A stretch of DNA of 64,000 bases from Halobacteriales archaeon YIM A00010 (GTDB lineage Archaea > Halobacteriota > Halobacteria > Halobacteriales > Haloarculaceae), in assembly GCA_025041175.1 (NCBI GenBank), contig JAKCFJ010000004.1, positions 186,001 through 250,000 of the forward strand. Direction: 5' to 3'. This document shows, piece by piece, positions 1 to 64,000 of this stretch (the stretch's first letter is position 1; each line of letters starts with the position of its first letter). The translations under genes were made by a program, and so were the position numbers. The notes under the pieces were generated by a model. It had not been told where the DNA came from. It did not search any database and saw only the letters and a list, made by a program, of their open reading frames with translations.

Positions 1-171
1 CTCAACCCCAGTAAGGTGGCGTGTTCTTGAGTCGCTCTTCATTTTGCACACGGTGTGTCTCCCTGCCCCGTTGGCCCACGACGAGGAAACACTGGAAGAG
101 GTGGTGTGTGATCCCGGTGTTGTCCAGCGGGACGTTCACCGCAACCTCGGAGGGACGTTACACAATTCAGG

Positions 172-205
172 CGAGAAAGCCCACAACTGTAGTCGTGGGT
201 CTCTC
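172..205 (-). repeat. Right end of IS200/IS605-type element, remnant
   Basis: Read on the minus strand this is a hairpin of the form CCCACGACT..AGTTGTGGG followed by GCTTTCTC. It matches the right ends near 29230 and 40830. Positions 1-171 beside it show only interrupted reading frames that I cannot assign. Confidence 0.45.
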
Positions 206-335
206 CTCCAAATCGGTGCCAAGAGATCACGAGACGAGCAAGCTCTGGGTGGCGCTGGCGAGTTCATCAGGGCTGGTTTCCTGGAGCCGCTCGTGGCCGA
301 GCTGGAGCCGCAAGTGGTGGCTCCTTGAGGACCAC

Positions 336-706
336 TCACGGTACCCGCGAACGGCGACGGCCCTCGACAGGGTTCTGGAAGACACGGGTGCGAGCAGCGT
401 GCGTCAGCACCGCGTCGCGGACGGCAGCGAACTGTTCGTCGATGCCGTCCGCTTCGAGATCGCGTACGTTGTACAGCAGGGCTCGTGCCAGTGGATTCTG
501 TGCGTCAGTTTCGAGCGCAACATCATCACCGCGAGCAAGTTGGTAGGCTTTTGCCCAGCATTGGCGAACTCGTTGTCGAAGGCGATCCGAGCGAGGACTT
601 CGAGCCAGTCCTCTCTCGTGTAGGTCGCGTTCGAACCCACACCAACGTCGATCTCGGGGTACAACAGCGATGACGCTGCTGACCTGGTTTGCTTCGGCTG
701 CATCAA
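336..706 (-). pseudogene. Transposase N-terminal remnant (IS4/ISH3-like), frameshifted
   Basis: Two minus-strand frames join into one protein-like sequence. The first contains YTREDWLEVLARIAFDNEF, and after a frameshift near 550 it continues with ALLYNVRDLEADGIDEQF. The layout of an acidic start, a 'TREDWLEVL' helix and an 'LLYNVRDLEADG' segment resembles the N-terminus of haloarchaeal DDE transposases of the ISH3/IS4 type. The reading ends at 336 without a catalytic domain, so this is a truncated and frameshifted remnant. The exact IS family is uncertain. Confidence 0.45.
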
Positions 707-892
707 TCATACCGACCAAACGAGGTGTGTCGAATCGGCTTTTTCCCTACTTCAGTAACTACTGTTTAGCCGTGAGTAACTCAACCGCTTGTTTTGTGTC
801 GGCTGGCACGGTCGGCTCACTTCTTTGGTTTCGGCTGTTGCCGTGGCAAACGCCGAATCAACTGCTAGTTTTCGTGCACACTACGCCCAATG

Positions 893-1005
893 TGGGGAGG
901 GATAGTTACCATGTCGGAGTCATCCCACAGCTAAAGTAGTAAAACGCGCGTTCTTGCTGATCAGTTGGTAGCCTAGGCTTCCGGCGAAGCCGTGAGTTTT
1001 CTCTT
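893..1005 (+). repeat. Degenerate right end of IS200/IS605-derived element
   Basis: GGAGTCATCCCACAGCTAAAG near 925 and GCCGTGAGTTTTCTC near 989 match the conserved right end seen at 29170-29262 and 40812-40846. The sequence between them is decayed, and no transposase gene is attached. Confidence 0.5.
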
Positions 1006-1026
1006 GGTTCCTATATAACGAAGGAT

Positions 1027-1058
1027 AGTTTACTGTATAGTTTACTCGTGAGTTTACT
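1027..1058 (+). repeat. Three 12-bp-spaced AGTTTACT direct repeats upstream of parA
   Basis: AGTTTACT occurs at 1027-1034, 1039-1046 and 1051-1058, exactly 12 bp apart, inside an AT-rich stretch (about 1000-1300) that precedes the parA-like gene. Short regularly phased repeats in front of a partition operon are typical of iterons, of a centromere-like parS site, or of an operator. The sequence alone cannot say which. No replication initiator gene is seen in the window. Confidence 0.5.
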
Positions 1059-1269
1059 GGCTATATTACTAGCTGGCCTACTACCGAAGTAGCTATACAG
1101 ACATATAACAAAATATCTGCGCACAAATAGAACTATCGGTAATACCATACTGCAAACCGCCCAACAATTCGTAGACCTAGTTTATTATCCTGTCAGAAAT
1201 AGATATGTACTATTTTTCAATAATACATATATCAAGTATCTCTCGTAGGCAATAGAGCGTCTGACGTAC

Positions 1270-1277
1270 TTTTAATA
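1270..1277 (+). promoter_or_regulatory. TATA element of the partition operon
   Basis: TTTTAATA lies 24-31 nt before the ATG at 1301, the spacing expected for a leaderless haloarchaeal transcript. Confidence 0.5.
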
Positions 1278-1300
1278 CAGTTGGCTATACATCTATTCAT

Positions 1301-2254
1301 ATGACGCAAGGATTCGTATGGTGGTCGGAAAGTGGAGGACCAGGAAAGACGACAAACTCGATGCAAACTGCAGCTGCTATCGGTCGAGATGGTTACGACG
1401 TCTTAGTGTGGGATTTAGATCCGCAACGTGGTGCACTAACCCACTACTGCGGCTATGAGCATCTCGATCATGATGGGATACCTGAGGACGAAGACGAGGA
1501 AGAAGCGTATGAAGTTGATCCAACAATCATGGATGTTTTTTTCGACAATACAGACATTCGAGAGCTTATTGTCGAGACACCGCACTTCGATCTCGTACCG
1601 GGACATGAAGATCTCGGAAACTTCGAATCGGCACTTGATAGCTCCGGTCGTCGAGGCGTCGATGAATTCTGGGTCATCCGCGAACTGCTAGAAGAACTTG
1701 CCACTGAGTATGACATCTTCATTCTTGATGTCCAAGCAACACTCAACACCCTTGTTGATAACGCTATCATCGCCGCTCGGAACGTCATGGTCCCTATAGA
1801 GCTCACACCAAAGGGAGATGCTTCCCAACGCGGCCTCGAAAATACAATCGATGCGATGGAATCCGGATTTGAAAAGATGGGGGTTGATATTACTATTAAA
1901 GGAACGGTTCCAAGCCGCGTTGGAAACGCAAAAATTTTCGAGCAGTACCGGGACTCGATGAAAGACCGGGGCGTTCCGCTAAGTCCTTTCTCAATCCCTG
2001 AGCACTCACTGCTGCGTTACACATGGGGCAATCAGATGGACTTGTTCACCTTCATCGAGTCAGACGAAACACGCCAGCTTCGCTCCTATGAAGAACACGT
2101 CCCATTAGCCTACAAGGTCATCGGCCGGTGGATGACAGGCGACTACACCTATCACGAAGCGATAAACAAGTGGGACCAGGTAAAGAATGACGAGATGGGC
2201 GACGCCGATCCCGAAAAGCTACTTGACGGAGCTGATTCAGAGGTCTCAGCATAA
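1301..2254 (+). CDS. parA: ParA/Soj-type plasmid partition ATPase
   Basis: A 317-residue ParA/MinD-superfamily ATPase. ParA proteins bind DNA in the ATP state and move plasmid copies with a DNA-binding partner. The N-terminus holds a deviant Walker A, ESGGPGKTTNS (residues 10-20), where most ParA proteins have KGGVGKTT. The signature lysine before GG is replaced by Ser, while the catalytic Lys-Thr is kept. VLVWDLDPQRGALTH (around residues 34-48) is the Walker A' Asp motif and FILDVQATL the Walker B region. The TAA stop overlaps the ATG of the next gene by one base, giving a two-gene operon preceded by 12-bp repeats. Base composition is more AT-rich than most of the window, consistent with a plasmid origin. 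Confidence 0.85.
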   Translation: MTQGFVWWSESGGPGKTTNSMQTAAAIGRDGYDVLVWDLDPQRGALTHYCGYEHLDHDGIPEDEDEEEAYEVDPTIMDVFFDNTDIRELIVETPHFDLVPGHEDLGNFESALDSSGRRGVDEFWVIRELLEELATEYDIFILDVQATLNTLVDNAIIAARNVMVPIELTPKGDASQRGLENTIDAMESGFEKMGVDITIKGTVPSRVGNAKIFEQYRDSMKDRGVPLSPFSIPEHSLLRYTWGNQMDLFTFIESDETRQLRSYEEHVPLAYKVIGRWMTGDYTYHEAINKWDQVKNDEMGDADPEKLLDGADSEVSA

Positions 2255-2712
2255 TGGGCAAAAAAGACCGCTACAATGTGGAAGGTGCCGAAGATACGCT
2301 TGGGGAAGACAAACAGCAGTCAGCTGCTTCCGAAGCTAGAAGCTCCAACGAGGAAGAAACCACAAGCGCAGTCTCAGCAGCTGGAACTGCAAAGACGGAC
2401 ACATCAGTGGGGAACAAATCTATACAGGATACGGAACCCGAGCCAACGACTAACTCTAAGCCCGCAACTCAAAATAATATCCCTCATCGCGTTCGATACG
2501 ACAGTCCAAAAGAAAACAGAGACGGAAAGACATTCTATCTTGATTCAGAACATGACCTTGCACGTATTCGAGAACTCCAATCACTCGCAGAGTCAGAATT
2601 TGAAGAAAAAGTTCACCAGCTCGATGTCTATCTAGCTGCCTTTCGATCAAATCTAAGTGACGAATCTTTTTTAGAAGAAATGCGTCAAATTGGGTATGGA
2701 TATTTCGAGTGA
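2254..2712 (+). CDS. Partition partner protein (ParB-position, unassigned family)
   Basis: A 152-residue hydrophilic protein starting inside the parA stop codon. The first 80 residues are low-complexity, rich in Ser, Thr and Glu. The C-terminal half (from about residue 85: HRVRYDSPKENRDGKTFYL) is predicted helical and could be the DNA-binding part. In haloarchaeal plasmids a small unrelated protein usually follows parA and acts in place of ParB; that role is inferred from position only. The TGA stop lies in the terminal GTGAAC of the IS-derived element that begins at 2709, so the native C-terminus may have been lost or replaced. Confidence 0.6.
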   Translation: MGKKDRYNVEGAEDTLGEDKQQSAASEARSSNEEETTSAVSAAGTAKTDTSVGNKSIQDTEPEPTTNSKPATQNNIPHRVRYDSPKENRDGKTFYLDSEHDLARIRELQSLAESEFEEKVHQLDVYLAAFRSNLSDESFLEEMRQIGYGYFE

Positions 2713-3088
2713 ACTACCCCGACCTACCGCGCTCGGGCCTCCCCGGCCCTCGCTTGTTGAGGTTGGGGCTTGCTGCTTCGATGACGCGCTTTGCAGGAAC
2801 GGATGTCCCCACAGGGAGCGCAGTCTCCACAGGCGACTTCCCTTTACGGGCGGTTTGGAGTGTCCCACTCCTACCGGATCGACACTCGGACCACGCATCC
2901 ACCGCACGCTTCTTGTCGCGTTTGAACGACGGACGCGATGTGGTGAGCATCTTACTACCTTAGTTGAACGACTGGATAGTAAGCCTGCCGAATTGAACGG
3001 AAACAAACTGTGCGGGCGCTGTATCCCCTCCCTGCTCGCGTCTTCGACGCTCGCTGAGGAAGGGAGCTTAGCGTCTCAATTCAGCTAA
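2709..3088 (-). mobile_element. tnpB-less IS1341-derived miniature element (copy 1)
   Basis: On the minus strand the element runs from TTAGCTGA (3088) through CGCTAAGCTCCCTTCCTCAG to the terminal GGGGTAGTTCAC at 2709. It shares a central block (TTACTA...GGTAGTAAGATGCTCACCAC) with the element at 42095-42545. It carries no transposase domain but keeps a short frame reading PVETALPVGTSVPAKRVIEA, which resembles the C-terminal tail of haloarchaeal TnpB, followed by the right-end hairpin. It has landed at the 3' end of the partition partner gene. Confidence 0.7.
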
Positions 3089-3180
3089 AGAACACGCGCG
3101 CTACGTTCACCGCACCCACGTAATCCCGATCACCCTCAAAGTCGCAGCGGTTATTGTCGCATTGGAAGTGCCCGCCCCAC
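3081..3180 (-). pseudogene. TnpB C-terminal zinc-finger fragment
   Basis: Minus-strand translation gives HFQCDNNRCDFEGDRDYVG then AVNVARVFFS and a stop. This matches the final zinc-finger half and RuvC-III aspartate region (Cys-x4-Cys..D.D) of a TnpB. Everything upstream is missing. The stop falls in the left boundary of copy 1, so an older tnpB was cut by that insertion. Confidence 0.6.
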
Positions 3181-3214
3181 CACACTTACTCGATGCCCTC
3201 TCCGTTTCCTTGAG

Positions 3215-3439
3215 GTGTGGGCTTCCTGGCTCCACGTCGCGCTTTTTTATCCCACAGCGCGGGAGTATGTCCACATCAACCGGATCTACTGTGACCGCGA
3301 ACTCTACCGCGTTCACCTCGTCAAGACGGTCAAAGAACTCGACGTGAACTACGTCGGGGGAATGGACTCGACCATTTTCTCTTCGAGAATAAGTCGTTTC
3401 AGCAGTAGCTATCGAACCGGTACCGACGACGGTCGATAA
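3215..3439 (+). pseudogene. DDE transposase internal fragment
   Basis: A 74-residue reading contains REYVHINRIYCDRELYRV and VKTVKELDVNYV. This resembles the second catalytic-aspartate block ('R-V-Y-x-D-R-E-F') of haloarchaeal ISH3/IS4-like transposases. There is no start, no third catalytic residue and no terminal repeats. It may be debris of the same element as 336-706. Confidence 0.45.
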
Positions 3440-3529
3440 CGAATTCATTCCGACTCGAGTTGAGAACACGAGGATCCGGAGCGAATACTGGAAGACGGGT
3501 TTTAGGAGCTAGCCTGTTGTATCTCTAGT

Positions 3530-3868
3530 ATGGAAATCGTTTCGGAGGACGCAGTGGAGAGCACCGAGGTAGTCGATGGCGTGCACCTAAAACTGCTGGC
3601 GAGCGGTGAAGAGGAGAATGTCCAGTACTTCACAATCGAGGCAGGGGCCGTTGTCCCCGAGCACAGCCATCCTCACGAACAGGTTGGGTACCTGCTTGAC
3701 GGAAGGCTCACATTCGAAACCGGCAGCGAGCGCTGGCACGTCACGGCCGGCGACTCGTACGTGATCCCTGGCGGCGACCCCCACAGCGCAGAGAATCCGG
3801 GCGATGGGCCCGCCGTCGGGGTAGACGTTTTCAGTCCCCCTCGGGATGCCCCCGACTGGCGAGACTGA
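3530..3868 (+). CDS. Small single-domain cupin protein
   Basis: A 112-residue cupin_2 beta-barrel. The two cupin motifs are visible: motif 1 around residues 38-57 (VVPEHSHPHEQVGYLLDGR) supplies the metal ligands His-x-His...Glu, and motif 2 around 75-89 (SYVIPGGDPHSAENP) supplies the fourth His. Proteins of this size bind one metal ion and serve as small dioxygenases, isomerases or sensors; no substrate can be assigned. A possible TATA (GTTTTAGG near 3500) lies about 28 nt before the ATG. It stands alone between two IS-derived elements. Confidence 0.8.
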   Translation: MEIVSEDAVESTEVVDGVHLKLLASGEEENVQYFTIEAGAVVPEHSHPHEQVGYLLDGRLTFETGSERWHVTAGDSYVIPGGDPHSAENPGDGPAVGVDVFSPPRDAPDWRD

Positions 3869-3911
3869 AGAGTGTCCGCTCTTCAGCTTGTCGCTGTGCA
3901 ACCGAGGCGGC

Positions 3912-4690
3912 TTAGCTGACCTGTAGGTGCTAAGCCCCCTTCCTCAACGAACGAGCGCAGCGAGTGAGTGGGGAGGGGATACAGCATCCCCAGAAATCTT
4001 TGATTTCTGAGGATACCGCCACGGTCAAAGAGGTCACACTCAAGAAAGAGTCAACCGGTGAGTGGTTCGCTATCTTTGGGATCGAGATGGATCACGAACC
4101 ACCGAAGCCACCTGCAGAATCCACGAAATGCGTTGGCATTGACGTGGGGATTCTGAAGTACGCTCACGACACCGATGGTACAGCAATTGGATCGCTCGAT
4201 CTGTCGGGCGAACGTGCCCGGCTTGAACGCGAGCAACGGGCACTCTCTCGCAAAGAACACGACTCGAACCACTGGGAGACACAACGGACCGTTGTGGGTT
4301 CGTGAATACTCTTGTCCGTCGTGCGGGTTCACAACGGACAGGGATTGGAACGCATCGTGGAACATTCTTGCTCGCGGTTTTGAACAGATAGGAGTGGGAC
4401 ACTCCGAATCAACGTCGTCCGAGAGACTTCGTCTCTCGTGATCACGAAAATCTTCGATTTTCGAACAACCTGTGGAGACTGCGCTCCCTGTGGATATACC
4501 TGTATCTGCAAAGCGCGTTCGCCAGAACCGCAGGTTCTGGCTGGCTGCCAGACGTAGTCTGGCAACGTCATCGAAACAGGAAGTCAAGGGAAATCGAAGA
4601 TTTCCCGTATCCAGCGAATCGCTCCGCGATTTGCGCGACCCTGCCCTCAAGGAGCCGTCGGTAGACGGAGAGTAGAGCGTGGTAATTCAC
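3912..4690 (+). mobile_element. IS1341-type element with internally deleted tnpB (copy 2)
   Basis: The left end is TTAGCTGA followed by TAGGTGCTAAGCCCCCTTCC. The right end is GTGGTAATTCAC at 4690. Inside is a tnpB with a large internal deletion (4015-4441). The region after tnpB is packed with palindromes: GAGAGACTTCGTCTCTC, CGAAAATCTTCGATTTTCG, CCAGAACCGCAGGTTCTGG, CCAGACGTAGTCTGG, GGGAAATCGAAGATTTCCC and a variant of GCGAATCGCTCCGCGATTTGC. The right end abuts, and probably truncates, the HTH pseudogene on the other strand. Confidence 0.7.
4015..4441 (+). pseudogene. TnpB with internal deletion and frameshift
   Basis: The first part encodes the RuvC-I region with the catalytic aspartate (KCVGIDVGILKYAHDTDG). 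It then passes from SRKEHDSNHWETQ directly, and in a shifted frame, into PLWVREYSCPSCGFTTDRDW, the zinc finger and RuvC-III aspartate. Compared with the related tnpB at 44665-45786, roughly 110 residues including the RuvC-II glutamate are gone. It cannot be a nuclease. Confidence 0.75.
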
Positions 4691-6180
4691 GAACCACGGT
4701 TTGTGTCCGGAGATCAAGCTCCCCCGTTGTCAGTTGGGTCTGTATCGTCGCTGGCTCTGTGCCGAATTGGGTGACGATCTCGAACGGCCCGTCGATCCAG
4801 TCACCCGGTCCACGGAGACTGCCTCCTGCGATGTGATCAAACAGCCGACAGATGACATCAATCCAGGGACGGAGCCACGGCCAGCGCTCGACAGCTAGCT
4901 CTAGCGAAGGGGGCCAGCCCACCAGGCCATCGGAGATAGCTCGATCAGTATAGGCTTCGTCCAACAGTCCACGAGCGTCGATGAGATCATGCACGACGTC
5001 ACGGATGGAGTACATCACCCGGTCGCCCTCGCCGTCGGGGAGGTACAGCGGTCGAGGGGCGTCAGAATCTCCACGCTCATCCCTGAACGGCAACGTCAGC
5101 CGGTAGAGCGTGGCTTTACCTTCTCCTTGGTCATCGATATCCAACAGCCCAAGGGCTTCCAAATCATCGCGATGAGTGCGAATCGATTCCCGAGAGATGC
5201 CCGCTCGATCGGCGAGTTCGCCGGTTGTCACCCAGTCGCGCGCCGTCAAGAGTGTATGGACGAGCATCGATCGGGCGGTCTTTCGCCGTGTGCCGTCGTC
5301 GTCCACAGCAAGATTCGGCAGGAGGGCCTCAGGATCGAGCGTCGACAATGCATAGCGAACTTCATCGAGTCTGATACGACGCTCGAACTCCGTCGCCGAC
5401 GCCAACCCCGCTAGTGCTCTCGCTGTGCCATAGACGCTCCCTGTGAACGCAGAGAACAGCGCTGTCGTCGGGCGGGTCGCCTCCATATTCTTCATTCGGC
5501 ACAGACGCTCAACCGCCTCACGGACACTCGCTCGGCGGGTTGCCTGTCCGATCCGAAGGTCGGCGTAGAACGCCGCGAAGTTCTCGCCATCCTCCTGTGT
5601 TTCTAAGTCAGCGTAGCGTTCGAGATGCGCCAGATGAGACGCTAACCGGTCGATCCCTGGCCCTCGAAGCACCCACGAGCCGATGGTCTCACCGATCGGT
5701 GCGACGTCATCGATGTCGGGAGATCCAAGTGAACTAGCCCGTTTGTCCTTCCGGTCCTCGAACAGCACCCGGAACATCGGGTAGTGGCCGTACCGAGAGG
5801 TGACAGCAATCTGTGTGCCGATCGTTTTGAGGAAGTTCTGGCTTTTTCATGGAAATGACGGGTGTATTCGGGGAAGGTTAGCTCACGGACGACTGTCCAT
5901 CCGAGGAGATCATAGATGTGGGTGATCACTCCTGCGAGGCCACGGCCTCGACGACACACCGATTGGGCCATCGACGGGTCGAAGTCATCACCCTCACCGA
6001 TCTCGTCGGCGTCCTTGAGGAGATTGTGGAGTGCCGGGAGGAGCTGTTCGGAATAAGGCTTCGACCCTACCAGGGGTTCGACTGAAACCGGGACGAACCG
6101 GCGGCCTCACACGGGTGATACACCTGTATCTCCATCAAGATTACCATCGCCCCCGGAGGGTTCGGGGGGTCGATGGAACA
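4691..6180 (-). pseudogene. Large HTH-domain protein, nonsense plus frameshift
   Basis: The uninterrupted part (4647-5777) contains a winged-helix segment near residues 188-230 (TGELADRAGISRESIRTHRD) and a Trp-rich C-terminal half. Upstream, coding continues in another frame (VITHIYDLLGWTVVRELTFP). The two join by a frameshift near 5850 (ARNFLKTIGTQIAVTSRYG). Still further upstream, LDGDTGVSPV then a TGA (near 6113) then GRRFVPVSVEPL shows an in-frame stop. The 3' end runs into the right end of IS1341 copy 2. It resembles the large HTH proteins found on haloarchaeal plasmids, whose function I do not know. Confidence 0.6.
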
Positions 6181-6194
6181 ACTGCAAGAATCTA

Positions 6195-6293
6195 AAGTCA
6201 GGTAGATGAATTTCTCATGTACGTCTAATGCTGAAACAATTGCGGACTAAATTTCGCAGGTGTCTGTGCATGACTAATCGATCTAGCCGACCT
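6195..6293. repeat. About 100-bp inverted-repeat miniature element, copy 1
   Basis: The left arm reads AAGTCAGGTAGATGAATTTC and the right arm, reverse-complemented, AGGTCGGCTAGATCGATTAG. The inner part (TTTCGCAGGTGTCTGTGCATGA) matches copy 3 at 54678-54779. It has no coding capacity. The rest of 6294-6540 holds only the promoter of the next gene. Confidence 0.6.
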
Positions 6294-6509
6294 CTGTAGA
6301 ACAAGGAATCACTCACGCCACCGACTTCAGTTGTTTCAGTGATCATTAGGGATCCCACTGATATTAGGTGTGAGTACGCCATGGAGGACGGTAGATATCC
6401 AGCCGGATTCTGAGTGAAAGCACCCAATGAACGCACCGATTCCACGTCCCGCTAACGGCATTCTGAGTGGCAATTGTTAACGCGGATATCGTAGAGAAGG
6501 CCAGCACGG

Positions 6510-6516
6510 GTCTTAT
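6510..6516 (+). promoter_or_regulatory. TATA element
   Basis: TCTTATT lies about 25-31 nt before the ATG at 6541, suggesting leaderless transcription of the Bat-like regulator. Confidence 0.35.
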
Positions 6517-6540
6517 TGGCGTGGATGTCTATGCAGTAGC

Positions 6541-7209
6541 ATGAGTATCGTTGCAGATTTCACCGTCTCTGCCAAATCCTTCACTCTGTCTCAGGCACTG
6601 ACGGCCGAACCAGATATGACCGTTGAGGGCGAACGGCAGGCGACTCACAGTAGCGAGTGGGCACTCCCGTTTCTCTGGGCCTCCGGTGGTGATTTCGAGA
6701 CGTTTTACGAAGCGATGCAGGACGACCCGACGGTTGCCAACGTAACTATTATCGAGGAATCCAATGATAGCATCTTGTATCAGATCGAATGGAGTAACGA
6801 GATTACCAATCTAATTGATGAAATTATAAACCAACATGCGAGTATTTTACGAGCGAAGGGGCACGGTGAGACATGGCGGCTTCACCTCCGATTTGCCGAG
6901 GATAAACATGTCTCATCGTTCCAGAAGCACTTCTCTAAACAAGGCCGTACATTCACGGTCAATAAACTCTCTCGCCCGACTGCCCCACGACAGCGTGAGC
7001 ATGGATTGACCGCGACACAGCGCGACACGTTAGCGACAGCACTACATGAGGGCTATTTCAATGTGCCACGCGACCTTACGATAGAAGAACTGGCGGATAT
7101 CCTCGGCATCTCCTCAAACGCTGCCTCCCAGCGGATACGGCGTGCCTCTGCCTCTCTTATTCAAGACACGATAGTGATCAGCGCTGACGAGAGTAATGAC
7201 GAAGAATAG
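6541..7209 (+). CDS. Bat-like HTH_10 transcriptional regulator (first)
   Basis: A 222-residue regulator of the bacterio-opsin-activator type. The C-terminus (about residues 155-210) is the HTH_10 domain: GLTATQRDTLATALHEGYF followed by VPRDLTIEELADILGISSNA and a recognition helix ASQRIRRASASL. The N-terminal 150 residues match the BAT sensor-like domain only loosely (FTLSQALTAEPDMTVE) and lack an obvious PAS or GAF motif. Members regulate haloarchaeal genes in response to unidentified signals. A second protein of the same architecture (7664-8392) lies two genes downstream. Confidence 0.8.
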   Translation: MSIVADFTVSAKSFTLSQALTAEPDMTVEGERQATHSSEWALPFLWASGGDFETFYEAMQDDPTVANVTIIEESNDSILYQIEWSNEITNLIDEIINQHASILRAKGHGETWRLHLRFAEDKHVSSFQKHFSKQGRTFTVNKLSRPTAPRQREHGLTATQRDTLATALHEGYFNVPRDLTIEELADILGISSNAASQRIRRASASLIQDTIVISADESNDEE

Positions 7210-7240
7210 CCAAACGGATTATAATGCCGTGAAGACGGGG

Positions 7241-7248
7241 TATATAAA
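7241..7248 (+). promoter_or_regulatory. TATA element
   Basis: TATATAAA lies about 55-62 nt before the GTG at 7303, implying a transcript with a short leader for the DUF7344-bat pair. Confidence 0.45.
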
Positions 7249-7302
7249 GACCGTTACTTTCGCACCCTTAGACTGTTGCTAGAGCCGGTGTAAAACATCT
7301 CT

Positions 7303-7680
7303 GTGCAGCACCCTACAAGCTATTTGCCGGATGAGGCGTCCTCAAACGCCCCTGATAGAGAGATGTTAGTAGATGATTTCTTCGAGATACTTGCTAGCCC
7401 GCGTCGTCGGTACATCCTCCACTGCCTACGAACGCACGACTCCCCGCTAGCATTAGCTGATGTGGCAGATGAAGTCGCGGTCTACGAGAACGAAAGCAAC
7501 ATAACGGACATTTCAGCGGAGGAGATCAAGCGCGTCTACATATCGCTCTACCACACGCATATTCCAAAACTAGCGGAGCGGGGCCTTGTTACCTATAGCC
7601 AAGAACGGGATCTGGTGACACTGTCAGAAACCGGCAAGCAATTGGGTGCTATGAAGATCACTAATGACAACGATTTGTAA
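7303..7680 (+). CDS. DUF7344-type winged-helix protein
   Basis: A 125-residue protein with a GTG start. The core LVDDFFEILASPRRRYILHC (residues 21-40) is the hallmark of haloarchaeal DUF7344 winged-helix proteins. It continues through ADVADEVAVYE and HTHIPKLAERGLVTYSQERD, the wing. These are small DNA-binding proteins, often next to Bat-like regulators or signalling genes. The 3' end overlaps the start of the following bat-like gene by 17 nt, so the two are translationally coupled. Confidence 0.75.
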   Translation: MQHPTSYLPDEASSNAPDREMLVDDFFEILASPRRRYILHCLRTHDSPLALADVADEVAVYENESNITDISAEEIKRVYISLYHTHIPKLAERGLVTYSQERDLVTLSETGKQLGAMKITNDNDL

Positions 7681-8392
7681 CCTAACCATGCCCGCCGAGG
7701 AGTTCGGGCTCGCCGAGACGCTCCGGGCTGTGCCCGACACGCAGGTCATCTGTGAGCCCGTCGCTGCTAGCAGGCCCACCGAGAGCATGCCGCTCATCCG
7801 CATTCGCGCTCTCAACCGCCAGGAGTTGGAGACCGCGTTGACGAGCGATACGACTGTCGCCGAGTGGACCCGGCTAACGGGTGGGGAGTCCAGTTGGCTC
7901 TATCGGATTGAGTGGGCGAGGAGGGTGTCGTTGATCCGACGGATGCTAACCGGGAGGGGGGCCACGATACTCTCAGCGGCCGGGAACGGCAGTGAATGGT
8001 CTCTACGGCTGCTCTATCCCTCTCGGAAGGCATGCTCACAGATCTATACGGTCTGTGAGAACCACAATCTCAGTCTCACTGTCGTCTCGATTCAGACCGT
8101 TGACGACGAGCAGTCCACACGCTACGGCCTGACCAGCGCCCAACACACGGCCCTTACTCAAGCCTACAACATGGGCTACTTCAAGGTGCCACGCGACGCT
8201 GGCCTTGATACGGTGGCCGAGACCTTGGACATCTCCCACCAAGCACTCTCAGAACGCCTCCGCCGGGCCCACCAGACGCTGATTGGGAGCACGATCGGAC
8301 AGCAGGGAGTGGCACAGACCACAGCCACAGCCGAGACAGTCTCTACTGACGGCTCCGTGATGAGTGGCGGTCTGCGGCTCCCCAGGGACTGA
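7664..8392 (+). CDS. Bat-like HTH_10 transcriptional regulator (second)
   Basis: A 242-residue paralogue of the 6541 gene. The C-terminal HTH_10 (about residues 150-205) reads GLTSAQHTALTQAYNMGYFK then VPRDAGLDTVAETLDISHQA and LSERLRRAHQTLIG. The shared N-terminal start (a strand, then AEEFGLAETLRAVPDTQV) suggests gene duplication. A Thr/Ser-rich tail of about 35 residues follows the HTH. It overlaps the DUF7344 gene by 17 nt. The two bat-like genes bracket the DUF7344 gene, so the three probably act as one regulatory cassette; the target genes are not evident. Confidence 0.8.
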   Translation: MTTICNLTMPAEEFGLAETLRAVPDTQVICEPVAASRPTESMPLIRIRALNRQELETALTSDTTVAEWTRLTGGESSWLYRIEWARRVSLIRRMLTGRGATILSAAGNGSEWSLRLLYPSRKACSQIYTVCENHNLSLTVVSIQTVDDEQSTRYGLTSAQHTALTQAYNMGYFKVPRDAGLDTVAETLDISHQALSERLRRAHQTLIGSTIGQQGVAQTTATAETVSTDGSVMSGGLRLPRD

Positions 8393-8815
8393 TCGTTGGC
8401 CAGCCGGGTGCTGGCACTGCGGGAGAGGATTCGGAAACGCTCGCACTCTTTTGCAAGCAACCGTCGCAACTCCTGGCTTTGTGATGGACTGACTGTGGAT
8501 CGCCCGTGGGCAGGCGTACAGAATTCGTATGCTAAGTCGGCAACGATCACTACCGATCACCCCTGAATCGGCCCGACTACGCCTCAAATCCCCGTTTCCT
8601 GTCTGATCGATGAAACTATGATGTAACTTGTTAGAGAAGTCCCACCAGTGATCCAATTGCTCCTCACGCTCGCGTTCTCGCTCACGCTCAGCCCAACCCA
8701 CTCCGCTCAATCTCTCGATTTCGACCGATTCAACAACTCATTCGCTACGCTCACAGTTCTCTCCTGCACGAAATTTATTACGAGAAGTGTGCACGCCGAG
8801 AGATTTAGTCGCCCA
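8393..8815. other. Non-coding or decayed stretch
   Basis: I see no convincing gene here. A low-complexity run near 8660-8695 (repeated CTCACGCTCGC-like units) gives Arg-Glu repeats on the minus strand and is probably not coding. Confidence 0.4.
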
Positions 8816-9030
8816 TCAGGAGTCCTGCTGGACCTGCGCCCCCGTTGAGAAACTGGTGAGCTCGTCAATCCGGGCTTCTAACGCCTCGATTTCTTCTTTG
8901 AGTGCCGCTGCATCCTGTCCGTCTGTCGCTGCCAACCGATCTTTCAGCCCCTGCAAGCGGCTGTTCTCGATTGCGTGGTTGTATAGATTCTGTTTGAAAA
9001 GTTTTCCTTCGATGAATATGGCTAATAAAC
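8816..9030 (-). pseudogene. Coiled-coil C-terminal fragment ending AQVQQDS
   Basis: Minus-strand translation gives RLLAIFIEGKLFKQNLYNH then AIENSRLQGLKDRLAATDG, a coiled coil, and a final ELTSFSTGAQVQQDS with a stop. The same C-terminal 50 residues, at roughly 80 percent nucleotide similarity by eye, occur at 41930-42066. Upstream the frame is closed, so only the tail of the gene survives. I do not recognise the family. Confidence 0.45.
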
Positions 9031-9230
9031 GCTGTAACTGATTCTGAGGGCGTTAAATCCCTCAAAATTGCTTTTCGGACAGACTCTACAGAAACGTGTA
9101 ATCGGGAATGCGGTGGGGGCGGCAGGTCGGAGCGAGTGCGGGCTCCAGCGTGAGAGCACGGTCGTGAAGCAGTTCATATATGCTCTCATACTATGTAACA
9201 CACTAATTTCCGACAAACTACCAAGACAGT

Positions 9231-9237
9231 CTTATAC
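9231..9237 (+). promoter_or_regulatory. TATA element of the SDR gene
   Basis: CTTATAC lies 24-30 nt before the ATG at 9261. The rest of 9031-9260 shows no gene. Confidence 0.4.
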
Positions 9238-9260
9238 AGCGCGAATGCCTAACATAGAAT

Positions 9261-9995
9261 ATGGCTGACCAACAAGGTAGACTCAACAAGAAAGTTGCAC
9301 TGATCACTGGTGGAGCGAACGGGATCGGTCGTGCGACTGCAGAGCGGTTTTTAGAGGAGGATGCAACGGTCGTTGTCGGCGATATCGAAGACCCCGATCC
9401 CTATGACGCGGGGAGCGTCGATTTTGTTGAACTCGATGTGACTAGTCAGGATGACTGGGAAGAGGCGATAGCACATATCGAATCCGAACACGGGCAGTTG
9501 GATATTCTGTTCAATAACGCGGGGATCATCACGTACGATTCAATCACGGATGTCGATTTAGAAACGTGGGAGAGTGAGATCGCCGTTGACCAGACCGGAG
9601 TGATGCTTGGAATGAAACACAGCATTCCACTCATGCGCGAGTCCGGAGGCGGGTCGATCATTAACTCATCCTCTATTTGGGGTAATGTCGGTGCCGAAGG
9701 CTCAGCAGCGTATCAAGCAACGAAGGGGGCAGTCCGTAATATGTCGAAAAATGCTGCTATCGACTACGTCGATGACGGCATCCGCGTGAACTCGCTACAC
9801 CCTGGACCAATTGACACACCACTCATGGAACGACAGGATGACGACCTCAATGAAGAAGTCATCGGAGCAACACCGATGGGACGAATGGCCGATCCACGAG
9901 AGATTGCTAACGCCGTTCTATTCGCTGCAAGCGATGAGGCAAGCTACATGACCGGTGCCGAACTCGTTATTGATGGTGGGTATCTCGCCCAGTAA
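9261..9995 (+). CDS. Short-chain dehydrogenase/reductase
   Basis: A 244-residue classical SDR, an NAD(P)-dependent oxidoreductase. The dinucleotide site TGGANGIGRA is at residues 16-25 and the structural NNAG motif near 87. The catalytic Ser is in SSIWGNVG (about 138) and the Tyr-x3-Lys pair in YQATKGA (about 152-156). An acidic residue at the end of beta-2 (VVVGDIED) favours NAD(H) over NADP(H). The C-terminal LVIDGGYLAQ is typical of cyclohexanol- or glucose-dehydrogenase-like SDRs. The substrate cannot be told from sequence. It is monocistronic. Confidence 0.85.
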   Translation: MADQQGRLNKKVALITGGANGIGRATAERFLEEDATVVVGDIEDPDPYDAGSVDFVELDVTSQDDWEEAIAHIESEHGQLDILFNNAGIITYDSITDVDLETWESEIAVDQTGVMLGMKHSIPLMRESGGGSIINSSSIWGNVGAEGSAAYQATKGAVRNMSKNAAIDYVDDGIRVNSLHPGPIDTPLMERQDDDLNEEVIGATPMGRMADPREIANAVLFAASDEASYMTGAELVIDGGYLAQ

Positions 9996-10089
9996 GCGAA
10001 CACAGATTGTATAATCTCATCTTCTGGTCTGTTGCTAACTTAGGATTCATCACTACGTTTCTCTGGTAACGGTATCACCAATTCAATCA

Positions 10090-10347
10090 GGGCGGACCCA
10101 ACCGCGTCTATGCTGTCGAACACGGTGTTCACCACTACTTACCATCCTCACCATCCATGACACCGTGAAAGAAGGCGATGAAGTAGCTCTTTGGTGGACG
10201 ATGACCGGCACCCATGAAGGCCCGATGGGCGATATGGAACCAACAGGAAAACGAGTGAAAATGCCTGCCGTCGAAACCAACCGCTTCGAGGATGGGCAAC
10301 TCGTTGATACGTGGTCCCAGTCCGATATGCTTGGCCTCCGGCAGTAA
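10090..10347 (+). pseudogene. SnoaL-like ester cyclase, C-terminal remnant
   Basis: The reading EGDEVALWWTMTGTHEGPMG followed by VKMPAVETNRFEDGQLVDTW is the second half of a SnoaL/ester-cyclase domain. The first half is missing apart from out-of-frame traces (about 10090-10165). Full proteins are about 130-150 residues; about 60 remain. No start codon or promoter is evident. Confidence 0.55.
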
Positions 10348-10499
10348 CTCGAAGCTGAATAAGGGGACGAGAAAAATAAGACCAATTACTATTACACCCT
10401 GCTATCAGCAGAGAATCAGTGCTGACCCTGTCAGCAGTCAAGTGCCTACTGACTGGGCGCGATGTTGCCTCCTCTCTCCCGAGCTGACCGAGTTCGGGT

Positions 10500-11114
10500 T
10501 TAAAGAATGTAGTTTTCTATTTCTTCGATACGGTCTATACAGGTATGAGCATCGGAAATTGAGCAGTCAGGCGCTAGATGCACCGTATCGAAAGCAAGCT
10601 CAATAGCTGGCTGTATATCTCTCGCGTATGAGTCGCCAGCCACCAAAACCTCCTCATCAGAGAACTGTTTGTAGATGCTGTATTTGCTGTGCGAGCTGGC
10701 ATCCTGATATGGGTTGTAGATTGCCGAGATATGTTGGCTGATCCCGATTGCGTCGATCATTTGTCGGATATAGGAATGAGGAGCAAGCGAGGTTATAACG
10801 ATCTCTGACTCTACCTCAGAGAATATATCGTCAAGGGATTCATTCCTCTCTACAAACGTAGAGGGTGCTATCTTGTAGGATACGTTCTCAAAATAATCAT
10901 CAATCGTGAGTCCAATAGAGGTGAATCCGTCGTAGGGATGCTGAAATTCATCCGAGAGATTCTGATAAAACGACCGGGGTGTTCTCTGGGCGAGGTTCGA
11001 TTTTTCTGCAATCCAGTCTATCGTCAATTCAGTTCTATATTCGAGGAGTTTCTGACTTTGATACAGTGTACTATCTAAATCGAAGATGAGCGTGGTATAC
11101 GCTTCTTTCGCCAT
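10500..11114 (-). CDS. HAD-superfamily hydrolase (pyrimidine 5'-nucleotidase-like)
   Basis: A 204-residue HAD phosphohydrolase. Motif I is TLIFDLDSTLY (Asp-x-Asp nucleophile pair), motif II is IVITSLAPHSY (Ser/Thr) and motif IV is VLVAGDSYARDIQPA. The 'FDLDxTLY' form and a helical cap between motifs I and II resemble SDT1-type pyrimidine nucleotidases and related HAD-IA enzymes; the substrate is inferred only. I chose the ATG at 11114 because a GAGG lies about 10 nt upstream and homologous proteins begin near motif I. An upstream ATG at 11141 would add nine residues. Positions 11115-11404 hold no gene I can support. Confidence 0.75.
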   Translation of the reverse strand: MAKEAYTTLIFDLDSTLYQSQKLLEYRTELTIDWIAEKSNLAQRTPRSFYQNLSDEFQHPYDGFTSIGLTIDDYFENVSYKIAPSTFVERNESLDDIFSEVESEIVITSLAPHSYIRQMIDAIGISQHISAIYNPYQDASSHSKYSIYKQFSDEEVLVAGDSYARDIQPAIELAFDTVHLAPDCSISDAHTCIDRIEEIENYIL

Positions 11115-11404
11115 CGTTGTGTGTCCTCTTGATTGCTTCATGCATCATTCCTCTGGTTCATCTGGTACGCCATCGTATACATCCTCACGGCCTCCGGGGG
11201 CCTGAGGGCTGGCAGGATAAGCGTGAATCCTTGAACCTCTGCCCAAGTACAGGATAGAAGTCGTGGATTGCGTGTTTGTGTATTAACACGCAGTCTGGAC
11301 ACTGACGGCGTTGAGGCGCAATCGGCACATGTACAGACACAAGACACCGAAAACAGGAGACACACCTTCGGAAATACTATACTCGGTTGCTGTAATCATC
11401 GAGT

Positions 11405-11971
11405 ATGCCTGGATCTGCTTTCCTTCGGGGAGAAAAAGTAACGCTGCGGACTATCGAAGCGGCGGACATCGACGTTCTCTGTGACCTCCCCAACGATCCC
11501 GACGTGTGGCCGTACCTGCATAACCACCTGCCAAAACACCGCCTTTCAGCACGTGAGAACATCGAAGAGCAGGTGACAGAGGATACATCGGTCGAGTTCC
11601 TCATCTGCGTTGGCAAGAACAGAAAGGAGCCGGCTGGGACGATCGGATTCACCCCGGCTACCCCTGTCAATGGCTCAGCGGAACTCAGCATTATGCTTGC
11701 CTCCGACTTCTGGGGCGAGGGGTACGGTACTGAGGCGACGCGGTTGCTGACGACGTTCGCGTTTGCGGAACGTCGGATCCACCGCCTGTTCGCAGAGGTG
11801 ATCGACGAAAACGTCGGCTCGTGTCGCATCTTGGAGAAGCTCGGATTCCGACAGGAAGGTCGATTGAAGGAAGCTGCCTACCATCAAGGTCGGTATATGG
11901 ATCTCCTCCTGTACGCGATCCTCGAAGACGAATGGGAATGGGGAAGTATGGAGAATATTCAGGATGAATAG
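11405..11971 (+). CDS. GNAT N-acetyltransferase, RimJ/RimL-like
   Basis: A 188-residue GNAT acetyltransferase (acetyl-CoA donor). The acetyl-CoA binding segment is SIMLASDFWGEGYGTEATRL (about residues 94-113, Q/RxxGxG/A-like), and the last motif is the RimJ/RimL-type NVGSCRILEKLGFRQEGRLK. The start LRGEKVTLRTIEAADIDVLC is typical of RimJ-like enzymes, which acetylate protein N-termini, amino sugars or antibiotics; the acceptor is unknown. A TATA-like ATACTATAC at about 11374 fits leaderless transcription from the ATG. Confidence 0.85.
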   Translation: MPGSAFLRGEKVTLRTIEAADIDVLCDLPNDPDVWPYLHNHLPKHRLSARENIEEQVTEDTSVEFLICVGKNRKEPAGTIGFTPATPVNGSAELSIMLASDFWGEGYGTEATRLLTTFAFAERRIHRLFAEVIDENVGSCRILEKLGFRQEGRLKEAAYHQGRYMDLLLYAILEDEWEWGSMENIQDE

Positions 11972-11989
11972 ATCATTGTGTGTTTCTCT

Positions 11990-12094
11990 GATGATGGGTG
12001 GGTAGGATTCCTAATACACAGCCCTTGCGAAATTTGGACTGACAACCTAGATTTCGAGCTAGACTGTGTATTAGGAATATTACCTAGCCGACTT
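11990..12094. repeat. About 100-bp inverted-repeat miniature element, copy 2
   Basis: ATTCCTAATACACAG near 12006 is repeated inverted as CTGTGTATTAGGAAT near 12064. The outer right arm ATTACCTAGCCGACTT matches the arms of the copies at 6195 and 54678. The inner sequence, read on the minus strand (CCAAATTTCGCAAGGGCTGT), also matches. It lies 20 bp after the GNAT stop. Confidence 0.55.
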
Positions 12095-12266
12095 CAGGTG
12101 TTTCTCAAGCACGCACCACGGGCCAACGTCGCCCGGTCTCCTCCGTCAGCAGGGGCGTGTCTGCTGACAGGGCAACTCTACATCCCCGCCGATAAACCTT
12201 CCATGGCACAAATAGTATAGCGAAATCGGAGTCTACAGATAGGAGGTGCTGATCAGAACCGGTCGG

Positions 12267-12593
12267 CTAGTCTCTCAATTCTTCATGACGATTGTCTATT
12301 TTGTTTATCAGAAACTCAATCCCGTTGTTGGCGGCATCATACGCCGCTCTTGCTTCGTCCTCGGATGAACGCATGGCTATGAGCGTGTTGCCACCGTCTC
12401 TCCCAAGCGGTACGTTTCCCTCGATTCCCCACAATAGTGTCGGGTAGCAACTATTACAGGCGATAGAAGCGATATCACTGATGATGGTCCTATCAATTCT
12501 CGTCACTCCAGTAGCCCAGTCAGCTCCCCAGCGGAAATCCGTTCTCTTCTGTCCGTGTGGGCACGAGAGTCCTCTTGATGGGGACTGGCTCAT
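12267..12593 (-). CDS. Hypothetical protein, doubtful
   Basis: The C-terminal part looks protein-like and acidic (IASIACNSCYPTLLWGIEG, then a helical AYDAANNGIEFLINKIDNRH). The first 40 residues overlap the opposite-strand zinc-finger gene and are probably not real. It may be the tail of a longer gene that has been cut. No family is recognised. Confidence 0.25.
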   Translation of the reverse strand: MSQSPSRGLSCPHGQKRTDFRWGADWATGVTRIDRTIISDIASIACNSCYPTLLWGIEGNVPLGRDGGNTLIAMRSSEDEARAAYDAANNGIEFLINKIDNRHEELRD

Positions 12594-12699
12594 TACTGAG
12601 ACAGCGGCGGTGACGACCTACGTGTGCCCGGCCTGCAACACGACGGTGGTGCGCCAGCCACGACATACAACAAGACAACCGAGGGGTGACGGCGACTAA
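12481..12699 (+). CDS. Small zinc-finger protein (DUF8106-like)
   Basis: A protein of up to 72 residues. The core is LFCPCGHESPLDGDW and, 16 residues later, YVCPACNTTVV, resembling the small haloarchaeal zinc-ribbon proteins that read FCPxCGHES..CP.C. The first knuckle here is Cys-Pro-Cys instead of the usual Cys-x2-Cys, one residue short, which may impair zinc binding. The ATG at 12481 adds a doubtful leader; a start closer to 12520 would be expected from homologues but offers no ATG. Confidence 0.45.
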   Translation: MMVLSILVTPVAQSAPQRKSVLFCPCGHESPLDGDWLITETAAVTTYVCPACNTTVVRQPRHTTRQPRGDGD

Positions 12700-13068
12700 T
12701 ACCGACAGCCAGTAATCCATGCCCACTGATCTCCACTTTCCGACTGGAGCTGTAACGGGATCTCTCTCGTGCATCGACACGGAGATGATGATAGGATACG
12801 CGATGCTGTCAAGCAACTTGCCGATACCGTGTACCCCGCTATCGTGTCCCTTGTTGCAGACGACTGCTGTTGGCAGATCGCCGTCCTTGTCGTCTGGAAT
12901 ACTAATGTGAGTGAAGGTGGCAGTACAACGATCAACGGTCAATTCAGGCGTTAAACAGTGAATTCCAGCAGTAGAGGAACTCACTTAGACGACGCTACAT
13001 CACGCTCCTATCCGTAGCGGCACCACCGAATGGCCATATTTTTAATCATGAATGACAAGTTATATGGT

Positions 13069-13404
13069 ATGGCTGCTCATGGCTTTCAGGATCGTGGCGC
13101 CACGTATACTGAACTACCCGACGTCGTGCCGGTTGATCTCCCTCGCCTAACCCGGTTGAGCTGGGAATTAGGGGCACGCGTTGTCGAAGATGACGAGACG
13201 ACCCTGCATAGCAAATGGGAGCATACGGGTCCGTCGTGGATGCTGTCGGTTTATCGCGTGACGAGCAACACTGTTGTCATGCGCGTCTGTACTCCTGTCG
13301 GGCGGGAACGATTCTACGGTGCCGCTCAATCGGATCTAACGTCGGCACTACCGAACCTCAATGCAGTACCCCACTGGCAACAGCTTTCGGAGGCTACTGT
13401 CTAG
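13069..13404 (+). CDS. Hypothetical acidic protein
   Basis: A 111-residue protein of unknown family. I chose the ATG at 13069 because TTTTTAATC (13035-13043) lies 26-34 nt upstream, fitting a leaderless transcript; in-frame ATGs at 13030 and 13048 lie on or before that box. The sequence is alpha/beta with aromatic pairs (SWELGARVVEDDETTLHSKW, PSWMLSVYRVTSNTVVMRVC) and no signal peptide or membrane segment. It lies between a zinc-finger gene and IS debris. Confidence 0.45.
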   Translation: MAAHGFQDRGATYTELPDVVPVDLPRLTRLSWELGARVVEDDETTLHSKWEHTGPSWMLSVYRVTSNTVVMRVCTPVGRERFYGAAQSDLTSALPNLNAVPHWQQLSEATV

Positions 13405-13463
13405 TTGAGGGGGCTCGAGAAGCGAGCAGGTCGACGCGGGGATCCCACACCATCTCTGTCCCG

Positions 13464-13760
13464 GTGAACTACCCCTCCCTGCTCGCTCACGGACGACGCC
13501 GTTCGCTCCTCGAGGGTGCCACCGGAACGCATAGCGGTCCGGTTGGCTCCGCAGACCGTCGGTCTGCTGAACGTCATCAGAAGTCTATGACTTCTGATTG
13601 GCCGACAAGAGCTTAGTACGTCACAGAAGTTTTGGGCACTCTTGTCCGTCGGGTCGTCGGTCGGAGTTTGCAGGCGGGGGGACTTGCTCCCGCGGAATTA
13701 GCAGAATCCCCCAGCGGTGGACTCCTCGCGCTTTAACGCGAAGAGGCTATCAGGGTGTGC
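13464..13760 (-). mobile_element. IS1341-type right-end remnant with palindromes
   Basis: On the minus strand the sequence ends AGGGAGGGGTAGTTCAC at 13464. Upstream are a GCAGACC-GTC-GGTCTGC hairpin and a palindrome with TCAGAAGTC/GACTTCTGA arms (13575-13597). A frame on the same strand (SPRLQTPTDDPTDKSAQNF) resembles a TnpB C-terminal tail. The left part is lost. Confidence 0.5.
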
Positions 13761-13815
13761 GAGCGCTCGCTACCCGACAAGACATTTAGGGATCTAGATA
13801 GAAAATAATCAACTA

Positions 13816-14107
13816 ATGGGAAAGCATATTACAATAAGATTATTAGATTATAATAATAGAAGAAATATCAATAAATGAGCCAGAAGATGATGCGCAATGG
13901 ATTGAGGAATACAGTAAAGATAACGATCTATCACAATCGGAAGCAATCCGTCGGTTGCTGCAAGCTGGGCTGCGGCATACCGAAGAGCAGGACATGGATG
14001 CTGACATTCGGAGACTCCATTCGAGGGTGTCGGATTTGAATGACCGACTTGATGAGCTTGATAGCCGGGTCAAAGCTATCGAAGATCGATTCATGTGGTT
14101 GGGATGA
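13816..14107 (+). pseudogene. RHH (CopG-like) protein with coiled-coil tail, frameshifted
   Basis: The ATG at 13816 opens MGKHITIRLLDYNNRRNINK and a stop. Shifting frame in the AT-rich run near 13845 continues into IIEEISINEPEDDAQWIEE, then NDLSQSEAIRRLLQAGLRH, a ribbon-helix-helix. A heptad-like tail follows (DADIRRLHSRVSDLNDRLDE) and ends MWLG at 14107. Together these give a complete RHH protein of about 97 residues with one frameshift. RHH proteins of this sort are antitoxins or plasmid copy-control repressors. The 14108-14528 stretch after it shows nothing I can support. Confidence 0.6.
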
Positions 14108-14528
14108 AACAGTATCGGGCGTTATCAACGCCTTCCGACAGACCTTCACTTTCGAGGAGATTGCGGGCAAGACGGCGGCTGAAAGATGTACTAGTACTTC
14201 TCATGTGATACTCAGACGCTGTTGGATCTGTTCCGGTTTCGTTCTTTCTTATTGTTTCATGTATTCTTAGAATTTATAAATTAATATATCAGAATTAAGG
14301 TCAATTCCTTCGAATGATGAATTCAGGGGGTTCAAGAAGGTGATTGGCGGTGAGTTTCACGCTTGTATAGAAACGTGCAACTCACCACTCGCCCATCCGC
14401 TGAGACGCCTGGTTTCGACGCTCTCGATGATCGTTCTGCACGAGGAGGAAGACAGGGTTGCATGAATGTCTAAGAAAAATCACGAACTAATCGGCTGTGT
14501 AGCACCTCCTGTTCTCCGCGATTGGCTA

Positions 14529-14699
14529 TCATGCTGGATCTATCCACTCGACAGTATGATGATTCCAACACTCGATGTGGACCAGATAATCGTCCTGAGC
14601 GTTTCTATCGTCGGTGTGAACGTATTCGGCCGCTATCCCGACGTGATCTAGATCCATCGGTACCGACTCGCCACAGATTTCACAGTATGGCGCTGTCAT
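14529..14699 (-). CDS. 56-residue CxxC zinc protein
   Basis: A short gene starting ATG at 14699: MTAPYCEICGESVPMDLDHV, ending VEWIDPA with TGA at 14529. The pattern Cys-x2-Cys ... Asp-His ... His-Ile-Glu-Cys-x-Asn-His-His resembles a treble-clef or HNH-like zinc knuckle. Small zinc proteins of this size are common in haloarchaea and mostly uncharacterised. It begins 3 nt after the stop of the integrase fragment on the same strand, so it may be cotranscribed. No function is assigned. Confidence 0.5.
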   Translation of the reverse strand: MTAPYCEICGESVPMDLDHVGIAAEYVHTDDRNAQDDYLVHIECWNHHTVEWIDPA

Positions 14700-14701
14700 A
14701 G

Positions 14702-14992
14702 CTAGTCCACCTTGTCGAGCTGTTGGCGCTGCATCTCAGCCGAGTAGGCACCGAGGTAATGCTCACGAAACGTCTCCCAGTCGTCCCAGCCGCCCCACTC
14801 CATGATCATACCAGGTTCAACGCCGGACTCAACCAGGAGCGTGCCCCAGGTGCGACGGAGATCGTGCTCAAGCGCCCCGAGGTCAGCGGCTGTGTACTCC
14901 GTCTCTGGAAGCCGGTAGTATGGCCAGTGGTAGTCAGGGTGCTCGGCGATCGTCCGGAAGACAGCGCGTTTCGACGTGACCGTCGCCGTCAT
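14702..14992 (-). pseudogene. Tyrosine recombinase (phage integrase) C-terminal fragment
   Basis: About 97 residues. LEHDLRRTWGTLLVESGVEP carries the His-x2-Arg catalytic motif (helical box II), and MEWGGWDDWETFREHYLGAY carries the Gly-Gly-Trp ... Tyr motif with the nucleophilic tyrosine. The N-terminal DNA-binding domain and the first catalytic Arg and Lys are missing. It appears to be the tail of an integrase left after excision or rearrangement; I see no matching att repeat. Confidence 0.7.
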
Positions 14993-15124
14993 ATATCCTG
15001 TTTGGCGCGGATCGAGTGGATGGTTGTGGTTTCAAAATCCATGTATTAGGGGTCGATATACTCAACTTCAGATCCGACAAAAGGATTCCCAAATCCTCAC
15101 CGAGAGGATAGGGATACCGGCTGG

Positions 15125-15312
15125 TTGGCATCACCAGAGTGCTTCGCGTTCTGGTTAGCAGCCAGACGTTGTCTGGCGACACAGCCAGCGGTCAACCTGT
15201 TCGATCAGAAAGCGGGGCGATTTGCCCCACGAGAACAGACGTCGAATCACGAACCTTAATCTCCCAACGCTCGGGATTCCCGCGCCTTTAGGCGCGTGGA
15301 GGAAGTCAAGAT
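15125..15312 (+). repeat. IS1341-type end debris with palindromes
   Basis: CCAGAGTGCTTCGCGTTCTGG-like and CCAGACGTTGTCTGG hairpins (15133-15178) are followed by CCCGCGCCTTTAGGCGCG and GGAGGAAGTCAAG near 15282-15310. This combination recurs at the IS1341-type ends elsewhere in the window. No transposase gene is present. Confidence 0.45.
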
Positions 15313-15341
15313 TGATAGGGATATATTAACCCGGATTAACT

Positions 15342-15974
15342 ATGACAGATGCACGTGAGAGCTGGGGCGACTGGTACGAGAAGGTAGAGGGCGATGTCGA
15401 TCCGGACGTCGTGGAGCTGCGAGAACAGCTTGAGGAAGAGGACAAGGACAGTGTCCTGGATGTCGGCTGTGGCACCGGGCGTCACTTGCTGTACCTGGCA
15501 CAGAACGGGCTCGACGCACACGGGTTCGACTTCTCTGAGTCGGCGGTCGCCGAACTGAATGAGAAACTGGATGAACTCGGCACCGAGGCGGAGGTGCAAG
15601 TGGCGGACATGGCCGAGAAGTTCCCCTACGACGGGGAGCAGTTCGACGCCGTGCTGGCGATCAGATCTATCCACCACGCGGACCTGGACACGATTAACCA
15701 CTCCGTGGACGAGATGTTCAGGGTCCTGCGACCCTCGGGCCTGATCTACGTCCAGGTTCCGACGTACGAGAAACTAGAGAAGCTGCAGGGGGGCGGCGAG
15801 GGGTTCGAGGAGGTCGAGCCTGGGACGAACATCCCGCTCGAGGGTCCCGAGGAGGGGGTCCCCCACCATAACTTCAAGAGAAAGGAGGTACACGAAATCA
15901 TCTCCGACTTCGAGATTGAGGAACTTGATAAGAGAGACGACCACTACAACCTGCTCGCGCGCAAGCCCCCGTAA
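15342..15974 (+). CDS. SAM-dependent class I methyltransferase
   Basis: A 210-residue Rossmann-fold methyltransferase. Motif I, SVLDVGCGTGRHLLYLAQNG (about residues 38-57), binds S-adenosylmethionine. The acidic loop GFDFSESAVAE and motif III/IV FDAVLAIRSIHHADLDT follow. It resembles TehB/UbiE-like enzymes; the substrate is not evident. The next gene starts 37 nt downstream on the same strand, so the two may form an operon. IS1341-type debris precedes it. Confidence 0.85.
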   Translation: MTDARESWGDWYEKVEGDVDPDVVELREQLEEEDKDSVLDVGCGTGRHLLYLAQNGLDAHGFDFSESAVAELNEKLDELGTEAEVQVADMAEKFPYDGEQFDAVLAIRSIHHADLDTINHSVDEMFRVLRPSGLIYVQVPTYEKLEKLQGGGEGFEEVEPGTNIPLEGPEEGVPHHNFKRKEVHEIISDFEIEELDKRDDHYNLLARKPP

Positions 15975-16011
15975 TCTCGTCTCATGACAGCCGATCGCCG
16001 GGGACTTCTCG

Positions 16012-16659
16012 ATGGACCGCAAGGCCCGTGAGACGTTCCTCTCGGCTCCGAAGATACCACCCGTCTACCGGTACAGTATCGACTACTTCTTCTCGCTCAA
16101 CGCCGTCCACGAGGGGCTGAACATCGAGGAGGCCGTGCTTGGCAGGAAAGTACATGCGCCGAGCTTCGGTAAGATGGTGCCGATGTTCGAGCAAATCGCC
16201 TCAACAACGTTCTACGTCCTGAGTGAGAACGACCCGGCAGGCGCACGACGGAATCTCGACGCGACGGCGGACGCCCGGGCAATCGGGGAGTTCGTTGACC
16301 GGCCGTCGCAGGACTCGGTGCGCGAGCGGATGGAGATCGCCACGAACCTCCTGACCGAGTTGTCGGACAGCGATCCCGACCGGACGGAGCCCATTTCACC
16401 GGAGTACTTCCGGCGGAAGTCTGAAGAACGAACGCTGGAGGGTCGGGAGTGGTGTGAAGTTCTGAGTGACTTGCTGGGGTACATCCACGAGAACGAGATT
16501 ACGACCTGGGAGGCCGAAAGGCTGGCGGAGGTCGTCACGCCGCTGTACCTGTTGCGGGTACTGTCTTATTTCGACGAGATAGAGGGCGCAGACCCGGACG
16601 AGGTCGAGCGGTCGATTGAGACGGAGAGGGACATACTCCGGGAGCTGGTCTCCGGCTGA
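16012..16659 (+). CDS. Hypothetical helical protein downstream of methyltransferase
   Basis: A 215-residue soluble, all-helical, acidic protein with no motif I recognise. Distinct segments are APKIPPVYRYSIDYFFSLNA (17 residues into the protein), a polar middle, and a C-terminal YLLRVLSYFDEIEGADPDEV. There is no signal peptide, metal motif or membrane span. Closeness to the methyltransferase suggests co-expression only. The GC-rich coding pattern is regular, so it is likely a real gene. Confidence 0.55.
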   Translation: MDRKARETFLSAPKIPPVYRYSIDYFFSLNAVHEGLNIEEAVLGRKVHAPSFGKMVPMFEQIASTTFYVLSENDPAGARRNLDATADARAIGEFVDRPSQDSVRERMEIATNLLTELSDSDPDRTEPISPEYFRRKSEERTLEGREWCEVLSDLLGYIHENEITTWEAERLAEVVTPLYLLRVLSYFDEIEGADPDEVERSIETERDILRELVSG

Positions 16660-16970
16660 CCCCTAGCGGCAACGAAATCGACCCAGTCTCCTCCGAGCGC
16701 GACCTGCTCTTGTGGGAAGAAGAGGGGATGGGTTCAAACCCCTGCTTGGGATCGTCATTCCCAACGTCCCCCGCCGTCGAAAGCTCATATATCATATATA
16801 GATATATACTTTGCAGACCGATCTGCTGAGTGAGATGTTCGCCGTCGACGGGGAGAGTAGGGACTTCGGCCTTAGTCAACAATCGGTGGACGATCAAGGG
16901 CATCTCGTTGACTAAGGCTCCGAACACCTCGAACCACCCGTGCTCCGTGCCGATCGGGGCGTACCCTAGG

Positions 16971-17004
16971 GGTGTCTCAGAAACCCCCCCCTTTCTGAGA
17001 CACC
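16971..17004. terminator. 13-bp perfect inverted repeat with C8 loop
   Basis: GGTGTCTCAGAAA (16971-16983), eight C (16984-16991), TTTCTGAGACACC (16992-17004). A strong hairpin sits between the upstream region and the AbrB-recombinase operon. It could be a terminator-like structure or a recombination site used by the neighbouring serine recombinase. Confidence 0.45.
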
Positions 17005-17008
17005 TCCA

Positions 17009-17043
17009 TTAGTACTAAGTAGCGTACTAACTATAGTACTAAT
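17009..17043 (+). promoter_or_regulatory. Three 12-bp-phased GTACTAA repeats before the AbrB gene
   Basis: GTACTAA is at 17012-17018, 17024-17030 and 17036-17042, exactly 12 bp apart. The first lies in a perfect palindrome TTAGTACTAA. They end 6 nt before the ATG at 17049 and overlap where the TATA box should be, so an autoregulatory operator is likely. Confidence 0.55.
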
Positions 17044-17048
17044 CCCCG

Positions 17049-17207
17049 ATGCCAACAACTGCTGTCTCCAAAGCCGGTGATCGACACTACAAAACGACCG
17101 TTCCCCTCGATTTCGTCGAAGGGTTCGATCTTGAGGACAAACGGTTCGAGTGGTCCGTCAAATCTGGCAACACCTTCGAGCTGCGAGTGATCGACGATGA
17201 CGACTAA
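17049..17207 (+). CDS. 52-residue AbrB/MazE-like protein
   Basis: A short protein beginning MPTTAVSKAGDRHYKTTVPL and ending SGNTFELRVIDDDD. The pattern 'xVSKAGDR..KTTVPLDFVEGFDLEDKRFEWSV' is a SpoVT-AbrB swapped-hairpin domain. Such proteins bind DNA as dimers and serve as transition regulators or antitoxins. The 3' end overlaps the start of the serine recombinase gene by 11 nt, so the two are coupled and the protein probably represses the pair through the 12-bp repeats just upstream. Confidence 0.65.
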   Translation: MPTTAVSKAGDRHYKTTVPLDFVEGFDLEDKRFEWSVKSGNTFELRVIDDDD

Positions 17208-17871
17208 CATCGCTGTTGGATACCTCCGACTCTCACAAGACGGGCATTCAATCGATCGACAACGCCGCGATGTTGAGGCCTACGCGGACACGAACGGGTT
17301 CGCCCTCGCGAAAATCTACGACGAAGGGAAACGAGCATCTGGCTTCGATACAGATCGCCCAGAGTACATTGCCCTCCTCGACCACGTCGAAGGGGAGAAC
17401 GTCGACGTGGTGATCGTCCCGAACCTCTCACGCCTGTCTCGTGATCGCAAAGAACGATTGCGGTTGCTGCTCGACCTCGACGCCATCGGAGTGCAACTGC
17501 ACTCCGTCGAACTCGATCGGGCCGTCGATCTCGACGACGACTGGGCGCTCGTTCAGCAGTCGATTCGCGCCACGACTGATGATGTCGAAAAACGCAAGGA
17601 GATCGAACGCTCGAAGCGTGCCACCCAAGAGCGTATCGACAACGGCTACGATCACGGGCGACCGCCGTTTGGACTCACCTACGATGAGGACGGCAACTAT
17701 TGGATGCCCGATCGGGACAGCGACGAGTACCAGACCGCACTCACGTGCATCCAGCTCCGGGACGACGGACGTTCGTGGCGAGAGATCGCCGGCAAAACCG
17801 ACGTGAGCAAAGATACCGTGCGACGGATCTATGACCGACGGAAGCGGTATCTCCTGGCGAACGAGGTGTGA
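17197..17871 (+). CDS. Serine recombinase (resolvase/invertase family)
   Basis: A 224-residue small serine recombinase that appears intact. The catalytic Ser is in VGYLRLSQDGHSIDRQRRDV (residues 7-26). The conserved VDVVIVPNLSRLSRDRKERL block lies near residues 68-87, with the catalytic arginines. A helical linker (KRKEIERSKRATQERIDNGY) and a C-terminal HTH (GRSWREIAGKTDVSKDTVRR) follow. These enzymes cut and rejoin DNA through a phosphoserine link for plasmid resolution, inversion or transposition. It is coupled to the AbrB-like gene. A broken relative lies at 21894-22685. Confidence 0.85.
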   Translation: MTTNIAVGYLRLSQDGHSIDRQRRDVEAYADTNGFALAKIYDEGKRASGFDTDRPEYIALLDHVEGENVDVVIVPNLSRLSRDRKERLRLLLDLDAIGVQLHSVELDRAVDLDDDWALVQQSIRATTDDVEKRKEIERSKRATQERIDNGYDHGRPPFGLTYDEDGNYWMPDRDSDEYQTALTCIQLRDDGRSWREIAGKTDVSKDTVRRIYDRRKRYLLANEV

Positions 17872-18142
17872 CGCCGTTTAGTTCATATACCGTCTTTGCA
17901 AGCGTTACTGTCGTCGTCGACGCGCTTGAACGGCAATGCTGACTCTCGGACCGACCACCACCGACACTGACGATATGGTCTACGCTGTCGGCTGTGTGCT
18001 TTTGGCGAGAGTAACGACAGCAGAGCCGCCGAGATCGCCAGCGTTGTTCGCTGGACTACGCGCGATGCAGTCGATCCGTTTCCACACATAGGAGCGGCCA
18101 CGAAGCTTATGCCGAGAGGTTAACGATTCATGGCTGTCGTAG

Positions 18143-19438
18143 ATGACAGCAGATCATATCGATGATGATGATGGACGAAGTACCACGCGGCGAAGCGTTC
18201 TCAAAGCTGGGCTCATCGCTTCAGCGGTCGGGATCGGTGGGGCAGCGACGGGGACGGCCCAAACGGATGATGCGTCTGAGGACGATGATGGTTCCGATGG
18301 TGACACTCACACGCTCACTGTGTCCCTCATCGAGACTCGGGACGCTAGTGTAGTCAGTGGAGAGGTAACCGTCAACGGCCAAACGAAGACCACACGTCCG
18401 ATTGAGGAAAACTCCGTCATCATTCAGACGGAGTTCGAACTGGAAGACGGGACCTACACCGTCTCGGGGACGTTTGATCGGGGCGAACCCTGGCGGACGA
18501 ACGAACGGGAGATCACGATCGATGGGGAAGACAAGAGTATCTCACTGCTCTTGTACCCGCCAGGCTCGGACGAACTCGAAGAGAACGACGGTGACACCCA
18601 CACGCTCACTGTCGCCCTCATCGAGTCAGGGGATGCTGACGTGGTCAGTGGGGAAGTGACCGTCAACGGCCAAACGAAGACTACGGCTCCGGTTGATGGC
18701 GATCCTGCCATCATTCAGACGGAGTTCGAACTGGAAGACGGAACCTACACCGTCTCGGGGACGTTTGATCGGGGCGAACCCTGGCGGACGAACAAACGAG
18801 AGGTCACGATCGACGGGGACGATGAGTATCTGTCACTCCTCCTGTACCCGCCAGGCTCGGACGAACTCGAAGAGAACGACGGCGATACCCACGCCCTGAC
18901 CGTCTACCTCGTTGAGTCGGAAGACGCCGACATCGTCAGTGGTGAGGTGACGGTTGATGGGCAAACGAAACCCACCACCAGTGATGACCCCCACGTCTGG
19001 TCGGCTGACTTCGAGCTCGAAAACGGGTCCTATACCGTCTCGGGGACGAGCGATGCCTACGCCGATTGGCGCACGAACGAACGGGAGATCACGATCGATG
19101 GGGATGATATGGCCATCGAATTGTTCCTGTACCCACCGGGATCGGACGAGCTTGAGGAGACCGACCCTGAAGACGGTGACTCGCAGGACGATGCTGATGG
19201 CTCCGATACCACCGATGACGATCCTAGCGACGAAACCGAGTCCGAGGAAGACGATGGACAATCATCTTCGGATGATGATTCGCAGAACGTCGCCGAGAGC
19301 TCCGATGATACCGATGACACCGATGACGTCCCCAGCGACGAGATGAATTCTGAGGAAAACGATGGACAGTCATCACCGGACGTGGCCGACGATACGAGTT
19401 CGGTGAACCACAAACAGGACACCGATGACTGCCCATAA
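18143..19438 (+). CDS. Tat-exported protein with three tandem beta-domains and acidic tail
   Basis: 431 residues. The N-terminus carries a Tat signal (RRSVLKAGLIASAVGIGGAA, residues 17-36). Three near-identical domains of about 97 residues follow; each starts GDTHxLTV and contains SGEVTVNGQTKTT, then TYTVSGTFDRGEPWRTNERE, and ends LLYPPGSDELEE. The repeats are also alike at the DNA level, with a period of about 290 nt, suggesting recent duplication. The last 90 residues are low-complexity Asp/Glu/Ser. The domains look like Ig/carboxypeptidase-regulatory-like beta sandwiches; I do not know the exact family. It is probably a secreted or surface protein. Confidence 0.7.
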   Translation: MTADHIDDDDGRSTTRRSVLKAGLIASAVGIGGAATGTAQTDDASEDDDGSDGDTHTLTVSLIETRDASVVSGEVTVNGQTKTTRPIEENSVIIQTEFELEDGTYTVSGTFDRGEPWRTNEREITIDGEDKSISLLLYPPGSDELEENDGDTHTLTVALIESGDADVVSGEVTVNGQTKTTAPVDGDPAIIQTEFELEDGTYTVSGTFDRGEPWRTNKREVTIDGDDEYLSLLLYPPGSDELEENDGDTHALTVYLVESEDADIVSGEVTVDGQTKPTTSDDPHVWSADFELENGSYTVSGTSDAYADWRTNEREITIDGDDMAIELFLYPPGSDELEETDPEDGDSQDDADGSDTTDDDPSDETESEEDDGQSSSDDDSQNVAESSDDTDDTDDVPSDEMNSEENDGQSSPDVADDTSSVNHKQDTDDCP

Positions 19439-19923
19439 TAGGTGAGACGTATATCTAATAGTATATTTTATAGAGAAGATATAACTGTTTCTGTAGAAGA
19501 TATCACTCGTACCGAAGATACTAGTTATCACGCTAAAGAAAGGTATTTGCTGATAGCCACTCGACAAGGGAGAACAAACATACTGAATCCTCAATATCTA
19601 CACCAACATCTCTGAGGACGGTCTAGGGCGTATCGATAGCTTCTTCCGAGATTTCCCCAACAACGACACCGCCGAGATGCGATGTTCAGCACCGTCGATG
19701 ATACAGAAGAATATTCCCATCAATCATCTAGAGAAGAATCGTCACTCGTACATCTCACTCTCAAAACACACCGACTTTCGAGTGAAAAATCAATAGAAAA
19801 CTCGTCTTCACGTCCACCAGTGGGATCTCTAGTTCTCCTCACTCACTGATTGAGAACTGGTGCTATCATGTATTCTAGGCAGTGCCAGAAAGCTTATTGA
19901 GACATGATTAGAGCGAGGAGACG
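19439..19923. other. AT-rich intergenic stretch without a clear gene
   Basis: No gene is supported. A short plus-strand reading near 19640-19690 (SFFRDFPNNDTAEMRC) looks protein-like but has no start and may be debris. The end holds the nuclease gene's Shine-Dalgarno GAGGAG, 4-5 nt before the ATG at 19924. Confidence 0.35.
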
Positions 19924-20658
19924 ATGACTCAGAAATCCGTGTTTCTTGTCGTGGTGTTGGTTGTGCTCGTGCCGTTGGCTGGCTGCGCTGATGAGAGTGG
20001 TGGGGCAGGTGATCCGACAGCCACCCCACCGACGACAACCACAACGTCCCCACCAACAGCGCCGTCGACCACCGTCACACCCACGAGTGCCTCCACAACG
20101 CCGACGCCGACCCCAACTCCGGCTCCACCAACGACGACCACGACTATATCCACACCGACCCCGGCCCCGACTCCGACAGCCACTGATTCGGATGAGGAGA
20201 GTCCGATCACTGGGGGCACTGTCCGAACAGCGACGGTCACGCGCGTTGTGGACGGGGACACGGTTGAAGTCGAATTCTCGGACGGAACAGCAGATACGAT
20301 CCGACTGTTGGGTGTTGACACGCCCGAAACCATCGCCTCGAATCAGGATCCATCGGACTTCGAGGGACTTCCTGATACGTCGGAGGGGCGAGATTGGTTG
20401 CTCAACTGGGGCGAAGAAGCGAAAACCTACGCGGAGGAGCAACTGGCCGGCAAGCAGGTCCGTGTCGTCATGGATCCGGCGTCGGATGAGCGGGGGAGCT
20501 TCGGCCGACTGTTGGCCTACATCTATGTCGACGGGTCGAATGTCAACCAGGTGCTCTTAGAACGCGGGCTCGCGCGCGTCTATGACAGTTCGTTCAGTCT
20601 TCGCGATGACTTCTATCAGAGTGAAGATACCGCCCAAAGTAACGACCGAGGGCTGTAG
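19924..20658 (+). CDS. Thermonuclease-like lipoprotein (SNase domain), cut by amber codon
   Basis: A 244-residue secreted nuclease-like protein. The signal peptide ends in a lipobox, VPLAGC (Cys about residue 21), so it is probably membrane-anchored outside the cell. A Thr/Pro linker of about 70 residues follows. The SNase (OB-fold) domain starts at about residue 100: TVTRVVDGDTVEVEF, IRLLGVDTPE and VVMDPASDERGSFGRLLAYI, the last two with the catalytic Arg/Glu-type residues. After DRGL the frame meets TAG (20656-20658) where homologues have Trp, and coding continues in frame into an Excalibur domain (20659-20844). A good GAGGAG ribosome site precedes the ATG. Confidence 0.8.
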   Translation: MTQKSVFLVVVLVVLVPLAGCADESGGAGDPTATPPTTTTTSPPTAPSTTVTPTSASTTPTPTPTPAPPTTTTTISTPTPAPTPTATDSDEESPITGGTVRTATVTRVVDGDTVEVEFSDGTADTIRLLGVDTPETIASNQDPSDFEGLPDTSEGRDWLLNWGEEAKTYAEEQLAGKQVRVVMDPASDERGSFGRLLAYIYVDGSNVNQVLLERGLARVYDSSFSLRDDFYQSEDTAQSNDRGL

Positions 20659-20844
20659 GCCTTCAAGGGGAGTTCGACGGAAACGGAGGCCGCCCCACCG
20701 TCAAACCCGGACCGAGACATGGATTGTGGCGACTTCGACACCCACGACGAAGCACAGGCGTTTTTCGAAGCGAACAATCCGGATGAGGATCCTCATCGAC
20801 TTGACCAAGATGGAGACGGGGTAGCCTGTGAAAGTCTGCCCTAA
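20659..20844 (+). pseudogene. Excalibur calcium-binding domain separated by an amber stop
   Basis: This is in frame with the nuclease gene after [23 protein letters not shown], then [18 protein letters not shown], then [15 protein letters not shown] and TAA. The DxDxDGxxCE loop is the Excalibur hallmark, and SNase-Excalibur fusions are common in secreted nucleases. It has no start of its own near its beginning, so it would be made only by readthrough. Confidence 0.65.
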
Positions 20845-20866
20845 GAGAGCGGCAATAGATACGACA

Positions 20867-21184
20867 ATGAGTGAAATGAGAGAACTCCCACGATGGGAGC
20901 AACTTCGAGCTGCGATCGACGTAGATGAAGAGCAACTACTGAGTGCCTGGCTGTCTGGGAGTTTCGTCAACCCAGACAAAGAGATAACCGAGGAGAGTGA
21001 TATCGACATCATTCTCGCATTCGCAACCCACGACGCAGCCGGGGACTTCAACTACGATGGTCGCGACCCGGCTACCGTCACCGTGGGCGGTGTCGAGCGA
21101 CCGATTGATATCGTTGTCGGGGGGCCATCCGCAGACTTCGACGATGGACTATCCATTCTCCTGTTTCGTCGATCTGCTGAATAG
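20867..21184 (+). CDS. Minimal nucleotidyltransferase (MNT)-like protein
   Basis: A 105-residue protein with the nucleotidyltransferase core LSAWLSGSFVNPDKEITEES followed by DIDIILAF. These supply the Gly-Ser and Asp-x-Asp catalytic pattern. MNT proteins are often antitoxins that AMPylate a HEPN toxin, but no HEPN gene is adjacent. I chose the ATG at 20867; an upstream start at 20828 would overlap the Excalibur remnant. The third catalytic Asp may be in RPIDIVVG. The C-terminus looks short but plausible. Confidence 0.6.
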   Translation: MSEMRELPRWEQLRAAIDVDEEQLLSAWLSGSFVNPDKEITEESDIDIILAFATHDAAGDFNYDGRDPATVTVGGVERPIDIVVGGPSADFDDGLSILLFRRSAE

Positions 21185-21239
21185 CGATAGCGTCGTCGAC
21201 AGAACAATCCTCCACACAACGAACGTAGAAGAAGACGAC

Positions 21240-21590
21240 TAGGAGATCCATCTGGCTCTATCTCAAAGCCACTCCAGGTCTCGTCCACGTTCCTCCGATC
21301 ACCTTTCGCATCCGGGATGTTCAGCAACGTCACGGTATCGCGTGCCTCGACGAACTGCTCAAGTACAGACTCATTCACGATCACACGCTCGTTGTTATAG
21401 TAATTCAGCCAACTCACAGATGCGATCGCTACAGGTAGACAGTTTGGTTAGGCGTCTTGCCAGATGATTTCCTCAACCGTCACGCCCAGTACGGCCTCAC
21501 CAGCCGTATTCTCGCATACTATATCCGAGGTAAATTCGTAGCGGCTGTCTCGTTTGACAACCATGTCGTACTCATCTGACTCGAACAGGA
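21240..21590 (-). pseudogene. Two short minus-strand fragments of unknown genes
   Basis: MVVKRDSRYEFTSDIVCENT with GEAVLGVTVEEIIWQDA and a stop at 21450, then an ATG at 21417 opening MSWLNYYNNERVIVNESVLE and VTLLNIPDAKGDRRNVDETW. Both read like protein, but neither has a convincing beginning or end; the second runs into the antisense of the nucleotidyltransferase gene. They may be parts of one gene or neighbours in a decayed operon. Positions 21590-21830 show nothing I can assign. Confidence 0.3.
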
Positions 21591-21832
21591 TACGTCACGG
21601 AGAAAGGGCACAGAACCTCGTCTATATCTCTACCTTATCGCCAGAATCACTTAAAGGAGCAGCGCAGCCCTCGCTGCCATTCAGGCAGTCGCTACCATGG
21701 TCTCCCTCCCAGCGGGCAGGGCTCCCTCATCCGGTGATCACACCTCCCGGTCAGAACATTCACTGAGTGACGAGCACGGGCCCACAGGTAGCCATAGTCT
21801 CAACCGCCTCTCCGGGTGTGCAGAAGGAGTTC

Positions 21833-21855
21833 CTTTTGCACATACCGTGCAAAAG
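21833..21855. promoter_or_regulatory. Inverted repeat CTTTTGCAC/GTGCAAAAG upstream of resolvase
   Basis: 9-bp perfect arms with a 5-nt spacer lie just upstream of a TATA box (TTTATAA, 21864-21870), which in turn is 24-30 nt before the ATG at 21894. The position fits an operator or the recombinase's own crossover site. Confidence 0.5.
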
Positions 21856-21893
21856 AGCCGTTCTTTATAAGATGGCCGGAGGTGTGCAATAGT

Positions 21894-22685
21894 ATGGCGA
21901 CGGGAGCGATCTACGCGCGAGTGAGTACCGATGAGACCGACGATCTCCAAGATTCCTCCCGCCAGCTCCACGACTGTCGGGACCGGCTCGAAGACGCAGG
22001 GATCGATGACATCGACATCTACTCTGAACGGGGTATCTGGGTCCGATGACGATCGGGAAGGGCTACAGAAGCTACTCACAGCGGTGAAAGACGGTCAGTA
22101 CGATTGCATCTGCATGAGCGAGATTTCGCGGCTCGCTCGCCGGATGGCGGTGGCCGCCGAGTTCATCGATGTCTGTATCGAAGACCAGCAGATCCCCATC
22201 TACATCGTTGACGACATGATCGACGCGATCGCTCCCGACAACCCCATGTCCTCGTTCTTCGCCAAGCAGCTCGCCCTCTGGTATGAGGAGGAGCGCAAGC
22301 AAACGATCCGACGCATCAAATCCGGGATCAAGCAGGCCCAACGCTCGGGCAAATGGACAACACGACCGCCGAAAGGTTTCACCACCGACGATGACGGCTA
22401 TCTCGTTCCGAACATCGAGAATTCCTTCAGGTCCAAGCCGCCATCGAGCATGTCCTTGACGGCGAGTCCGCGTATGCCGTCGCTCAGAGCACCGGGATCA
22501 GTCGGTGGACGCTCACACGTATCCTCGACGATGATGATCGACTCGCCCTCTACATCGACGTGGAAACGGACGACGACCGAGTGGCCGACGCGCTCGAGGA
22601 GGCTGACATCGATGCTGTCGATCTTCCCGAGGGCTTCGAGGAGCGCATTCGCACCGTCGTCCGCGAAGAGGTTGATACTTCGTGA
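21894..22685 (+). pseudogene. Serine recombinase broken by two frameshifts
   Basis: The start MATGAIYARVSTDETDDLQD carries the catalytic Ser. Near 22035 the frame shifts into VSGSDDDREGLQKLL and the conserved ISRLARRMAVAAEF block. It continues to GFTTDDDGYLVPNIEN and shifts again near 22420 into AIEHVLDGESAYAVAQSTGI, an HTH, ending REEVDTS at 22685. Joined, it would be about 263 residues and is a distant relative of the intact enzyme at 17197. The promoter region is still well preserved, so the loss may be recent, or the shifts may be sequencing errors. Confidence 0.75.
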
Positions 22686-22877
22686 CACGCTCAACCGAGT
22701 CGAATGAGAGACTCTGTTGAAACCATCAACTACTGTTAGTTAGAGAGTATATAACCTGGTTGGGAATTGTGTCGTTAACTTTGTTGCCATTTCATGACAT
22801 CATCCTGAATAGGTCGTTAATGGTTCTGCATTCAGAAGTAGCATATCATTATGGTGTTTCTCTACACATAGTAACTC

Positions 22878-25049
22878 ATGACATCAGATGGTTCAGAACT
22901 CGGCCTTCTTTCAGATTCGTCACTTGAAGATCCGGAAGAGGATCAGTTAGGATATGCCGATTTCGCTAAGAATCTGTCCAAGACAATCGAGACCCGTATC
23001 CCACGGCAGGACTTTGTGGTCGGGATCTATGGACCATGGGGGTCGGGAAAGAGCACGATTTTAAATTTCATCGAGTATTATCTCAAGGAGCAGGATGAGC
23101 CACCTCTGATAATCCGCTTCAATCCATGGTGGTTCTCCGGTCAGGCGGACCTCATCAAAAAATTCTTCGAGCAGTTGGAAGCGGGACTAGGTGCAGATGA
23201 CCGGTTCGATGATATCCGCAACAAACTGTCGAACTTTGCATCGTCGTTATCCAATATACCGATATCGGCGGGAACCGGTGTCCCAGCAGAACCACTCTTG
23301 GCAATAATTGGAGAAGACCTAGCGACAGAGAGTGAGGATCTTGACGGTCTGAAGGAGGAGATCTCGCAAGAGCTCGGAGACGCCAACCGGCGGATTGTGA
23401 TTATGATCGACGATATCGATCGTCTCACCCAAGATGAAATAAATCAGATGTTTCGATTGGTCAAAAGTGTAGGGGATTTCCCAAACATCACATACATATT
23501 GGCGTTCGACCAAGAAGTCGTAATCAATGCATTAGGAGGCGAACAAGGGGCTTATAGCGGGGGAGAATATCTAGACAAAATCATCCAGCTACCAAAACAC
23601 GTACCGATTCCCGAAGAGGGAGCGATAGACCGATTCTTCACGACACGGCTTGATCGATTACTGCACGAAACCGACCCTATCTTCGAGCCGCAGCATTGGC
23701 AGACCGTATACCAGCAAGGGATCCTACCCACACTGCAAACGCCACGGGATGCGATTCGTCTCTGTAACGCGGTCGAAACCAGCTTCACTTCGTTGGAAGA
23801 AAACATCAACTTTGTTGACCTGGTTGCGATTGAGACGCTCCGTGTGTTCTACCGAGATGTCTACGAAGCAATTCGAAGTTCCCCTGGTTGTTTCGTGAAT
23901 AATAGGACGTATCGTTCAAGGCGATGTGAAGACGGTGAGGACTATACTACCTTCTTAGATAAGACGCTATCAGATAGTGCTGAGACAGAACTAGCGAAGG
24001 AGTTACTTTCCTATCTCTTTCCACGGGTCGGCGAGCAATTCAGGCAGATACGACATTATCGAGAGAACAGGAATACATTTCGAAAACGGCGGCGGATCTG
24101 CCATCCCGATATGTTCCTCTTCTATTTTCGTGAAATGGTTCCGCGCGGTGAGCTCAGTGCCACCGAACTCGATAACGTCCTAGCGACAACCAAGGATGCA
24201 GAGGCATTAGCGGAGGAGCTGTATCGATTAACCAATGAGCAAGGGAAAGCAGACCGATCAAAAGCCAACACGTTCCTCCAACAATTCTCTGAGCATCTCG
24301 ATGACCTTTCAGACGAGGAAGCTGATGAAGTCATCTCCGCAGTGTTCAAAGTGGGAGACGAGCTCTGTTCAGTTGATCCCTCCCAGAGCATGTTAGACAA
24401 CGGGAGCAGGCGATATCTCTCCTCTATCCAGCTGGAGCTATTACGACAGATAGACGAAGACGACCGTTTCCCACTCCTTCAGGAGGCAATTGCTAACGGA
24501 AACTCGCCGTATCTCGCCAGTCACATCATCGGTATACTAATGCAGGAACATGGCGAGTATGGAGCGGACGGTATCGAAAAAGACCGGCGGCTGATTGAGT
24601 ATGAAAAAATCGAGCAGTTGAAAGAAGTCGCAGTTGAGAAAATTGCTGAAACAGCAGACATCGGTAAACTCTTGGCGACACCACATATGGATTCTGTCCT
24701 GGGACGTTGGCAGGAATGGTCAGATACAGACCATCCACAGGAATGGGCCGAAAAGTCAACACAATCAGACAATGACTTGTTACAGTTCGTGAATCAGTTT
24801 ATCCGGCAAGGGAGTTATTCCTCAGCCTCTGAAAGTGGTACTATCGAGTACATCGATCCGCGATGGCTTGAGCCGTTCCTGAATTACTCGACTGCTGAAG
24901 ACCGACTCACGGAATTAGATAAGAGTAGAATAGAAGAGTGGGAAGCTCATACCATTGAAGTATTTGAGCAGGGTATCGAGTTCTTAGAAGACGGTGATGA
25001 TCCAGGGGAGTTCGAAACATGGAGTTTGTCCCGACACTCACTTGACTAA
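22878..25049 (+). CDS. KAP-family P-loop NTPase, possible defence protein
   Basis: A 723-residue KAP (Kidins220/ARMS-PifA) NTPase. Walker A is FVVGIYGPWGSGKSTILNF (about residues 47-65), the family-specific IIRFNPWWFSGQADLIKKF follows at about 76-94, and Walker B is RRIVIMIDDIDRLTQDEINQ. A conserved sensor-like stretch TLQTPRDAIRLCNAVE lies near 285. KAP proteins usually carry membrane helices inside the NTPase domain; here that place has only a weakly hydrophobic stretch, so the protein looks soluble. The C-terminal 350 residues are helical and unassigned. Relatives include phage-exclusion PifA of plasmid F, which makes a defence role plausible. It stands alone with lower GC than its neighbours. 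Confidence 0.8.
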   Translation: MTSDGSELGLLSDSSLEDPEEDQLGYADFAKNLSKTIETRIPRQDFVVGIYGPWGSGKSTILNFIEYYLKEQDEPPLIIRFNPWWFSGQADLIKKFFEQLEAGLGADDRFDDIRNKLSNFASSLSNIPISAGTGVPAEPLLAIIGEDLATESEDLDGLKEEISQELGDANRRIVIMIDDIDRLTQDEINQMFRLVKSVGDFPNITYILAFDQEVVINALGGEQGAYSGGEYLDKIIQLPKHVPIPEEGAIDRFFTTRLDRLLHETDPIFEPQHWQTVYQQGILPTLQTPRDAIRLCNAVETSFTSLEENINFVDLVAIETLRVFYRDVYEAIRSSPGCFVNNRTYRSRRCEDGEDYTTFLDKTLSDSAETELAKELLSYLFPRVGEQFRQIRHYRENRNTFRKRRRICHPDMFLFYFREMVPRGELSATELDNVLATTKDAEALAEELYRLTNEQGKADRSKANTFLQQFSEHLDDLSDEEADEVISAVFKVGDELCSVDPSQSMLDNGSRRYLSSIQLELLRQIDEDDRFPLLQEAIANGNSPYLASHIIGILMQEHGEYGADGIEKDRRLIEYEKIEQLKEVAVEKIAETADIGKLLATPHMDSVLGRWQEWSDTDHPQEWAEKSTQSDNDLLQFVNQFIRQGSYSSASESGTIEYIDPRWLEPFLNYSTAEDRLTELDKSRIEEWEAHTIEVFEQGIEFLEDGDDPGEFETWSLSRHSLD

Positions 25050-25055
25050 ATTGAA

Positions 25056-25256
25056 TTATAGATTTTTATCTGCTCGGAGGTAGAAGCTCAAATTCTCGAT
25101 TTCCGCTGGATTCACACCGAGTCGATCGGTGGCGTACTCGCTAGTCAATCGGTGCTGACGCGACAGATCCTGCGGCGGGCGAAACGCGACAATAGAGGTC
25201 AGTTGTTCCGACACTCCTCCCACATTGTGGCACCCTCGCTCTTGACTTAAAGCCAC
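25056..25256 (-). CDS. Doubtful small ORF convergent with the KAP gene
   Basis: The C-terminal half (RLTSEYATDRLGVNPAEIEN then LSFYLRADKNL) reads like protein. The N-terminal half is unusually rich in Gly, Gln and Arg for a haloarchaeal protein. It may be the tail of a lost gene. No family is recognised. Confidence 0.2.
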   Translation of the reverse strand: MALSQERGCHNVGGVSEQLTSIVAFRPPQDLSRQHRLTSEYATDRLGVNPAEIENLSFYLRADKNL

Positions 25257-25756
25257 TCCCCTTTTGAGCAGTCTGGCGTAAAACTATACCTTCTCTCCAT
25301 GGGAATAGTCAACAAGGCCGGAACTGATATCTGCCGAGTGAACATCATCAGTGAATATCCGCCCCTCATTTCACCACCGGCTGTTATCCCACGTATTGGA
25401 ATCAATTCGAATCTGTGGAGTAACGACGAAATCCCCCGAGCGAGCCGTCTCCCGCTCGAGACAGCGAGGAGACCAGCATCCAGTTGTCTCACACAGTCCC
25501 AGCCCCCCAACAGTGATCACATATAAATGTATTGTTTCAAATATAAACAGAACATGTCTATATAAATATACGATAAACATGTGAGACAGCTATCCATTCG
25601 AACTGAAATGGAAATGTTTAAATCATATATCGCTGAATTGTGTCTTGCTGCGATGGGTTCGCGCCACCGACAGCTTCCCTAGGGAGGATACGTGGCTGGC
25701 GGTGATGGTCCATGCTCCCATCTAGCACGACAACGACACAAAATACACACATACAC
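25257..25756. other. Intergenic stretch, no supported gene
   Basis: About 500 bp with an AT-rich part (25520-25640, repeated TATAAAT-like runs) that probably serves as upstream promoter DNA for the secreted peptide gene. No terminal repeats are evident. Confidence 0.35.
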
Positions 25757-25990
25757 ATGGCACGATCACTACAGATTGCGATGGCGGCTCTTATGTTCCT
25801 GAGTGTCACGCTGGCTGGCGCAGGCACCGTAGCAGCAACCTGTACAGACGACACCTGTGAGAAACACACCGACATTGATAACGATGGGATTGACATCGAT
25901 GACTCCTGCAATACCGTCATCGATGACAGCGAGGACAACGACGTTGTCGACATGAGCGACTTCCTCACCCTCGGTCTGGATCTCCAGTAA
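25757..25990 (+). CDS. Small Asp-rich secreted peptide
   Basis: 77 residues. A Sec-type signal peptide (MARSLQIAMAALMFLSVTLA, cleavage probably after GTVAA) is followed by a mature part of about 50 residues: TCTDDTCEKHTDIDNDGIDI, then DDSCNTVIDD and a C-terminal VVDMSDFLTLGLDLQ. Three cysteines and the Asp-x-Asp-x-Asp-Gly-like run (DIDNDGIDIDD) suggest calcium binding. I chose the ATG at 25757 because it begins the signal peptide. Possible roles are a signal peptide, a halocin or a cell-surface factor; none is demonstrated. Confidence 0.5.
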   Translation: MARSLQIAMAALMFLSVTLAGAGTVAATCTDDTCEKHTDIDNDGIDIDDSCNTVIDDSEDNDVVDMSDFLTLGLDLQ

Positions 25991-26261
25991 CGACAACCGA
26001 CACACACGTACTCTTTTTTTGTGGACGGTGAGTGTCGCACGTTTGGTACCGAGCAGTGAGATAGATCGAGACAGGTGGGCAAGAGAGAGGATGAAGTTGG
26101 TAATCCCAGCCTCCCACATACCAATACCCATCACTGAGTACCGACGACTCGACACCGATCTGTCGATCCCCACACACCCACGACGACCAGGAGCGATAAA
26201 ACCGTATGGGAAGATCTAATCCTGATATGAGCGATTCATTGAGCCGCGACATATCTCGCGC

Positions 26262-26692
26262 ATGAACGACGGCACCCACCACTCGCTGGAGGTCGTCGGG
26301 GGCACGGACACGACTGGCGAACACGTCGACGGGAAACATCGCGAGACCTGGCTCCCCGTCGAGCTCGAACGAACCATCAACCGGTACGTGCAGCACGAGG
26401 CGATCGAGCGGGACGAGCCGCTCATCGATCGATCGAAGCGTACCCCTTCTCTACTGGGGCAAGCACGCGGCCGCGGCAACTGCTGAGGAAACCGGCGATG
26501 GCGACTATCGACGCGTCACGTCGCACGATCTCCGCCGGTGCTGGGCGAATCACTTACTCGTCGAGGAGGGGATCAGCCCGCGGATCGTCATGGCGCTCGG
26601 GGGGTAGGCGAGCTACGACGCGATCGAGCCGTACCTCGCAGCACCCACACCGAGGAGCACATCATCGACTCGATGAGCGAAATAGCCCTATG
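26262..26692 (+). pseudogene. Tyrosine recombinase with frameshifts and an amber codon
   Basis: The catalytic half starts with GKHRETWLPVELERTINRYV. The frame shifts near 26440 into EETGDGDYRRVTSHDLRRCW with the His-x2-Arg motif. It then reads VMALGG followed by TAG (26605-26607) where the family has Trp, and ASYDAIEPYLAAPTP with the Tyr nucleophile. A last shift restores HIIDSMSEIAL and a stop at 26691-26693. The N-terminal DNA-binding domain is not seen. It is distinct from the fragment at 14702. Confidence 0.7.
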
Positions 26693-27235
26693 AGCCGATT
26701 TAATCGCCGCCCGAGTCCAGAGTATCGTGCCTTCGTTGAGACCGTCCGCGAGTACGCCGACAGCGAACAGGAGCCTGGTGAGGATGTCCGGCGAGCGATC
26801 GCTGATGCACTCGAAGATGAGTTGAGAGAGCGATTCAAGGATTACTGGAAGGTTGATGGGACAGCCGACACCGCGTGCCTCCGACAACTGATCACGGGAG
26901 AAGACGAGTGTTCGTGTGATCGGTCATGGGTTGATCGAGAACTCGAAACCGTCGGAGAGGGTGACGATCCCCCGCACAAGCCACCTCATGCCGACTACTC
27001 GACGCTCTGGCTCGATGAAAACGATGAACCAGGTGTGTTCTCGATGCATGTATCCCACCCCGAACAACAACTCGTCTCGAAGACAGCAGAACCAAACCCA
27101 GAGCAGCGCCAGCGAAACGGCTGGTTCGACTTTGTGGAGCTTGCTGAACACTGGGGCCTTGAAATCACCGTCATGCCGGTGTCGTGGTACAACGCCATGT
27201 CGACCGTCAATATCTTCTATCCGCCCGAGAGATGA
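26690..27235 (+). CDS. MSRFNR-type hypothetical protein with Cys pair (long form)
   Basis: A 181-residue protein of unknown function. The first 85 residues (MSRFNRRPSPEYRAFVETVR, then DVRRAIADALEDELRERFKD, then ECSCDRSWVD) are shared with the 90-residue protein at 29751, so this is a paralogous family with an acidic helical domain and a Cys-x-Cys. The extra C-terminal half (STLWLDENDEPGVFSMHVSH ... WGLEITVMPVSWYNAMSTVN) is unique to this copy. The start overlaps the end of the broken recombinase, which suggests the gene was carried with an integrating element. Confidence 0.55.
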   Translation: MSRFNRRPSPEYRAFVETVREYADSEQEPGEDVRRAIADALEDELRERFKDYWKVDGTADTACLRQLITGEDECSCDRSWVDRELETVGEGDDPPHKPPHADYSTLWLDENDEPGVFSMHVSHPEQQLVSKTAEPNPEQRQRNGWFDFVELAEHWGLEITVMPVSWYNAMSTVNIFYPPER

Positions 27236-27473
27236 CGCCATTATGGTATCAAACACAGCGACACACCAGTACGTCTGATGCAGCCGGAGTTGGTCGACCT
27301 CGACAGAAAAACTATGGTGTTAGGAAATTAATTGGATAGTAGCGGGGATTGTTGGAGGGCGATTCTCGCGAACGGGACCTTTACCCGCGTCTTCGATCTA
27401 ACCGATTCACCTTTTGTGGCGAATTATTTGGGTATCGTCTGGAATCAAATCGGAACCGATATGAAGTCAGTAC

Positions 27474-27568
27474 GATACCAGATCGAATTCAATATGATAC
27501 CAGATCCCGTGTGGAGAGAACGCTCGTCGAAGCATTTAATGCTTACAACTGCTTACAAACAGTTACAA
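27474..27568 (+). promoter_or_regulatory. Repeats upstream of the HTH/PemK-like pair
   Basis: GATACCAGATC occurs twice (about 27475 and 27497). Closer to the start, ACAACTG..CAGTTACAAC forms an imperfect inverted repeat ending at the ATG (27570), with TTACAA written three times. This fits autoregulation by the antitoxin. The rest of 27236-27473 has no supported gene. Confidence 0.45.
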
Positions 27569-27569
27569 C

Positions 27570-28031
27570 ATGCCCGTAGATCTTAGAACACACACGCCGG
27601 ACGACTCGATCAACGTGCGTCCCGGTACCAACGAGGCAGCAATCCTAGAGTTGCTGTACACCGCCCCTCATCTCGGGTACTCTCCCGCCGAGATCAGGGA
27701 CCAGATCGATATCCCCGCTGGCAGTGTCTCGACCACGCTCACGCGACTGCTAGAGAAGGGGTATATCGGGAAAACGTCGGATGGACTCTACCACGGATTG
27801 GACGATTCCCCGCATATCCGACGCTTCGCGCAGTCGCTCGTGAAGCTCAACCAGATCACGACCACCTATCCGAACGCCGGATTCGACGAAGAATTCGTTG
27901 AGAATGTCGAAGACAGCGGACCCGAACCGATTCCGACGGACCGGCAAGAGGAGATGGAAACCGAACGGAACATGATCGAACCTCCACTCGGTGACGATCT
28001 CGTCGCTGACGATCCCAACCAAGACACGTAA
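27570..28031 (+). CDS. Winged-helix (MarR-like) antitoxin candidate
   Basis: 153 residues. The N-terminal half is a winged helix: NEAAILELLYTAPHLGYSPA, then EIRDQIDIPAGSVSTTLTRL and LEKGYIGKTSDGLYHGLDD, the wing. The C-terminal 60 residues are acidic and disordered-looking, suited to wrapping a toxin. The next gene (28051), on the same strand 19 nt later, is PemK/MazF-like. In haloarchaea such HTH-PemK pairs act as toxin-antitoxin modules; the assignment here rests on gene order and folds. Confidence 0.65.
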   Translation: MPVDLRTHTPDDSINVRPGTNEAAILELLYTAPHLGYSPAEIRDQIDIPAGSVSTTLTRLLEKGYIGKTSDGLYHGLDDSPHIRRFAQSLVKLNQITTTYPNAGFDEEFVENVEDSGPEPIPTDRQEEMETERNMIEPPLGDDLVADDPNQDT

Positions 28032-28050
28032 CTCTCCACTGTTGATTTCT

Positions 28051-28386
28051 ATGGACTACTACCCTCAAGGCAGCTTGATCCGGCTCCCAGACCCGACCGA
28101 CGCGCACAAGTTCCGCTACGCGATCGTCGTTTCAGATGTTAATCGCCCGTCCCTAGAGACGGAGCACACGATCGTTTGTCTTAGCTCACAAAACCACTAC
28201 GCAGCTCCCGTGACGCAACTGCCGTTCAATGGCCTCGAAGAAGGCCGGCTGCGGAAGACAGCGTACATCATGCCGTGGGCCATGTACACGATCCATCCCG
28301 AGACTATTGCCGAGCGGCACGGAATGCTCAACGAAACCGGGATGAATGCCGTTGCGGACGCCATCGAAGGGATGGTACGGCCCTAA
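28051..28386 (+). CDS. PemK/MazF-like toxin candidate
   Basis: A 111-residue SH3-barrel-like protein: MDYYPQGSLIRLPDPTDAHK, then FRYAIVVSDVNRPSLETEHT and ARG-like KTAYIMPWAMYTIHPETIAE. PemK/MazF toxins are sequence-specific ribonucleases; the opening 'G-x-L-I-x-L-P..RYAIVVSD' strand pair is typical. I chose the ATG at 28051 because it directly precedes the barrel. It follows the winged-helix gene by 19 nt and is the likely toxin of the pair. Confidence 0.65.
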   Translation: MDYYPQGSLIRLPDPTDAHKFRYAIVVSDVNRPSLETEHTIVCLSSQNHYAAPVTQLPFNGLEEGRLRKTAYIMPWAMYTIHPETIAERHGMLNETGMNAVADAIEGMVRP

Positions 28387-28552
28387 TCACCGAGTTACTG
28401 CATTGTGCCATTCCGTAAATCCAGTTGGAAACATCATCCCCAATGGGAGAAATGCCGACAATGCTAACACTGACAGCATTGTCGAAATTGATACTATTGT
28501 TCAAAATTTGCGCCGGACAGAACACCGTTCCTCAGGACCATCGGCTTCTGGC

Positions 28553-28801
28553 TCACTCTACTCTTTCCACGCTCCACCCCTCATGAGCGTCGTCCATATG
28601 GTCGAAATGGTTTTGCATCGTCTCATCTGTACTCATCCCGCGATATTTCACCGTATTAGCCCCGCATTCTGGACAATCCCAGTCAGTGTCGTCTCGTTGT
28701 GATGAACGAGGGCTTGCGTGATTGATAGGGTTCACTCGATGGAGCGCGGCCTGAACGTAGTCTTCTTCTCCTGCTTGATACTCGGTTTCCATCCACTCCA
28801 T
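28553..28801 (-). CDS. C2H2-type zinc protein, 82 residues
   Basis: It starts MEWMETEYQAGEEDYVQAAL and has a single C2H2-like motif: DWDCPECGANTVKYRG, then MQNHFDHMDDAHEGW. The 5' side touches the miniature element at 28817, so upstream residues or the promoter may have been replaced by that insertion. Positions 28387-28552 hold no gene. Function unknown. Confidence 0.5.
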   Translation of the reverse strand: MEWMETEYQAGEEDYVQAALHRVNPINHASPRSSQRDDTDWDCPECGANTVKYRGMSTDETMQNHFDHMDDAHEGWSVERVE

Positions 28802-28816
28802 AAGCGCGAGGGCGTG

Positions 28817-29262
28817 ACATCCTCCCACGACTAAAGTCGTGGGCTTCCCACGGCACCGCTGGTTTGGGAACGTATGGTTTGCAGTCCACCACTACGGTCG
28901 GAGTCAGAATCCCCAACCGCAGTCCTGTGAAGGCACGGCTGGACTGCTGGCAGTGCCACACTACCGGTACTCCTATCCTCTCCGTGAAGACTCGGAGTTA
29001 CTTTTTTGTACTGCAAGATGGCCCGACGCTTGTTGTTTCGTTCCCACGTGGGGCACATCCCGTTTCCGAGATGGGCGGACACTCGAACCGCCAGTTTCGG
29101 GCCGTCAAAGACCGGACTCTGTGAGAATCCGGCTCGACAGTTGAGAGACGTACGGAAGGAATATCAACATGGTGGAGTCATCCCACGGCGAAAGTGGCCG
29201 AATGTAGTTCGGCTGATCAGCCAGATGTAATCTGGCCAAGCCGTGGGTTTTCTCCTTGATTT
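28817..29262 (+). mobile_element. IS200/IS605-derived miniature element, type B (copy 1)
   Basis: The left end is TGACATCCTCCCACGACTAA with its hairpin partner AGTCGTGGGCTTCCC. The right end is GGAGTCATCCCACGGCGAAA ... GCCGTGGGTTTTCTC. About 445 bp with no transposase. The right-end hairpin is interrupted by two palindromes, GCCGAATGTAGTTCGGC and GCCAGATGTAATCTGGC, absent from the sibling at 40487-40846. It inserted upstream of the zinc protein gene at 28553. Confidence 0.65.
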
Positions 29263-29295
29263 CGGATAAGCCACTGTACCACGATAGCACAACAC

Positions 29296-29574
29296 ATGAC
29301 TCGAGAGGACTCTGAGGTCCCGCTCGATCTCAAGCACGCGATTGCAGACGCCGAGACCGACAGCAGACGGCGTGCTATGGATATCCACCCGCCATCCGAG
29401 TGGCACGACTGTCCAAACTGCGGACGACGACTCCACGGACAGTCGGTCATCCATGATGAAAATGGCGACCTCATCGCTGTCGAGTACTCCTGTGAATGCC
29501 TCTCTCTATGGACCTGGGAGCCGGACACGGACGAACTGTATTATCGCGGGGAGAGCGAACTCATCGATGACTAA
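29296..29574 (+). CDS. Small zinc-ribbon protein
   Basis: 92 residues with HDCPNCGRRLHGQSVIHDEN and, 18 residues later, YSCECLSLWTWE: a Cys-x2-Cys...Cys-x-Cys pattern suited to one zinc ion. The C-terminus is acidic. The stop overlaps the ATG of the next small membrane gene (ATGACTAA), so it is the first gene of a three-gene operon ending with the MSRFNR paralogue at 29751. Function unknown. Confidence 0.6.
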   Translation: MTREDSEVPLDLKHAIADAETDSRRRAMDIHPPSEWHDCPNCGRRLHGQSVIHDENGDLIAVEYSCECLSLWTWEPDTDELYYRGESELIDD

Positions 29575-29764
29575 CGAATAACGAGCGCAGCTCGATGCGT
29601 TTCTGGGGAGTGGATTGGGTCTCCTCGACCTCATCCTGGAAGTGGTTTCTCCATCACGATTGAGCTGGGCGGCGATCATAGCGGGTCTTGCCATCCTCGT
29701 TGGAGTCGACACCCTCTACCGACTGCGGACGCAGACAGAGACGAAAGACCATGAGTCGCTTTAA
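29567..29764 (+). pseudogene. Small membrane protein with early nonsense codon
   Basis: The ATG at 29567 reads MTNE, then TAA (29579), then RAQLDAFLGSGLGLLDLILE, then LSWAAIIAGLAILVGVDTLY (a transmembrane helix) and a charged tail ending at 29764. It overlaps its neighbours on both sides by ATG/stop overlaps, which shows it was a real operon member. Translation could restart only at a non-ATG codon. Confidence 0.5.
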
Positions 29765-30023
29765 CCGCACTCCGAGTCCGGCGTACCGAGCGTTCGTGGC
29801 GGACATTCAGGAGTACGCCGATGCAGATCAGGAACCAGGCGAGAATGTCCGTCGGGCGATTGCTGAGGCGCTCGAAGACGAGCTGCGGCAACGGTTCAAA
29901 GACTACTGGGAGGTTGACGAACGGGCAGAGAGGCCATGCCTCCGACGGCCGATCACTGGTGCAAACGAATGCACGTGTGAACGTTCGTGGATCGATTTCG
30001 AGGAGACACCATCTACGGAATGA
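29751..30023 (+). CDS. MSRFNR-type hypothetical protein (short form)
   Basis: 90 residues, paralogous to the N-terminal half of the protein at 26690: MSRFNRTPSPAYRAFVADIQ, DVRRAIAEALEDEL-type helix (NVRRAIAEALEDELRQRFKD), then ECTCERSWIDFE with the conserved Cys-x-Cys. It ends soon after that motif. It is the last gene of the operon with 29296 and the broken membrane gene. Function unknown; the duplication next to different partners suggests a modular accessory factor. Confidence 0.55.
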   Translation: MSRFNRTPSPAYRAFVADIQEYADADQEPGENVRRAIAEALEDELRQRFKDYWEVDERAERPCLRRPITGANECTCERSWIDFEETPSTE

Positions 30024-30747
30024 ATCCAAGAGCCACTCAACCGGCCACAAACCCTTTTTCGTCAGCTCCCAACCGATCATCTAGCGGGGACTTACCGGGT
30101 GGAGGGCCGGAGCACACCTTTCTCACCCCGAATTGATATTCATATCAATCACCGATCGGAGAGAGCAACACCGTCGATCCGACCATCAATACGAGAGAGC
30201 CATCCTCTCCCCAGTGAGCGTATCGTATCACTCCGATGACCAACCCCGTGAGCAGATTCAGAAATGACAGTGATGTGTCTACTGTACACGAAACGGCCGG
30301 TGCTGTACCCTAAATCGACTGCCGTCGTGTGATTTTCTCGAATGTGCTGTACTGCTTTGGCTTGCCTTTCGATCTCTCCCAAATCTGTCAGTACTATTCG
30401 TCCGCTACAGGAGCTAAAACGGCCAAATAGAGGACATAAGTATGAAATAATACATGTTGGATATAAGAGTGATATTTCCGACGGAGAAGCAGAGACGAAT
30501 ATTAATCATATACTTGATACCAAAATCGGTTTTTGTACAGTCAATCTATTCACTATCACGACAAATCCAGTTCGGGAGGGACCGATCAGCATGGACACCC
30601 GATCTGCCCAGAAATCATCCTCATAGCGTCCATTTGATTCCGAACTCCGACCCATGGGGCCCAGAAAAATAGAATCGATTGAGAGACGAATATGAGCCAC
30701 TCAGAGCAATCCTATGAGATGGCCCAAAACATACATCTAAGAGCTTC
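30024..30747. other. Stretch without a supported gene
   Basis: It contains a TTGATATTCATATCAA palindrome at about 30135 (6-bp arms), possibly an operator or terminator, and AT-rich DNA at 30410-30560. A minus-strand reading at 30149-30382 (EIERQAKAVQHIRENHTTAV) looks partly protein-like but has no family or clear start. Confidence 0.35.
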
Positions 30748-31077
30748 TCACAACAGACAATTTGGCTTCGTCTTTCGTCGCCCACCACCGAACGCCGAGC
30801 GCGCCCGCTGCGCCACCCTGTACTTCCGTCGACGTAGAGGGGACATCCCGGCTCGCATGTGAGCCTGATCCTCAATGCCGTCCGTCCGGATGTCCCCAGC
30901 CGTCCGGTCGACACTTGTCTTGCCGGTTCGGTAATAGGTCCCCTCGCCTCCACACTCGGGGCACCAGAAATTTTCCTGTCTCTCGTGGTGTGACCGATGG
31001 AGCCGGAGATCCCCATTCCCACAGATGCACGTCGTCCGTTCTCTGACGCGCCGCCAGAATCGAGCGATCGCCGCCAT
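30748..31077 (-). CDS. Zinc-ribbon protein with basic N-terminus
   Basis: About 109 residues from an ATG at 31077: MAAIARFWRRVRERTTCICG, then LHRSHHERQENFWCPECGGE. Cys-x-Cys and Cys-x2-Cys about 24 residues apart make a plausible zinc ribbon. The C-terminal part is Arg-rich (MSPLRRRKYRVAQRARSAFG), unusual for a haloarchaeal protein, and may include antisense artefact. An upstream ATG exists at 31158. Moderate to low confidence. Confidence 0.35.
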   Translation of the reverse strand: MAAIARFWRRVRERTTCICGNGDLRLHRSHHERQENFWCPECGGEGTYYRTGKTSVDRTAGDIRTDGIEDQAHMRAGMSPLRRRKYRVAQRARSAFGGGRRKTKPNCLL

Positions 31078-31250
31078 TACCACGTCGTCGCGTCGGTCAA
31101 CAGCGATGCTTCCTTGTCCCCTCGCGTTCGAGTTCAAGGTGGCTTTCGCGCTTGACATAGCTGAATCAGAGAAAGCCGGCGTCGGGGTGCTCCAACACCC
31201 TGGCGCGATTCCTTTCACTTTGTATCACGCCCAGTACCGTGCTCTCTCTA

Positions 31251-31312
31251 TCTTGTCCTTGTAGGGACAAGGTAATAAGTATTGTACCTTGTCTCAATAA
31301 GGCCAAGGAATA
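31251..31312 (+). promoter_or_regulatory. CTTGTCC/GGACAAG operator-like repeats
   Basis: CTTGTCC TTGTAG GGACAAG forms a 7-bp inverted repeat near 31252-31272, followed by TACCTTGTCTC and GGCCAAGG. They sit in front of the small HTH gene at 31339 and suggest autoregulation. Confidence 0.4.
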
Positions 31313-31338
31313 TGTGCGTGAGTCTCATAGCCCTCCAT

Positions 31339-31599
31339 ATGACAGAGGATCGAAAGCGGGGAGAGGGGGGCGAGTATGTTGAGGAATTTGCGGCTGATAC
31401 CGTACTTGAGGCCTTCGAGCGCGCCGAGCGCCCGTTTCTGAGCAGTCAGGAGGTGGCTGAGCGGCTGGGCTGTTCGCAACGGACAGCCCTCCGGAAGCTA
31501 GGGAAACTGGATGACCAGAACGGCGATGGAACGCTCAAGCGGGTTGATTTTGGTGAACGGCAAGCCGTGTGGTGGTTACCCGAATCGAATGCAGAGTAA
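31339..31599 (+). CDS. Small winged-helix regulator
   Basis: 86 residues: EYVEEFAADTVLEAFERAER, then FLSSQEVAERLGCSQRTALR (the helix-turn-helix), then KLGKLDDQNGDGTLKRVDFG and a VWWLPE strand (the wing). It resembles haloarchaeal HTH proteins of the MarR/Lrp-like DNA-binding type without an effector domain. I chose the ATG at 31339; an upstream ATG at 31282 falls within the operator-like repeats. Targets unknown. Confidence 0.65.
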   Translation: MTEDRKRGEGGEYVEEFAADTVLEAFERAERPFLSSQEVAERLGCSQRTALRKLGKLDDQNGDGTLKRVDFGERQAVWWLPESNAE

Positions 31600-31793
31600 A
31601 ACGTCGTTTCTTCCCACTACGGGGGCAAGGTCGGGCTTTCTCGCAGTCCCGGCACATCCGGCCGAGCTGGTTTCCCAGCTCCCGGATCGTCGTCCCCCAA
31701 GGTATTGCTACGGTACAACGAGCAGTAGTCCTCTGCTCTGTCTCCCCCGCCGACATCATGCTCTTCTTCCTCGTCGTTATAGAGACAAAGCTT

Positions 31794-32102
31794 ATGCATG
31801 TAGATTTCTATAGTATAGGTGTGGAAGAAAGCATAAACGCGAAAGCGAACCTCGCGGCCGCGTTCGTGGCGTTGTTCGTTATGCCGCCGGTGCTCCTGCT
31901 ACCGAGCAGGCCACTCCTCATCGATAGTGTTCCTGAGCCAACTCTCTGGCAGTCGGCGACTCTGTTCATCGGACAGTTCCTCGTCTTCGGACTTGCTGTG
32001 AAAGCGTGGAACCAGCGCCAGCGGCTCCGTGAGCGAGAACGGGAAGCCGAGCGCTGGAAGTATCGGGTCGAACTGGCAGGCTGGGACAAAAACCTCGCCT
32101 GA
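31794..32102 (+). CDS. Small two-helix membrane protein
   Basis: 102 residues. Two transmembrane segments (ANLAAAFVALFVMPPVLLLP and ATLFIGQFLVFGLAVKAW) are followed by a charged, Arg/Glu-rich cytoplasmic tail (QRQRLREREREAERWKYRVE). No family is recognised. It starts about 200 nt after the HTH gene. Downstream (32181-32229) is a GC-rich hairpin related to one at 34670-34718. Confidence 0.5.
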   Translation: MHVDFYSIGVEESINAKANLAAAFVALFVMPPVLLLPSRPLLIDSVPEPTLWQSATLFIGQFLVFGLAVKAWNQRQRLREREREAERWKYRVELAGWDKNLA

Positions 32103-32180
32103 GCCGGACTACGAAGTCGCTCGCCTTCGAACAGCGTTTGGCTTCACGAACAAACAATATTGGCGAAAGACCGCTCGCGT

Positions 32181-32229
32181 GTTGTCGGCCGTTTGTGTCG
32201 CGCCGCAGGCGCAAGCGCACCATGACACG
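32181..32229. repeat. GC-rich hairpin repeat, pair A
   Basis: GTTGTCGGCCGTTTGTGTCG then CGCCGCAGGCGCAAG and ATGACACGGCC. The arms GGCCGTTTGTGTCGCGC and GCGCACCATGACACGGCC pair imperfectly. A related sequence with the same order occurs at 34670-34718. Confidence 0.45.
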
Positions 32230-32239
32230 GCCACAAATA

Positions 32240-32663
32240 TTAGCTGAATAGGTAGGCGCTAAGTCCCCTTATTCAACGAGTACCACAGTCCGCACAGCGG
32301 ACAAGGAACGCAGGAAGGTGGGGATACAGCCGTCACCAAAACGCTTCGCGTTTTGGCTGGCTCATGAGAGCAAAGCTCTCAGGAACGTCACCAGAAATCT
32401 CCGATTTCTGGTTGGAGCCAGAACTACTGGTTCTGGCGATACCACTGAGTAAGGGTGGTCCACTCCGAATCGACGCTTGTGGAAACTGCGCTCCCTATGC
32501 GGACGGACGGCTTGCACCGACCGTCCGTGACAAAAAGTGTCGCGGAAGCAGGAAGCCCCTGGCTCTAGGAGTCGTTCGAAAGACCAGAGGTCTTTCGTGT
32601 TGATGAGAGAGCCTGCTCTCTCAAACCATCGCCTTCGGCGACGAGTAGGCAGCGGTAGTTCAC
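32240..32663 (+). mobile_element. tnpB-less IS1341-derived miniature element (copy 4)
   Basis: 424 bp from TTAGCTGA and TAGGCGCTAAGTCCCC to the terminal GCGGTAGTTCAC. The body holds a series of palindromes (AAAACGCTTCGCGTTTT, GAGAGCAAAGCTCTC, CAGAAATCTCCGATTTCTG, CCAGAACTACTGGTTCTGG, GAAAGACCAGAGGTCTTTC, AGAGAGCCTGCTCTCT), and the TnpB-tail-like block GTGGAAACTGCGCTCCCT. No protein-coding gene is present. Confidence 0.7.
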
Positions 32664-32827
32664 TATATAGTCCTTCTCGATATTCTTGGTACTGTCCACT
32701 ACCACATTGATAGGAATCATCCGTATTTATAAGAGAATGTTAACCCACAACCAATAATTATACCATACAGTTGAAAATTAGTTCTAACAGTAGAAAAATA
32801 TTTATCTGTTGTCGAGAACAGATTGAT

Positions 32828-33250
32828 ATGGTCGGAACACTATCAGAAACTGAAATATGGGTCGGCCAGTCCCGAAAAGTATCAATTGAACTGTTGGGAA
32901 TAGCTCTCATTATATTTCTTGTAATGGCCGTACTTCATACCCCGAGAACCGCAACACCACTCCACCAGATCGGAGCACCAGTAGGATTTGGGAGTACCGG
33001 TTTTATCATCCCTCTAATGGTACTTCCGGCTACTATCAGTGCATACCTAAGAGGCGGGATCGTGGTCAGTCTCATCAACGCTGCTGCCCCTATCTTCGGA
33101 GCTAATATTCCAGTTGCAGTAACTAGTTACTATCCCCCAGATTGGATCAATTTCTTCTCATTCTATATATTGTTTGCTCTTATAATTGGGTTATGTGGAT
33201 ATATGTTTGGAATCACCGCACGTCGCGCCACCCACCATTATATAAGATAA
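32828..33250 (+). CDS. Four-helix membrane protein
   Basis: 140 residues starting at the ATG at 32828, with a TATA (TATTTATC, about 32798) 24-30 nt upstream. Hydrophobic segments are IELLGIALIIFLVMAVLH, FIIPLMVLPATISAYLRG, IVVSLINAAAPIFGANIP and FFSFYILFALIIGLCGYMFG. The C-terminus is short and basic. It resembles small haloarchaeal membrane proteins of unknown function and lies between an IS-derived element and a convergent protease gene. Confidence 0.6.
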   Translation: MVGTLSETEIWVGQSRKVSIELLGIALIIFLVMAVLHTPRTATPLHQIGAPVGFGSTGFIIPLMVLPATISAYLRGGIVVSLINAAAPIFGANIPVAVTSYYPPDWINFFSFYILFALIIGLCGYMFGITARRATHHYIR

Positions 33251-33329
33251 ATATCACTTCATCACATATACACTGCCGTATCGACCGAAGTTCATCACGT
33301 TTATTCACTACTATCTCGGCAATCATCTG

Positions 33330-34529
33330 CTATTTTATCGTAAACTTCGTATTATTTGCAATTCTCCAAAACGGGTAGCCATAGGCAGGTCGTCCTTTGA
33401 GACCACTGAGTCCACATCCAGTATACGATCCTGTGTTCTCAACGCCACTCAGAACAGTAACGATATGGTTGCCACTAGAGGTCGGCCACCAGAAGGGCCC
33501 ACCGGAGTCACCTTGCCGGCCATAGTCCGGCATTCCAATCTTTATCGCACTTCCAAACCACTTCATACACGAACCAATCTTAGTAGCTCCACCCCCCTTC
33601 ACATGTGCATCCTGATATCCAGAGACCTTCCCTTGGAATTTCAGCGTTCCCTTCTGTCCCTGAATCGATTCCATCCCATCCTGCGTGGCGTAGCCGTGGA
33701 CTTTAGCTAGCCCATCGTTATGCCAAATGTAGTCACTATACCGCGTCTCCTTATCGTTGATCATCACCCAATCGTGTGTTTTGTGCCCATCGGCACCATG
33801 ACCCAAGGAATCTCCGTGTGTGTCGTTAACCCACCCTGTTCCGATGTGGCACGCATCAGCGACAACGTGATTGGCCGTATAGAGATACTGGCTGTCTCCA
33901 TCTGTTGCTCGACACCCGCTTGTTCCTGTCATATCGCGGCTTGCATCCTGGATTTCGATGCCACCATGGAACGGAAGTGCCGTCACATCATCGTGACAAT
34001 CCACATCAGCAGCGACAAACTCGCCGTTCATCCGTCGAACCTTGATATCCGATCCGACGAGTGCACGTGATTGAGTCACTTGTGTCTGTTCAAGGGCATC
34101 TGGAAGGGTACTAAGTTGATCGTCAGCCGTGTCAGGACGAACAGTAATTTCCGGCTCTGAATAATAGACACCGCCTTCCATCCGGTCCGTCGCACTATAC
34201 GAAATACTATCGACGAACGATTTCTCCCCGAATTGTTTCCAAAGCTGTTCCGTGATGTTTCGTATAGCTTTTTGATGGTTTAACCATCTCTTGGGGACTT
34301 TTTTCGTATGTATTGGTTCCGCTTTGACGCCCCTCCGGGCAGCAACGATGCGAGTGGTACGATCAGCTGTTTTGAAATAGGAGGCATTCCCAAGTCCGAA
34401 CAGGCTAAAAGCCCCTGCTCCAGAGGATTTCAATAGTGAGCGGCGATGAATGGTCACGTCCTGCTTGTTCTCCTGAGATGGTCCCTTTGAATGTAGTCCA
34501 AATTTATCACCTGATCCATTATCAGTCAT
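33330..34529 (-). CDS. Tat-exported trypsin-like serine protease
   Basis: About 399 residues. Near the N-terminus HRRSLLKSSGAGAFSLFGLG is a Tat signal. The chymotrypsin-fold catalytic triad can be placed: His in YLYTANHVVADAC, Asp in KTHDWVMINDKE, and Ser in YGRQGDSGGPFWWP. A propeptide-like region of about 150 residues separates the signal from the protease domain. Extracellular proteases of the S1 family are known in haloarchaea, for processing of or competition for protein. I chose the ATG at 34529 (MTDNGSGDKF); an ATG at 34556 is also possible. The gene is convergent with the membrane protein gene and AT-richer than most of the window. Confidence 0.75.
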   Translation of the reverse strand: MTDNGSGDKFGLHSKGPSQENKQDVTIHRRSLLKSSGAGAFSLFGLGNASYFKTADRTTRIVAARRGVKAEPIHTKKVPKRWLNHQKAIRNITEQLWKQFGEKSFVDSISYSATDRMEGGVYYSEPEITVRPDTADDQLSTLPDALEQTQVTQSRALVGSDIKVRRMNGEFVAADVDCHDDVTALPFHGGIEIQDASRDMTGTSGCRATDGDSQYLYTANHVVADACHIGTGWVNDTHGDSLGHGADGHKTHDWVMINDKETRYSDYIWHNDGLAKVHGYATQDGMESIQGQKGTLKFQGKVSGYQDAHVKGGGATKIGSCMKWFGSAIKIGMPDYGRQGDSGGPFWWPTSSGNHIVTVLSGVENTGSYTGCGLSGLKGRPAYGYPFWRIANNTKFTIK

Positions 34530-34669
34530 ATACATTGTCATTTCATACAACAACATATTATAATTTCTTAATTATTCATATAGTAGTTTATTAATATATT
34601 GTATATAGGTATATACATAACCCAAAGTATTATCAAAGATGGATGCCGCTGCCGAAATACCTCTTCCGG

Positions 34670-34718
34670 GTCGTCGGCTGTTTGTATCGCGCTACAGGCG
34701 CGACACTGATGACACGAC
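34670..34718. repeat. GC-rich hairpin repeat, pair B
   Basis: GTCGTCGGCTGTTTGTATCG then CGCTACAGGCGCGACAC and ATGACACGAC, the same order and near-identical blocks as 32181-32229. Confidence 0.4.
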
Positions 34719-34882
34719 TTACTGACAATGAACTCCAGCCGATCCTTGCAGCCCTCAATGAAGGTTACCAATCGACTCTGGCCAGTCGATTGAAGATGTT
34801 CATACGTGGCTCGATTTCGTCCTCACCATATTCCAGCGGGACGAACAGAGCCAACTCCAAATGTTCATCAACCAGTAACAGT
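34709..34882 (+). pseudogene. Short frameshifted ORF
   Basis: MTRLTDNELQPILAALNEGY, then after a one-base shift near 34770 QSIEDVHTWLDFVLTIFQRD and EQSQLQMFINQ with a stop. The joined protein would be about 57 residues, helical. Family unknown. Part of the minus-strand Tat protein gene overlaps its end. Confidence 0.35.
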
Positions 34883-35236
34883 TGACGAACGTTCTTCTCT
34901 CTCGTGTCCAGTTACACCTCGAGAATATTGTGTTCTGGGTCTTTGTTTTGGTTCGACGTGAGTTTCTGTTGGAGTCTGTACTCGGAGAACGGTTACATCC
35001 ATTTTCTCTTCGAAGTCATTCGCAGCAGCACGCTGTTCGGCTGACCATGTACTTCGATCTGTTGCGGACCAGGATCCTTGCTCTTCCGTGGACCCACCTG
35101 TGTTTTCGGTCGTTGGTGAGGCAGAAGTAACGCCGCTCCCAACCGTAAAACCGGTAAGGGTCCCGACACCGACTCCGACTGTTTTAAGTGCTTTTCGCCG
35201 TCGTTCATCAATAGTATGCCCGCTTTGATTAGACAT
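34868..35236 (-). CDS. Small Tat-exported protein
   Basis: 122 residues. The Tat signal RRRKALKTVGVGVGTLTGFT (residues 12-31) is followed by a polar, Ser/Thr/Glu-rich mature part (TWSAEQRAAANDFEEKMDVT, then TPTETHVEPKQRPRTQYSRG). There are no cysteines and no catalytic motif. It could be a truncated secreted enzyme or an unprocessed peptide; the C-terminus abuts a decayed reading on the other strand. No family is recognised. Confidence 0.5.
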   Translation of the reverse strand: MSNQSGHTIDERRRKALKTVGVGVGTLTGFTVGSGVTSASPTTENTGGSTEEQGSWSATDRSTWSAEQRAAANDFEEKMDVTVLRVQTPTETHVEPKQRPRTQYSRGVTGHEREERSSTVTG

Positions 35237-35341
35237 ACAAGCATTATTTTATATTCAATTATATATTTAAATGTACATATGAACATCTCCCTGGCATTAT
35301 TGGTAAATTTCATATATTATGGATGACGGATAAGTAGTTAT

Positions 35342-36439
35342 TTAGGTGATTGGGAACCGAAGCAATGCAGCAACGCCACCAAACGCTTGCTGGAACTGCT
35401 CTCCGCGAGCGAAATCTGATAAAATGATCACCGTTTCTCCTCCTTGCTCAGTCGCTGTCTGTTCGAGCGTCTGGATGCGGTCAACCGAGAGCGTCTCAGA
35501 GACAAGAAGTGTCTCAACTGCACCGTATTGGAGTGCGGTCTCAACGGTGTCGTTTCCATAGGCAACCTGGCCATCCTCATTGCTGAGTTGGGTGAAAAAC
35601 CGATCTAGGCAGTCACGAGCATGCTGGCGCTCAGCATCAAGGATATCGTCGCTGGCTTGCTCAGCGAGCTGCTTGAGTCCTTGTTCAAAGGCGTGATCGA
35701 CGGAGTAGGTACCAAGGAGTCGCTCATGCAGGCGATAATCGAGATACTCACCATCGAGGAAGTCCTTGACCGTGATCGTCGTTCCACCGACTAGCAGTCC
35801 GTCGACCGCTGCCCAGTTAGCATCATCACCGCTATTGTGATCAATGAATAATGTATTAGCGCTTTTGGCGACCCGTTTGAAGAAATCCTGTTTCTGACGT
35901 TTCCGTTTACGGGCGAATCGCTGAGCCGATTGGCCACCTGCTCTGGTCTTTCCCATAACCATGCTCTCCATCGTGCGATGAGAGATGGCGTGATCGCCCC
36001 GGAGTTCGCCTAGGGCCGCACCGCCGCGCTCGATAACGAGCAGGCCGTAGGTATGGTCTGGAGCGAGGAGGTGCTTGATCGGATTGAGGACAAACTCGTT
36101 CGAGCAAGTGTAATATGAGTCAATAATGGAGGCGGGGAGATCATCGAATACGAATTCAGTCATCTCGCCGTCGATTACCCCGGCATACACCACGAGTCCG
36201 TTCTCGGGCGTCTTGGGATAGCGTCGGAGTACTTGTTGGACGCGATTGAGAGCATCTCGAACCCGCTTTCGGGTTTTGTCCGATTTGATATTTTCCGCTT
36301 CGGCGTGCTCTTGGGCAATCCGAGTTCGGACTGACTGCAGGTCTTTGCCAGCAGGAATCGACAATGTGACGAGTTCGGTTCCCTCGCCTTCAGCGTTTGC
36401 TACGGCATCGATGCGAGCCTTGAGTTCGTAGTTTGGCAT
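35342..36439 (-). CDS. Extra aRF1-type peptide chain release factor paralogue
   Basis: 365 residues from the ATG at 36439 (MPNYELKARIDAVANAEGEG). Release factor aRF1/eRF1 reads stop codons and frees the peptide. All three functional motifs are present: NIKS in EAENIKSDKTRKRV, Y-x-C-x3-F in SYYTCSNEFVL (both stop-codon reading), and GGQ in TRAGGQSAQRFARKR (peptidyl-tRNA hydrolysis). Domain 3 is shortened compared with the roughly 410-residue housekeeping aRF1. The overall similarity to the usual haloarchaeal aRF1 is moderate, so this is a second, diverged copy in accessory DNA. It lies downstream of the exonuclease VII genes on the same strand, separated by about 380 nt. Confidence 0.75.
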   Translation of the reverse strand: MPNYELKARIDAVANAEGEGTELVTLSIPAGKDLQSVRTRIAQEHAEAENIKSDKTRKRVRDALNRVQQVLRRYPKTPENGLVVYAGVIDGEMTEFVFDDLPASIIDSYYTCSNEFVLNPIKHLLAPDHTYGLLVIERGGAALGELRGDHAISHRTMESMVMGKTRAGGQSAQRFARKRKRQKQDFFKRVAKSANTLFIDHNSGDDANWAAVDGLLVGGTTITVKDFLDGEYLDYRLHERLLGTYSVDHAFEQGLKQLAEQASDDILDAERQHARDCLDRFFTQLSNEDGQVAYGNDTVETALQYGAVETLLVSETLSVDRIQTLEQTATEQGGETVIILSDFARGEQFQQAFGGVAALLRFPIT

Positions 36440-36484
36440 TGGTCGGAGGTCTACAATGGAGTGGGGATTGACGGGCAGTCCCAC

Positions 36485-36815
36485 TGGGTATTTGTGGCCT
36501 TGTGTTCCCCATGTCCTGTCTGGTTGTGAGGCGATTCACCGCAAATCACTCTCAACGGTGCTACGGGGGTAATGGGATGCAGGTCAGAAACGACCTGCCC
36601 GCTTGCTATGAAAACTGAGCACAACAGCTGCTGCTCATGAGAGAAATGGACGTGTGCCGCTCCGCTCCGACTAACGTGATCACACGTCTTCTTGGAGTGG
36701 ATAGCATAAAACATCCGGGTATCTCCCCCATGTCCAAAATATCTCGTTATCTCTCCCCTTGAGGATTCGTCGAAACTGCAGTGTGGATCTACTCCACTTG
36801 AAAGCAGGCGTGTGA
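36485..36815. other. Stretch between release factor and xseB genes
   Basis: No gene is supported. Inverted blocks such as GCAGGTC..GACCTGC near 36588-36601 and AACAGCTGCTG could form hairpins and may end the exonuclease VII transcript. Confidence 0.35.
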
Positions 36816-37019
36816 TTAGGGCCGTTCTATGACCTCACCGTCACCAAGAGCTAGTTCATCGTCGAGTTCATCGATGAGTGCCGTGCCTTCCTCGTGGAGT
36901 TCCTTGGCTCGTTCGAGCGAGACCGTGCCATCGTCGAGCTGGTCAATGATGATTTCGAGGCGCTGCTGTTTCTCGGCAATCGATGCGTCCGGAGCTGTGT
37001 GCGTGGTTGATTCAGTCAT
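36816..37019 (-). CDS. xseB: Exonuclease VII small subunit
   Basis: 67 residues. The core QQRLEIIIDQLDDGTVSLER (residues 18-37) and LHEEGTALIDELDDELALGD match the short two-helix XseB fold, with the typical 'L..I...L..G..SLE....L...G..L' spacing. XseB binds the C-terminal helices of XseA and activates the single-strand exonuclease that degrades DNA from either end. It begins 15 nt after the end of xseA on the same strand, forming an operon. Confidence 0.85.
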   Translation of the reverse strand: MTESTTHTAPDASIAEKQQRLEIIIDQLDDGTVSLERAKELHEEGTALIDELDDELALGDGEVIERP

Positions 37020-37034
37020 TGGTGGTCGTGTGGA

Positions 37035-38210
37035 TCACAATACGATATAGCCAACGAGTAACAACACAAGCAAGACGAGGACAGCGAGGGCGATTCGCTG
37101 ACGTCGGCGAGCGAGCGCGACCTCGGCCTGTTCGCGTTCGTGGCGTATCTGCTGTTCGCGGGTTTCATAGGTGTGATCAAGCGTGGTTGCCAAATCGGTG
37201 AGTTCGCTACTCACGTGCTGTTCGTAGGCCTGATCGAGTCGCTGTTGGAGATCGGTTATTTGCTTGCTTACCAGCTGGATATAGGCCGTATCGAGACGCT
37301 CTTGTTGTTGGGTGAGCTGCTCGGTGAGAGCGTCATAGTCCGGAACGATCTGTCCGACCTCCGTAGGGGTCATGACGCGTCGATCAGCCACGTCCTCGGC
37401 GAGCGTCTCGTCAGCCTCATGGCCAATCCCGACGGCAATGGGCGTTGCAGTCCTGTGAATCACGCGACAGAGGGCCGTTGTATTGAACACGCGCAAGTGA
37501 GTGTCGGCCCCACCACCACGCGTGAGAACAATCACGTCAACGCGTGCATTATCATCAAGCGCGCCGATGGCCTGCATCATCGATTGCTCCGCCTCATCTC
37601 CCTGGACGGTCGTGTCCTGGACGACGAGATTCATACCGGGATGGCGATTGTGAATGCTCGTCACCGCATCCTCACAAGCGTCGCTCTCTGCACTGGTGGC
37701 GATCCCAATACACAGAGGGTATTCAGGTAGTGGCTGCTTCGTCGTCGGATCAAGCAGGCCATTCTTTTCGAGCAATTGCTTGTTCTCCTCGTAGGTCTGC
37801 TGATAGTTCCCCTCCCCGACGGCAACAGCATGCTCGACTGTGATCGAGCAATAATTGTTCGGTGTGTCAAACGAAACGTCACCCTTCACGGCGAGTTGCA
37901 TACCGTTCTCGATGTCTGTGTCAATCGACTGGCGGCGATACTGGAAGATCACGCAGCGGAGCGGACAGCCGTTGTGAACGAGGTCGAAGTACGCGTGATC
38001 GTTCGAAGACACGCCATAGCCGGAGACATCACCGACCACGTACTCAAAGCGTTGGAGAGTGCTGGTCTCATCGATGGCCGTCTCGATTTCGTCGGCTACT
38101 GCATCAACAAATGCGATCTCGCCGTCCGTGTCGAGCGTCTCCTGCACCGCTGCCAGTTCCGTCCCGGCCTGGTTGTCATCAGCCGGCGATTCAACACCCA
38201 TTAATTCCAC
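37035..38210 (-). CDS. xseA: Exonuclease VII large subunit with C-terminal membrane helix
   Basis: 391 residues from a GTG at 38210 (an ATG at 38201 is also possible). The N-terminal OB-fold-like part is DVSGYGVSSNDHAYFDLVHN. The nuclease core reads YPLCIGIATSAESDACEDAV, VDVIVLTRGGGADTHLRVFN and TPIAVGIGHEADETLAEDVA followed by RVMTPTEVGQ, the signature blocks of XseA. A long coiled coil follows. The last 22 residues (QRIALAVLVLLVLLLVGYIV) form a transmembrane helix, which is not usual for XseA and suggests membrane attachment. The enzyme would degrade single-stranded DNA with XseB (36816). Confidence 0.85.
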   Translation of the reverse strand: MELMGVESPADDNQAGTELAAVQETLDTDGEIAFVDAVADEIETAIDETSTLQRFEYVVGDVSGYGVSSNDHAYFDLVHNGCPLRCVIFQYRRQSIDTDIENGMQLAVKGDVSFDTPNNYCSITVEHAVAVGEGNYQQTYEENKQLLEKNGLLDPTTKQPLPEYPLCIGIATSAESDACEDAVTSIHNRHPGMNLVVQDTTVQGDEAEQSMMQAIGALDDNARVDVIVLTRGGGADTHLRVFNTTALCRVIHRTATPIAVGIGHEADETLAEDVADRRVMTPTEVGQIVPDYDALTEQLTQQQERLDTAYIQLVSKQITDLQQRLDQAYEQHVSSELTDLATTLDHTYETREQQIRHEREQAEVALARRRQRIALAVLVLLVLLLVGYIVL

Positions 38211-38254
38211 ATGTCTCTATGGAATGGTAAATGTCTATGGGACCAACCGTCAGC

Positions 38255-38334
38255 CAGCGGTGGAGTGCTCGCTCGGCGAGGGAGTACGCGCACGCCAATC
38301 CGACGATGCCGCCGCCGACCACCACCACGTGCAT
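38255..38334 (-). pseudogene. D-amino-acid oxidase N-terminal stub
   Basis: MHVVVVGGGIVGLACAYSLA followed by ER is the FAD-binding Rossmann start (GxGxxG-type) of DAO/DadA-family oxidases. After about 22 residues the homology stops. It lies just downstream of the NSS transporter and its partner on the same strand, so a transporter-oxidase operon was probably truncated here. Confidence 0.55.
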
Positions 38335-38417
38335 ACGATTCTCTTCGGTCCCCATGTCAAAATCTTCGGTCTCCATGTCAAAACGGTTTGCGCACAACCG
38401 CCCGATTTGGCGGTCGG

Positions 38418-38741
38418 TCACTCCGAAATCGTTTGTAACTCCTCGATTTCCGCGTCGGACCAGTCGTAGAACGGTTCGTCGATATCGCAGAGCGTCTCGA
38501 CGCAGTCGTTGTACCGTTTGCGAGCCTCGGGGGCGTACTTGTCGTCGGGATGTGACCGAATCCACTCGCGGAGTTCCTCGAGCGCTTGAGGTGAATAGGT
38601 ATCGATTTTTGATTGTTCGTTGAGTAGTTCGAGCTTCCGGTCTTCGTCTCGGAGCGTACGGAACAGCGCCCACGAGGCTGGAATCCACAGGAGGGCGATC
38701 GAACCGACCATGACGACCCACGCGGCCGCACTAAATGCCAT
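38418..38741 (-). CDS. Small membrane partner of the NSS transporter
   Basis: 107 residues: one N-terminal transmembrane helix (WVVMVGSIALLWIPASWALF) and a helical acidic cytoplasmic part ending PFYDWSDAEIEELQTISE. It starts 2 nt after the transporter stop. Small single-span subunits accompany some NSS transporters (the MetS-like arrangement); that role is inferred from position. Confidence 0.6.
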   Translation of the reverse strand: MAFSAAAWVVMVGSIALLWIPASWALFRTLRDEDRKLELLNEQSKIDTYSPQALEELREWIRSHPDDKYAPEARKRYNDCVETLCDIDEPFYDWSDAEIEELQTISE

Positions 38742-38743
38742 CG

Positions 38744-40201
38744 TCAGTCACCTCCAGTATCCACGTGGGGCGCACCCCACTGTCGCATCGTGTGCATGAT
38801 GAGCACCGCTCCGACGAGCAGGACACCCATGAGGACGACTCCACCGACCGTCTGCAACGTCGAGCCGGCGATGTTCGTCACGAGATAGTAGGCCATGATG
38901 AACACCATCACGACCGGGATGACGTATTTGATAACTGGGTCCCACCACGGACCGATGTGGACATCCGCGTTGCGATTGAGTTCGATGACGCGAAGGCGCT
39001 CAGGACCGATCTTCCAGCCGACCGTGCCGATAATCAACAGCGTCGCCAGCGGTAGCCCCCAATTTCCGAACATGAAGTCCATCGTGCCGAGGAACTCCGC
39101 GGAGTAAGCACTCGGAATACCGAGCAGCCAGACAACGGTGCACACGACGAGAACGGTCTGTGTTCGATCCAGTCGCGTCTCCTCAATGAGAGTCGTTACA
39201 CCGATTTCCGTGATGACGATACCGGTGGAAAACGCGGCAAAGAAAAACCCGAGGAAAAAGAGAATCGCCCAGACCGGACCGCCGGTCATCTGCGGGAACA
39301 CGCTGACGAGTGAGATGAACGTCAGTTCGGCACCGGCGGTCGGTTCGAGACCGAACGCAAACACCACGGGGAAGACGGTGAAGATGGCCAAGAGACCGAC
39401 GCTCGTGTTACCGATGGCAGTAAAGATACCAGCACCCAGCGGAATGTCGTCGTTCTTTCGGAGGTAGCTCCCGAACGTAAGCGCAATTCCCCATCCGAGG
39501 CCGGTCGAAAACAGCGCCTGTCCGAGCGCCGCGATCCACGTCTGGCCACGGACGAGATAGTTCCAGTCGGGCGTGAGTGCAAAGGCGAGGCCGTCGGTCG
39601 CCCCCGGAAGCGTCAATCCACGAACGGCAACCACGACCATCGTCACCACTAGTAGGGGAATCATCCACTTCACGACCCGTTCGATGCCGCGCCGAATCCC
39701 GAACAGGAGAACGAGGCCCACCAGCGCGGTTGCGATCGTATGGGTGCCAATCGTGAGCAGCGGCGACGCCGTGAACCCGTTCCAGAAGGCCACGGAGTCA
39801 AAGCCGGACTGGAAGAACGTGAGCAGGAACGAATGAGCGACATAGTAGAAGACCTGCCCAACAACCGGAAGATAGTACGATGTGAGCGCGAGTGTGACGA
39901 CGACCACCACGAGTCCGAATCCTTCGGACCAGCCGTGCCCGAACGTCTTCTTGAACGCACCGATGACACCCTGTTTCGTATACGACCCCAGCGCAGTCTC
40001 AGCCATCAATCCCGGCACTGCAATGACGAATAGCAGGATGATGTACGCCAGGAGAAAGGCTCCGCCGCCGTTCTGGCCGGTCGTGTAGGGCATTCGCCAG
40101 ATGTTCCCTGATCCGACCATTCCACCGATCATCGCCATCAGAAAGCCGAACCGCGTTCCCCATTCCTCACGAACGGTTCTCACAGCAGTGTCGTTTGTCA
40201 T
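38744..40201 (-). CDS. Sodium-dependent transporter, NSS/SNF family
   Basis: 485 residues with about 12 transmembrane helices. The NSS signature MIGGMVGSGNIWRMPYTTGQ (residues 23-42) forms the Na+/substrate site in helix 1. The next helix reads GGGAFLLAYIILLFVIAVPG and LMAETALGSYTKQG, also typical. Members co-transport amino acids or related solutes with sodium. With the small partner and the truncated D-amino-acid oxidase downstream, an amino-acid uptake and oxidation operon is likely. The substrate is not determinable. Confidence 0.85.
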   Translation of the reverse strand: MTNDTAVRTVREEWGTRFGFLMAMIGGMVGSGNIWRMPYTTGQNGGGAFLLAYIILLFVIAVPGLMAETALGSYTKQGVIGAFKKTFGHGWSEGFGLVVVVVTLALTSYYLPVVGQVFYYVAHSFLLTFFQSGFDSVAFWNGFTASPLLTIGTHTIATALVGLVLLFGIRRGIERVVKWMIPLLVVTMVVVAVRGLTLPGATDGLAFALTPDWNYLVRGQTWIAALGQALFSTGLGWGIALTFGSYLRKNDDIPLGAGIFTAIGNTSVGLLAIFTVFPVVFAFGLEPTAGAELTFISLVSVFPQMTGGPVWAILFFLGFFFAAFSTGIVITEIGVTTLIEETRLDRTQTVLVVCTVVWLLGIPSAYSAEFLGTMDFMFGNWGLPLATLLIIGTVGWKIGPERLRVIELNRNADVHIGPWWDPVIKYVIPVVMVFIMAYYLVTNIAGSTLQTVGGVVLMGVLLVGAVLIMHTMRQWGAPHVDTGGD

Positions 40202-40486
40202 TTGATACCGCGTCGAATGTCTGATGGAACGGTAATAAATCCTCTGCCGAGATGATCAACTATCCGTCAGGTGGACGCGTGCTGAAAAGACACAGCACAA
40301 GGGTCAAGAGAAGATTCAATACTACATCAACTATTGTTATTAGTGTAAGATTTTATCAGCCTGAGATATAGGTGGATCGGCTGTTCCCTTCCCAGCCGGC
40401 AGAAGCACCCACCTCAAAGAAAACGCCCGGATCTCCCCCTCTACGAGGCCGAGCCGTAATCAGCTGCGTGCCTGGCTGGACTCTGC

Positions 40487-40846
40487 TTGACATCCTCCAC
40501 ACGACTCAAGTCGTTGGATTCCCAGGCGTTGGGATATTACGGTTTGCAGATGTTTCATCTACAGGCTGTGCCAACCAGCCGTTATCCCTATCGAGGCGCT
40601 ATTGCAGCCCAGATTCGGGAGTAGCATTAGTGTCGTTTGCAATCGACGGCTCGGGAAGGATGGCCTTCCGTACTTTTTCGGAGAGAAGCTATCGCTCGTA
40701 CTTGCAGGGTTGAGTCGTCGATAACAGCACTATACTGAGAGAATGTATACGAGTATCGATTGATGAATATCCAAATCGCAATTGAACGTGGATTGACACC
40801 AATCACGGCGGATTCATCCCATGGCTAAAGCAGTGGGCTTTCTCAT
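40487..40846 (+). mobile_element. IS200/IS605-derived miniature element, type B (copy 2)
   Basis: The left end TGACATCCTCCACACGACTC with partner AGTCGTTGGATTCCC and the right end GATTCATCCCATGGCTAAAG / CAGTGGGCTTTCTC match the element at 28817-29262. The right hairpin is uninterrupted here. About 360 bp with no transposase. Positions 40202-40486 before it show no gene. Confidence 0.6.
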
Positions 40847-40918
40847 CGCATCTGTGTAAGACCCGCAGGCTGCGGCGGCCAGTATTTTTTTGCCCCAGCC
40901 TGCTAGTATTTCGGCTTG

Positions 40919-41590
40919 ATGGTCTCACACTCACGAGCCCTGCGTCCGCACCTCCTTATCCTTGGACTCGTGGCTCTCGCAGTCGTCGGCTGGCGGTACT
41001 CCCCGACCGAACTCCTCGCCGTCGTGCAGCAAGCGGAGCGCCACTGGCCCCTCGTCGTGCTTGTGCTCACCGGCCTGTATCTCGTGCGACCGTTCTTCCT
41101 CTGGCCACTCAGTGTCTTCTCGGTGTTCATCGGCTATCTGTTCGGCTTCCCGGCGGGACTGCCGATAGTGTTATTCGGGACGCTACTCACGTGTTTCCCC
41201 CCGTTTCTCGTGGCCACCCACATCAACGACTCCACGGACACCTTCGAGCGACTCGCGACGACCGGGGCGACGGTCGTCGACGCGACGGGAGAGCTGCGAG
41301 GGATGATCGCGGCCCGGCTCTCCCCCACGCCCTCCGACGCCGTCTCTTACGGTGCAGGGATAACCGGCGTGTCATCCCGCGCGTTCGCGGTCGGCACACT
41401 GGTCGGCGAACTTCCGTGGGCGGTCTTCTATCTCCTTCTCGGCGAGTCGTTCCGGACGTTTTCGATGGACACGATCTCGAAGGTCGACATCCGGCTGCTC
41501 GCGGTCGCGGTTGTTGTCGCGGGGTTGCTCCTCTCGTGTCCCTTATACGAGTTCGTTTCCGACCGGGCCGGCACGTCGGACGAACCGTGA
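40919..41590 (+). CDS. TVP38/TMEM64 (VTT-domain) membrane protein
   Basis: About 223 residues with roughly six hydrophobic segments. The VTT-domain core is visible: LYLVRPFFLWPLSVFSVFIG and YLFGFPAGLPIVLFGTLLTC, then the re-entrant GVSSRAFAVGTLVGELPWAV. The pattern 'RPFFLxPLSVFSVFxG..FG' is the TVP38/DedA-superfamily hallmark. Such proteins move or scramble lipids or act in membrane homeostasis; the exact activity is uncertain. It is monocistronic with IS debris on both sides. Confidence 0.8.
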   Translation: MVSHSRALRPHLLILGLVALAVVGWRYSPTELLAVVQQAERHWPLVVLVLTGLYLVRPFFLWPLSVFSVFIGYLFGFPAGLPIVLFGTLLTCFPPFLVATHINDSTDTFERLATTGATVVDATGELRGMIAARLSPTPSDAVSYGAGITGVSSRAFAVGTLVGELPWAVFYLLLGESFRTFSMDTISKVDIRLLAVAVVVAGLLLSCPLYEFVSDRAGTSDEP

Positions 41591-41629
41591 GAGCTCCCGG
41601 ACGAGACGGCGTCGTACTGCCTGGCCTCA

Positions 41630-41835
41630 TGTTTGTGGAGCGCGAGTGGACATCCGACCCGGCGATGGCGCTGGGTATTCGATCGCATATAGCGGGGCTG
41701 TCACTGTCGAATCCTGTCTATTTTCTTACTGCTCTGGGAATCCACTGCAGTCGGAAAGCCATCTACGAGTGGGTGCAGAAAGCCGACCGACAACCTGACG
41801 CGGGACAGTGCCCGAATCACGTCGCGCTCGACGTG
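41630..41835 (+). pseudogene. IS6-family transposase N-terminal fragment
   Basis: FVEREWTSDPAMALGIRSHI, then IAGLSLSNPVYFLTALGIHC, then RKAIYEWVQKADRQPDAGQ and HVALD. This is the start and HTH-like part of haloarchaeal IS6 transposases up to just before the first catalytic Asp-Glu. It breaks off and continues in frame with an unrelated C-terminal fragment. Confidence 0.7.
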
Positions 41836-42066
41836 ACCGACCTGAGCGAGCAGGCGGTGTATGACATCGAGGAGAGCGCGTATGTGCGCAAAGCCGCGGT
41901 CGACGAGGAGATGAAGACCTCCCGCTTGCAGGGCCTAAAAGATCGGGTGGCAGCGACAGAGGGACAAGATGCGGCGGCACTCAAAGCAGAAATTGAGGAG
42001 TTGGAGCAGCGGATCAACGACTTTACCAGTTTCTCGACGAGGGCGCAGGTCCAGCAGGATTCCTGA
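41836..42066 (+). pseudogene. Coiled-coil C-terminal fragment ending AQVQQDS (second copy)
   Basis: In frame after the IS6 fragment: VTDLSEQAVYDIEESAYVRK, then EEMKTSRLQGLKDRVAATEG, a coiled coil, and FTSFSTRAQVQQDS with a stop. The tail matches 8816-9030. The fusion with the transposase N-terminus appears accidental, created by insertion and deletion. Family unknown. Confidence 0.45.
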
Positions 42067-42094
42067 CAGGAAACCAATTCAGCTCAATTGCGTA

Positions 42095-42545
42095 TTAGCT
42101 AATTGTAGGCGCTAAGCCCCCTCCCTCAAGGAGCACCGTAGTCCGCGACAGCGGACAAGGAGCGGAGTAGGGAGGGGATACAGCGCTGTCATTGTTGATT
42201 TCCGTCAAATTCGACAGACTTACTACCCAAGCGATCAAACCGGGTAGTAAGATGCTCACCACGTCTCCGACGGTGTTCAAACGCGACAAGAAGCGTGCAC
42301 CGTCGGTTGTGGCGAGTGTCGAGTCGGTAGGAGTGGGACACTCCAAACCGCTCGGAAAGAGAAGTCGCCTGTGGAGTCTGCGCTCCCTGTGTCCTTCGGT
42401 GGGATAAAAAAGCGCGACAGGGAAGCAGGAAGCCCCATCACCAGAACCGAAGGTTCTGGTTAGCAGTCAGAAGCTTCGCTTCTGACGACACCCTCAACAA
42501 GCGAGGGACGAGTAGCCCCGAGCGCGGTAGGGTGGGGTAGTTCAC
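42095..42545 (+). mobile_element. tnpB-less IS1341-derived miniature element (copy 3)
   Basis: 451 bp from TTAGCTAA and TAGGCGCTAAGCCCCCTCCC to the terminal GGTGGGGTAGTTCAC. It shares its central block with copy 1 (2709-3088). It holds the TnpB-tail-like GTGGAGTCTGCGCTCCCTGT and the palindromes CCAGAACCGAAGGTTCTGG and TCAGAAGCTTCGCTTCTGA near the right end. It lies directly after the AQVQQDS fragment and before vapC. Confidence 0.7.
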
Positions 42546-42580
42546 TGTACTAACACGGACCAGTGTAAATTCGGATCGGG

Positions 42581-42976
42581 CTATTCGTCTCGTAGGTTCG
42601 TGACGTCCATTATGTCGGTAAGAAGGCGAGTTTCAAAATCGCCGTCTGCGACGATGAGTTCATCCCCAGTCGACCGTGCGGTCGCCGCGATCAGTAGGTC
42701 ACGGGCAGCCATCCGCTCGCCATCAGCCATCAACGTGTCCTGCATCCGGCCGGCTTCCAGCGCGATCTGCTCGTTCAGGGCCAGCGCCTGAACACCTCCG
42801 AACTGCTGGCGCACCTCCACGACATCGGTCTGCCCGCTTCCGACCGTCCCATTCACGACCTCGAACACACACAGCGAGGACGTCAGGTACGGTTGACCGC
42901 GGGCCTCAACGGCCGCGACGGTGTCAGGGATCCCTTCCAGCATGTCGATGATGACAGAACTGTCGAGGAACGTCAC
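42581..42976 (-). CDS. vapC: VapC-type PIN-domain toxin
   Basis: 131 residues from a GTG at 42976. PIN-domain acidic residues are placed as TFLDSSVIIDMLEG (first Asp, residue 4), VFEVVNG (Glu), ARDLLIAATARSTG (Asp) and LIVADGDFETRL (Asp). VapC toxins are Mg-dependent ribonucleases that cut tRNA or rRNA. The GTG overlaps the TGA of the upstream antitoxin gene (GTGA), showing translational coupling. Confidence 0.85.
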   Translation of the reverse strand: MTFLDSSVIIDMLEGIPDTVAAVEARGQPYLTSSLCVFEVVNGTVGSGQTDVVEVRQQFGGVQALALNEQIALEAGRMQDTLMADGERMAARDLLIAATARSTGDELIVADGDFETRLLTDIMDVTNLRDE

Positions 42977-43170
42977 CGGTCGAAGCTCTCCCGGGAGCGT
43001 GTTACGGCTGCCCGTGCGCGGTCGGCGTCGTCCTCGCTCCACGCACCGATGGCGATGGGCCGCTCACTCTGCGCGAGGCGGGCGAGGAGCTCATCAAACG
43101 TTTCGTCCTCCTTCTTGAGGGTCTGAAGCATCCGTTTGGTGCCATCAGAGACACGGATGGACGTGCTCAT
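42973..43170 (-). CDS. vapB: VapB-type RHH antitoxin
   Basis: 65 residues from the ATG at 43170. MSTSIRVSDGTKRMLQTLKK and DETFDELLARLAQS form a ribbon-helix-helix with the classic 'I-R-V-S-d..K..L..LK..DETFDELL' antitoxin pattern. The acidic C-terminus would bind and block the toxin. It ends in an overlap with vapC and starts the operon. Confidence 0.85.
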   Translation of the reverse strand: MSTSIRVSDGTKRMLQTLKKEDETFDELLARLAQSERPIAIGAWSEDDADRARAAVTRSRESFDR

Positions 43171-43717
43171 GTGTATACAAACTGTATACAGACGCAAGTA
43201 GCTTTTGTGGGCAGAGTACCGGTTTCATGTTCGTCTACAAACATGCAACGCATCACTCCCTACCGTTTGCGCTCAGGTGTAGTGGTTCAAGCGGCATTCG
43301 TCTCCTGCCAACGCCGCAGCGGGGGTCCGGGCCGGGTGAAGCGTGTGGAATTAAGCGTTTTGGAGCGGTTCACGCCCTCTGCGGAGATCGCTATAGTTGT
43401 AGAGAATGGGCCGTTTCAACGGTTTTGGCGCAACGTTGCTCGGATAGTCTTCGTCCCAATGGCAATCGAGCGTCCGAACGTCTACACGCTCAAAACCGAT
43501 AGACGCCGGTGCCGTTAACTCCAATCGTGCTACTCGTTCATCTTTAACCGCAGAAGTACAGAGAAGAACGACAGCGGAACTCACTGAGCTACGGTTAGGA
43601 AGTACCGACGTTCGACAGTGCGAATCAATCTACCGTCTGTCCAATAATTATTATCACTTCAATAGTTCTGCTGCCATCGATTCACTCCCACGCAGCGCTC
43701 TACACACGAGCGATGCA
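43171..43717. other. Stretch between vapBC and IS debris
   Basis: It contains the vapBC promoter side (43171-43230). Beyond that I see only closed frames and no recognisable gene or repeat. Confidence 0.35.
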
Positions 43718-43930
43718 GTGACATCCTCCCCACCCTACTCCGCTCGCGCCTTCGCGCTCACTTCGTTGAGGATGGGGTCGCGCAAATCGCGGAGCGATTT
43801 GCTGGATACGGGAAATCTTCGATTTTCCCTTGACTTCCTGTTTCCGTGACGTCGTGTGCAGCGACCGTTGAAAAAGCGGTCGCCGTAGGGACCACAGTCT
43901 CCGCAGGCGTTGATTCGGCGGCGGTGTTCA
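43718..43930 (-). mobile_element. IS1341-type right-end fragment (copy 5) with palindromes
   Basis: On the minus strand the end is GGTGGGGAGGATGTCAC at 43718, a variant that joins the GGTGGGG of the type A ends to the GGATGTCA of type B. Upstream are GCAAATCG/CGATTTGC, GGGAAAATCGAAGATTTCCC and GACCG/CGGTC-type hairpins. The left part is missing, cut at the IS6 copy that begins near 43940. Confidence 0.5.
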
Positions 43931-43972
43931 GATACGGATGAAGTGTGAGGCGGTTCGTTTTCTGCGTGATCT

Positions 43973-44664
43973 ATGCCCGAAAACGACCGCCTCAACGGTT
44001 GTTTGAGCGAGATCGAGTGAGGTTTTGTGGAGCGAGAAGCAACACCACAACTGTTGATGAAGCTCGGTATTCAGCTCCACCTTGCTGGATTATCGCTTTC
44101 AATACCGTTACTATTCTTGAGATATTTGGTGTTGAACGGACGCGTTCGACCGTTCATAACTGGGTTCACAAGGCTGATCTACAGCCCGAGGATGGACGAA
44201 GCCCGGATCACGTTGCAGTTGATGAGACCGTGGTCCGACTCAACGACGAGCAGTAGTGGCTGTACGCAGCTGTTGCTCCTGACACGAACGAATTGCTTCA
44301 CACAACACGTAAACCGACGACAAACAAGGTTCTCGCTCAATCATTTCTCATCGAGATTGCTGAGAAACATGATGTTGACGATGTCCCGAGAACTGCATGC
44401 AGTTCTCGTGGGCACACAAGACGCATGCGTCTTGTGAACGCTGTGTTTCTCGTTGATGGCTCGCATTCATTACAACACGCGGGTCGTCGACACGGCTTCG
44501 ATGTCAGATACGAACAGCATGGAAATCGGAACAGCGTCGAACGTATCTTTCGTGAGGTAAAACGGAGAACATCCTCATTCTCAAACTGTTTCAGTAATAC
44601 CCACGCAGAAACTGCAAACGAGTGGCTCAGATCGTTCGCCTTTGCATGGAATCAGCTAATCTGA
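43973..44664 (+). pseudogene. IS6-family transposase, multiply broken, with palindrome insertion
   Basis: The start MPENDRLNGCLSEIE is followed by TGA, then FVEREATPQLLMKLGIQLHL. A missing base near 44100 shifts the frame into NTVTILEIFGVERTRSTVHN and HVAVDETVVRLNDEQ. TAG (44254) follows where the family has Tyr, then WLYAAVAPDTNELLHTT. At 44383-44439 a 57-bp in-frame insertion adds 19 residues not found in IS6 transposases. The rest (AVFLVDG, HGNRNSVERIFREVKRRTSS, FAFAWNQLI) is intact. The element is dead. Confidence 0.8.
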
Positions 44665-45786
44665 ACACTACCGATTCGGCATTGCCCATGCCTAAGTGAT
44701 CGAGACCGCGTTGCAGGACGTTCCACGCAGCGTTTTCGTCTCTGTCTGCTTCGAAGCCACACGCCGGACAGGAGTGCTCGCGCACCCACAGCGGTTTGTC
44801 GGTCGAAACGCTGCACTGTGCGCATTCTTTCGTCGTACCGTGTGGGCGCACTTCCACGAAGTGTGTGCCTTCGCGTTTGCACTTCCACTTCAGCAGTTGT
44901 CGGAACGTTGCCCACGCCGCACTCGCACGGTTGTGGGAGTTCGACGGGAGTTCCAGCAAGCCCTTTGCGTTCAGCTTCTCAACCGCCACGAGGTCGTAGG
45001 TCTTCGCGTACCACCTCGAGAGTTTGTGCAGGAAGTCGCGGCGCTTACGCTTGATGTCGGCGTGGCGGCGAGCGACCGTCCGCTGCTGTTTGCGGTAGTT
45101 CGCAGAACCGTGTTCCTTGCGCGAGAGCACCCGCTGTTCGTGTTGCAGTCGTTCTTCTTCCGCCGAGAGGTCTAACGAGCCGACGGCGTGACCGTCGGTA
45201 TCGTGAGCATATTTCAAAATCCCAACGTCGATACCGACGACCTTCGTTGGCTGTCGGGGCTTCGGCGGGACACACGCGGTAGTGTCGAGTTGGAGCGAAG
45301 CGTACCACCGTCCGGAGGCTTCGCGTTTGACGACCACGCCCTTTATCGTGGCGTCGTCGGGAAGCGGGCGGTGTACTACGACCGGCACGTCGCCGATTTT
45401 GTTGAGATACAATTCGTCGCGACCACTCGTTTTCTTGAGTTCGAAGCCGGACTGGTTGTACTCGAAGGAGTGGTAGTAGCCTTTGCCCTTCCACTTGAGT
45501 TTGCCCACTTTGTAGCCTTTGTTCGCCTTCTTCGCAAGATTCGAGCGGTCTTTGTAGAGGCGTCGGACGACATCTGCAGCACTTTCGAGTTCACGTCCTG
45601 AAGGTCGGTCCACTCTTGCTTGAGGTCGGGAAGTCGGTCCTGTTCAGGCGTGTACGACGAGTCTTCCAACCGATTCATCCGATGAAGGAAGTGGTTACGA
45701 ACCTGCCGACAGGTATCGAGCGTCCACGCCAACCGCTCTTGCTGTTCGGGCGTGGGATTGAGTCGGAACCGATAGGTGCAGTTCAT
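44665..45786 (-). pseudogene. tnpB: IS200/IS605 TnpB, frameshifted and 3'-truncated
   Basis: The start at 45786 reads MNCTYRFRLNPTPEQQERLA. A shift near 45565 continues into VVRRLYKDRSNLAKKANKGY. RuvC-I Asp is in VVGIDVGILKYAHDTDG, RuvC-II Glu in YDLVAVEKLNAKGLLEL, and the zinc finger and RuvC-III Asp in CAQCSV ... CPACGFEADRDENAAWNVLQ. The C-terminal tail after GMGNAES is replaced by sequence at the edge of the IS6 copy, so the guide-RNA part of the element is gone. Its ATG overlaps the tnpA stop (ATGA). Confidence 0.8.
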
Positions 45787-46103
45787 CGGCGTTGGTCCTC
45801 GACGTACTGCGTGAGGGCGTCAAGCGAGACCTGTCCCGTCGAAATGAGACAGTACGAATCGGTCCAAAACGAGTCGCCCCACAGCTCACTGTTGAGGTCG
45901 AACTCGTTTTTGATTCGTCGCGCTGACGCGCCTTTGAGAGTGTTTACGAACCGAACGCGGTCCGTGGTCGGTTTGGCCGTGAACAATATATGAACGTGGT
46001 CGTGCTCGCTCGGTGAGGTGACGAGCCCCGGCTGTTGGAATCGTGGTCCAGCGGAGGGCATCGTGTCTGTCTCTCGGCCCCCCCGCCGAGATGCGTCAAA
46101 CAC
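45783..46103 (-). pseudogene. tnpA: IS200/IS605 TnpA (Y1 HUH transposase), 5'-truncated
   Basis: The HUH motif is EHDHVHILFTAKP and the catalytic Tyr lies in FWTDSYCLISTGQ. The C-terminus is ALTQYVEDQRR. The usual 60 N-terminal residues ('..YHFVFVTKYR..') are absent and replaced by unrelated reading, so the enzyme is probably inactive. It is the only tnpA-like gene in the window, so the miniature IS1341-type elements have no obvious local source of transposase. Confidence 0.75.
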
Positions 46104-46153
46104 TCGTCTGATCGTTGAGCAGTATTACATACGCGACTCTCATCGGTGAGTAT

Positions 46154-46516
46154 ATGTCGGTGACAGCGACGGACGACAACGATGTGGAGATTGCCCACGA
46201 CCTGACGGCCTTCCAACAGCAGATTCTCGTGATTCTCGCAGAGGAGGCCCGTTACGGGCTGGCGGTCAAGAGCGAGCTCGAAGCGTACTCCGGATCGAAG
46301 GTCAACCACGGGCAACTCTATCCGAACCTCGACGCCCTGGTCGAGATGGACCTTGTCGAGAAAAGTGCGCTTGATCGGCGGACCAACGAATATGCGCTGA
46401 CAGAGGCTGGCCACGACGCCATTGTGACCCGATTGGCCTGGACGTTCTCGCGGTTCCTCACGACCGACAGCCGCACGGCGGAGATCAACGACCTCGTCAC
46501 GGCCGCTCAGGAGTGA
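46154..46516 (+). CDS. PadR-like transcriptional regulator
   Basis: 120 residues from the ATG at 46154. LTAFQQQILVILAEEARYGL (residues 13-32) then KSELEAYSGSKVNHGQLYPN and LDALVEMDLVEKSALDRRTN form the PadR winged helix, including the 'GxLYPxLxxLxxxGLV' wing. The C-terminal LAWTFSRFLTTDSRT is the short dimer helix. PadR proteins repress drug-resistance or metabolic genes; targets here are unknown. It lies upstream of the dead tnpA in the opposite direction. Confidence 0.8.
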   Translation: MSVTATDDNDVEIAHDLTAFQQQILVILAEEARYGLAVKSELEAYSGSKVNHGQLYPNLDALVEMDLVEKSALDRRTNEYALTEAGHDAIVTRLAWTFSRFLTTDSRTAEINDLVTAAQE

Positions 46517-46609
46517 ACGGCCTCGGGGGGGTAACTCCGACGTTTCCCACAGATGTGAGAACCGATGTGTGGTCCATCGGCTTAGCGGGAACAACACCAT
46601 ATTGCGTTA

Positions 46610-46975
46610 TTAGAAGAACTCCGTCAGCCGCTGGTACGTGACGTCTCGGCCGGCGAACAGTACGACTGCCTCGGTCACTGGCGCGTACAGCGTCATCTCG
46701 GTTCCGTTCTCCGAATACTCAACGCCGGCCGGCTCGATAAGCCGCGCATCCTCCAGTTTCCCAAGGTGGTGATGAACAGTCTGGAGTGACGTCCCAACCT
46801 CATCATGAATTTCAGTCGGCGTCGACGGCTGCTCGTAGATGATCGACAGCACCGCCCGGGTCGCCGAGGCAGTTAACACCTCGAACGCTTTATCGGCAGC
46901 ATCGCTATCGAATCCGAGAATTTGCGGTTCGTTGGGGGGTGGTCGTGACTTATCCTGTAGTGGGAGTCTGCTCAT
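46610..46975 (-). CDS. ArsR-like winged-helix regulator
   Basis: 121 residues. The N-terminal 30 residues are a Pro-rich leader. FEVLTASATRAVLSIIYEQP, then TPTEIHDEVGTSLQTVHHHL and KLEDARLIEPAGVEYSENGT form the ArsR-type HTH with the 'TVHHHLGKLEDA' recognition helix. No Cys pair for metal sensing is visible, so it is of the general haloarchaeal type. It is convergent with the PadR-like gene. Confidence 0.75.
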   Translation of the reverse strand: MSRLPLQDKSRPPPNEPQILGFDSDAADKAFEVLTASATRAVLSIIYEQPSTPTEIHDEVGTSLQTVHHHLGKLEDARLIEPAGVEYSENGTEMTLYAPVTEAVVLFAGRDVTYQRLTEFF

Positions 46976-47115
46976 GTCTATGCCTATCAGGCCTTGTCAA
47001 TCGATCTTTTGGTATGTTAAACCATGGCTTTATAATTATCGATGATCATCAAACCCGCAGGGAAATTACTAGTATGTATTTGAGAGCGACTCTTTGAGCA
47101 CTGTGGTGAGATTCA

Positions 47116-47480
47116 CACGAGCCCTCCGTCATCGACCTCGAGGATGCTGTCGTCAGCGTTCTGGATCTACGTCACGATTGAGCTCGCGACCACGTCAGCG
47201 ACGTGCTTGTCGGCAGAGACCGTTGCGCTGACGATCCGACTCGTCGCCGTCTCGAGCCCGATCCCGCGTCGTCCGGTCCCGCTTTCCTCTTGGTTTGCGT
47301 CCTCTCGCTCTGCGCTGGGACCGATTGATCGTCCCTCTCTTGAGCCACCACGCTGCCGGCGGCGCACGTTCCGGACCGCCTCGGCGACCGTCTGCTGTTC
47401 AGATTCGGTGTCGCGGTCGCTCCCACTGGGCCGGCGGCTTTGGTAGTCGCTGCTGGCTCCGTAGCGACCCCCCCATCAGG
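47116..47480 (-). pseudogene. Possible decayed ORF interrupted by TAG
   Basis: A polar reading DYQSRRPSGSDRDTESEQQT followed by VSATVSADKHVADVVASSIV and T, then TAG, then IQNADDSILEVDDGGLV and a stop. The family is unknown and the start not located. Positions 46976-47115 and 47481-47768 around it hold nothing I can assign, so this 790-bp stretch is mostly unexplained. Confidence 0.25.
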
Positions 47481-47768
47481 CCACCTCCGTCGCGTTGGGT
47501 GTGTGGTATGTGATTGATCGAGCGCTCTTTTGCCATCATCCCTCACCTGTGTCCAAATCGGTCGCACCTCTTCATTGGGCTGCATGCAGGGATTAACGGC
47601 TGTTGTCACTGGTTCACGCCAGTTGCCGCTTCACCACTCTCGGCAGCACGCCTTGTGAGATCCGTCTCGGACCATTGTGGTCCCCGATCTCGCCGTGATC
47701 CACTGGATCTTCGCCGCGGGCCTCAAGTGACTCGCACACGAAGTGGTAATGGATGGGGGAGAAATACA

Positions 47769-48068
47769 ATGGCATCTATCTGGGACGACGTAAGCATCGT
47801 GATCAGCTCGACGTCTCGGACGGACGTGCTTGACCGGCTGGCGACCGGGCCGGCGACCCCGTCGCAGCTCGCCGCGGACACCGAGCAAGACATTGCTTAT
47901 ATCTCGCGGGCCCTGAGCGAACTGCGTGAGCATGCGCTCGTCGAGTTATTGGTGTCCGACGAGCGGCAGAAGGGCCGCGTCTATGGGATCACCGAGCGTG
48001 GCACCGATGTCTGGGAGACGATCGACGAACACAACCTCGGTGCGGCGGACGGGCGAGCGAAGGCGTGA
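47769..48068 (+). CDS. Small winged-helix regulator
   Basis: 99 residues from the ATG at 47769. VISSTSRTDVLDRLATGPAT, then SQLAADTEQDIAYISRALSE and LVELLVSDERQKGRVYGITE make a winged helix of the ArsR/MarR-like haloarchaeal type ('S.R.dVL..L...paTPSqLA..t....a.iSRaLseLre..LVelL'). No effector domain. Upstream DNA (46976-47768) is largely unassigned. A role near the amylase remnant cannot be shown. Confidence 0.75.
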   Translation: MASIWDDVSIVISSTSRTDVLDRLATGPATPSQLAADTEQDIAYISRALSELREHALVELLVSDERQKGRVYGITERGTDVWETIDEHNLGAADGRAKA

Positions 48069-48104
48069 CCATCCGTCTTCGCTGAAGCAACACCATCACA
48101 CATC

Positions 48105-48626
48105 GACGGCGCTCTGTCGTCTGATGGAAGACGAGAGAATTGATAACACGCTCCTCAGCTGCCAGTCGGTCAGGGGCGTCCGGATCCGCCATGTGGTTCA
48201 GGACACTGTCGAGGACCACCTGGATGTCGTGGTCGTGGAGCGTCTCGATCATCGATTCGAGCTCCGCTTCCGTCCCGAGCGTGCTGTCGAAATTCTGCAA
48301 GTCTCCGGCTGGTAGCCTGCCGGAGGATGCGGATCGCGGCCGCCGTACGGTGATTGTTCATCACCGTAGAAGCCGTCCGACCCCTGGAACGCCATGTCAT
48401 CCCAGTCGAGTTTGCCGATTGCTGGTTGCGGGAGCCAGACGGCAGTGACGCTAGCCTCGTCAAGGAGGTCGACGTTGTCTTCGATCTCGCTCCACTCGGT
48501 GTGGAAGTACTGGTAGATGACGGATTCGCCACCGTCGCCGGTCTCGCTGTCGACCGCCATCACGCTACTCGACGCACCTGTACCGAGGATTGTTGCCGTA
48601 GCAGACACACCGAGGCCTTTCAGCAA
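48105..48626 (-). pseudogene. Alpha-amylase family (GH13) N-terminal fragment
   Basis: The 5' end has the hydrophobic core of a signal peptide (LLKGLGVSATATILGTGASS), then SVIYQYFHTEWSEIEDN and the GH13 region I-like WDDMAFQGSDGFYGDEQSPY. A one-base shift near 48305 continues into QNFDSTLGTEAELESMIETL and IQVVLDSVLNHMADPDAP, conserved region I (D-x3-N-H). Reading stops near 48105, before the catalytic Asp and Glu regions. The 5' side is cut by the IS1341 element at 48627. Confidence 0.75.
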
Positions 48627-48792
48627 GGCTACAGCGCGGAGCCTCCTTCCTCAAGGAGCGAGGGCGTCCGACCAATAGTCGGATGCACGAAGCGAGTAGG
48701 GAGGAGAGGAGCGCGCCGTATTCCTCCACAACCGCATCACGTAGGCAGCCCGACTCCCTCACCTTTAAGTACCCATACATCCTCTCTGATGT

Positions 48793-50031
48793 ATGGAGGT
48801 CCGTCGCACTGCGTCGGTGAAACTCATTGTTTCCGACGAGCAGCGTGACGCCTTCGCTGCCACGAGAGAGCAATTTCTCTGGTGTGCAAACCGCGCTGCT
48901 GAGTTCTGTTGGAACAAATACGACTACCGTAAGTGTCGCACCAACAAACGGAAGGTGCGAGACGCCCTCTACGACAAGTTTCGGGCTGAAACGGACCTTC
49001 ACGCGAACCTCGTTCAAGCCGCCATCAAACGCGCCGTCGAAGCCGTCAAAGGCTGCGTCGAACGCTGGAAGAAACGACAGCGCGTCTCGAAACCCGAGTT
49101 CACCTCGTGGTTCATGGACTACGACAAACGATCGTCGACTGTTCGCCGGAACGAAGTCTCGCTCTCGACACTCGACGGACGCGTCGAATGCGACTTCGTG
49201 CTGCCGTCGAGCAGTCCGACACCGTACGAACGGTACGTCGTGAGCGAAGAGTTCGAATTTCGGACGAGCACGCTCCATTACGACGCCGTGACCGACGAGT
49301 TCTCCCTGCACGTTTCGATACGGGCCTACGACAGCGACGACGCCGATGGTTCGGCAGATACCGAGCACCAGACGGTCCTCGGTATCGACCTCGGTGTCAA
49401 TTCGCTGGCTGTCGCGTCCACGGGCACGTTCTGGCAGGGTGATGACTACGACCACTGGATTCGAGAGTTCGAAAAGCGGCGTTCGAAGCTCCAACAGCGC
49501 GGTACACAGGCCGCACACAACGCACTGCTCCGCCTTGGCAAGCGCGAAGAGGCCTGGCGCAAGCAATATATCCACACAAAGGCGAACGAGATCGTCGCAG
49601 AAGCCATCGAGACCGACTGCGACGCCATCATTTTCGAGGAACTCGATGGTATCCGCGACCGATTGCCGTGGGCGGAGTGGCACCATCTCTGGGCGTTTCG
49701 CCGATTATTCGAGTACGTCGAGTACAAAGCCGCCGAGTACGGCATTGCGGTCGAACAGGTCAAACCGGATCATACCAGTCAACGGTGCTCGAAATGCGGA
49801 TTTACCCATAAGGCGAACCGCGACGCCGAGCAGTTCTGTTGTCTGAGATGCGACTACGAAGTAAACGCGGATTACAATGCGGCGAAGAACATCGGGCTTC
49901 GGTACGCCCGTAACGAGTACCACCGACTCCGGTCCCGGCAGAAGTCTGAGACCGGAGACGCACCAGTAGACGTGCGTCTGAATCGTGGGACAATGACCGA
50001 CGACGGTCCCCGGCCTACTGCCGGAGACTGA
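48793..50031 (+). CDS. tnpB: TnpB RNA-guided nuclease of IS1341 type
   Basis: 412 residues, apparently intact. TnpB is the ancestor of Cas12: it binds a guide RNA made from the element's right end and cuts DNA next to a short motif. RuvC-I Asp is in VLGIDLGVNSLAVAS, RuvC-II Glu in DAIIFEELDGIRDRLP, and RuvC-III Asp in EVNADYNAAKNIG. The zinc finger is CSKCGFTHKAN ... CCLRCDYEVNAD. The N-terminal WED/REC part is LIVSDEQRDAFAATREQFLW. The sequence is quite different from the TnpB fragments at 4015 and 44665, although its right end resembles theirs, so the miniature elements may or may not pair with it. Confidence 0.9.
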   Translation: MEVRRTASVKLIVSDEQRDAFAATREQFLWCANRAAEFCWNKYDYRKCRTNKRKVRDALYDKFRAETDLHANLVQAAIKRAVEAVKGCVERWKKRQRVSKPEFTSWFMDYDKRSSTVRRNEVSLSTLDGRVECDFVLPSSSPTPYERYVVSEEFEFRTSTLHYDAVTDEFSLHVSIRAYDSDDADGSADTEHQTVLGIDLGVNSLAVASTGTFWQGDDYDHWIREFEKRRSKLQQRGTQAAHNALLRLGKREEAWRKQYIHTKANEIVAEAIETDCDAIIFEELDGIRDRLPWAEWHHLWAFRRLFEYVEYKAAEYGIAVEQVKPDHTSQRCSKCGFTHKANRDAEQFCCLRCDYEVNADYNAAKNIGLRYARNEYHRLRSRQKSETGDAPVDVRLNRGTMTDDGPRPTAGD

Positions 50032-50105
50032 TTGCCGGGAGTCCACATGAAAGCCCCTCCCTCCGGGAGCGAGCGCATGCGAGCGAGCAGGGAGGGGTAG
50101 TTTAC
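49990..50105 (+). ncRNA. Predicted reRNA/omega-RNA scaffold of the intact tnpB element
   Basis: By analogy with ISDra2 and halobacterial sotRNAs, the guide RNA should start inside the 3' end of tnpB and run past the right end at 50105, taking its guide from flanking DNA. The CCCCTCCCT/AGGGAGGGG hairpin is the likely scaffold stem. The first 20 flanking bases (50106-50125, AGCGTATCGTAAGAGAGGAT) would be the guide. This is inferred; no promoter or processing signal was identified. Confidence 0.45.
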
Positions 50106-50757
50106 AGCGTATCGTAAGAGAGGATTCATTTCGCGGTAGAAGTACTTCGAGAGGAGCCATCGAGGGACACGCTCAGTTGGTGTGACCGCTTGAATATCCT
50201 TCAACCAATTGTACCGCCCGCGGTCGGATAACTGGCCTGCTCGGCTCGTTACGTGGGTGTTGTAGTGGGTACCCGATCGGTGTCTCATATGGATTGCCAA
50301 AGTCATTCAATCGGTTATTGGGGTCCTGTTGATGACCATGTTCGAACCAAATCGTCCGATCACCGACTGGTCGAGTTATCGACTCTGCCAGAACGAGGGT
50401 GACGTTATACTGGGCTAACCGCTCGACATACTCGTCATACGCGGCGAGCTCGTTGTCGTGGTTTCCGGGCATCAGCGTGATTGGGACTGATTCGCCGGTC
50501 GTGCGTAACTGCTCGAACAGTTCCGGATAGTTCTCGGTTAAGACGTCGAATTTCGCCAGTCCAGAGACCTCGGTGAATTCCCAGAGTCCGAATGCATCGC
50601 CGTTGATAAGGAGTTCCGCGTTCTCATCGGTCGTTTCCAGGCGTTCGAGAAATTCGAGCAATTTGTCGAGGAAGTCGACCTCACCCAGTTGCTCGTCCCC
50701 ACCAATATGGAGATCACTGATCACGTAGTAGACGGGGCCGTCGTCATCGTCGGCCAT
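50106..50757 (-). pseudogene. Metallophosphoesterase, frameshifted and cut by IS1341
   Basis: The start at 50757 reads MADDDDGPVYYVISDLHIGG with the D-x-H motif. GDAFGLWEF, GNHDNEL and WFEHGHQQDP are the next calcineurin-like motifs (GD, GNHE/D, GH). An extra C in a CCC run near 50272 shifts the frame. Coding then continues YNTHVTSRAGQLSDRGRYNW to MNPLLRYAV, where the right end of the tnpB element begins. Homologues are longer, so the C-terminus is lost. Confidence 0.75.
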
Positions 50758-51105
50758 AGAGTCGATGTTTGCGAGCAATACACATAGTGGTGAGCCCTCC
50801 AAAAGAGACGTTATGAACGGCGATTCCGAGGTAGTACATGGATTTCTCTCCAAAGGGAGATCCATGGAGGGAACCACACCTATTCGAGGTCGGCGGTTGT
50901 GTCACTGTTGTGAGATTCACGGCCGTCCACAGAACGCCCACCGTTCTGGTGTGCGAACGAAACACTCCGCGTCTCGTCAACGCCGTAAACGGCAGGACTC
51001 TTTCCTTGATTCAGGTAGCGATTGCAACCAACGACTCAAGAAGGATGTCTTCTGGAACTGACTGTGTGGAGGTTCGTCAACCATCCAGTCAATCCATCAG
51101 CGATC
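50758..51105. other. Stretch without a supported gene
   Basis: Short inverted blocks around 50845-50880 (GGAGATCCATG with CATGGATTTCTCC nearby) suggest a hairpin. No reading frame of interest. Confidence 0.3.
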
Positions 51106-51660
51106 TCACCCGAGTTGTACTACTCGGTCGGCCCATGTACGAAATATGGAAAGCGCTACACGCTCCTGTCGCGAGACGTGGTCCTCAGACCCGAGCTCGT
51201 CGCTCTCGAACGCGTTCATCACCGCCACATTTGAGCCAGCACAGTATGCGAGGAGGCGCTCTGGGTTGCTCCGTTCGTGTTGATACGGTATCGAGGCGTC
51301 GTTAACGAACACCGCTTGTGGATCGTCGGGTGCCGACTCGATAATACGCTTTGCACGGACGGCGTTTTCCGCGGCTAGCTGTCGAGACTCCTCATCCGTC
51401 TTCCCCTCAGCGCGGGGCGCGTGAGCGTCGAGGACGCCTTGCCATACCCCGTTCGGGAGTGCCCCGAACCGCGAGAGATGCCGACCGAGGATACGTCCCT
51501 CGTGCTCGAACTCGGGGCCGAACTCGAAGACGACGACGCCATCGGGTCCGTGACGCTCTACCCACGCGTCGAGAGCACGGGCCGTCAGTCGAGTCTTGCC
51601 GACGTTCGAGGGACCCGTGATGAGCGTCATCCCCGACAGCTCGAATGGGAGGTTAGTCAT
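51106..51660 (-). CDS. Small P-loop NTPase coupled to the Nramp-like gene
   Basis: 184 residues from the ATG at 51660 (MTNLPFELSGMTLITGPSNV). Walker A is GPSNVGKTRL (residues 16-25). Walker B may be the QAVFVNDASI strand (about 125). SPERLL-like (NPERLLAYCAGSNVAVMNAF) resembles the sensor strand of small RecA/ABC-like NTPases. The start overlaps the end of the Nramp-like gene by 8 nt, so the two are translated together. It could insert or handle a metal or regulate transport; no known family member was recognised. Confidence 0.6.
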   Translation of the reverse strand: MTNLPFELSGMTLITGPSNVGKTRLTARALDAWVERHGPDGVVVFEFGPEFEHEGRILGRHLSRFGALPNGVWQGVLDAHAPRAEGKTDEESRQLAAENAVRAKRIIESAPDDPQAVFVNDASIPYQHERSNPERLLAYCAGSNVAVMNAFESDELGSEDHVSRQERVALSIFRTWADRVVQLG

Positions 51661-53056
51661 TGTGGTACGGAGAGACAGCTTCGTGTGCATACTTGCCGAC
51701 CAGCACGAGGGTGATAACTCCGAGCACCACGGCAAAGACTGCGATGATCGCGGATAAAGGGTCGATGAGATTTCCGAGCACTCGGGAGTAGACGAAGTTA
51801 GCAGCAAGGATGGTAGTGACCGCGAGGAGGATGATTCCCCCGAGATTCGCGAGTGTCGAGTTCGGCTCGGTTACCGCCTTACTGTTGAGGAGATACAGCA
51901 CGATGACGAGGGCGAACGGTGTGCCGACGAGACCGAATGCCAGCATGAGCACCAAGAGAGGGAAAAAGGCACCACCGATGAACGCACCCAGCGCGGAGAG
52001 CAGTGCCACGATGACCAAGAGCGCGCGGTATCGGAGGTCAGAGACGCTGGTTCCCCATCCCAACTTGTCGGCGATCAGATACGGAGGGACGATGGTGTTA
52101 CCGCCGAGCGTGGAGACGGCTGCACCCCACAACCCGAGGAGAAATAGCCACTTGGCGTTCGCTCCGACCAGCGGCCCGAGCGCCTGAGCGGCAGCCACAG
52201 CGGAGAGCTCGTCTGCCGCTACACCGGGCGAGTGGAGGACGCCCGCAGCAACGATAAAGATGGCAAGGCTGTAGATACCGAAGGCGACGAGCATCGACAT
52301 GCCGATGTCGAACGTCGCGAGCCCGTACTCACGTGTCGTCCAGTCCCTCGCCCGCATCGTGTAGGTGTGCATCGTGATCAGCGTGATGTGAACCCCGCCG
52401 CCGAGGATGCCGGCCGCGACGAGCGCACCGTCAACGCCCGCCGGAATCCGGGGAGCGAGCCCAGCTGTAGCACCAACCGGGTCGATCGGAACGAGGAACA
52501 ACGAAGCGAAGAAGGCGACGACGACGGCGGTGACGAGGAGTTTCGCAAAGCGTTCGATGAACCTGTAGCCGTGTCCGGCTAACCCGAGAGCAAGGATGAC
52601 GGCCCACACGACGCCCCAGACCCGGGCGTCGACACCTGTAACGGTCGCACTGATGTCCGCAACTCCCTTCATGATCACCAATTGGGCGAGTCCCGCTGCC
52701 AGAACGGCGTCGATCACCAGCACCCACGCCCAACCCTCACCAAGATGACGTTCGACGACGGTGACGATCCCCGATTCGGTCAGCAGGCCGAGTCGCATCG
52801 CAAGATATTGGGTGAACGCCCCGAGAACCGCCGAGAGAATCACGATCCACAGTAACGTATAGCCGAACGTTGCACCGGCCGTGAGTATACTCGCCATCGT
52901 TGCAGGGCCGGCTGCGATAGCACCGGCGATCCATGAGGGACCCATCTCAGAAAGGTAGGTTCGCCAGCGGCCCCCCCTTACTGCCGATACGTCGAATCTC
53001 GTCTCGTTCGGGCTCACACTACCATGCTCTTGAGGCAGTGTCAAAAGTCTTATCAC
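51653..53056 (-). CDS. Nramp-superfamily transporter lacking the DPGN motif
   Basis: 467 residues, about 11 transmembrane helices. Helix 1 reads GPSWIAGAIAAGPATMASIL; true Nramp metal transporters have DPGN at this place and need its Asp and Asn for the metal. Helix 6 reads GGGVHITLITMHTYTMRARD instead of the usual A-x-x-MPH. It is therefore an Nramp-related protein with an altered ion site, perhaps carrying another cation or substrate. The rest of the fold (QYLAMRLGLLTESGIVTVVE; NTIVPPYLIADKLG) follows the family. It overlaps the downstream P-loop gene by 8 nt. Confidence 0.75.
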   Translation of the reverse strand: MIRLLTLPQEHGSVSPNETRFDVSAVRGGRWRTYLSEMGPSWIAGAIAAGPATMASILTAGATFGYTLLWIVILSAVLGAFTQYLAMRLGLLTESGIVTVVERHLGEGWAWVLVIDAVLAAGLAQLVIMKGVADISATVTGVDARVWGVVWAVILALGLAGHGYRFIERFAKLLVTAVVVAFFASLFLVPIDPVGATAGLAPRIPAGVDGALVAAGILGGGVHITLITMHTYTMRARDWTTREYGLATFDIGMSMLVAFGIYSLAIFIVAAGVLHSPGVAADELSAVAAAQALGPLVGANAKWLFLLGLWGAAVSTLGGNTIVPPYLIADKLGWGTSVSDLRYRALLVIVALLSALGAFIGGAFFPLLVLMLAFGLVGTPFALVIVLYLLNSKAVTEPNSTLANLGGIILLAVTTILAANFVYSRVLGNLIDPLSAIIAVFAVVLGVITLVLVGKYAHEAVSPYHND

Positions 53057-53266
53057 ATCGTAATACCACCAAATAATTACGACGCCGATTAGGTTCAGTT
53101 CGTGGAAGAACAGTGGTCAGCACGCGTCTGTCGGAGGTCTACATGAGAGAAGAATCCCAGCACGTGCGTGTTCGGTGCGACCGCAATCGAGGCGCAGAAT
53201 TCGCGGCCGCCGAGCAATACACGAGTGAAGAGCCACGCGTGGTCATCGCTTGGCCCTCGTCGAGGC

Positions 53267-53953
53267 TCACTCGTAGGCCGCATCGAAGAACGCGACCTCG
53301 AGCGCCACGGTCCGGCAGAAGAGGCGCTCGACGCTGCGCTGTCGACGCTCGTTAAGGCTCGGCCCGTACTCGTCGAGCTCGCGTCGTAGCCACTCGACGA
53401 ACGCCTCGAATTCGGGGGTGTCGTGAAGCTCGATCCACTCGCGCAGGTAAAATCTCTCAGGGGGGTCCGATGCCGCCGTCGCCCACGTCAGATACACCCA
53501 CTCCGCAGGAACCAGCACCGCGAGCGTCTCCTCGTAGTCCCCTTCGAGTGCGGCTCGAATCAGCAGGTCCTCGAACGCCTGGGGGACATCGGCTCTCGAT
53601 GGGTCCGTTCGGTCTTCGTCGGGGACGCCAAGCTCATCGAACGAGCGCTCGAAGTAGTCGTTCTCCTCGTCGGTTAGCGTCCCGAGAAAGTCCGTTAACA
53701 ACCCTTTCGCTTCTATCGTCGGTGCCTGACCGATCGCGTAGCCGAAGGCACTTGTGAGCGTTCCGACGAACGCGTAATCCTGCACGAGGTAGCGCCGGAA
53801 GACAGCGTCCTCAAGGGTGCCATTGACGAGGTCACGTACGAACCGGTGCTCGGTAGCGCTGGCCCAGTTCGGTTCGGATCGCTCGCGCAGCCAGTCGGTG
53901 AAGCGCGCGTCCGACCGGGTAGCCGCATACGCTTCGAACGTCTCAGCGGTCAT
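53267..53953 (-). CDS. tenA: TenA-family protein (thiaminase II-like)
   Basis: 228 residues from the ATG at 53953. All-helical haem-oxygenase-like fold: TLEDAVFRRYLVQDYAFVGT (about residues 47-66), then SRADVPQAFEDLLIRAALEG, LAVLVPAEWVYLTWATAAS and the final EWLRRELDEYGPSLNERRQ. TenA enzymes hydrolyse the aminopyrimidine of damaged thiamine for salvage. The conserved Cys (position 135 region in classical TenA) is not evident, so this is the TenA_E subtype lacking it. A second, broken TenA lies immediately upstream. Confidence 0.75.
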   Translation of the reverse strand: MTAETFEAYAATRSDARFTDWLRERSEPNWASATEHRFVRDLVNGTLEDAVFRRYLVQDYAFVGTLTSAFGYAIGQAPTIEAKGLLTDFLGTLTDEENDYFERSFDELGVPDEDRTDPSRADVPQAFEDLLIRAALEGDYEETLAVLVPAEWVYLTWATAASDPPERFYLREWIELHDTPEFEAFVEWLRRELDEYGPSLNERRQRSVERLFCRTVALEVAFFDAAYE

Positions 53954-53959
53954 GTTTTC

Positions 53960-54287
53960 ACCGTTCTGATTTTCGGCAGAATTTGGTACCAGCCCATCGG
54001 AATCGATGGTGCTGGTGAGAAGGCACCAGTCGGTGAGGCTGCCGCTGGGGGACTGCGTCCCGTGTTCTCGACGATGGATGTATGCTTCCAGCTTGGCTTC
54101 GCTGATGCCGAACGAGGCGTGGGACCGATGGAGGTCCATCTCGACGTTGACGCTCGATTCGAGCAGTCCTGTAAACATCCACCATCTCATCGAGCGTTCC
54201 GTTCCCGAGTTCGCAACCCATCGGGTGATCTAGAATCGACCCCCAGATCTCATCTGTTTCCTCCTGAATCTCGTCCGTGAATGCCAT
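53960..54287 (-). pseudogene. TenA-like gene with internal deletion and frameshift
   Basis: The ATG at 54287 reads MAFTDEIQEETDEIWGSILD and CELGNGTLDEMV. After a gap it changes frame into GLLESSVNVEMDLHRSHASF and ISEAKLEAYIHRREHG, a later TenA segment. The middle, with the substrate pocket residues, is missing. It lies 7 nt upstream of the intact tenA, consistent with tandem duplication and decay. Confidence 0.55.
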
Positions 54288-54677
54288 AGTTAGTGAAATG
54301 AGCGATAGTTCAAAAGAGTTATGAGCCGGTTGTATATTGCTATAATCAAATAGCATGAGATCCGCCTTGATTCGGGCCATTAGATCGTGGTAGCCCCTCC
54401 GATCGGTGTTCGTCCTGGTCTGCTTGTCGACGAAGATCTCGACTCCACCGGCTCAATACCGAGCTGATGGGACACATCCGTGACTGGTCATCGTTGGCAA
54501 GGGAGACATCGATCCCATGGTCGGGGGGATCCGCTCTTAGAAGACAGTTAATTCGGTATCATCAGTGGGGAGGTGTGATAGGATTTCCTTGGATGACGAG
54601 CGCCCCGTCTGGATGCTATCTGTTGCTCTTATAAACATTCGAATCGGCATGGGGGACCATAATTTGGTAAGACACAG
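54288..54677. other. Stretch without a supported gene
   Basis: Only a few closed frames. It contains the upstream promoter region of the tenA pair and ends at the third inverted-repeat miniature element. Confidence 0.3.
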
Positions 54678-54779
54678 AAGTCGGCTAGGTGGATTTCTAA
54701 TGCACGATCGATCTTGAAACTATATCAGTAGTCTAAGTTTCGCGGGTAGCTGTGCATGACAAATCGGTGTAGCCGACTT
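54678..54779. repeat. About 100-bp inverted-repeat miniature element, copy 3
   Basis: Left arm AAGTCGGCTAGGTGGATTTC, continuing TAATGCAC; right arm reverse-complemented AAGTCGGCTACACCGATTTG, continuing TCATGCAC. About 21 of 28 positions match. The flanks carry CAG on both sides (a possible 3-bp target duplication). It matches copies at 6195 and 11990. No coding capacity. Confidence 0.65.
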
Positions 54780-54882
54780 CAGTTGGTCGAATATAGCCTG
54801 CTTGAGTGCAACGATTCGGCATCTCCTCCACGTCCGCGCACCGATTCCGGTGTGGATGTGGAAACCAGCCGCTGAGGAATCG

Positions 54883-55677
54883 CTATACAGGGACGAGACA
54901 TTCCTCGATATCGGGAATTCGTTTCATCTCGAATACGTAGTACGAGGCGTCGGTTTCGTCGAGTACGCGGTCATAGTCCGGAAGTGGTTCGTGGTCGTCG
55001 GACTCGCCATCGTTGTCGTGAAGGTGAATGACGTCGATCCGGTTGTCGAATCGGTCGACGAACGCCCGCCAATCGTGGCCGTTCACCTTCGCGTGGCCAA
55101 CATCGAGCGTGAGACGAAGCCACTCCGGATCTGCATCGATAGTTTCGAGCATCGTCGCGAGGTTTATTGGAGACGTGGTGTATCTTCGCTTCGTCTCCGA
55201 ATGGGGTTGATTCTCCAGACAGAGCGGAACGCCAACCCTCGCGGCGTGTTCTGCACATTCCCGGACCGACTGGACGGCGTTTGCTCTTGCCTTCTCGTGG
55301 ACGCGCTCCGGATATCGACGCGGTACCGAACCGCCATGGACGACAACGGCACCGGCGTTTGCCGCAGCAGCATCATCCAGCGTCTGCTTCACCTGTTCGA
55401 CTGCTGCTCTCCGTGAGGCGTCGTTGAAACTTCCGATGTTCCAGTCGCGGAATGGTGCGTGGAGTGTGAACGAGACGCTGTGTTCGCGCCGAAGTGTGGC
55501 GAGTTCACGCGGGGAAGGGGCAGCCGGGTGAGCGTGAAGATACTCCCGTTTGAGTTCGACGTGGTTCAACCCTCGTTCCGTAAGGTACTCGACGAACTCT
55601 GCGACCGTCTCTTCGAATCGAAGATCCATCGCCGCACCGAGACGGGTCCGATCCTCGGTATCGGGTCCGTCAGTCAT
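54883..55677 (-). CDS. TIM-barrel sugar-phosphate isomerase/AP-endonuclease-2-like, phn-linked
   Basis: 264 residues from the ATG at 55677 (8-nt overlap with the phnM stop). The metal-binding TIM barrel shows as HVELKREYLHAHP, FTLHAPFRDWNIG, VVVHGGSVPRRYP, LCLENQPHSETKRRY and LTLDVGHAKVNGHDW, then DVIHLHDNDGESDDH. These conserve the His and Glu ligands of the xylose-isomerase-like family. Its coupling to phnM suggests it acts on a ribose-phosphate product of the carbon-phosphorus lyase pathway, possibly replacing PhnP or PhnN, which are absent here. The activity is inferred. Confidence 0.7.
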   Translation of the reverse strand: MTDGPDTEDRTRLGAAMDLRFEETVAEFVEYLTERGLNHVELKREYLHAHPAAPSPRELATLRREHSVSFTLHAPFRDWNIGSFNDASRRAAVEQVKQTLDDAAAANAGAVVVHGGSVPRRYPERVHEKARANAVQSVRECAEHAARVGVPLCLENQPHSETKRRYTTSPINLATMLETIDADPEWLRLTLDVGHAKVNGHDWRAFVDRFDNRIDVIHLHDNDGESDDHEPLPDYDRVLDETDASYYVFEMKRIPDIEECLVPV

Positions 55678-56857
55678 CGTGGGCCTCTGCGCGGAACACG
55701 GGCGTTCCCGCGACGATTGCGTGCTCAACGACGGGCGTCGGTTCGGGGTCGACCAGAATCATGTCGGCGCGTGCCCCCGCTTCGATTCGGCCGCGGGCAC
55801 TCAGTCCGACGGCGTCGGCTGGATTCGCGGTCACGCGAGCAACACGAGTTGGGAGTGATTCTCCGGTGTCGACGAACGGTGCGGCGAGGAGTGACGGAGG
55901 GTGGTAGTCGGCGAGGAGGACGTCTGCAGCGTCTGCTTCGATGGCGTCTTCGGTCGCCAGGTTCCCCCATTGACTGCCGCCGCGGACAAGGTTCGGAGCG
56001 CCCATGGCTGTCCACATACCGAGGTCACGGGCTCGCTCTGCGGCTTCGATCGTTATTGGATACTCGCTGAGTCGGATCCCTCGTTCTTCGAGTCGTTCGA
56101 CTTCGACCGGCGTCTCGTCGTCGTGGGACGCGACGACTACCCCTGTTCGGGCCGCGGCGGCGGCGATTCGGTCGATTCGTTCGGAGAGTATTTCTTCCGT
56201 GAGCGTCGTCCGCTCTTCGATGAGTCGTTCCACTTCTTCTGTGGGGTGGTTCGAATCGTTCTCGTAGTACTCTCGGAACTGTTCGACGTCTTGGAACTGA
56301 CCCTTCCCGGGGATATGACTCATCACGGAGACGCACGTCGCCGCCTCCCGGTCAAGGACCTCCTCAACCGCATCGACACAGGATTCATCGGTTATCTCAC
56401 ATCGTGCGTGGATGCGGTGGTCCGCGATGAGCGAGTCATTCGACCGTATGGAGTCGACGAGAGCTGAGGCGAGTTCGGGAGATCGGTTCTCCTCGTGTGC
56501 CTCCTCGAACGCGATGGCGTGGAACTTCGTCGTGATACCCGCACAGATGTTCGAGCGGTCCGCCGTCGCAAGCGCGATCGGTGGCTCGATGTCCGCGTTG
56601 CTTCGTGGGTGGAGGTGGTTCTCGATATCGTCGCCGTGCAGATCGACGATTCCCGGCATGAGTATCCGTCCAGCGGCGTCGATCGTCGTTTCCACATCGG
56701 CGTCGACGCCGAGTTTGCCTTCTTCGATGGCGACGATCTCACCGTCGCGGGCCGCGACGCTCCCACGAATGACCTGAGTGGGCGTCACGACTCGCGCGTC
56801 TTTGACGACGGTCTCGTACGCTCCGTCCTGGCCTCGTCCGCGTTCGACGCTGCTCAT
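55670..56857 (-). CDS. phnM: PhnM, triphosphate-ribosyl diphosphatase
   Basis: 395 residues. PhnM splits pyrophosphate from alpha-D-ribosyl 1-alkylphosphonate 5-triphosphate. The amidohydrolase metal site is seen in GIVDLHGDDIENHLHPR, later VMSHIPGKGQF and VVVASHDDETPVEV, and the end LSARGRIEAGARADMILVDP. The start overlaps the stop of phnL by 4 nt. The downstream TIM-barrel gene overlaps it by 8 nt. Confidence 0.9.
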   Translation of the reverse strand: MSSVERGRGQDGAYETVVKDARVVTPTQVIRGSVAARDGEIVAIEEGKLGVDADVETTIDAAGRILMPGIVDLHGDDIENHLHPRSNADIEPPIALATADRSNICAGITTKFHAIAFEEAHEENRSPELASALVDSIRSNDSLIADHRIHARCEITDESCVDAVEEVLDREAATCVSVMSHIPGKGQFQDVEQFREYYENDSNHPTEEVERLIEERTTLTEEILSERIDRIAAAAARTGVVVASHDDETPVEVERLEERGIRLSEYPITIEAAERARDLGMWTAMGAPNLVRGGSQWGNLATEDAIEADAADVLLADYHPPSLLAAPFVDTGESLPTRVARVTANPADAVGLSARGRIEAGARADMILVDPEPTPVVEHAIVAGTPVFRAEAHDD

Positions 56858-57609
56858 GCGCCGGCTCCCTGGGCCTCGTCGGCCGTCTCAGCCACGTATG
56901 TCTCAACGTCGACGATGCGTCGAAGTCGGGCATCGTCGAGGATGACGACACGATCTGCGACCTGCGAGACGACGTCTCGGTTGTGGAAGACACCAACGAC
57001 CGTCGTTTCGTCGGTGAGGTACCGGTCCAAGAGGTCGATGGCCGCAGCCTTCGTATCGGGGTCGAGCGCACTCGTCGGTTCGTCCAAGAGGAGGAGACGC
57101 GGCCGCGGTGCGATGGCGCGTGCGAGGTTCACCCGCTGGCGCTCGCCGCCGCTGAACGTCGCGGGATACGCGTCGTGTAGCTCCTCTGGAAGACTCAGCT
57201 CGGTCAAGAGATCTCGCGCGACGTCGCGAGCGACCTGCGATTCGATGCCGTCCTCGATCAACGGACGAGTGACGACGTCTATGGCCGGGACGCGAGGAAT
57301 CTCGTCGAGGAACTGCGAGGCGTACCCAATCTCGTCGCCACGGAGCGACAGCATCTCTCGCTCCGAGCAAGACGCGAGGTCGACGATCCCCGCTTCGCTC
57401 TCGAATCGGATCGTCCCTGCAGAGGGATCGTAGGTCCGGTAAAGACACTTTAACAGCGACGACTTGCCGCTGCCGGACTCGCCGACGATGGCGAGAAACT
57501 CACCGTCGTGTACGTCGAAGGAGACGTCATCGAGACCGACGACGCGCTTGCCACCGACGACGTGCATCTCGAACTCTTTTCTGAGGTCCGCTATCTGAAT
57601 GAATGTCAT
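56854..57609 (-). CDS. phnL: PhnL, ABC-type ATPase of the C-P lyase complex
   Basis: 251 residues. Walker A is VGESGSGKSSLLKCLYRTYD, the Q-loop YASQFLDEIPRVPAI, the ABC signature FSGGERQRVNLARAI and Walker B RLLLLDEPTSALDP. PhnL is needed with PhnK for C-P bond cleavage in E. coli; it is not a typical transporter ATPase. It overlaps phnK and phnM by 4 nt each. Confidence 0.9.
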   Translation of the reverse strand: MTFIQIADLRKEFEMHVVGGKRVVGLDDVSFDVHDGEFLAIVGESGSGKSSLLKCLYRTYDPSAGTIRFESEAGIVDLASCSEREMLSLRGDEIGYASQFLDEIPRVPAIDVVTRPLIEDGIESQVARDVARDLLTELSLPEELHDAYPATFSGGERQRVNLARAIAPRPRLLLLDEPTSALDPDTKAAAIDLLDRYLTDETTVVGVFHNRDVVSQVADRVVILDDARLRRIVDVETYVAETADEAQGAGA

Positions 57610-58433
57610 ATGACTGAATTGATGAGAGTCTGGGTGTACTCGTGGCGTGGGTCCTCCATCACGCGGTCGGTGAGGCCCGTCTCGACGACGCGGCCATGGC
57701 GCATGACGACAGTTCGATCAGCCAGCAGCCTGATAACCCCGAGGTCGTGCGAGACGACGATGGTCGCCACGTCTTGCTCGCGCTGGATGCGACGGAACAT
57801 GTCGAGGACGCGAGCCTGCACGCTCACGTCGAGTCCCGTCGTTGGTTCATCTAAGATGACGAGTTCCGGATCGTTTGCGATGGCCTTCGCGATCTGAACG
57901 CGGCGCTGCATCCCACCGCTGTAGGTGCTCGTTGGATCATCCATTCTGTCGGCCGGTACTTCAGTCTCTTCGAACAGGTCACGGACGCGCGTTCGGACGT
58001 CCTCAAAATGCCGCCAACCCGCAGCGAGGAGTGCCTCAGCGACGTTACCACCCCCGGTGAATTCGAGGTTCAGACCGTCTCCGACGTGCTGGTGGACCAT
58101 CCCGACGTGTTCGTTCTGCAAGTCGACTCGTTCCTCGTAGTTTGCGTCAAGGAAGTTGCCGTCGTAGGCGTCGAACGCCACGGTCCCGTCCGTCGCGGCC
58201 AAGTCGAGTGCGAGCATCTCGGCCAAGCTGGACTTACCCGAACCGGACTCGCCGACGATACCGAGGACCTCGCCGGATTCGACCGAGAGGGTAACGTCCG
58301 CACACCCGACCACCATCCCGCACTCAGGACAGCGGTTCCGTCCGTGTTCCGCGCCAGTGCGTTCGACGCAGCGACCGCACGGTTCGACGTCACCATAGAA
58401 CCGAGTGACGTTCTCGGCGTCAAGGAGACTCAC
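57606..58433 (-). CDS. phnK: PhnK, ABC-type ATPase of the C-P lyase complex
   Basis: 275 residues. Near the N-terminus there is an extra Cys-rich loop (EPCGRCVERTGAEHGRNRCP, then ECGMVVGCADV), an insertion seen in haloarchaeal PhnK that may bind zinc. Walker A is VGESGSGKSSLAEMLALDLA, the signature YSGGMQRRVQIAKAI and Walker B LVILDEPTTGLDVS. PhnK docks on the PhnGHIJ core. The gene overlaps phnJ and phnL by 4 nt each. Confidence 0.9.
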   Translation of the reverse strand: MSLLDAENVTRFYGDVEPCGRCVERTGAEHGRNRCPECGMVVGCADVTLSVESGEVLGIVGESGSGKSSLAEMLALDLAATDGTVAFDAYDGNFLDANYEERVDLQNEHVGMVHQHVGDGLNLEFTGGGNVAEALLAAGWRHFEDVRTRVRDLFEETEVPADRMDDPTSTYSGGMQRRVQIAKAIANDPELVILDEPTTGLDVSVQARVLDMFRRIQREQDVATIVVSHDLGVIRLLADRTVVMRHGRVVETGLTDRVMEDPRHEYTQTLINSVI

Positions 58434-59515
58434 GCCTCATCACCTCCCTCGGTCACGCTGGAGTTGCCATTATCCAGAACAGTTTCGCGGCGCGCGTCGT
58501 CGACCAGCGGGTCCGGCGTCCCTGGTCCCCACGCCACCGTCTCGTCGTCGAGATGGTGGGATTTCGACAGGGTCGGATCCTCAATGCGCTTCTCACAGAA
58601 CGAAGCGTCATTACATGCATAGCGCGTGACACCATCCTCGTCGGTCACTTCGGTCAGATACGTATCCGTAGATGCACATCGATGACACCGTTTGCCGTCG
58701 AACCGTTCGACCTGGAACTGACGGTCCTCGAACGCGAGCGGTTCGACGTCGGTGTGCGGCGGGACGGCGTAGATGCGTGCCTCTCGTCCGGCGGCGAACA
58801 GGAACAGTGAGTCGGCGTCGTTCAGTTTGCTCGTGTCCCATCGAGGGATGGGTGAGGGGTCCATCAGGTACCTGTCGTGGACCATCACTGGGTAGCGAGC
58901 CGAAATCTGAATCTCGCCCCACTCGACGACGTTCTCATAGAGTGCGACCCACATCTTGGAGTAATTCTTGTGGGCATGGCGTCGGCGGTTGGCGTCGTCA
59001 CTGCCGTCGACGCGTCTGAGCGGATCGGTCGTCGGCACCTGCAGGACGAGAATCTGGTCGTCCGTTAATACCTCTTCGGGGATGCGGTGTCGCGTCTGAA
59101 TCACGGAGGCGTCTGTCGTGTCCGTGGTCGTCTCTACGTCGGCCGTCGTCTCTGCGAGGCGGCGGATGTTGGCAGCATTGATGCTCTCATCGCTTCCCTG
59201 GTCGATGACTTTGAACGTATCCTCGGGACCGAGAAGCGACAACGTCGTCTGGATGCCGCCGGTCCCCCAGCCGCGTGCGAGTGGCATCTCCCGAGAGGCG
59301 AACGGAACTTGATGACCAGGCAATGCGATGGCGTTCAGTACGCCGCGTCGAACTTCGCGTTTCGTGTGTTCGTCGAGGTAAGCGTAGTTGTAGCCCGCGA
59401 TTCCGGCCTCGGTCTCGGAGAGGAGGTCCGAGACTGCTCGCGGTTCGTCCGCGACAGTGGCGAGGCCACCGTCGGTCGTCGCTGCCATCTCTTCGTGGTC
59501 AGGGTCGTCAGTCAT
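58430..59515 (-). CDS. phnJ: PhnJ, carbon-phosphorus lyase (radical SAM)
   Basis: 361 residues. PhnJ cuts the C-P bond with a [4Fe-4S] cluster and S-adenosylmethionine. The cluster ligands appear as RCHRCASTDTYLTEV, RYACNDASFCEKR: Cys-x2-Cys, then about 20 residues, then Cys-x5-Cys. The conserved GYNYAYLDEHTKREVRRGVL start and the LPGHQVPFASREMPLARGWG block are the family hallmarks. It overlaps phnI by 8 nt. Confidence 0.95.
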   Translation of the reverse strand: MTDDPDHEEMAATTDGGLATVADEPRAVSDLLSETEAGIAGYNYAYLDEHTKREVRRGVLNAIALPGHQVPFASREMPLARGWGTGGIQTTLSLLGPEDTFKVIDQGSDESINAANIRRLAETTADVETTTDTTDASVIQTRHRIPEEVLTDDQILVLQVPTTDPLRRVDGSDDANRRRHAHKNYSKMWVALYENVVEWGEIQISARYPVMVHDRYLMDPSPIPRWDTSKLNDADSLFLFAAGREARIYAVPPHTDVEPLAFEDRQFQVERFDGKRCHRCASTDTYLTEVTDEDGVTRYACNDASFCEKRIEDPTLSKSHHLDDETVAWGPGTPDPLVDDARRETVLDNGNSSVTEGGDEA

Positions 59516-60632
59516 TGTCGGTCACCGTCGCGTCTGGCTCTGGCGTTGATCGGTCGGTCGAGGCGTCTCCTTCCGGGCGTTCGACGTTGGTCAGTCCACG
59601 GCGTTCTCGAATCGTGCGGACGCGGTCGAGGATGCTCTGGAAGGTGACGTAGTGCGGGAGTTTCAGATGTTCGATGAAACCGAACGAATCGATTCCGTCC
59701 ACCGTATCGAGGACAAACTCGGCGTCTTCGGCCGGTTCGTCGCCGTCGAGTTGGATGGAGGCGTCGAGGATGGTCATCGAGATGGCCTTGCGCTCGTTTC
59801 GACCGAAGACGAGCCCGTAGCCAAAGGCGAACTGCGGATCATCCCGTTTCGCGAACACGGGGACGACGCTCTCTGATTCGGTTACCTCGACACTCGTCAC
59901 CTCGACGGCGTCGCCAGTGTAGGGGTGCTCGATTTCGACGGGGAGTTCACCCACTCGAACTTCACCGAGGGTCGGGTGGACCTGTCCGTAGCCACGGAGT
60001 GCGCTGTAAGCGAGTGCGGTCATCGCGCCTGTCTCGCCGCGAGCGAGTTCTTGAAGAACCGCATCGCGGGAGGCGGGGAACATCACCGGGTCGCGCGTCG
60101 TATCGAACGCCTCGTCCGTCTCGGCATCGGGGTCGGCGACCAATCCCTCCTCTCTGAGTAGTTCCATCACGTTCCGAAGTGATTCGGGCTTCTCGTCTGC
60201 GAGCTCCCACTCCTCGGTCGGGTCGGTGTCGTCGAAGTCGAAGTCGAGGAGTCGTTGCGTGTAGTCTTTCGTCGCTCCGAGTATTTGTCCACCCGGGACG
60301 TCCTTGTACGCCGGTGAAACGCGACGAGTAGCGAACATACGGTCGGGATCCGCTGGAACCGTCTCGTCGAAGCGTTCGAGCGTCGACCGGTACGCACGCA
60401 GGAGGAACGACGCCTCGGCCGCGTCTCCCTGTGCCTGCTTTATCGCACGCGCAGCAAGTTTCGGTGCATAAAGCCCACCTTCACTCATCACTTGACCGAC
60501 CAACCGCCCGAACTGGGACTCGACCTGTTCGACAGTGACGTTCGGTTCTTCACCTTCGATGCGGCCTTTCTCAAAGAGTTGCTCGGACTTCCGGATAACG
60601 TCCTTACCAGCCTTCACGGCGACGTACCCCAT
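59508..60632 (-). CDS. phnI: PhnI, C-P lyase core subunit
   Basis: 374 residues. PhnI transfers adenine-released ribose triphosphate to the phosphonate, as part of the PhnGHIJ complex. The start MGYVAVKAGKDVIRKSEQLF is the family signature. Conserved parts are RLVGQVMSEGGLYAPKLAAR, AEASFLLRAYRSTLERFDET, DPVMFPASRDAVLQELARGE and YGLVFGRNERKAISMTILDA. It abuts phnH without overlap and overlaps phnJ by 8 nt. Confidence 0.95.
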   Translation of the reverse strand: MGYVAVKAGKDVIRKSEQLFEKGRIEGEEPNVTVEQVESQFGRLVGQVMSEGGLYAPKLAARAIKQAQGDAAEASFLLRAYRSTLERFDETVPADPDRMFATRRVSPAYKDVPGGQILGATKDYTQRLLDFDFDDTDPTEEWELADEKPESLRNVMELLREEGLVADPDAETDEAFDTTRDPVMFPASRDAVLQELARGETGAMTALAYSALRGYGQVHPTLGEVRVGELPVEIEHPYTGDAVEVTSVEVTESESVVPVFAKRDDPQFAFGYGLVFGRNERKAISMTILDASIQLDGDEPAEDAEFVLDTVDGIDSFGFIEHLKLPHYVTFQSILDRVRTIRERRGLTNVERPEGDASTDRSTPEPDATVTDND

Positions 60633-61199
60633 CTACGCCACCTCCTCGGCGAGGGCGACGTCGACCGCCCGAGGCAGTGAAACGACACGATCGGCGGCGG
60701 TGAAGTAAACGTCGACGCCTCGCGGATACGTCGACTGCGCCTCCTTAATAGCCGCCACCTCGTCGGATGAGATGTCGACGCCGAACGTCCGCGTCCCTTG
60801 GACGCCTGGTCCGGAGACGGCGAGTTCGAGGCAGTCGTTCTCGGAAGGCGCGTCGGTCACGCGCGTGACTGCGTAGACGATGGTCGCACCCTCACTGGGT
60901 TCTTTCAGCGTCCCACGTTTGGCGTCGGTGACGCGTCCGTCGGTGGGGCCGTCGACGAGGACCACGTCGGCCGTTTCGAAAGGTGCCTCGTCGAGTCGGC
61001 TCTCGTGTTCGAGCGCGGTCAGTACGGTTTCGTCGTCGCCACAGAACGTTACCTCGTGGTCGACGAGCGTAGCGATCACCGCGTGTGCAGCGGGTTCGTG
61101 AGGTATCGTCTGGACGGTACCCGGTTGACTCGCGGCGTCCACGAGCGACCGGAACGTCTCATGGGTGTCGTGTACTGGATCCATTTCGAGCGCCTTCAT
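60633..61199 (-). CDS. phnH: PhnH, C-P lyase core subunit
   Basis: 188 residues from the ATG at 61199 (MKALEMDPVHDTHETFRSLV), overlapping phnG by 4 nt. PhnH is a core subunit of PhnGHIJ. Conserved stretches are HDTHETFRSLVDAASQPGTV, PHEPAAHAVIATLVDHEVTF and YPRGVDVYFTAADRVVSLPR. An upstream ATG at 61253 would lie inside phnG, so I rejected it. Confidence 0.9.
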   Translation of the reverse strand: MKALEMDPVHDTHETFRSLVDAASQPGTVQTIPHEPAAHAVIATLVDHEVTFCGDDETVLTALEHESRLDEAPFETADVVLVDGPTDGRVTDAKRGTLKEPSEGATIVYAVTRVTDAPSENDCLELAVSGPGVQGTRTFGVDISSDEVAAIKEAQSTYPRGVDVYFTAADRVVSLPRAVDVALAEEVA

Positions 61200-61639
61200 T
61201 CGTCGTCCTCCATCGTCTCGAACGCGACAGTCGTCGCGCGGCTCTCGTTCCACTGCCGACGGCGTCGTTCCTCGCGGTCGGCCGCTGCATCCGCCAACGT
61301 CTCGCAGATTCGGGACGTCTCGTCGTGGTTCGCGGCTACTGCCGCATCGACGATTGCACCGGAAACAGCCTTCGGCTCCGCCTTTCCGGGAACCATCGCG
61401 AATCCACGCGCCTCTGCGTACTCGACTTCGGCTGTGGTCACGAGCACCTCACCGAGGTTGAACGGGCGTCGTTCGACCGGCTCTCGGACCTGTTGCATCA
61501 AGAGTTGGGACTTCGGTTCTTGGAGGATGCGGACCGGGGTCTCCCCGTCTAGCAGGTCGTCTGCGAGTCGGACCAGTGTGTCGCTGCCACACGCCGCTAT
61601 CAACTCGAACCTGTCTGACCTATCGTGTAGTTCGGCCAT
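61196..61639 (-). CDS. phnG: PhnG, C-P lyase core subunit
   Basis: 147 residues, first gene of the minus-strand phn operon. PhnG is a core subunit. Family blocks: QLLMQQVREPVERRPFNLGE, VLVTTAEVEYAEARGFAMVP and GAIVDAAVAANHDETSRICE. The gene starts at 61639, 276 nt from the divergent phnD start. Confidence 0.9.
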   Translation of the reverse strand: MAELHDRSDRFELIAACGSDTLVRLADDLLDGETPVRILQEPKSQLLMQQVREPVERRPFNLGEVLVTTAEVEYAEARGFAMVPGKAEPKAVSGAIVDAAVAANHDETSRICETLADAAADREERRRRQWNESRATTVAFETMEDDE

Positions 61640-61915
61640 GCACTCGGTTCAGGAACACCGAAGAGACTGCATAAGGGTTCGCTGGGTACTCTCTTTCCCT
61701 CAGGTCGGCAGGTGGTCGAACAGCCGGTCTCCGAGCGGGCGTACGGACGAGTATGGACGTTGTTCTGTGATGTACGATACAGCGCAGTCTGTATTCAGTA
61801 CGTACGTATCCAATATGTTTCGGTGACTGAGGGGCAGAGAACACACCTCGGTCGGAGACCGAACGTAGTATACCCAGATAACCGTTAATGGGTGAACTCG
61901 CTTTCGCCCTCGTGT
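61640..61915. promoter_or_regulatory. Divergent phnG/phnD promoter region
   Basis: The 276-bp space separates the two phn transcripts. It holds AT-rich runs (GATGTACGATACAGC, ATTCAGTACGTACGTATCCAATATG) around 61768-61822 that may contain TATA elements and a regulator site; ACGTACGT at about 61800 is palindromic. No PHO-box-like repeat could be defined by eye. Confidence 0.5.
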
Positions 61916-62932
61916 ATGTCAAATCCGGGGCGAAGTCCGAGTGGACCGAATCAGAGCACGGGATCGACACGGACGACTACGCTCGGCCGACGGAAGTACC
62001 TCCTCGAAGCTGGTGCGGCCGTGGCGAGCATTACCGGTCTATCGGGCTGTACGGGCGCGCCCGGATCGGCGCAGTCGAACGAGTCGGTGACCATTCTCCT
62101 GACACCCGACAATCCGTCGGACGTGCGAGAGACCTACATGCCGGTGCAGAACTACCTCGAAGGCGAGATAGACGGTCTCGAAGTCGAGTTCCAGGTCCCA
62201 CAAGACTACTCGGCGATTCGTCCAGCACTGGAGAGTGAGCAGGCAGAGATCGGGATGGACGACATCACCCTCATCTCCAACCCGGAGCTCATGGACGTGT
62301 ACGGGACGGCCGTCACGGGCGGGAGCGCGTTCTACTTCTCGATGATGCTGAGCGACGAGGGATCGGAGATCGAAAACCCACGCGACCTGCAGGGCAAGCA
62401 CGTCGCTTTCGCCGACAAGCTCTCGACCAGCGGGTCCATCTTCGCGGTCTACACCCTCAAGCAGGCTGGTCTCGACGTCGGCGACGCGCCACAGGGTCAG
62501 CCCAAGGACTTCGAAGGCACGTGGTCGAACCACAAACACGCCGTAGAGATGCTGGCGAACGAGGAAGCCGACGCTGCCTGTACGTGGACTGGAAACGGGA
62601 TGATGCACATCGAACGAAGCACCATACCCAACAGAGTCGCAAAGAAAGACGCCTACACCAGCGATGCCGCGACCGAAAAGCCCATCTTCAAACCCTTCTG
62701 GTGGTCGTTCCCTATTCCGAAACAACCCGTCTACGCTCGTAATACCTGGAAGTCCGATATGAAGGGCAAGATCGGACAAGCGCTCCTCGACGCCAGCGAA
62801 GAGCAACTGAGAGAGTACCAGCCCGAAGACTACGACGGGACGATGCCGTTTACGACGCTCCGAGAGACATCCATCGAGGCCTACCAACCCGTCATCAAAC
62901 GCCTCAACGACCTCGGAATCGAGCTCGGATAA
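61916..62932 (+). CDS. phnD: PhnD, phosphonate ABC substrate-binding lipoprotein
   Basis: 338 residues. N-terminal Tat-lipobox signal: RRKYLLEAGAAVASITGLSG then Cys, so the mature protein is lipid-anchored outside the membrane. The binding domain reads VTILLTPDNPSDVRETYMPV, LTISNP-like DDITLISNPELMDVYGTAVT and LQGKHVAFADKLSTSGSIFA, with the Ser/Thr motif that contacts the phosphonate. I chose the ATG at 61916; an ATG at 61892 is also in frame. It is the first gene of phnDCE. Confidence 0.9.
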   Translation: MSNPGRSPSGPNQSTGSTRTTTLGRRKYLLEAGAAVASITGLSGCTGAPGSAQSNESVTILLTPDNPSDVRETYMPVQNYLEGEIDGLEVEFQVPQDYSAIRPALESEQAEIGMDDITLISNPELMDVYGTAVTGGSAFYFSMMLSDEGSEIENPRDLQGKHVAFADKLSTSGSIFAVYTLKQAGLDVGDAPQGQPKDFEGTWSNHKHAVEMLANEEADAACTWTGNGMMHIERSTIPNRVAKKDAYTSDAATEKPIFKPFWWSFPIPKQPVYARNTWKSDMKGKIGQALLDASEEQLREYQPEDYDGTMPFTTLRETSIEAYQPVIKRLNDLGIELG

Positions 62933-62957
62933 CGACCGAACAACTAGTCTTATCACA

Positions 62958-63743
62958 ATGAGTACACTCACCATCGAGAACCTCACGAAAGAGTACGGCG
63001 ACGTGACGGCCGTCAGCGACGTCTCGTTCGAGATAGAGGATGAATTCGTTGTGCTCCTTGGAGAATCCGGAGCCGGGAAGTCGACGCTGCTTCGATGTAT
63101 CAACGGTCTCACCGACCCGACGGACGGTGACGTCTACCTCGACGGCAAACCGGTCTCGGGCTCACAGCCGTCCATCGGAATGATATTTCAACAGCATAAC
63201 CTCGTTGAAGGCGTTTCGGCGTACCTCAACTCGCTCACTGGTTCTCTCGAACGCACGTCGTTCGTGGACAGTCTCTTCCAGTGGAACGACAGAGCCGACA
63301 AACGCAAGGCCCTCGAAGCGCTCCAGACCGTTGGTCTGCTCGACGAAGCGCATCAGCGCGTCTCTCAGATGAGCGGTGGGCAACAGCAGCGCGTCGGTAT
63401 CGCTCGTGCGCTCGTTCAGGACCCGTCTCTGGTGCTCGCAGACGAACCAGTCGCCAGCCTCGATCCATCAAGCGCCGAGAGTGTTATGGGATATCTGAAG
63501 AAAGCCGCGAGGGCCCATCAGGTTACGGCGCTCGTCAGTCTGCATCAGGTCAACATCGCCGCTCACTTCGGCGAGCGATTCATTGGACTGCGCGACGGTT
63601 GGCTCCTTTTCGACGTCGAACAGGACGAGCTGACGCCCGACCTCATCGACGACCTCTACGGCGACGTCGAGACGGTCGGACTCACCGAGCAACACGCGGC
63701 CGATCCGGCGAGTGAGAGACCCGAAGCGAGGGTCGGACGGTGA
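62958..63743 (+). CDS. phnC: PhnC, phosphonate ABC transporter ATPase
   Basis: 261 residues. Walker A is LLGESGAGKSTLLRCINGLT, Q-loop IGMIFQQHNLVEGVSAYLN, signature MSGGQQQRVGIARALVQDP and Walker B LVLADEPVASLDPSS. It energises phosphonate uptake through PhnE. It begins 25 nt after phnD and its stop overlaps the GTG start of phnE by 3 nt. Confidence 0.9.
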   Translation: MSTLTIENLTKEYGDVTAVSDVSFEIEDEFVVLLGESGAGKSTLLRCINGLTDPTDGDVYLDGKPVSGSQPSIGMIFQQHNLVEGVSAYLNSLTGSLERTSFVDSLFQWNDRADKRKALEALQTVGLLDEAHQRVSQMSGGQQQRVGIARALVQDPSLVLADEPVASLDPSSAESVMGYLKKAARAHQVTALVSLHQVNIAAHFGERFIGLRDGWLLFDVEQDELTPDLIDDLYGDVETVGLTEQHAADPASERPEARVGR

Positions 63744-64000
63744 GTTCCGAATCACCGTCGCAGATGGACCGTCTCCGGACCTACCTCGGTCTCAGTACCG
63801 TCGGAGATTCGGCCGTGGACGAGAAACTGACCGAACTCAAGCGCCGGAAGATACTCCGACGACTCTGGACAGGGCTGGTCATCGTCGTCGGTGCCGTTCT
63901 GTTCGACCAGAGTCTCCAGACTGTCGGGTTCTCATTCCGGGAACTGATAACGCAGTTCCCGTTCTTCCTCGAAGCGCTCCCTCAGTACTTCCCGCCGACG
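63740..64000 (+). CDS. phnE: PhnE, phosphonate ABC permease (partial)
   Basis: Starts at the GTG 63740 and is cut by the end of the window after 87 codons. The visible part is a charged cytoplasmic N-terminus (VDEKLTELKRRKILRRLWTG) and the first membrane helix (LVIVVGAVLFDQSLQTVGF) followed by FRELITQFPFFLEALPQYFP, typical of PhnE before its permease domain. Translationally coupled to phnC. Confidence 0.85.
   Translation, partial: MSSESPSQMDRLRTYLGLSTVGDSAVDEKLTELKRRKILRRLWTGLVIVVGAVLFDQSLQTVGFSFRELITQFPFFLEALPQYFPPT

What the first reader, a model, noticed from the sequence alone, without database searches (positions are those of the whole stretch)
35342..36439. Second aRF1 with all stop-reading and GGQ motifs in accessory DNA
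Seen: NIKS, Y-x-C-x3-F and GGQ are all intact in a diverged 365-residue protein that lies downstream of xseAB. Known: archaea need one aRF1; paralogues usually lose one of these motifs (Pelota lacks GGQ). Inference: a working alternative release factor, perhaps for stress, ribosome rescue, or resistance to a toxin or virus that attacks termination.
Basis: partly seen in the sequence, partly recalled or inferred. Interest (0 to 1): 0.65.

Follow-up and report, generated by a model that had tools for sequence, protein, structure and literature searches.

The report
Plasmid-borne spare archaeal release factor
A salt-loving archaeon carries, on a large plasmid-like contig, a second complete version of the protein that ends protein synthesis; its relatives on many haloarchaeal plasmids form an undescribed family whose other branch has lost stop-codon reading and sometimes the catalytic motif too.

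Summary
Confirmed, with one correction: the gene is on the minus strand (36439 to 35342; 365 aa). It carries GT, E-x5-NIKS, Y-x-C-x3-F and GGQ, and passes NCBIfam's aRF-1 cut-off (314 vs 234.7 bits). The genome has a separate, intact housekeeping aRF1 (37% identity) and a Pelota on the C1 contig; this copy lies on an 813-kb contig. It is not unique: 83 hits of this paralogue type were found among 391 Halobacteria genomes; aligned members lack the housekeeping zinc mini-domain. Of these, 18 keep every decoding motif plus GGQ, 46 lost the decoding motifs but keep GGQ, and 19 lost GGQ too; the last two groups nest within the clade. Checked PLSDB plasmid copies are the intact type, and sampled pairs are under purifying selection (dN/dS 0.08-0.20). 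Best reading: a working, mobile, stop-codon-reading alternative release factor, probably termination insurance; its trigger is unknown. A codon-independent rescue or hibernation role fits the derived branch, not this gene. xseAB is a poorly conserved neighbour. Side finding: many plasmid copies sit beside an undescribed, widespread, about 640-nt structured-RNA candidate.

The parts
35342..36439 (-). aRF1 paralogue, 365 aa (ATG at 36439, TAA at 35344-35342)
   Evidence: homologue N-termini align with this ATG
36377..36382 (-). G20-T21 (GT motif of domain 1)
   Evidence: Alignment with canonical aRF1s
36281..36292 (-). NIKS motif, residues 50-53 (E44 also conserved)
36092..36112 (-). Y-x-C-x3-F motif, residues 110-116 (YTCSNEF)
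35930..35938 (-). GGQ motif, residues 168-170 (in RAGGQSAQRF)
35345..35653 (-). C-terminal domain (residues 263-365), continuous, without the zinc mini-domain insert of the housekeeping aRF1
   Evidence: Alignment; AlphaFold model mean pLDDT 87.8; Foldseek best hit 4af1 archaeal aRF1, E=2.1e-34
36816..37019 (-). XseB-like exonuclease VII small subunit, neighbour only; not judged part of the system
   Evidence: TIGR01280 37.8 bits vs cut-off 35; absent near nearly all relatives
37035..38210 (-). XseA-like exonuclease VII large subunit, neighbour only
   Evidence: TIGR00237 262 bits; common in the family irrespective of this gene (52 of 142 genomes over cut-off)

Best explanation
A mobile, mostly plasmid-borne second class-I release factor. 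Inferred mechanism: as with aRF1, aEF1A delivers it to the ribosomal A site, domain 1 reads the stop codon (GT, E44/NIKS, YxCxxxF), the GGQ loop reaches the peptidyl-transferase centre and hydrolyses peptidyl-tRNA, and ABCE1 recycles the ribosome. It adds to the host's intact aRF1. The most likely use is insurance: termination continues when the host factor or termination is limiting or attacked (translation-targeting toxins, virus, stress). Shown: motifs, predicted fold, separate housekeeping gene, clade, block retention of decoding residues, purifying selection in sampled relatives, plasmid distribution. Inferred: biochemical activity, delivery partner and trigger.
For: Above the curated aRF-1 cut-off. 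46 of 54 columns near-invariant in 66 canonical aRF1s are kept; N domain 82%, M 86%, C 91%. In codon-blind relatives the N domain falls to 47% while M stays at 82%; in GGQ-less ones M falls to 60%. In the survey GT, NIKS-type and YxCxxxF stand together in the 18 hits classed intact (one, L248, reads NT for GT) and are jointly degraded in the other 65. dN/dS 0.08-0.20 in 39 sampled pairs of intact relatives. 13 near-full-length PLSDB hits: 11 checked intact, one frameshifted, one not examined. Paralogues form one clade (100/100) with codon-blind rows nested (100/99). The model matches archaeal aRF1 4af1 and ribosome-bound eRF1. Toxin genes lie within about 3.5 kb in several annotated plasmids: PemK/MazF, Doc, VapC, nucleotidyltransferase/DUF86, weak PIN+RHH.
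Against: No biochemical or expression data. dN/dS was measured on relatives; the window copy has no relative closer than about 55% identity. Frameshifted copies exist (Haladaptatus pallidirubidus; a second copy in HArc-gm2), so the gene can be dispensable. Toxin-gene proximity was not tested against a proper plasmid background. No conserved operon partner points to a pathway.
Confidence: 0.6

Rival explanations
1. It is a codon-independent ribosome rescue or hibernation factor, like Pelota or bacterial Balon, that happens to look like aRF1.
For: Same superfamily; derived members of this very family lost the decoding motifs and in part GGQ, as Balon lacks NIKS and GGQ (PMC10901736); weak similarity to the Rv2629 hibernation-factor model (29 bits vs cut-off 320).
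Against: The codon-reading domain of this copy is nearly as conserved as the catalytic domain (82% vs 86% of near-invariant columns); full NIKS/GT/YxCxxxF; Pelota model far below cut-off (75 vs 177.65).
Confidence: 0.15
2. It is a release factor with altered stop-codon preference, tuning termination at particular codons or for plasmid genes.
For: The decoding loop differs in detail (EAENIKSD vs EASNIKSK in the housekeeping protein); precedent of a second aRF1 in Methanosarcina barkeri discussed for UAG/pyrrolysine (PMC2943090).
Against: AENIKS also occurs in nanohaloarchaeal housekeeping aRF1s; no tRNA gene in the window, and none with a stop-codon anticodon in 21 related loci (ARAGORN on limited stretches); paralogue genes end in TAA (21) or TGA (7) and haloarchaeal aRF1 genes mostly in TAA, so no clear contrast in stop use.
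Confidence: 0.12
3. It is passenger DNA: an old paralogue drifting on plasmids without a selected function.
For: Patchy distribution, frameshifted copies, lower GC3 than the housekeeping gene (0.57 vs 0.77).
Against: dN/dS 0.08-0.20 in relatives, open 365-codon frame, near-complete retention of functional columns.
Confidence: 0.1
4. It works with the adjacent exonuclease VII (XseAB) in one system.
For: Same strand, 376 bp apart in the window; XseA 5.3 kb from the paralogue in G064 and about 14 kb from the frameshifted copy in G062.
Against: XseA/XseB found near only one other paralogue locus in the flanks searched by blastp; XseA is common in the family without the paralogue.
Confidence: 0.03

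Closest known systems
Archaeal housekeeping release factor aRF1 (TIGR03676; structures 4af1, 3agk)
   Same: Three domains, GT/NIKS/YxCxxxF decoding set, GGQ, C-terminal FGGVAALLRF-type motif; above the curated aRF-1 cut-off
   Different: 37% identity to the host's own aRF1; lacks the zinc mini-domain that the host's has (also lacking in A. pernix 3agk and many DPANN aRF1s by length and alignment); accessory and mostly plasmid-borne; additional to the housekeeping gene
Second aRF1 of Methanosarcina barkeri
   Same: An archaeal genome with two aRF1s (PMC2943090)
   Different: There only one appears active in termination and the context is pyrrolysine; its relation to this haloarchaeal family was not tested
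Pelota/Dom34
   Same: Same superfamily, C-terminal domain similarity
   Different: Pelota lacks GGQ and the stop-reading domain; model score far below cut-off
baeRF-1 and VLRF-1 clades (Burroughs and Aravind 2019, PMC6514570), and Balon
   Same: aeRF-1 superfamily members that coexist with a primary release factor; domain 2 also hits acVLRF1 and baeRF_family10 models
   Different: Those models score lower than eRF1_2; this protein keeps both flanking domains and all stop-reading motifs. A word search of that paper gave no hit for 'haloarchaea' or 'aRF1'
PrfH (with RtcB) in bacteria
   Same: An accessory release factor linked to ribosome damage: analogy in role only (PMC9223846)
   Different: Unrelated bacterial RF fold; RtcB association was not tested here

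Membership tests
aRF1 (TIGR03676 / eRF1 Pfam domains) | Score above curated family cut-off | tested here: met
   314 vs 234.7 bits; eRF1_1, eRF1_2, eRF1_3 all above cut-off
aRF1 (TIGR03676 / eRF1 Pfam domains) | Stop-reading motifs (GT, E-x5-NIKS, YxCxxxF) | tested here: met
aRF1 (TIGR03676 / eRF1 Pfam domains) | GGQ catalytic motif | tested here: met
   Residues 168-170
aRF1 (TIGR03676 / eRF1 Pfam domains) | Three-domain aRF1 fold | tested here: met
   AlphaFold mean pLDDT 87.8, pTM 0.66; top Foldseek hit 4af1, E=2.1e-34, TM 0.74
aRF1 (TIGR03676 / eRF1 Pfam domains) | Stop-codon-dependent peptide release | not testable with these tools
   Needs an in vitro release assay
aRF1 housekeeping orthologue | Primary aRF1 of the genome, grouping with haloarchaeal aRF1 | tested here: not met
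   Separate aRF1 on C1; paralogue clade falls outside the haloarchaeal aRF1 clade, though grouping with it is not firmly rejected (AU p=0.053)
Pelota/Dom34 | Score above family cut-off; no GGQ; Sm-like N domain | tested here: not met
   75.2 vs 177.65 bits; GGQ and eRF1_1 present
VLRF-1 / baeRF-1 | Best match to those families | tested here: not met
   acVLRF1 58.6 and baeRF_family10 44.9 bits, below eRF1_2 80.9 on domain 2; both flanking domains present
Balon hibernation factors | Absence of NIKS and GGQ | tested here: not met
   Both present; feature as stated in PMC10901736

The most novel reading that the evidence does not exclude
Haloarchaeal plasmids carry their own fully working stop-codon-reading release factor as counter-defence or termination insurance against toxins, viruses or plasmid-host conflict that hit host termination; elsewhere the same lineage has been turned into codon-blind peptidyl-tRNA hydrolases and then into catalytically dead A-site binders, a stepwise archaeal parallel to the origin of rescue and hibernation factors.
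Probability: 0.3. Interest if true: 0.8.

Novelty: new variant of a known kind. Interest (0 to 1): 0.52.

Why it matters
Archaea are usually described as using one release factor for all stop codons. A plasmid-carried, motif-complete second factor in several haloarchaeal families, with sister proteins that lost decoding and then catalysis, would give a natural series for asking how a termination factor becomes a rescue or hibernation factor, in genetically tractable hosts (Haloferax mediterranei carries one on plasmid pHME132). Automatic annotation calls the plasmid copies prf1/aRF-1, so plasmid and housekeeping genes can be confused.

Tried and rejected
Viral origin or carriage: no hit in phage records and no confirmed relative in IMG/VR (pattern-based scan). 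Suppressor tRNA or recoding context: no tRNA in the window and no stop anticodon in 21 related loci. XseAB as partner: not conserved. Hibernation/stress operon for the derived clade: recurring flanking genes that could be named in sampled loci are transporters, hydrolases, regulators and metabolic genes, with no translation factor. PADLOC: no hit for the release factor. The first genome-contig scan with the single sequence found no relative; the alignment scan did. Haloarchaeal duplication as origin: disfavoured but not rejected; no outgroup outside Halobacteriota and DPANN was used, so the deeper origin is open. One of the 18 'intact' survey hits (L248, G164) carries an in-frame TAA and was not placed in the tree; it may be a different aRF1.

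Full report
Observation. The gene is real but on the minus strand, 36439 to 35342, 365 aa. It matches all three eRF1 domains and exceeds the NCBIfam aRF-1 cut-off. G20-T21, E44, NIKS 50-53, YTCSNEF 110-116 and GGQ 168-170 are present.

Genome context. The window is C4:186001-250000 of a 5.97-Mb, 7-contig genome; C4 is 812,767 bp. A 414-aa housekeeping aRF1 (with zinc mini-domain and all motifs) and a Pelota-like gene are on C1, a 2.86-Mb contig. Family members G063 and G141 correspond to Halomicrobium urmianum and Salinibaculum litoreum by matching plasmid coordinates, which suggests Haloarculaceae. That C4 is a plasmid is inferred from size, not shown. XseAB lies upstream on the same strand with a 376-bp gap; XseA is common in the family (over cut-off in 52 of 142 genomes) and was found by blastp near only one other paralogue in the flanks searched.

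Family. In the family search 17 of 146 genomes carry a full-length paralogue besides aRF1 (counted from the match list). A profile search of 391 Halobacteria genomes separates paralogues (about 327 bits and up, continuous match) from housekeeping aRF1 (about 320 and below, split by the zinc insert). Motif classification of 83 hits gave 18 intact, 46 codon-blind with GGQ, 19 without GGQ. The intact class allowed NIKA and [HQ]IRS variants of NIKS. The other 65 have lost the decoding motifs jointly. One intact-class hit (L248) holds an in-frame TAA and reads NT for GT; it may not belong to the clade.

Phylogeny. With 93 rows (quick) and 45 rows (careful, 1000 ultrafast bootstraps), paralogues form one clade (100/100 in the careful tree), with intact rows, including the window protein, at its base and codon-blind rows in one nested clade (100/99 careful; 98 SH-aLRT quick, there with the GGQ-less rows). 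GGQ was lost in several separate places of the quick tree. The trees were rooted on DPANN aRF1s, so whether the clade is sister to other Halobacteriota aRF1s depends on that root. Joining it with haloarchaeal aRF1 costs 13.7 log units, AU p=0.053: not rejected.

Constraint. Of 54 columns near-invariant in 66 canonical aRF1s, the window protein keeps 46. By domain (N/M/C): window 82/86/91%, intact relatives 83/85/86%, codon-blind 47/82/82%, GGQ-less 46/60/72%. This fits release of constraint on the N domain first and on the M domain later. Pairwise dN/dS in 39 sampled pairs of plasmid-type intact relatives is 0.08-0.20; the window copy itself has no close enough relative for this test.

Distribution. 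tblastn against PLSDB gave 14 records, 13 of them covering most of the query, from Haloferacaceae, Natrialbaceae, Haladaptataceae, Haloarculaceae and others, annotated prf1 where annotated. Eleven were checked as intact, one (H. pallidirubidus) is frameshifted, one (H. alexandrinus) was not examined. No phage record and no IMG/VR contig was confirmed. Some intact copies lie on chromosome-sized contigs (for example Halosimplex aquaticum), so plasmid-borne is the rule, not absolute.

Structure. AlphaFold2 model from window and related loci: mean pLDDT 87.8, pTM 0.66. Foldseek: 4af1 archaeal aRF1 first (E=2.1e-34, TM 0.74), then ribosome-bound eRF1; Balon and Pelota weaker.

Mechanism. By homology it should act as a stop-codon-dependent peptidyl-tRNA hydrolase. 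Its use is inferred. Toxin genes of different families lie within about 3.5 kb of the paralogue in several annotated plasmids but none was annotated in the H. salinisoli stretch, and plasmids carry such genes often; two partial stretches of other plasmid DNA were looked at, which is not a proper background test.

Known work. A second aRF1, apparently inactive, is described for Methanosarcina barkeri (PMC2943090). Burroughs and Aravind (PMC6514570) survey the superfamily; the passages I searched did not mention a haloarchaeal paralogue, but supplements could not be read. Literature searches found no description, within an open-access library only.

Side finding. About 640 nt between a divergent RPA-like gene and prf1 in many plasmid copies (L058:8140-8784) is a conserved element of haloarchaeal plasmids, independent of prf1: 165 PLSDB records matched the 841-nt intergenic query, most over its first three quarters, and 264 of 391 genomes matched a query made of its last part plus the prf1 leader (many hits short and weak). 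On 21 copies a 164-pair RNA structure is formed in 98.2% of cells against 35-47% for slid versions, with 94 cells changed on both sides against 36 in shuffles. The structure was derived from the same alignment, and much of the covariation comes from two allele types, possibly one exchange, so this is a strong candidate, not proof of an RNA. Rfam has no match. It was not found next to the window's gene.

Noticed in passing
L058:8140-8784 (+), Haloprofundus sp. MHR1 plasmid pMHR1-2; copies in L054, L055, L059, L282-L288 and others: About 640-nt conserved element next to RPA-like or TFB genes on many haloarchaeal plasmids; folds as a large structured-RNA candidate with compensatory changes and pairing 5'/3' ends; no Rfam family.
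   Followed up: partly
e.g. L083:7995-9074, L251-L259, L049-L052 paralogue loci: Sister clade of the paralogue, often on chromosome-sized contigs, that lost all stop-reading motifs but mostly keeps GGQ; some lineages lost GGQ as well. Candidate archaeal codon-blind rescue or hibernation factors.
   Followed up: partly
window 22878-25049 (+): 723-aa KAP-family P-loop NTPase with a strong PADLOC match to PifA (E=7.5e-115).
   Followed up: no
window 27570-28386 (+): MarR-like HTH gene overlapping a PemK/MazF-like toxin gene: toxin-antitoxin-like pair 7 kb from the release factor.
   Followed up: no
window 42581-43042 (-): PIN-domain (VapC-like) protein.
   Followed up: no
window 37035-38210 (-): XseA whose C-terminus ends in a hydrophobic, transmembrane-like stretch (IALAVLVLLVLLLVGYIVL) by eye; the Pfam match stops short of the full profile.
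   Followed up: no
window 33330-34556 (-): 408-aa protein with a GDSGGP serine-protease-like motif by eye and no Pfam match.
   Followed up: no
window 54883-63743: Run of genes that read like a phosphonate (C-P lyase, phn) cluster with an ABC transporter; by eye, only the amidohydrolase at 55670-56857 was scanned.
   Followed up: no
L061:10146-10219 and L074:9145-9218: tRNA-Thr (TGT) gene about 80-90 bp downstream of the paralogue in two Haladaptatus loci, perhaps an integration site.
   Followed up: no
L089, L104, L105, L137: Frameshifted paralogue copies: plasmid and two chromosomal sites in Haladaptatus pallidirubidus, and a second copy in Halobacteria archaeon HArc-gm2.
   Followed up: no
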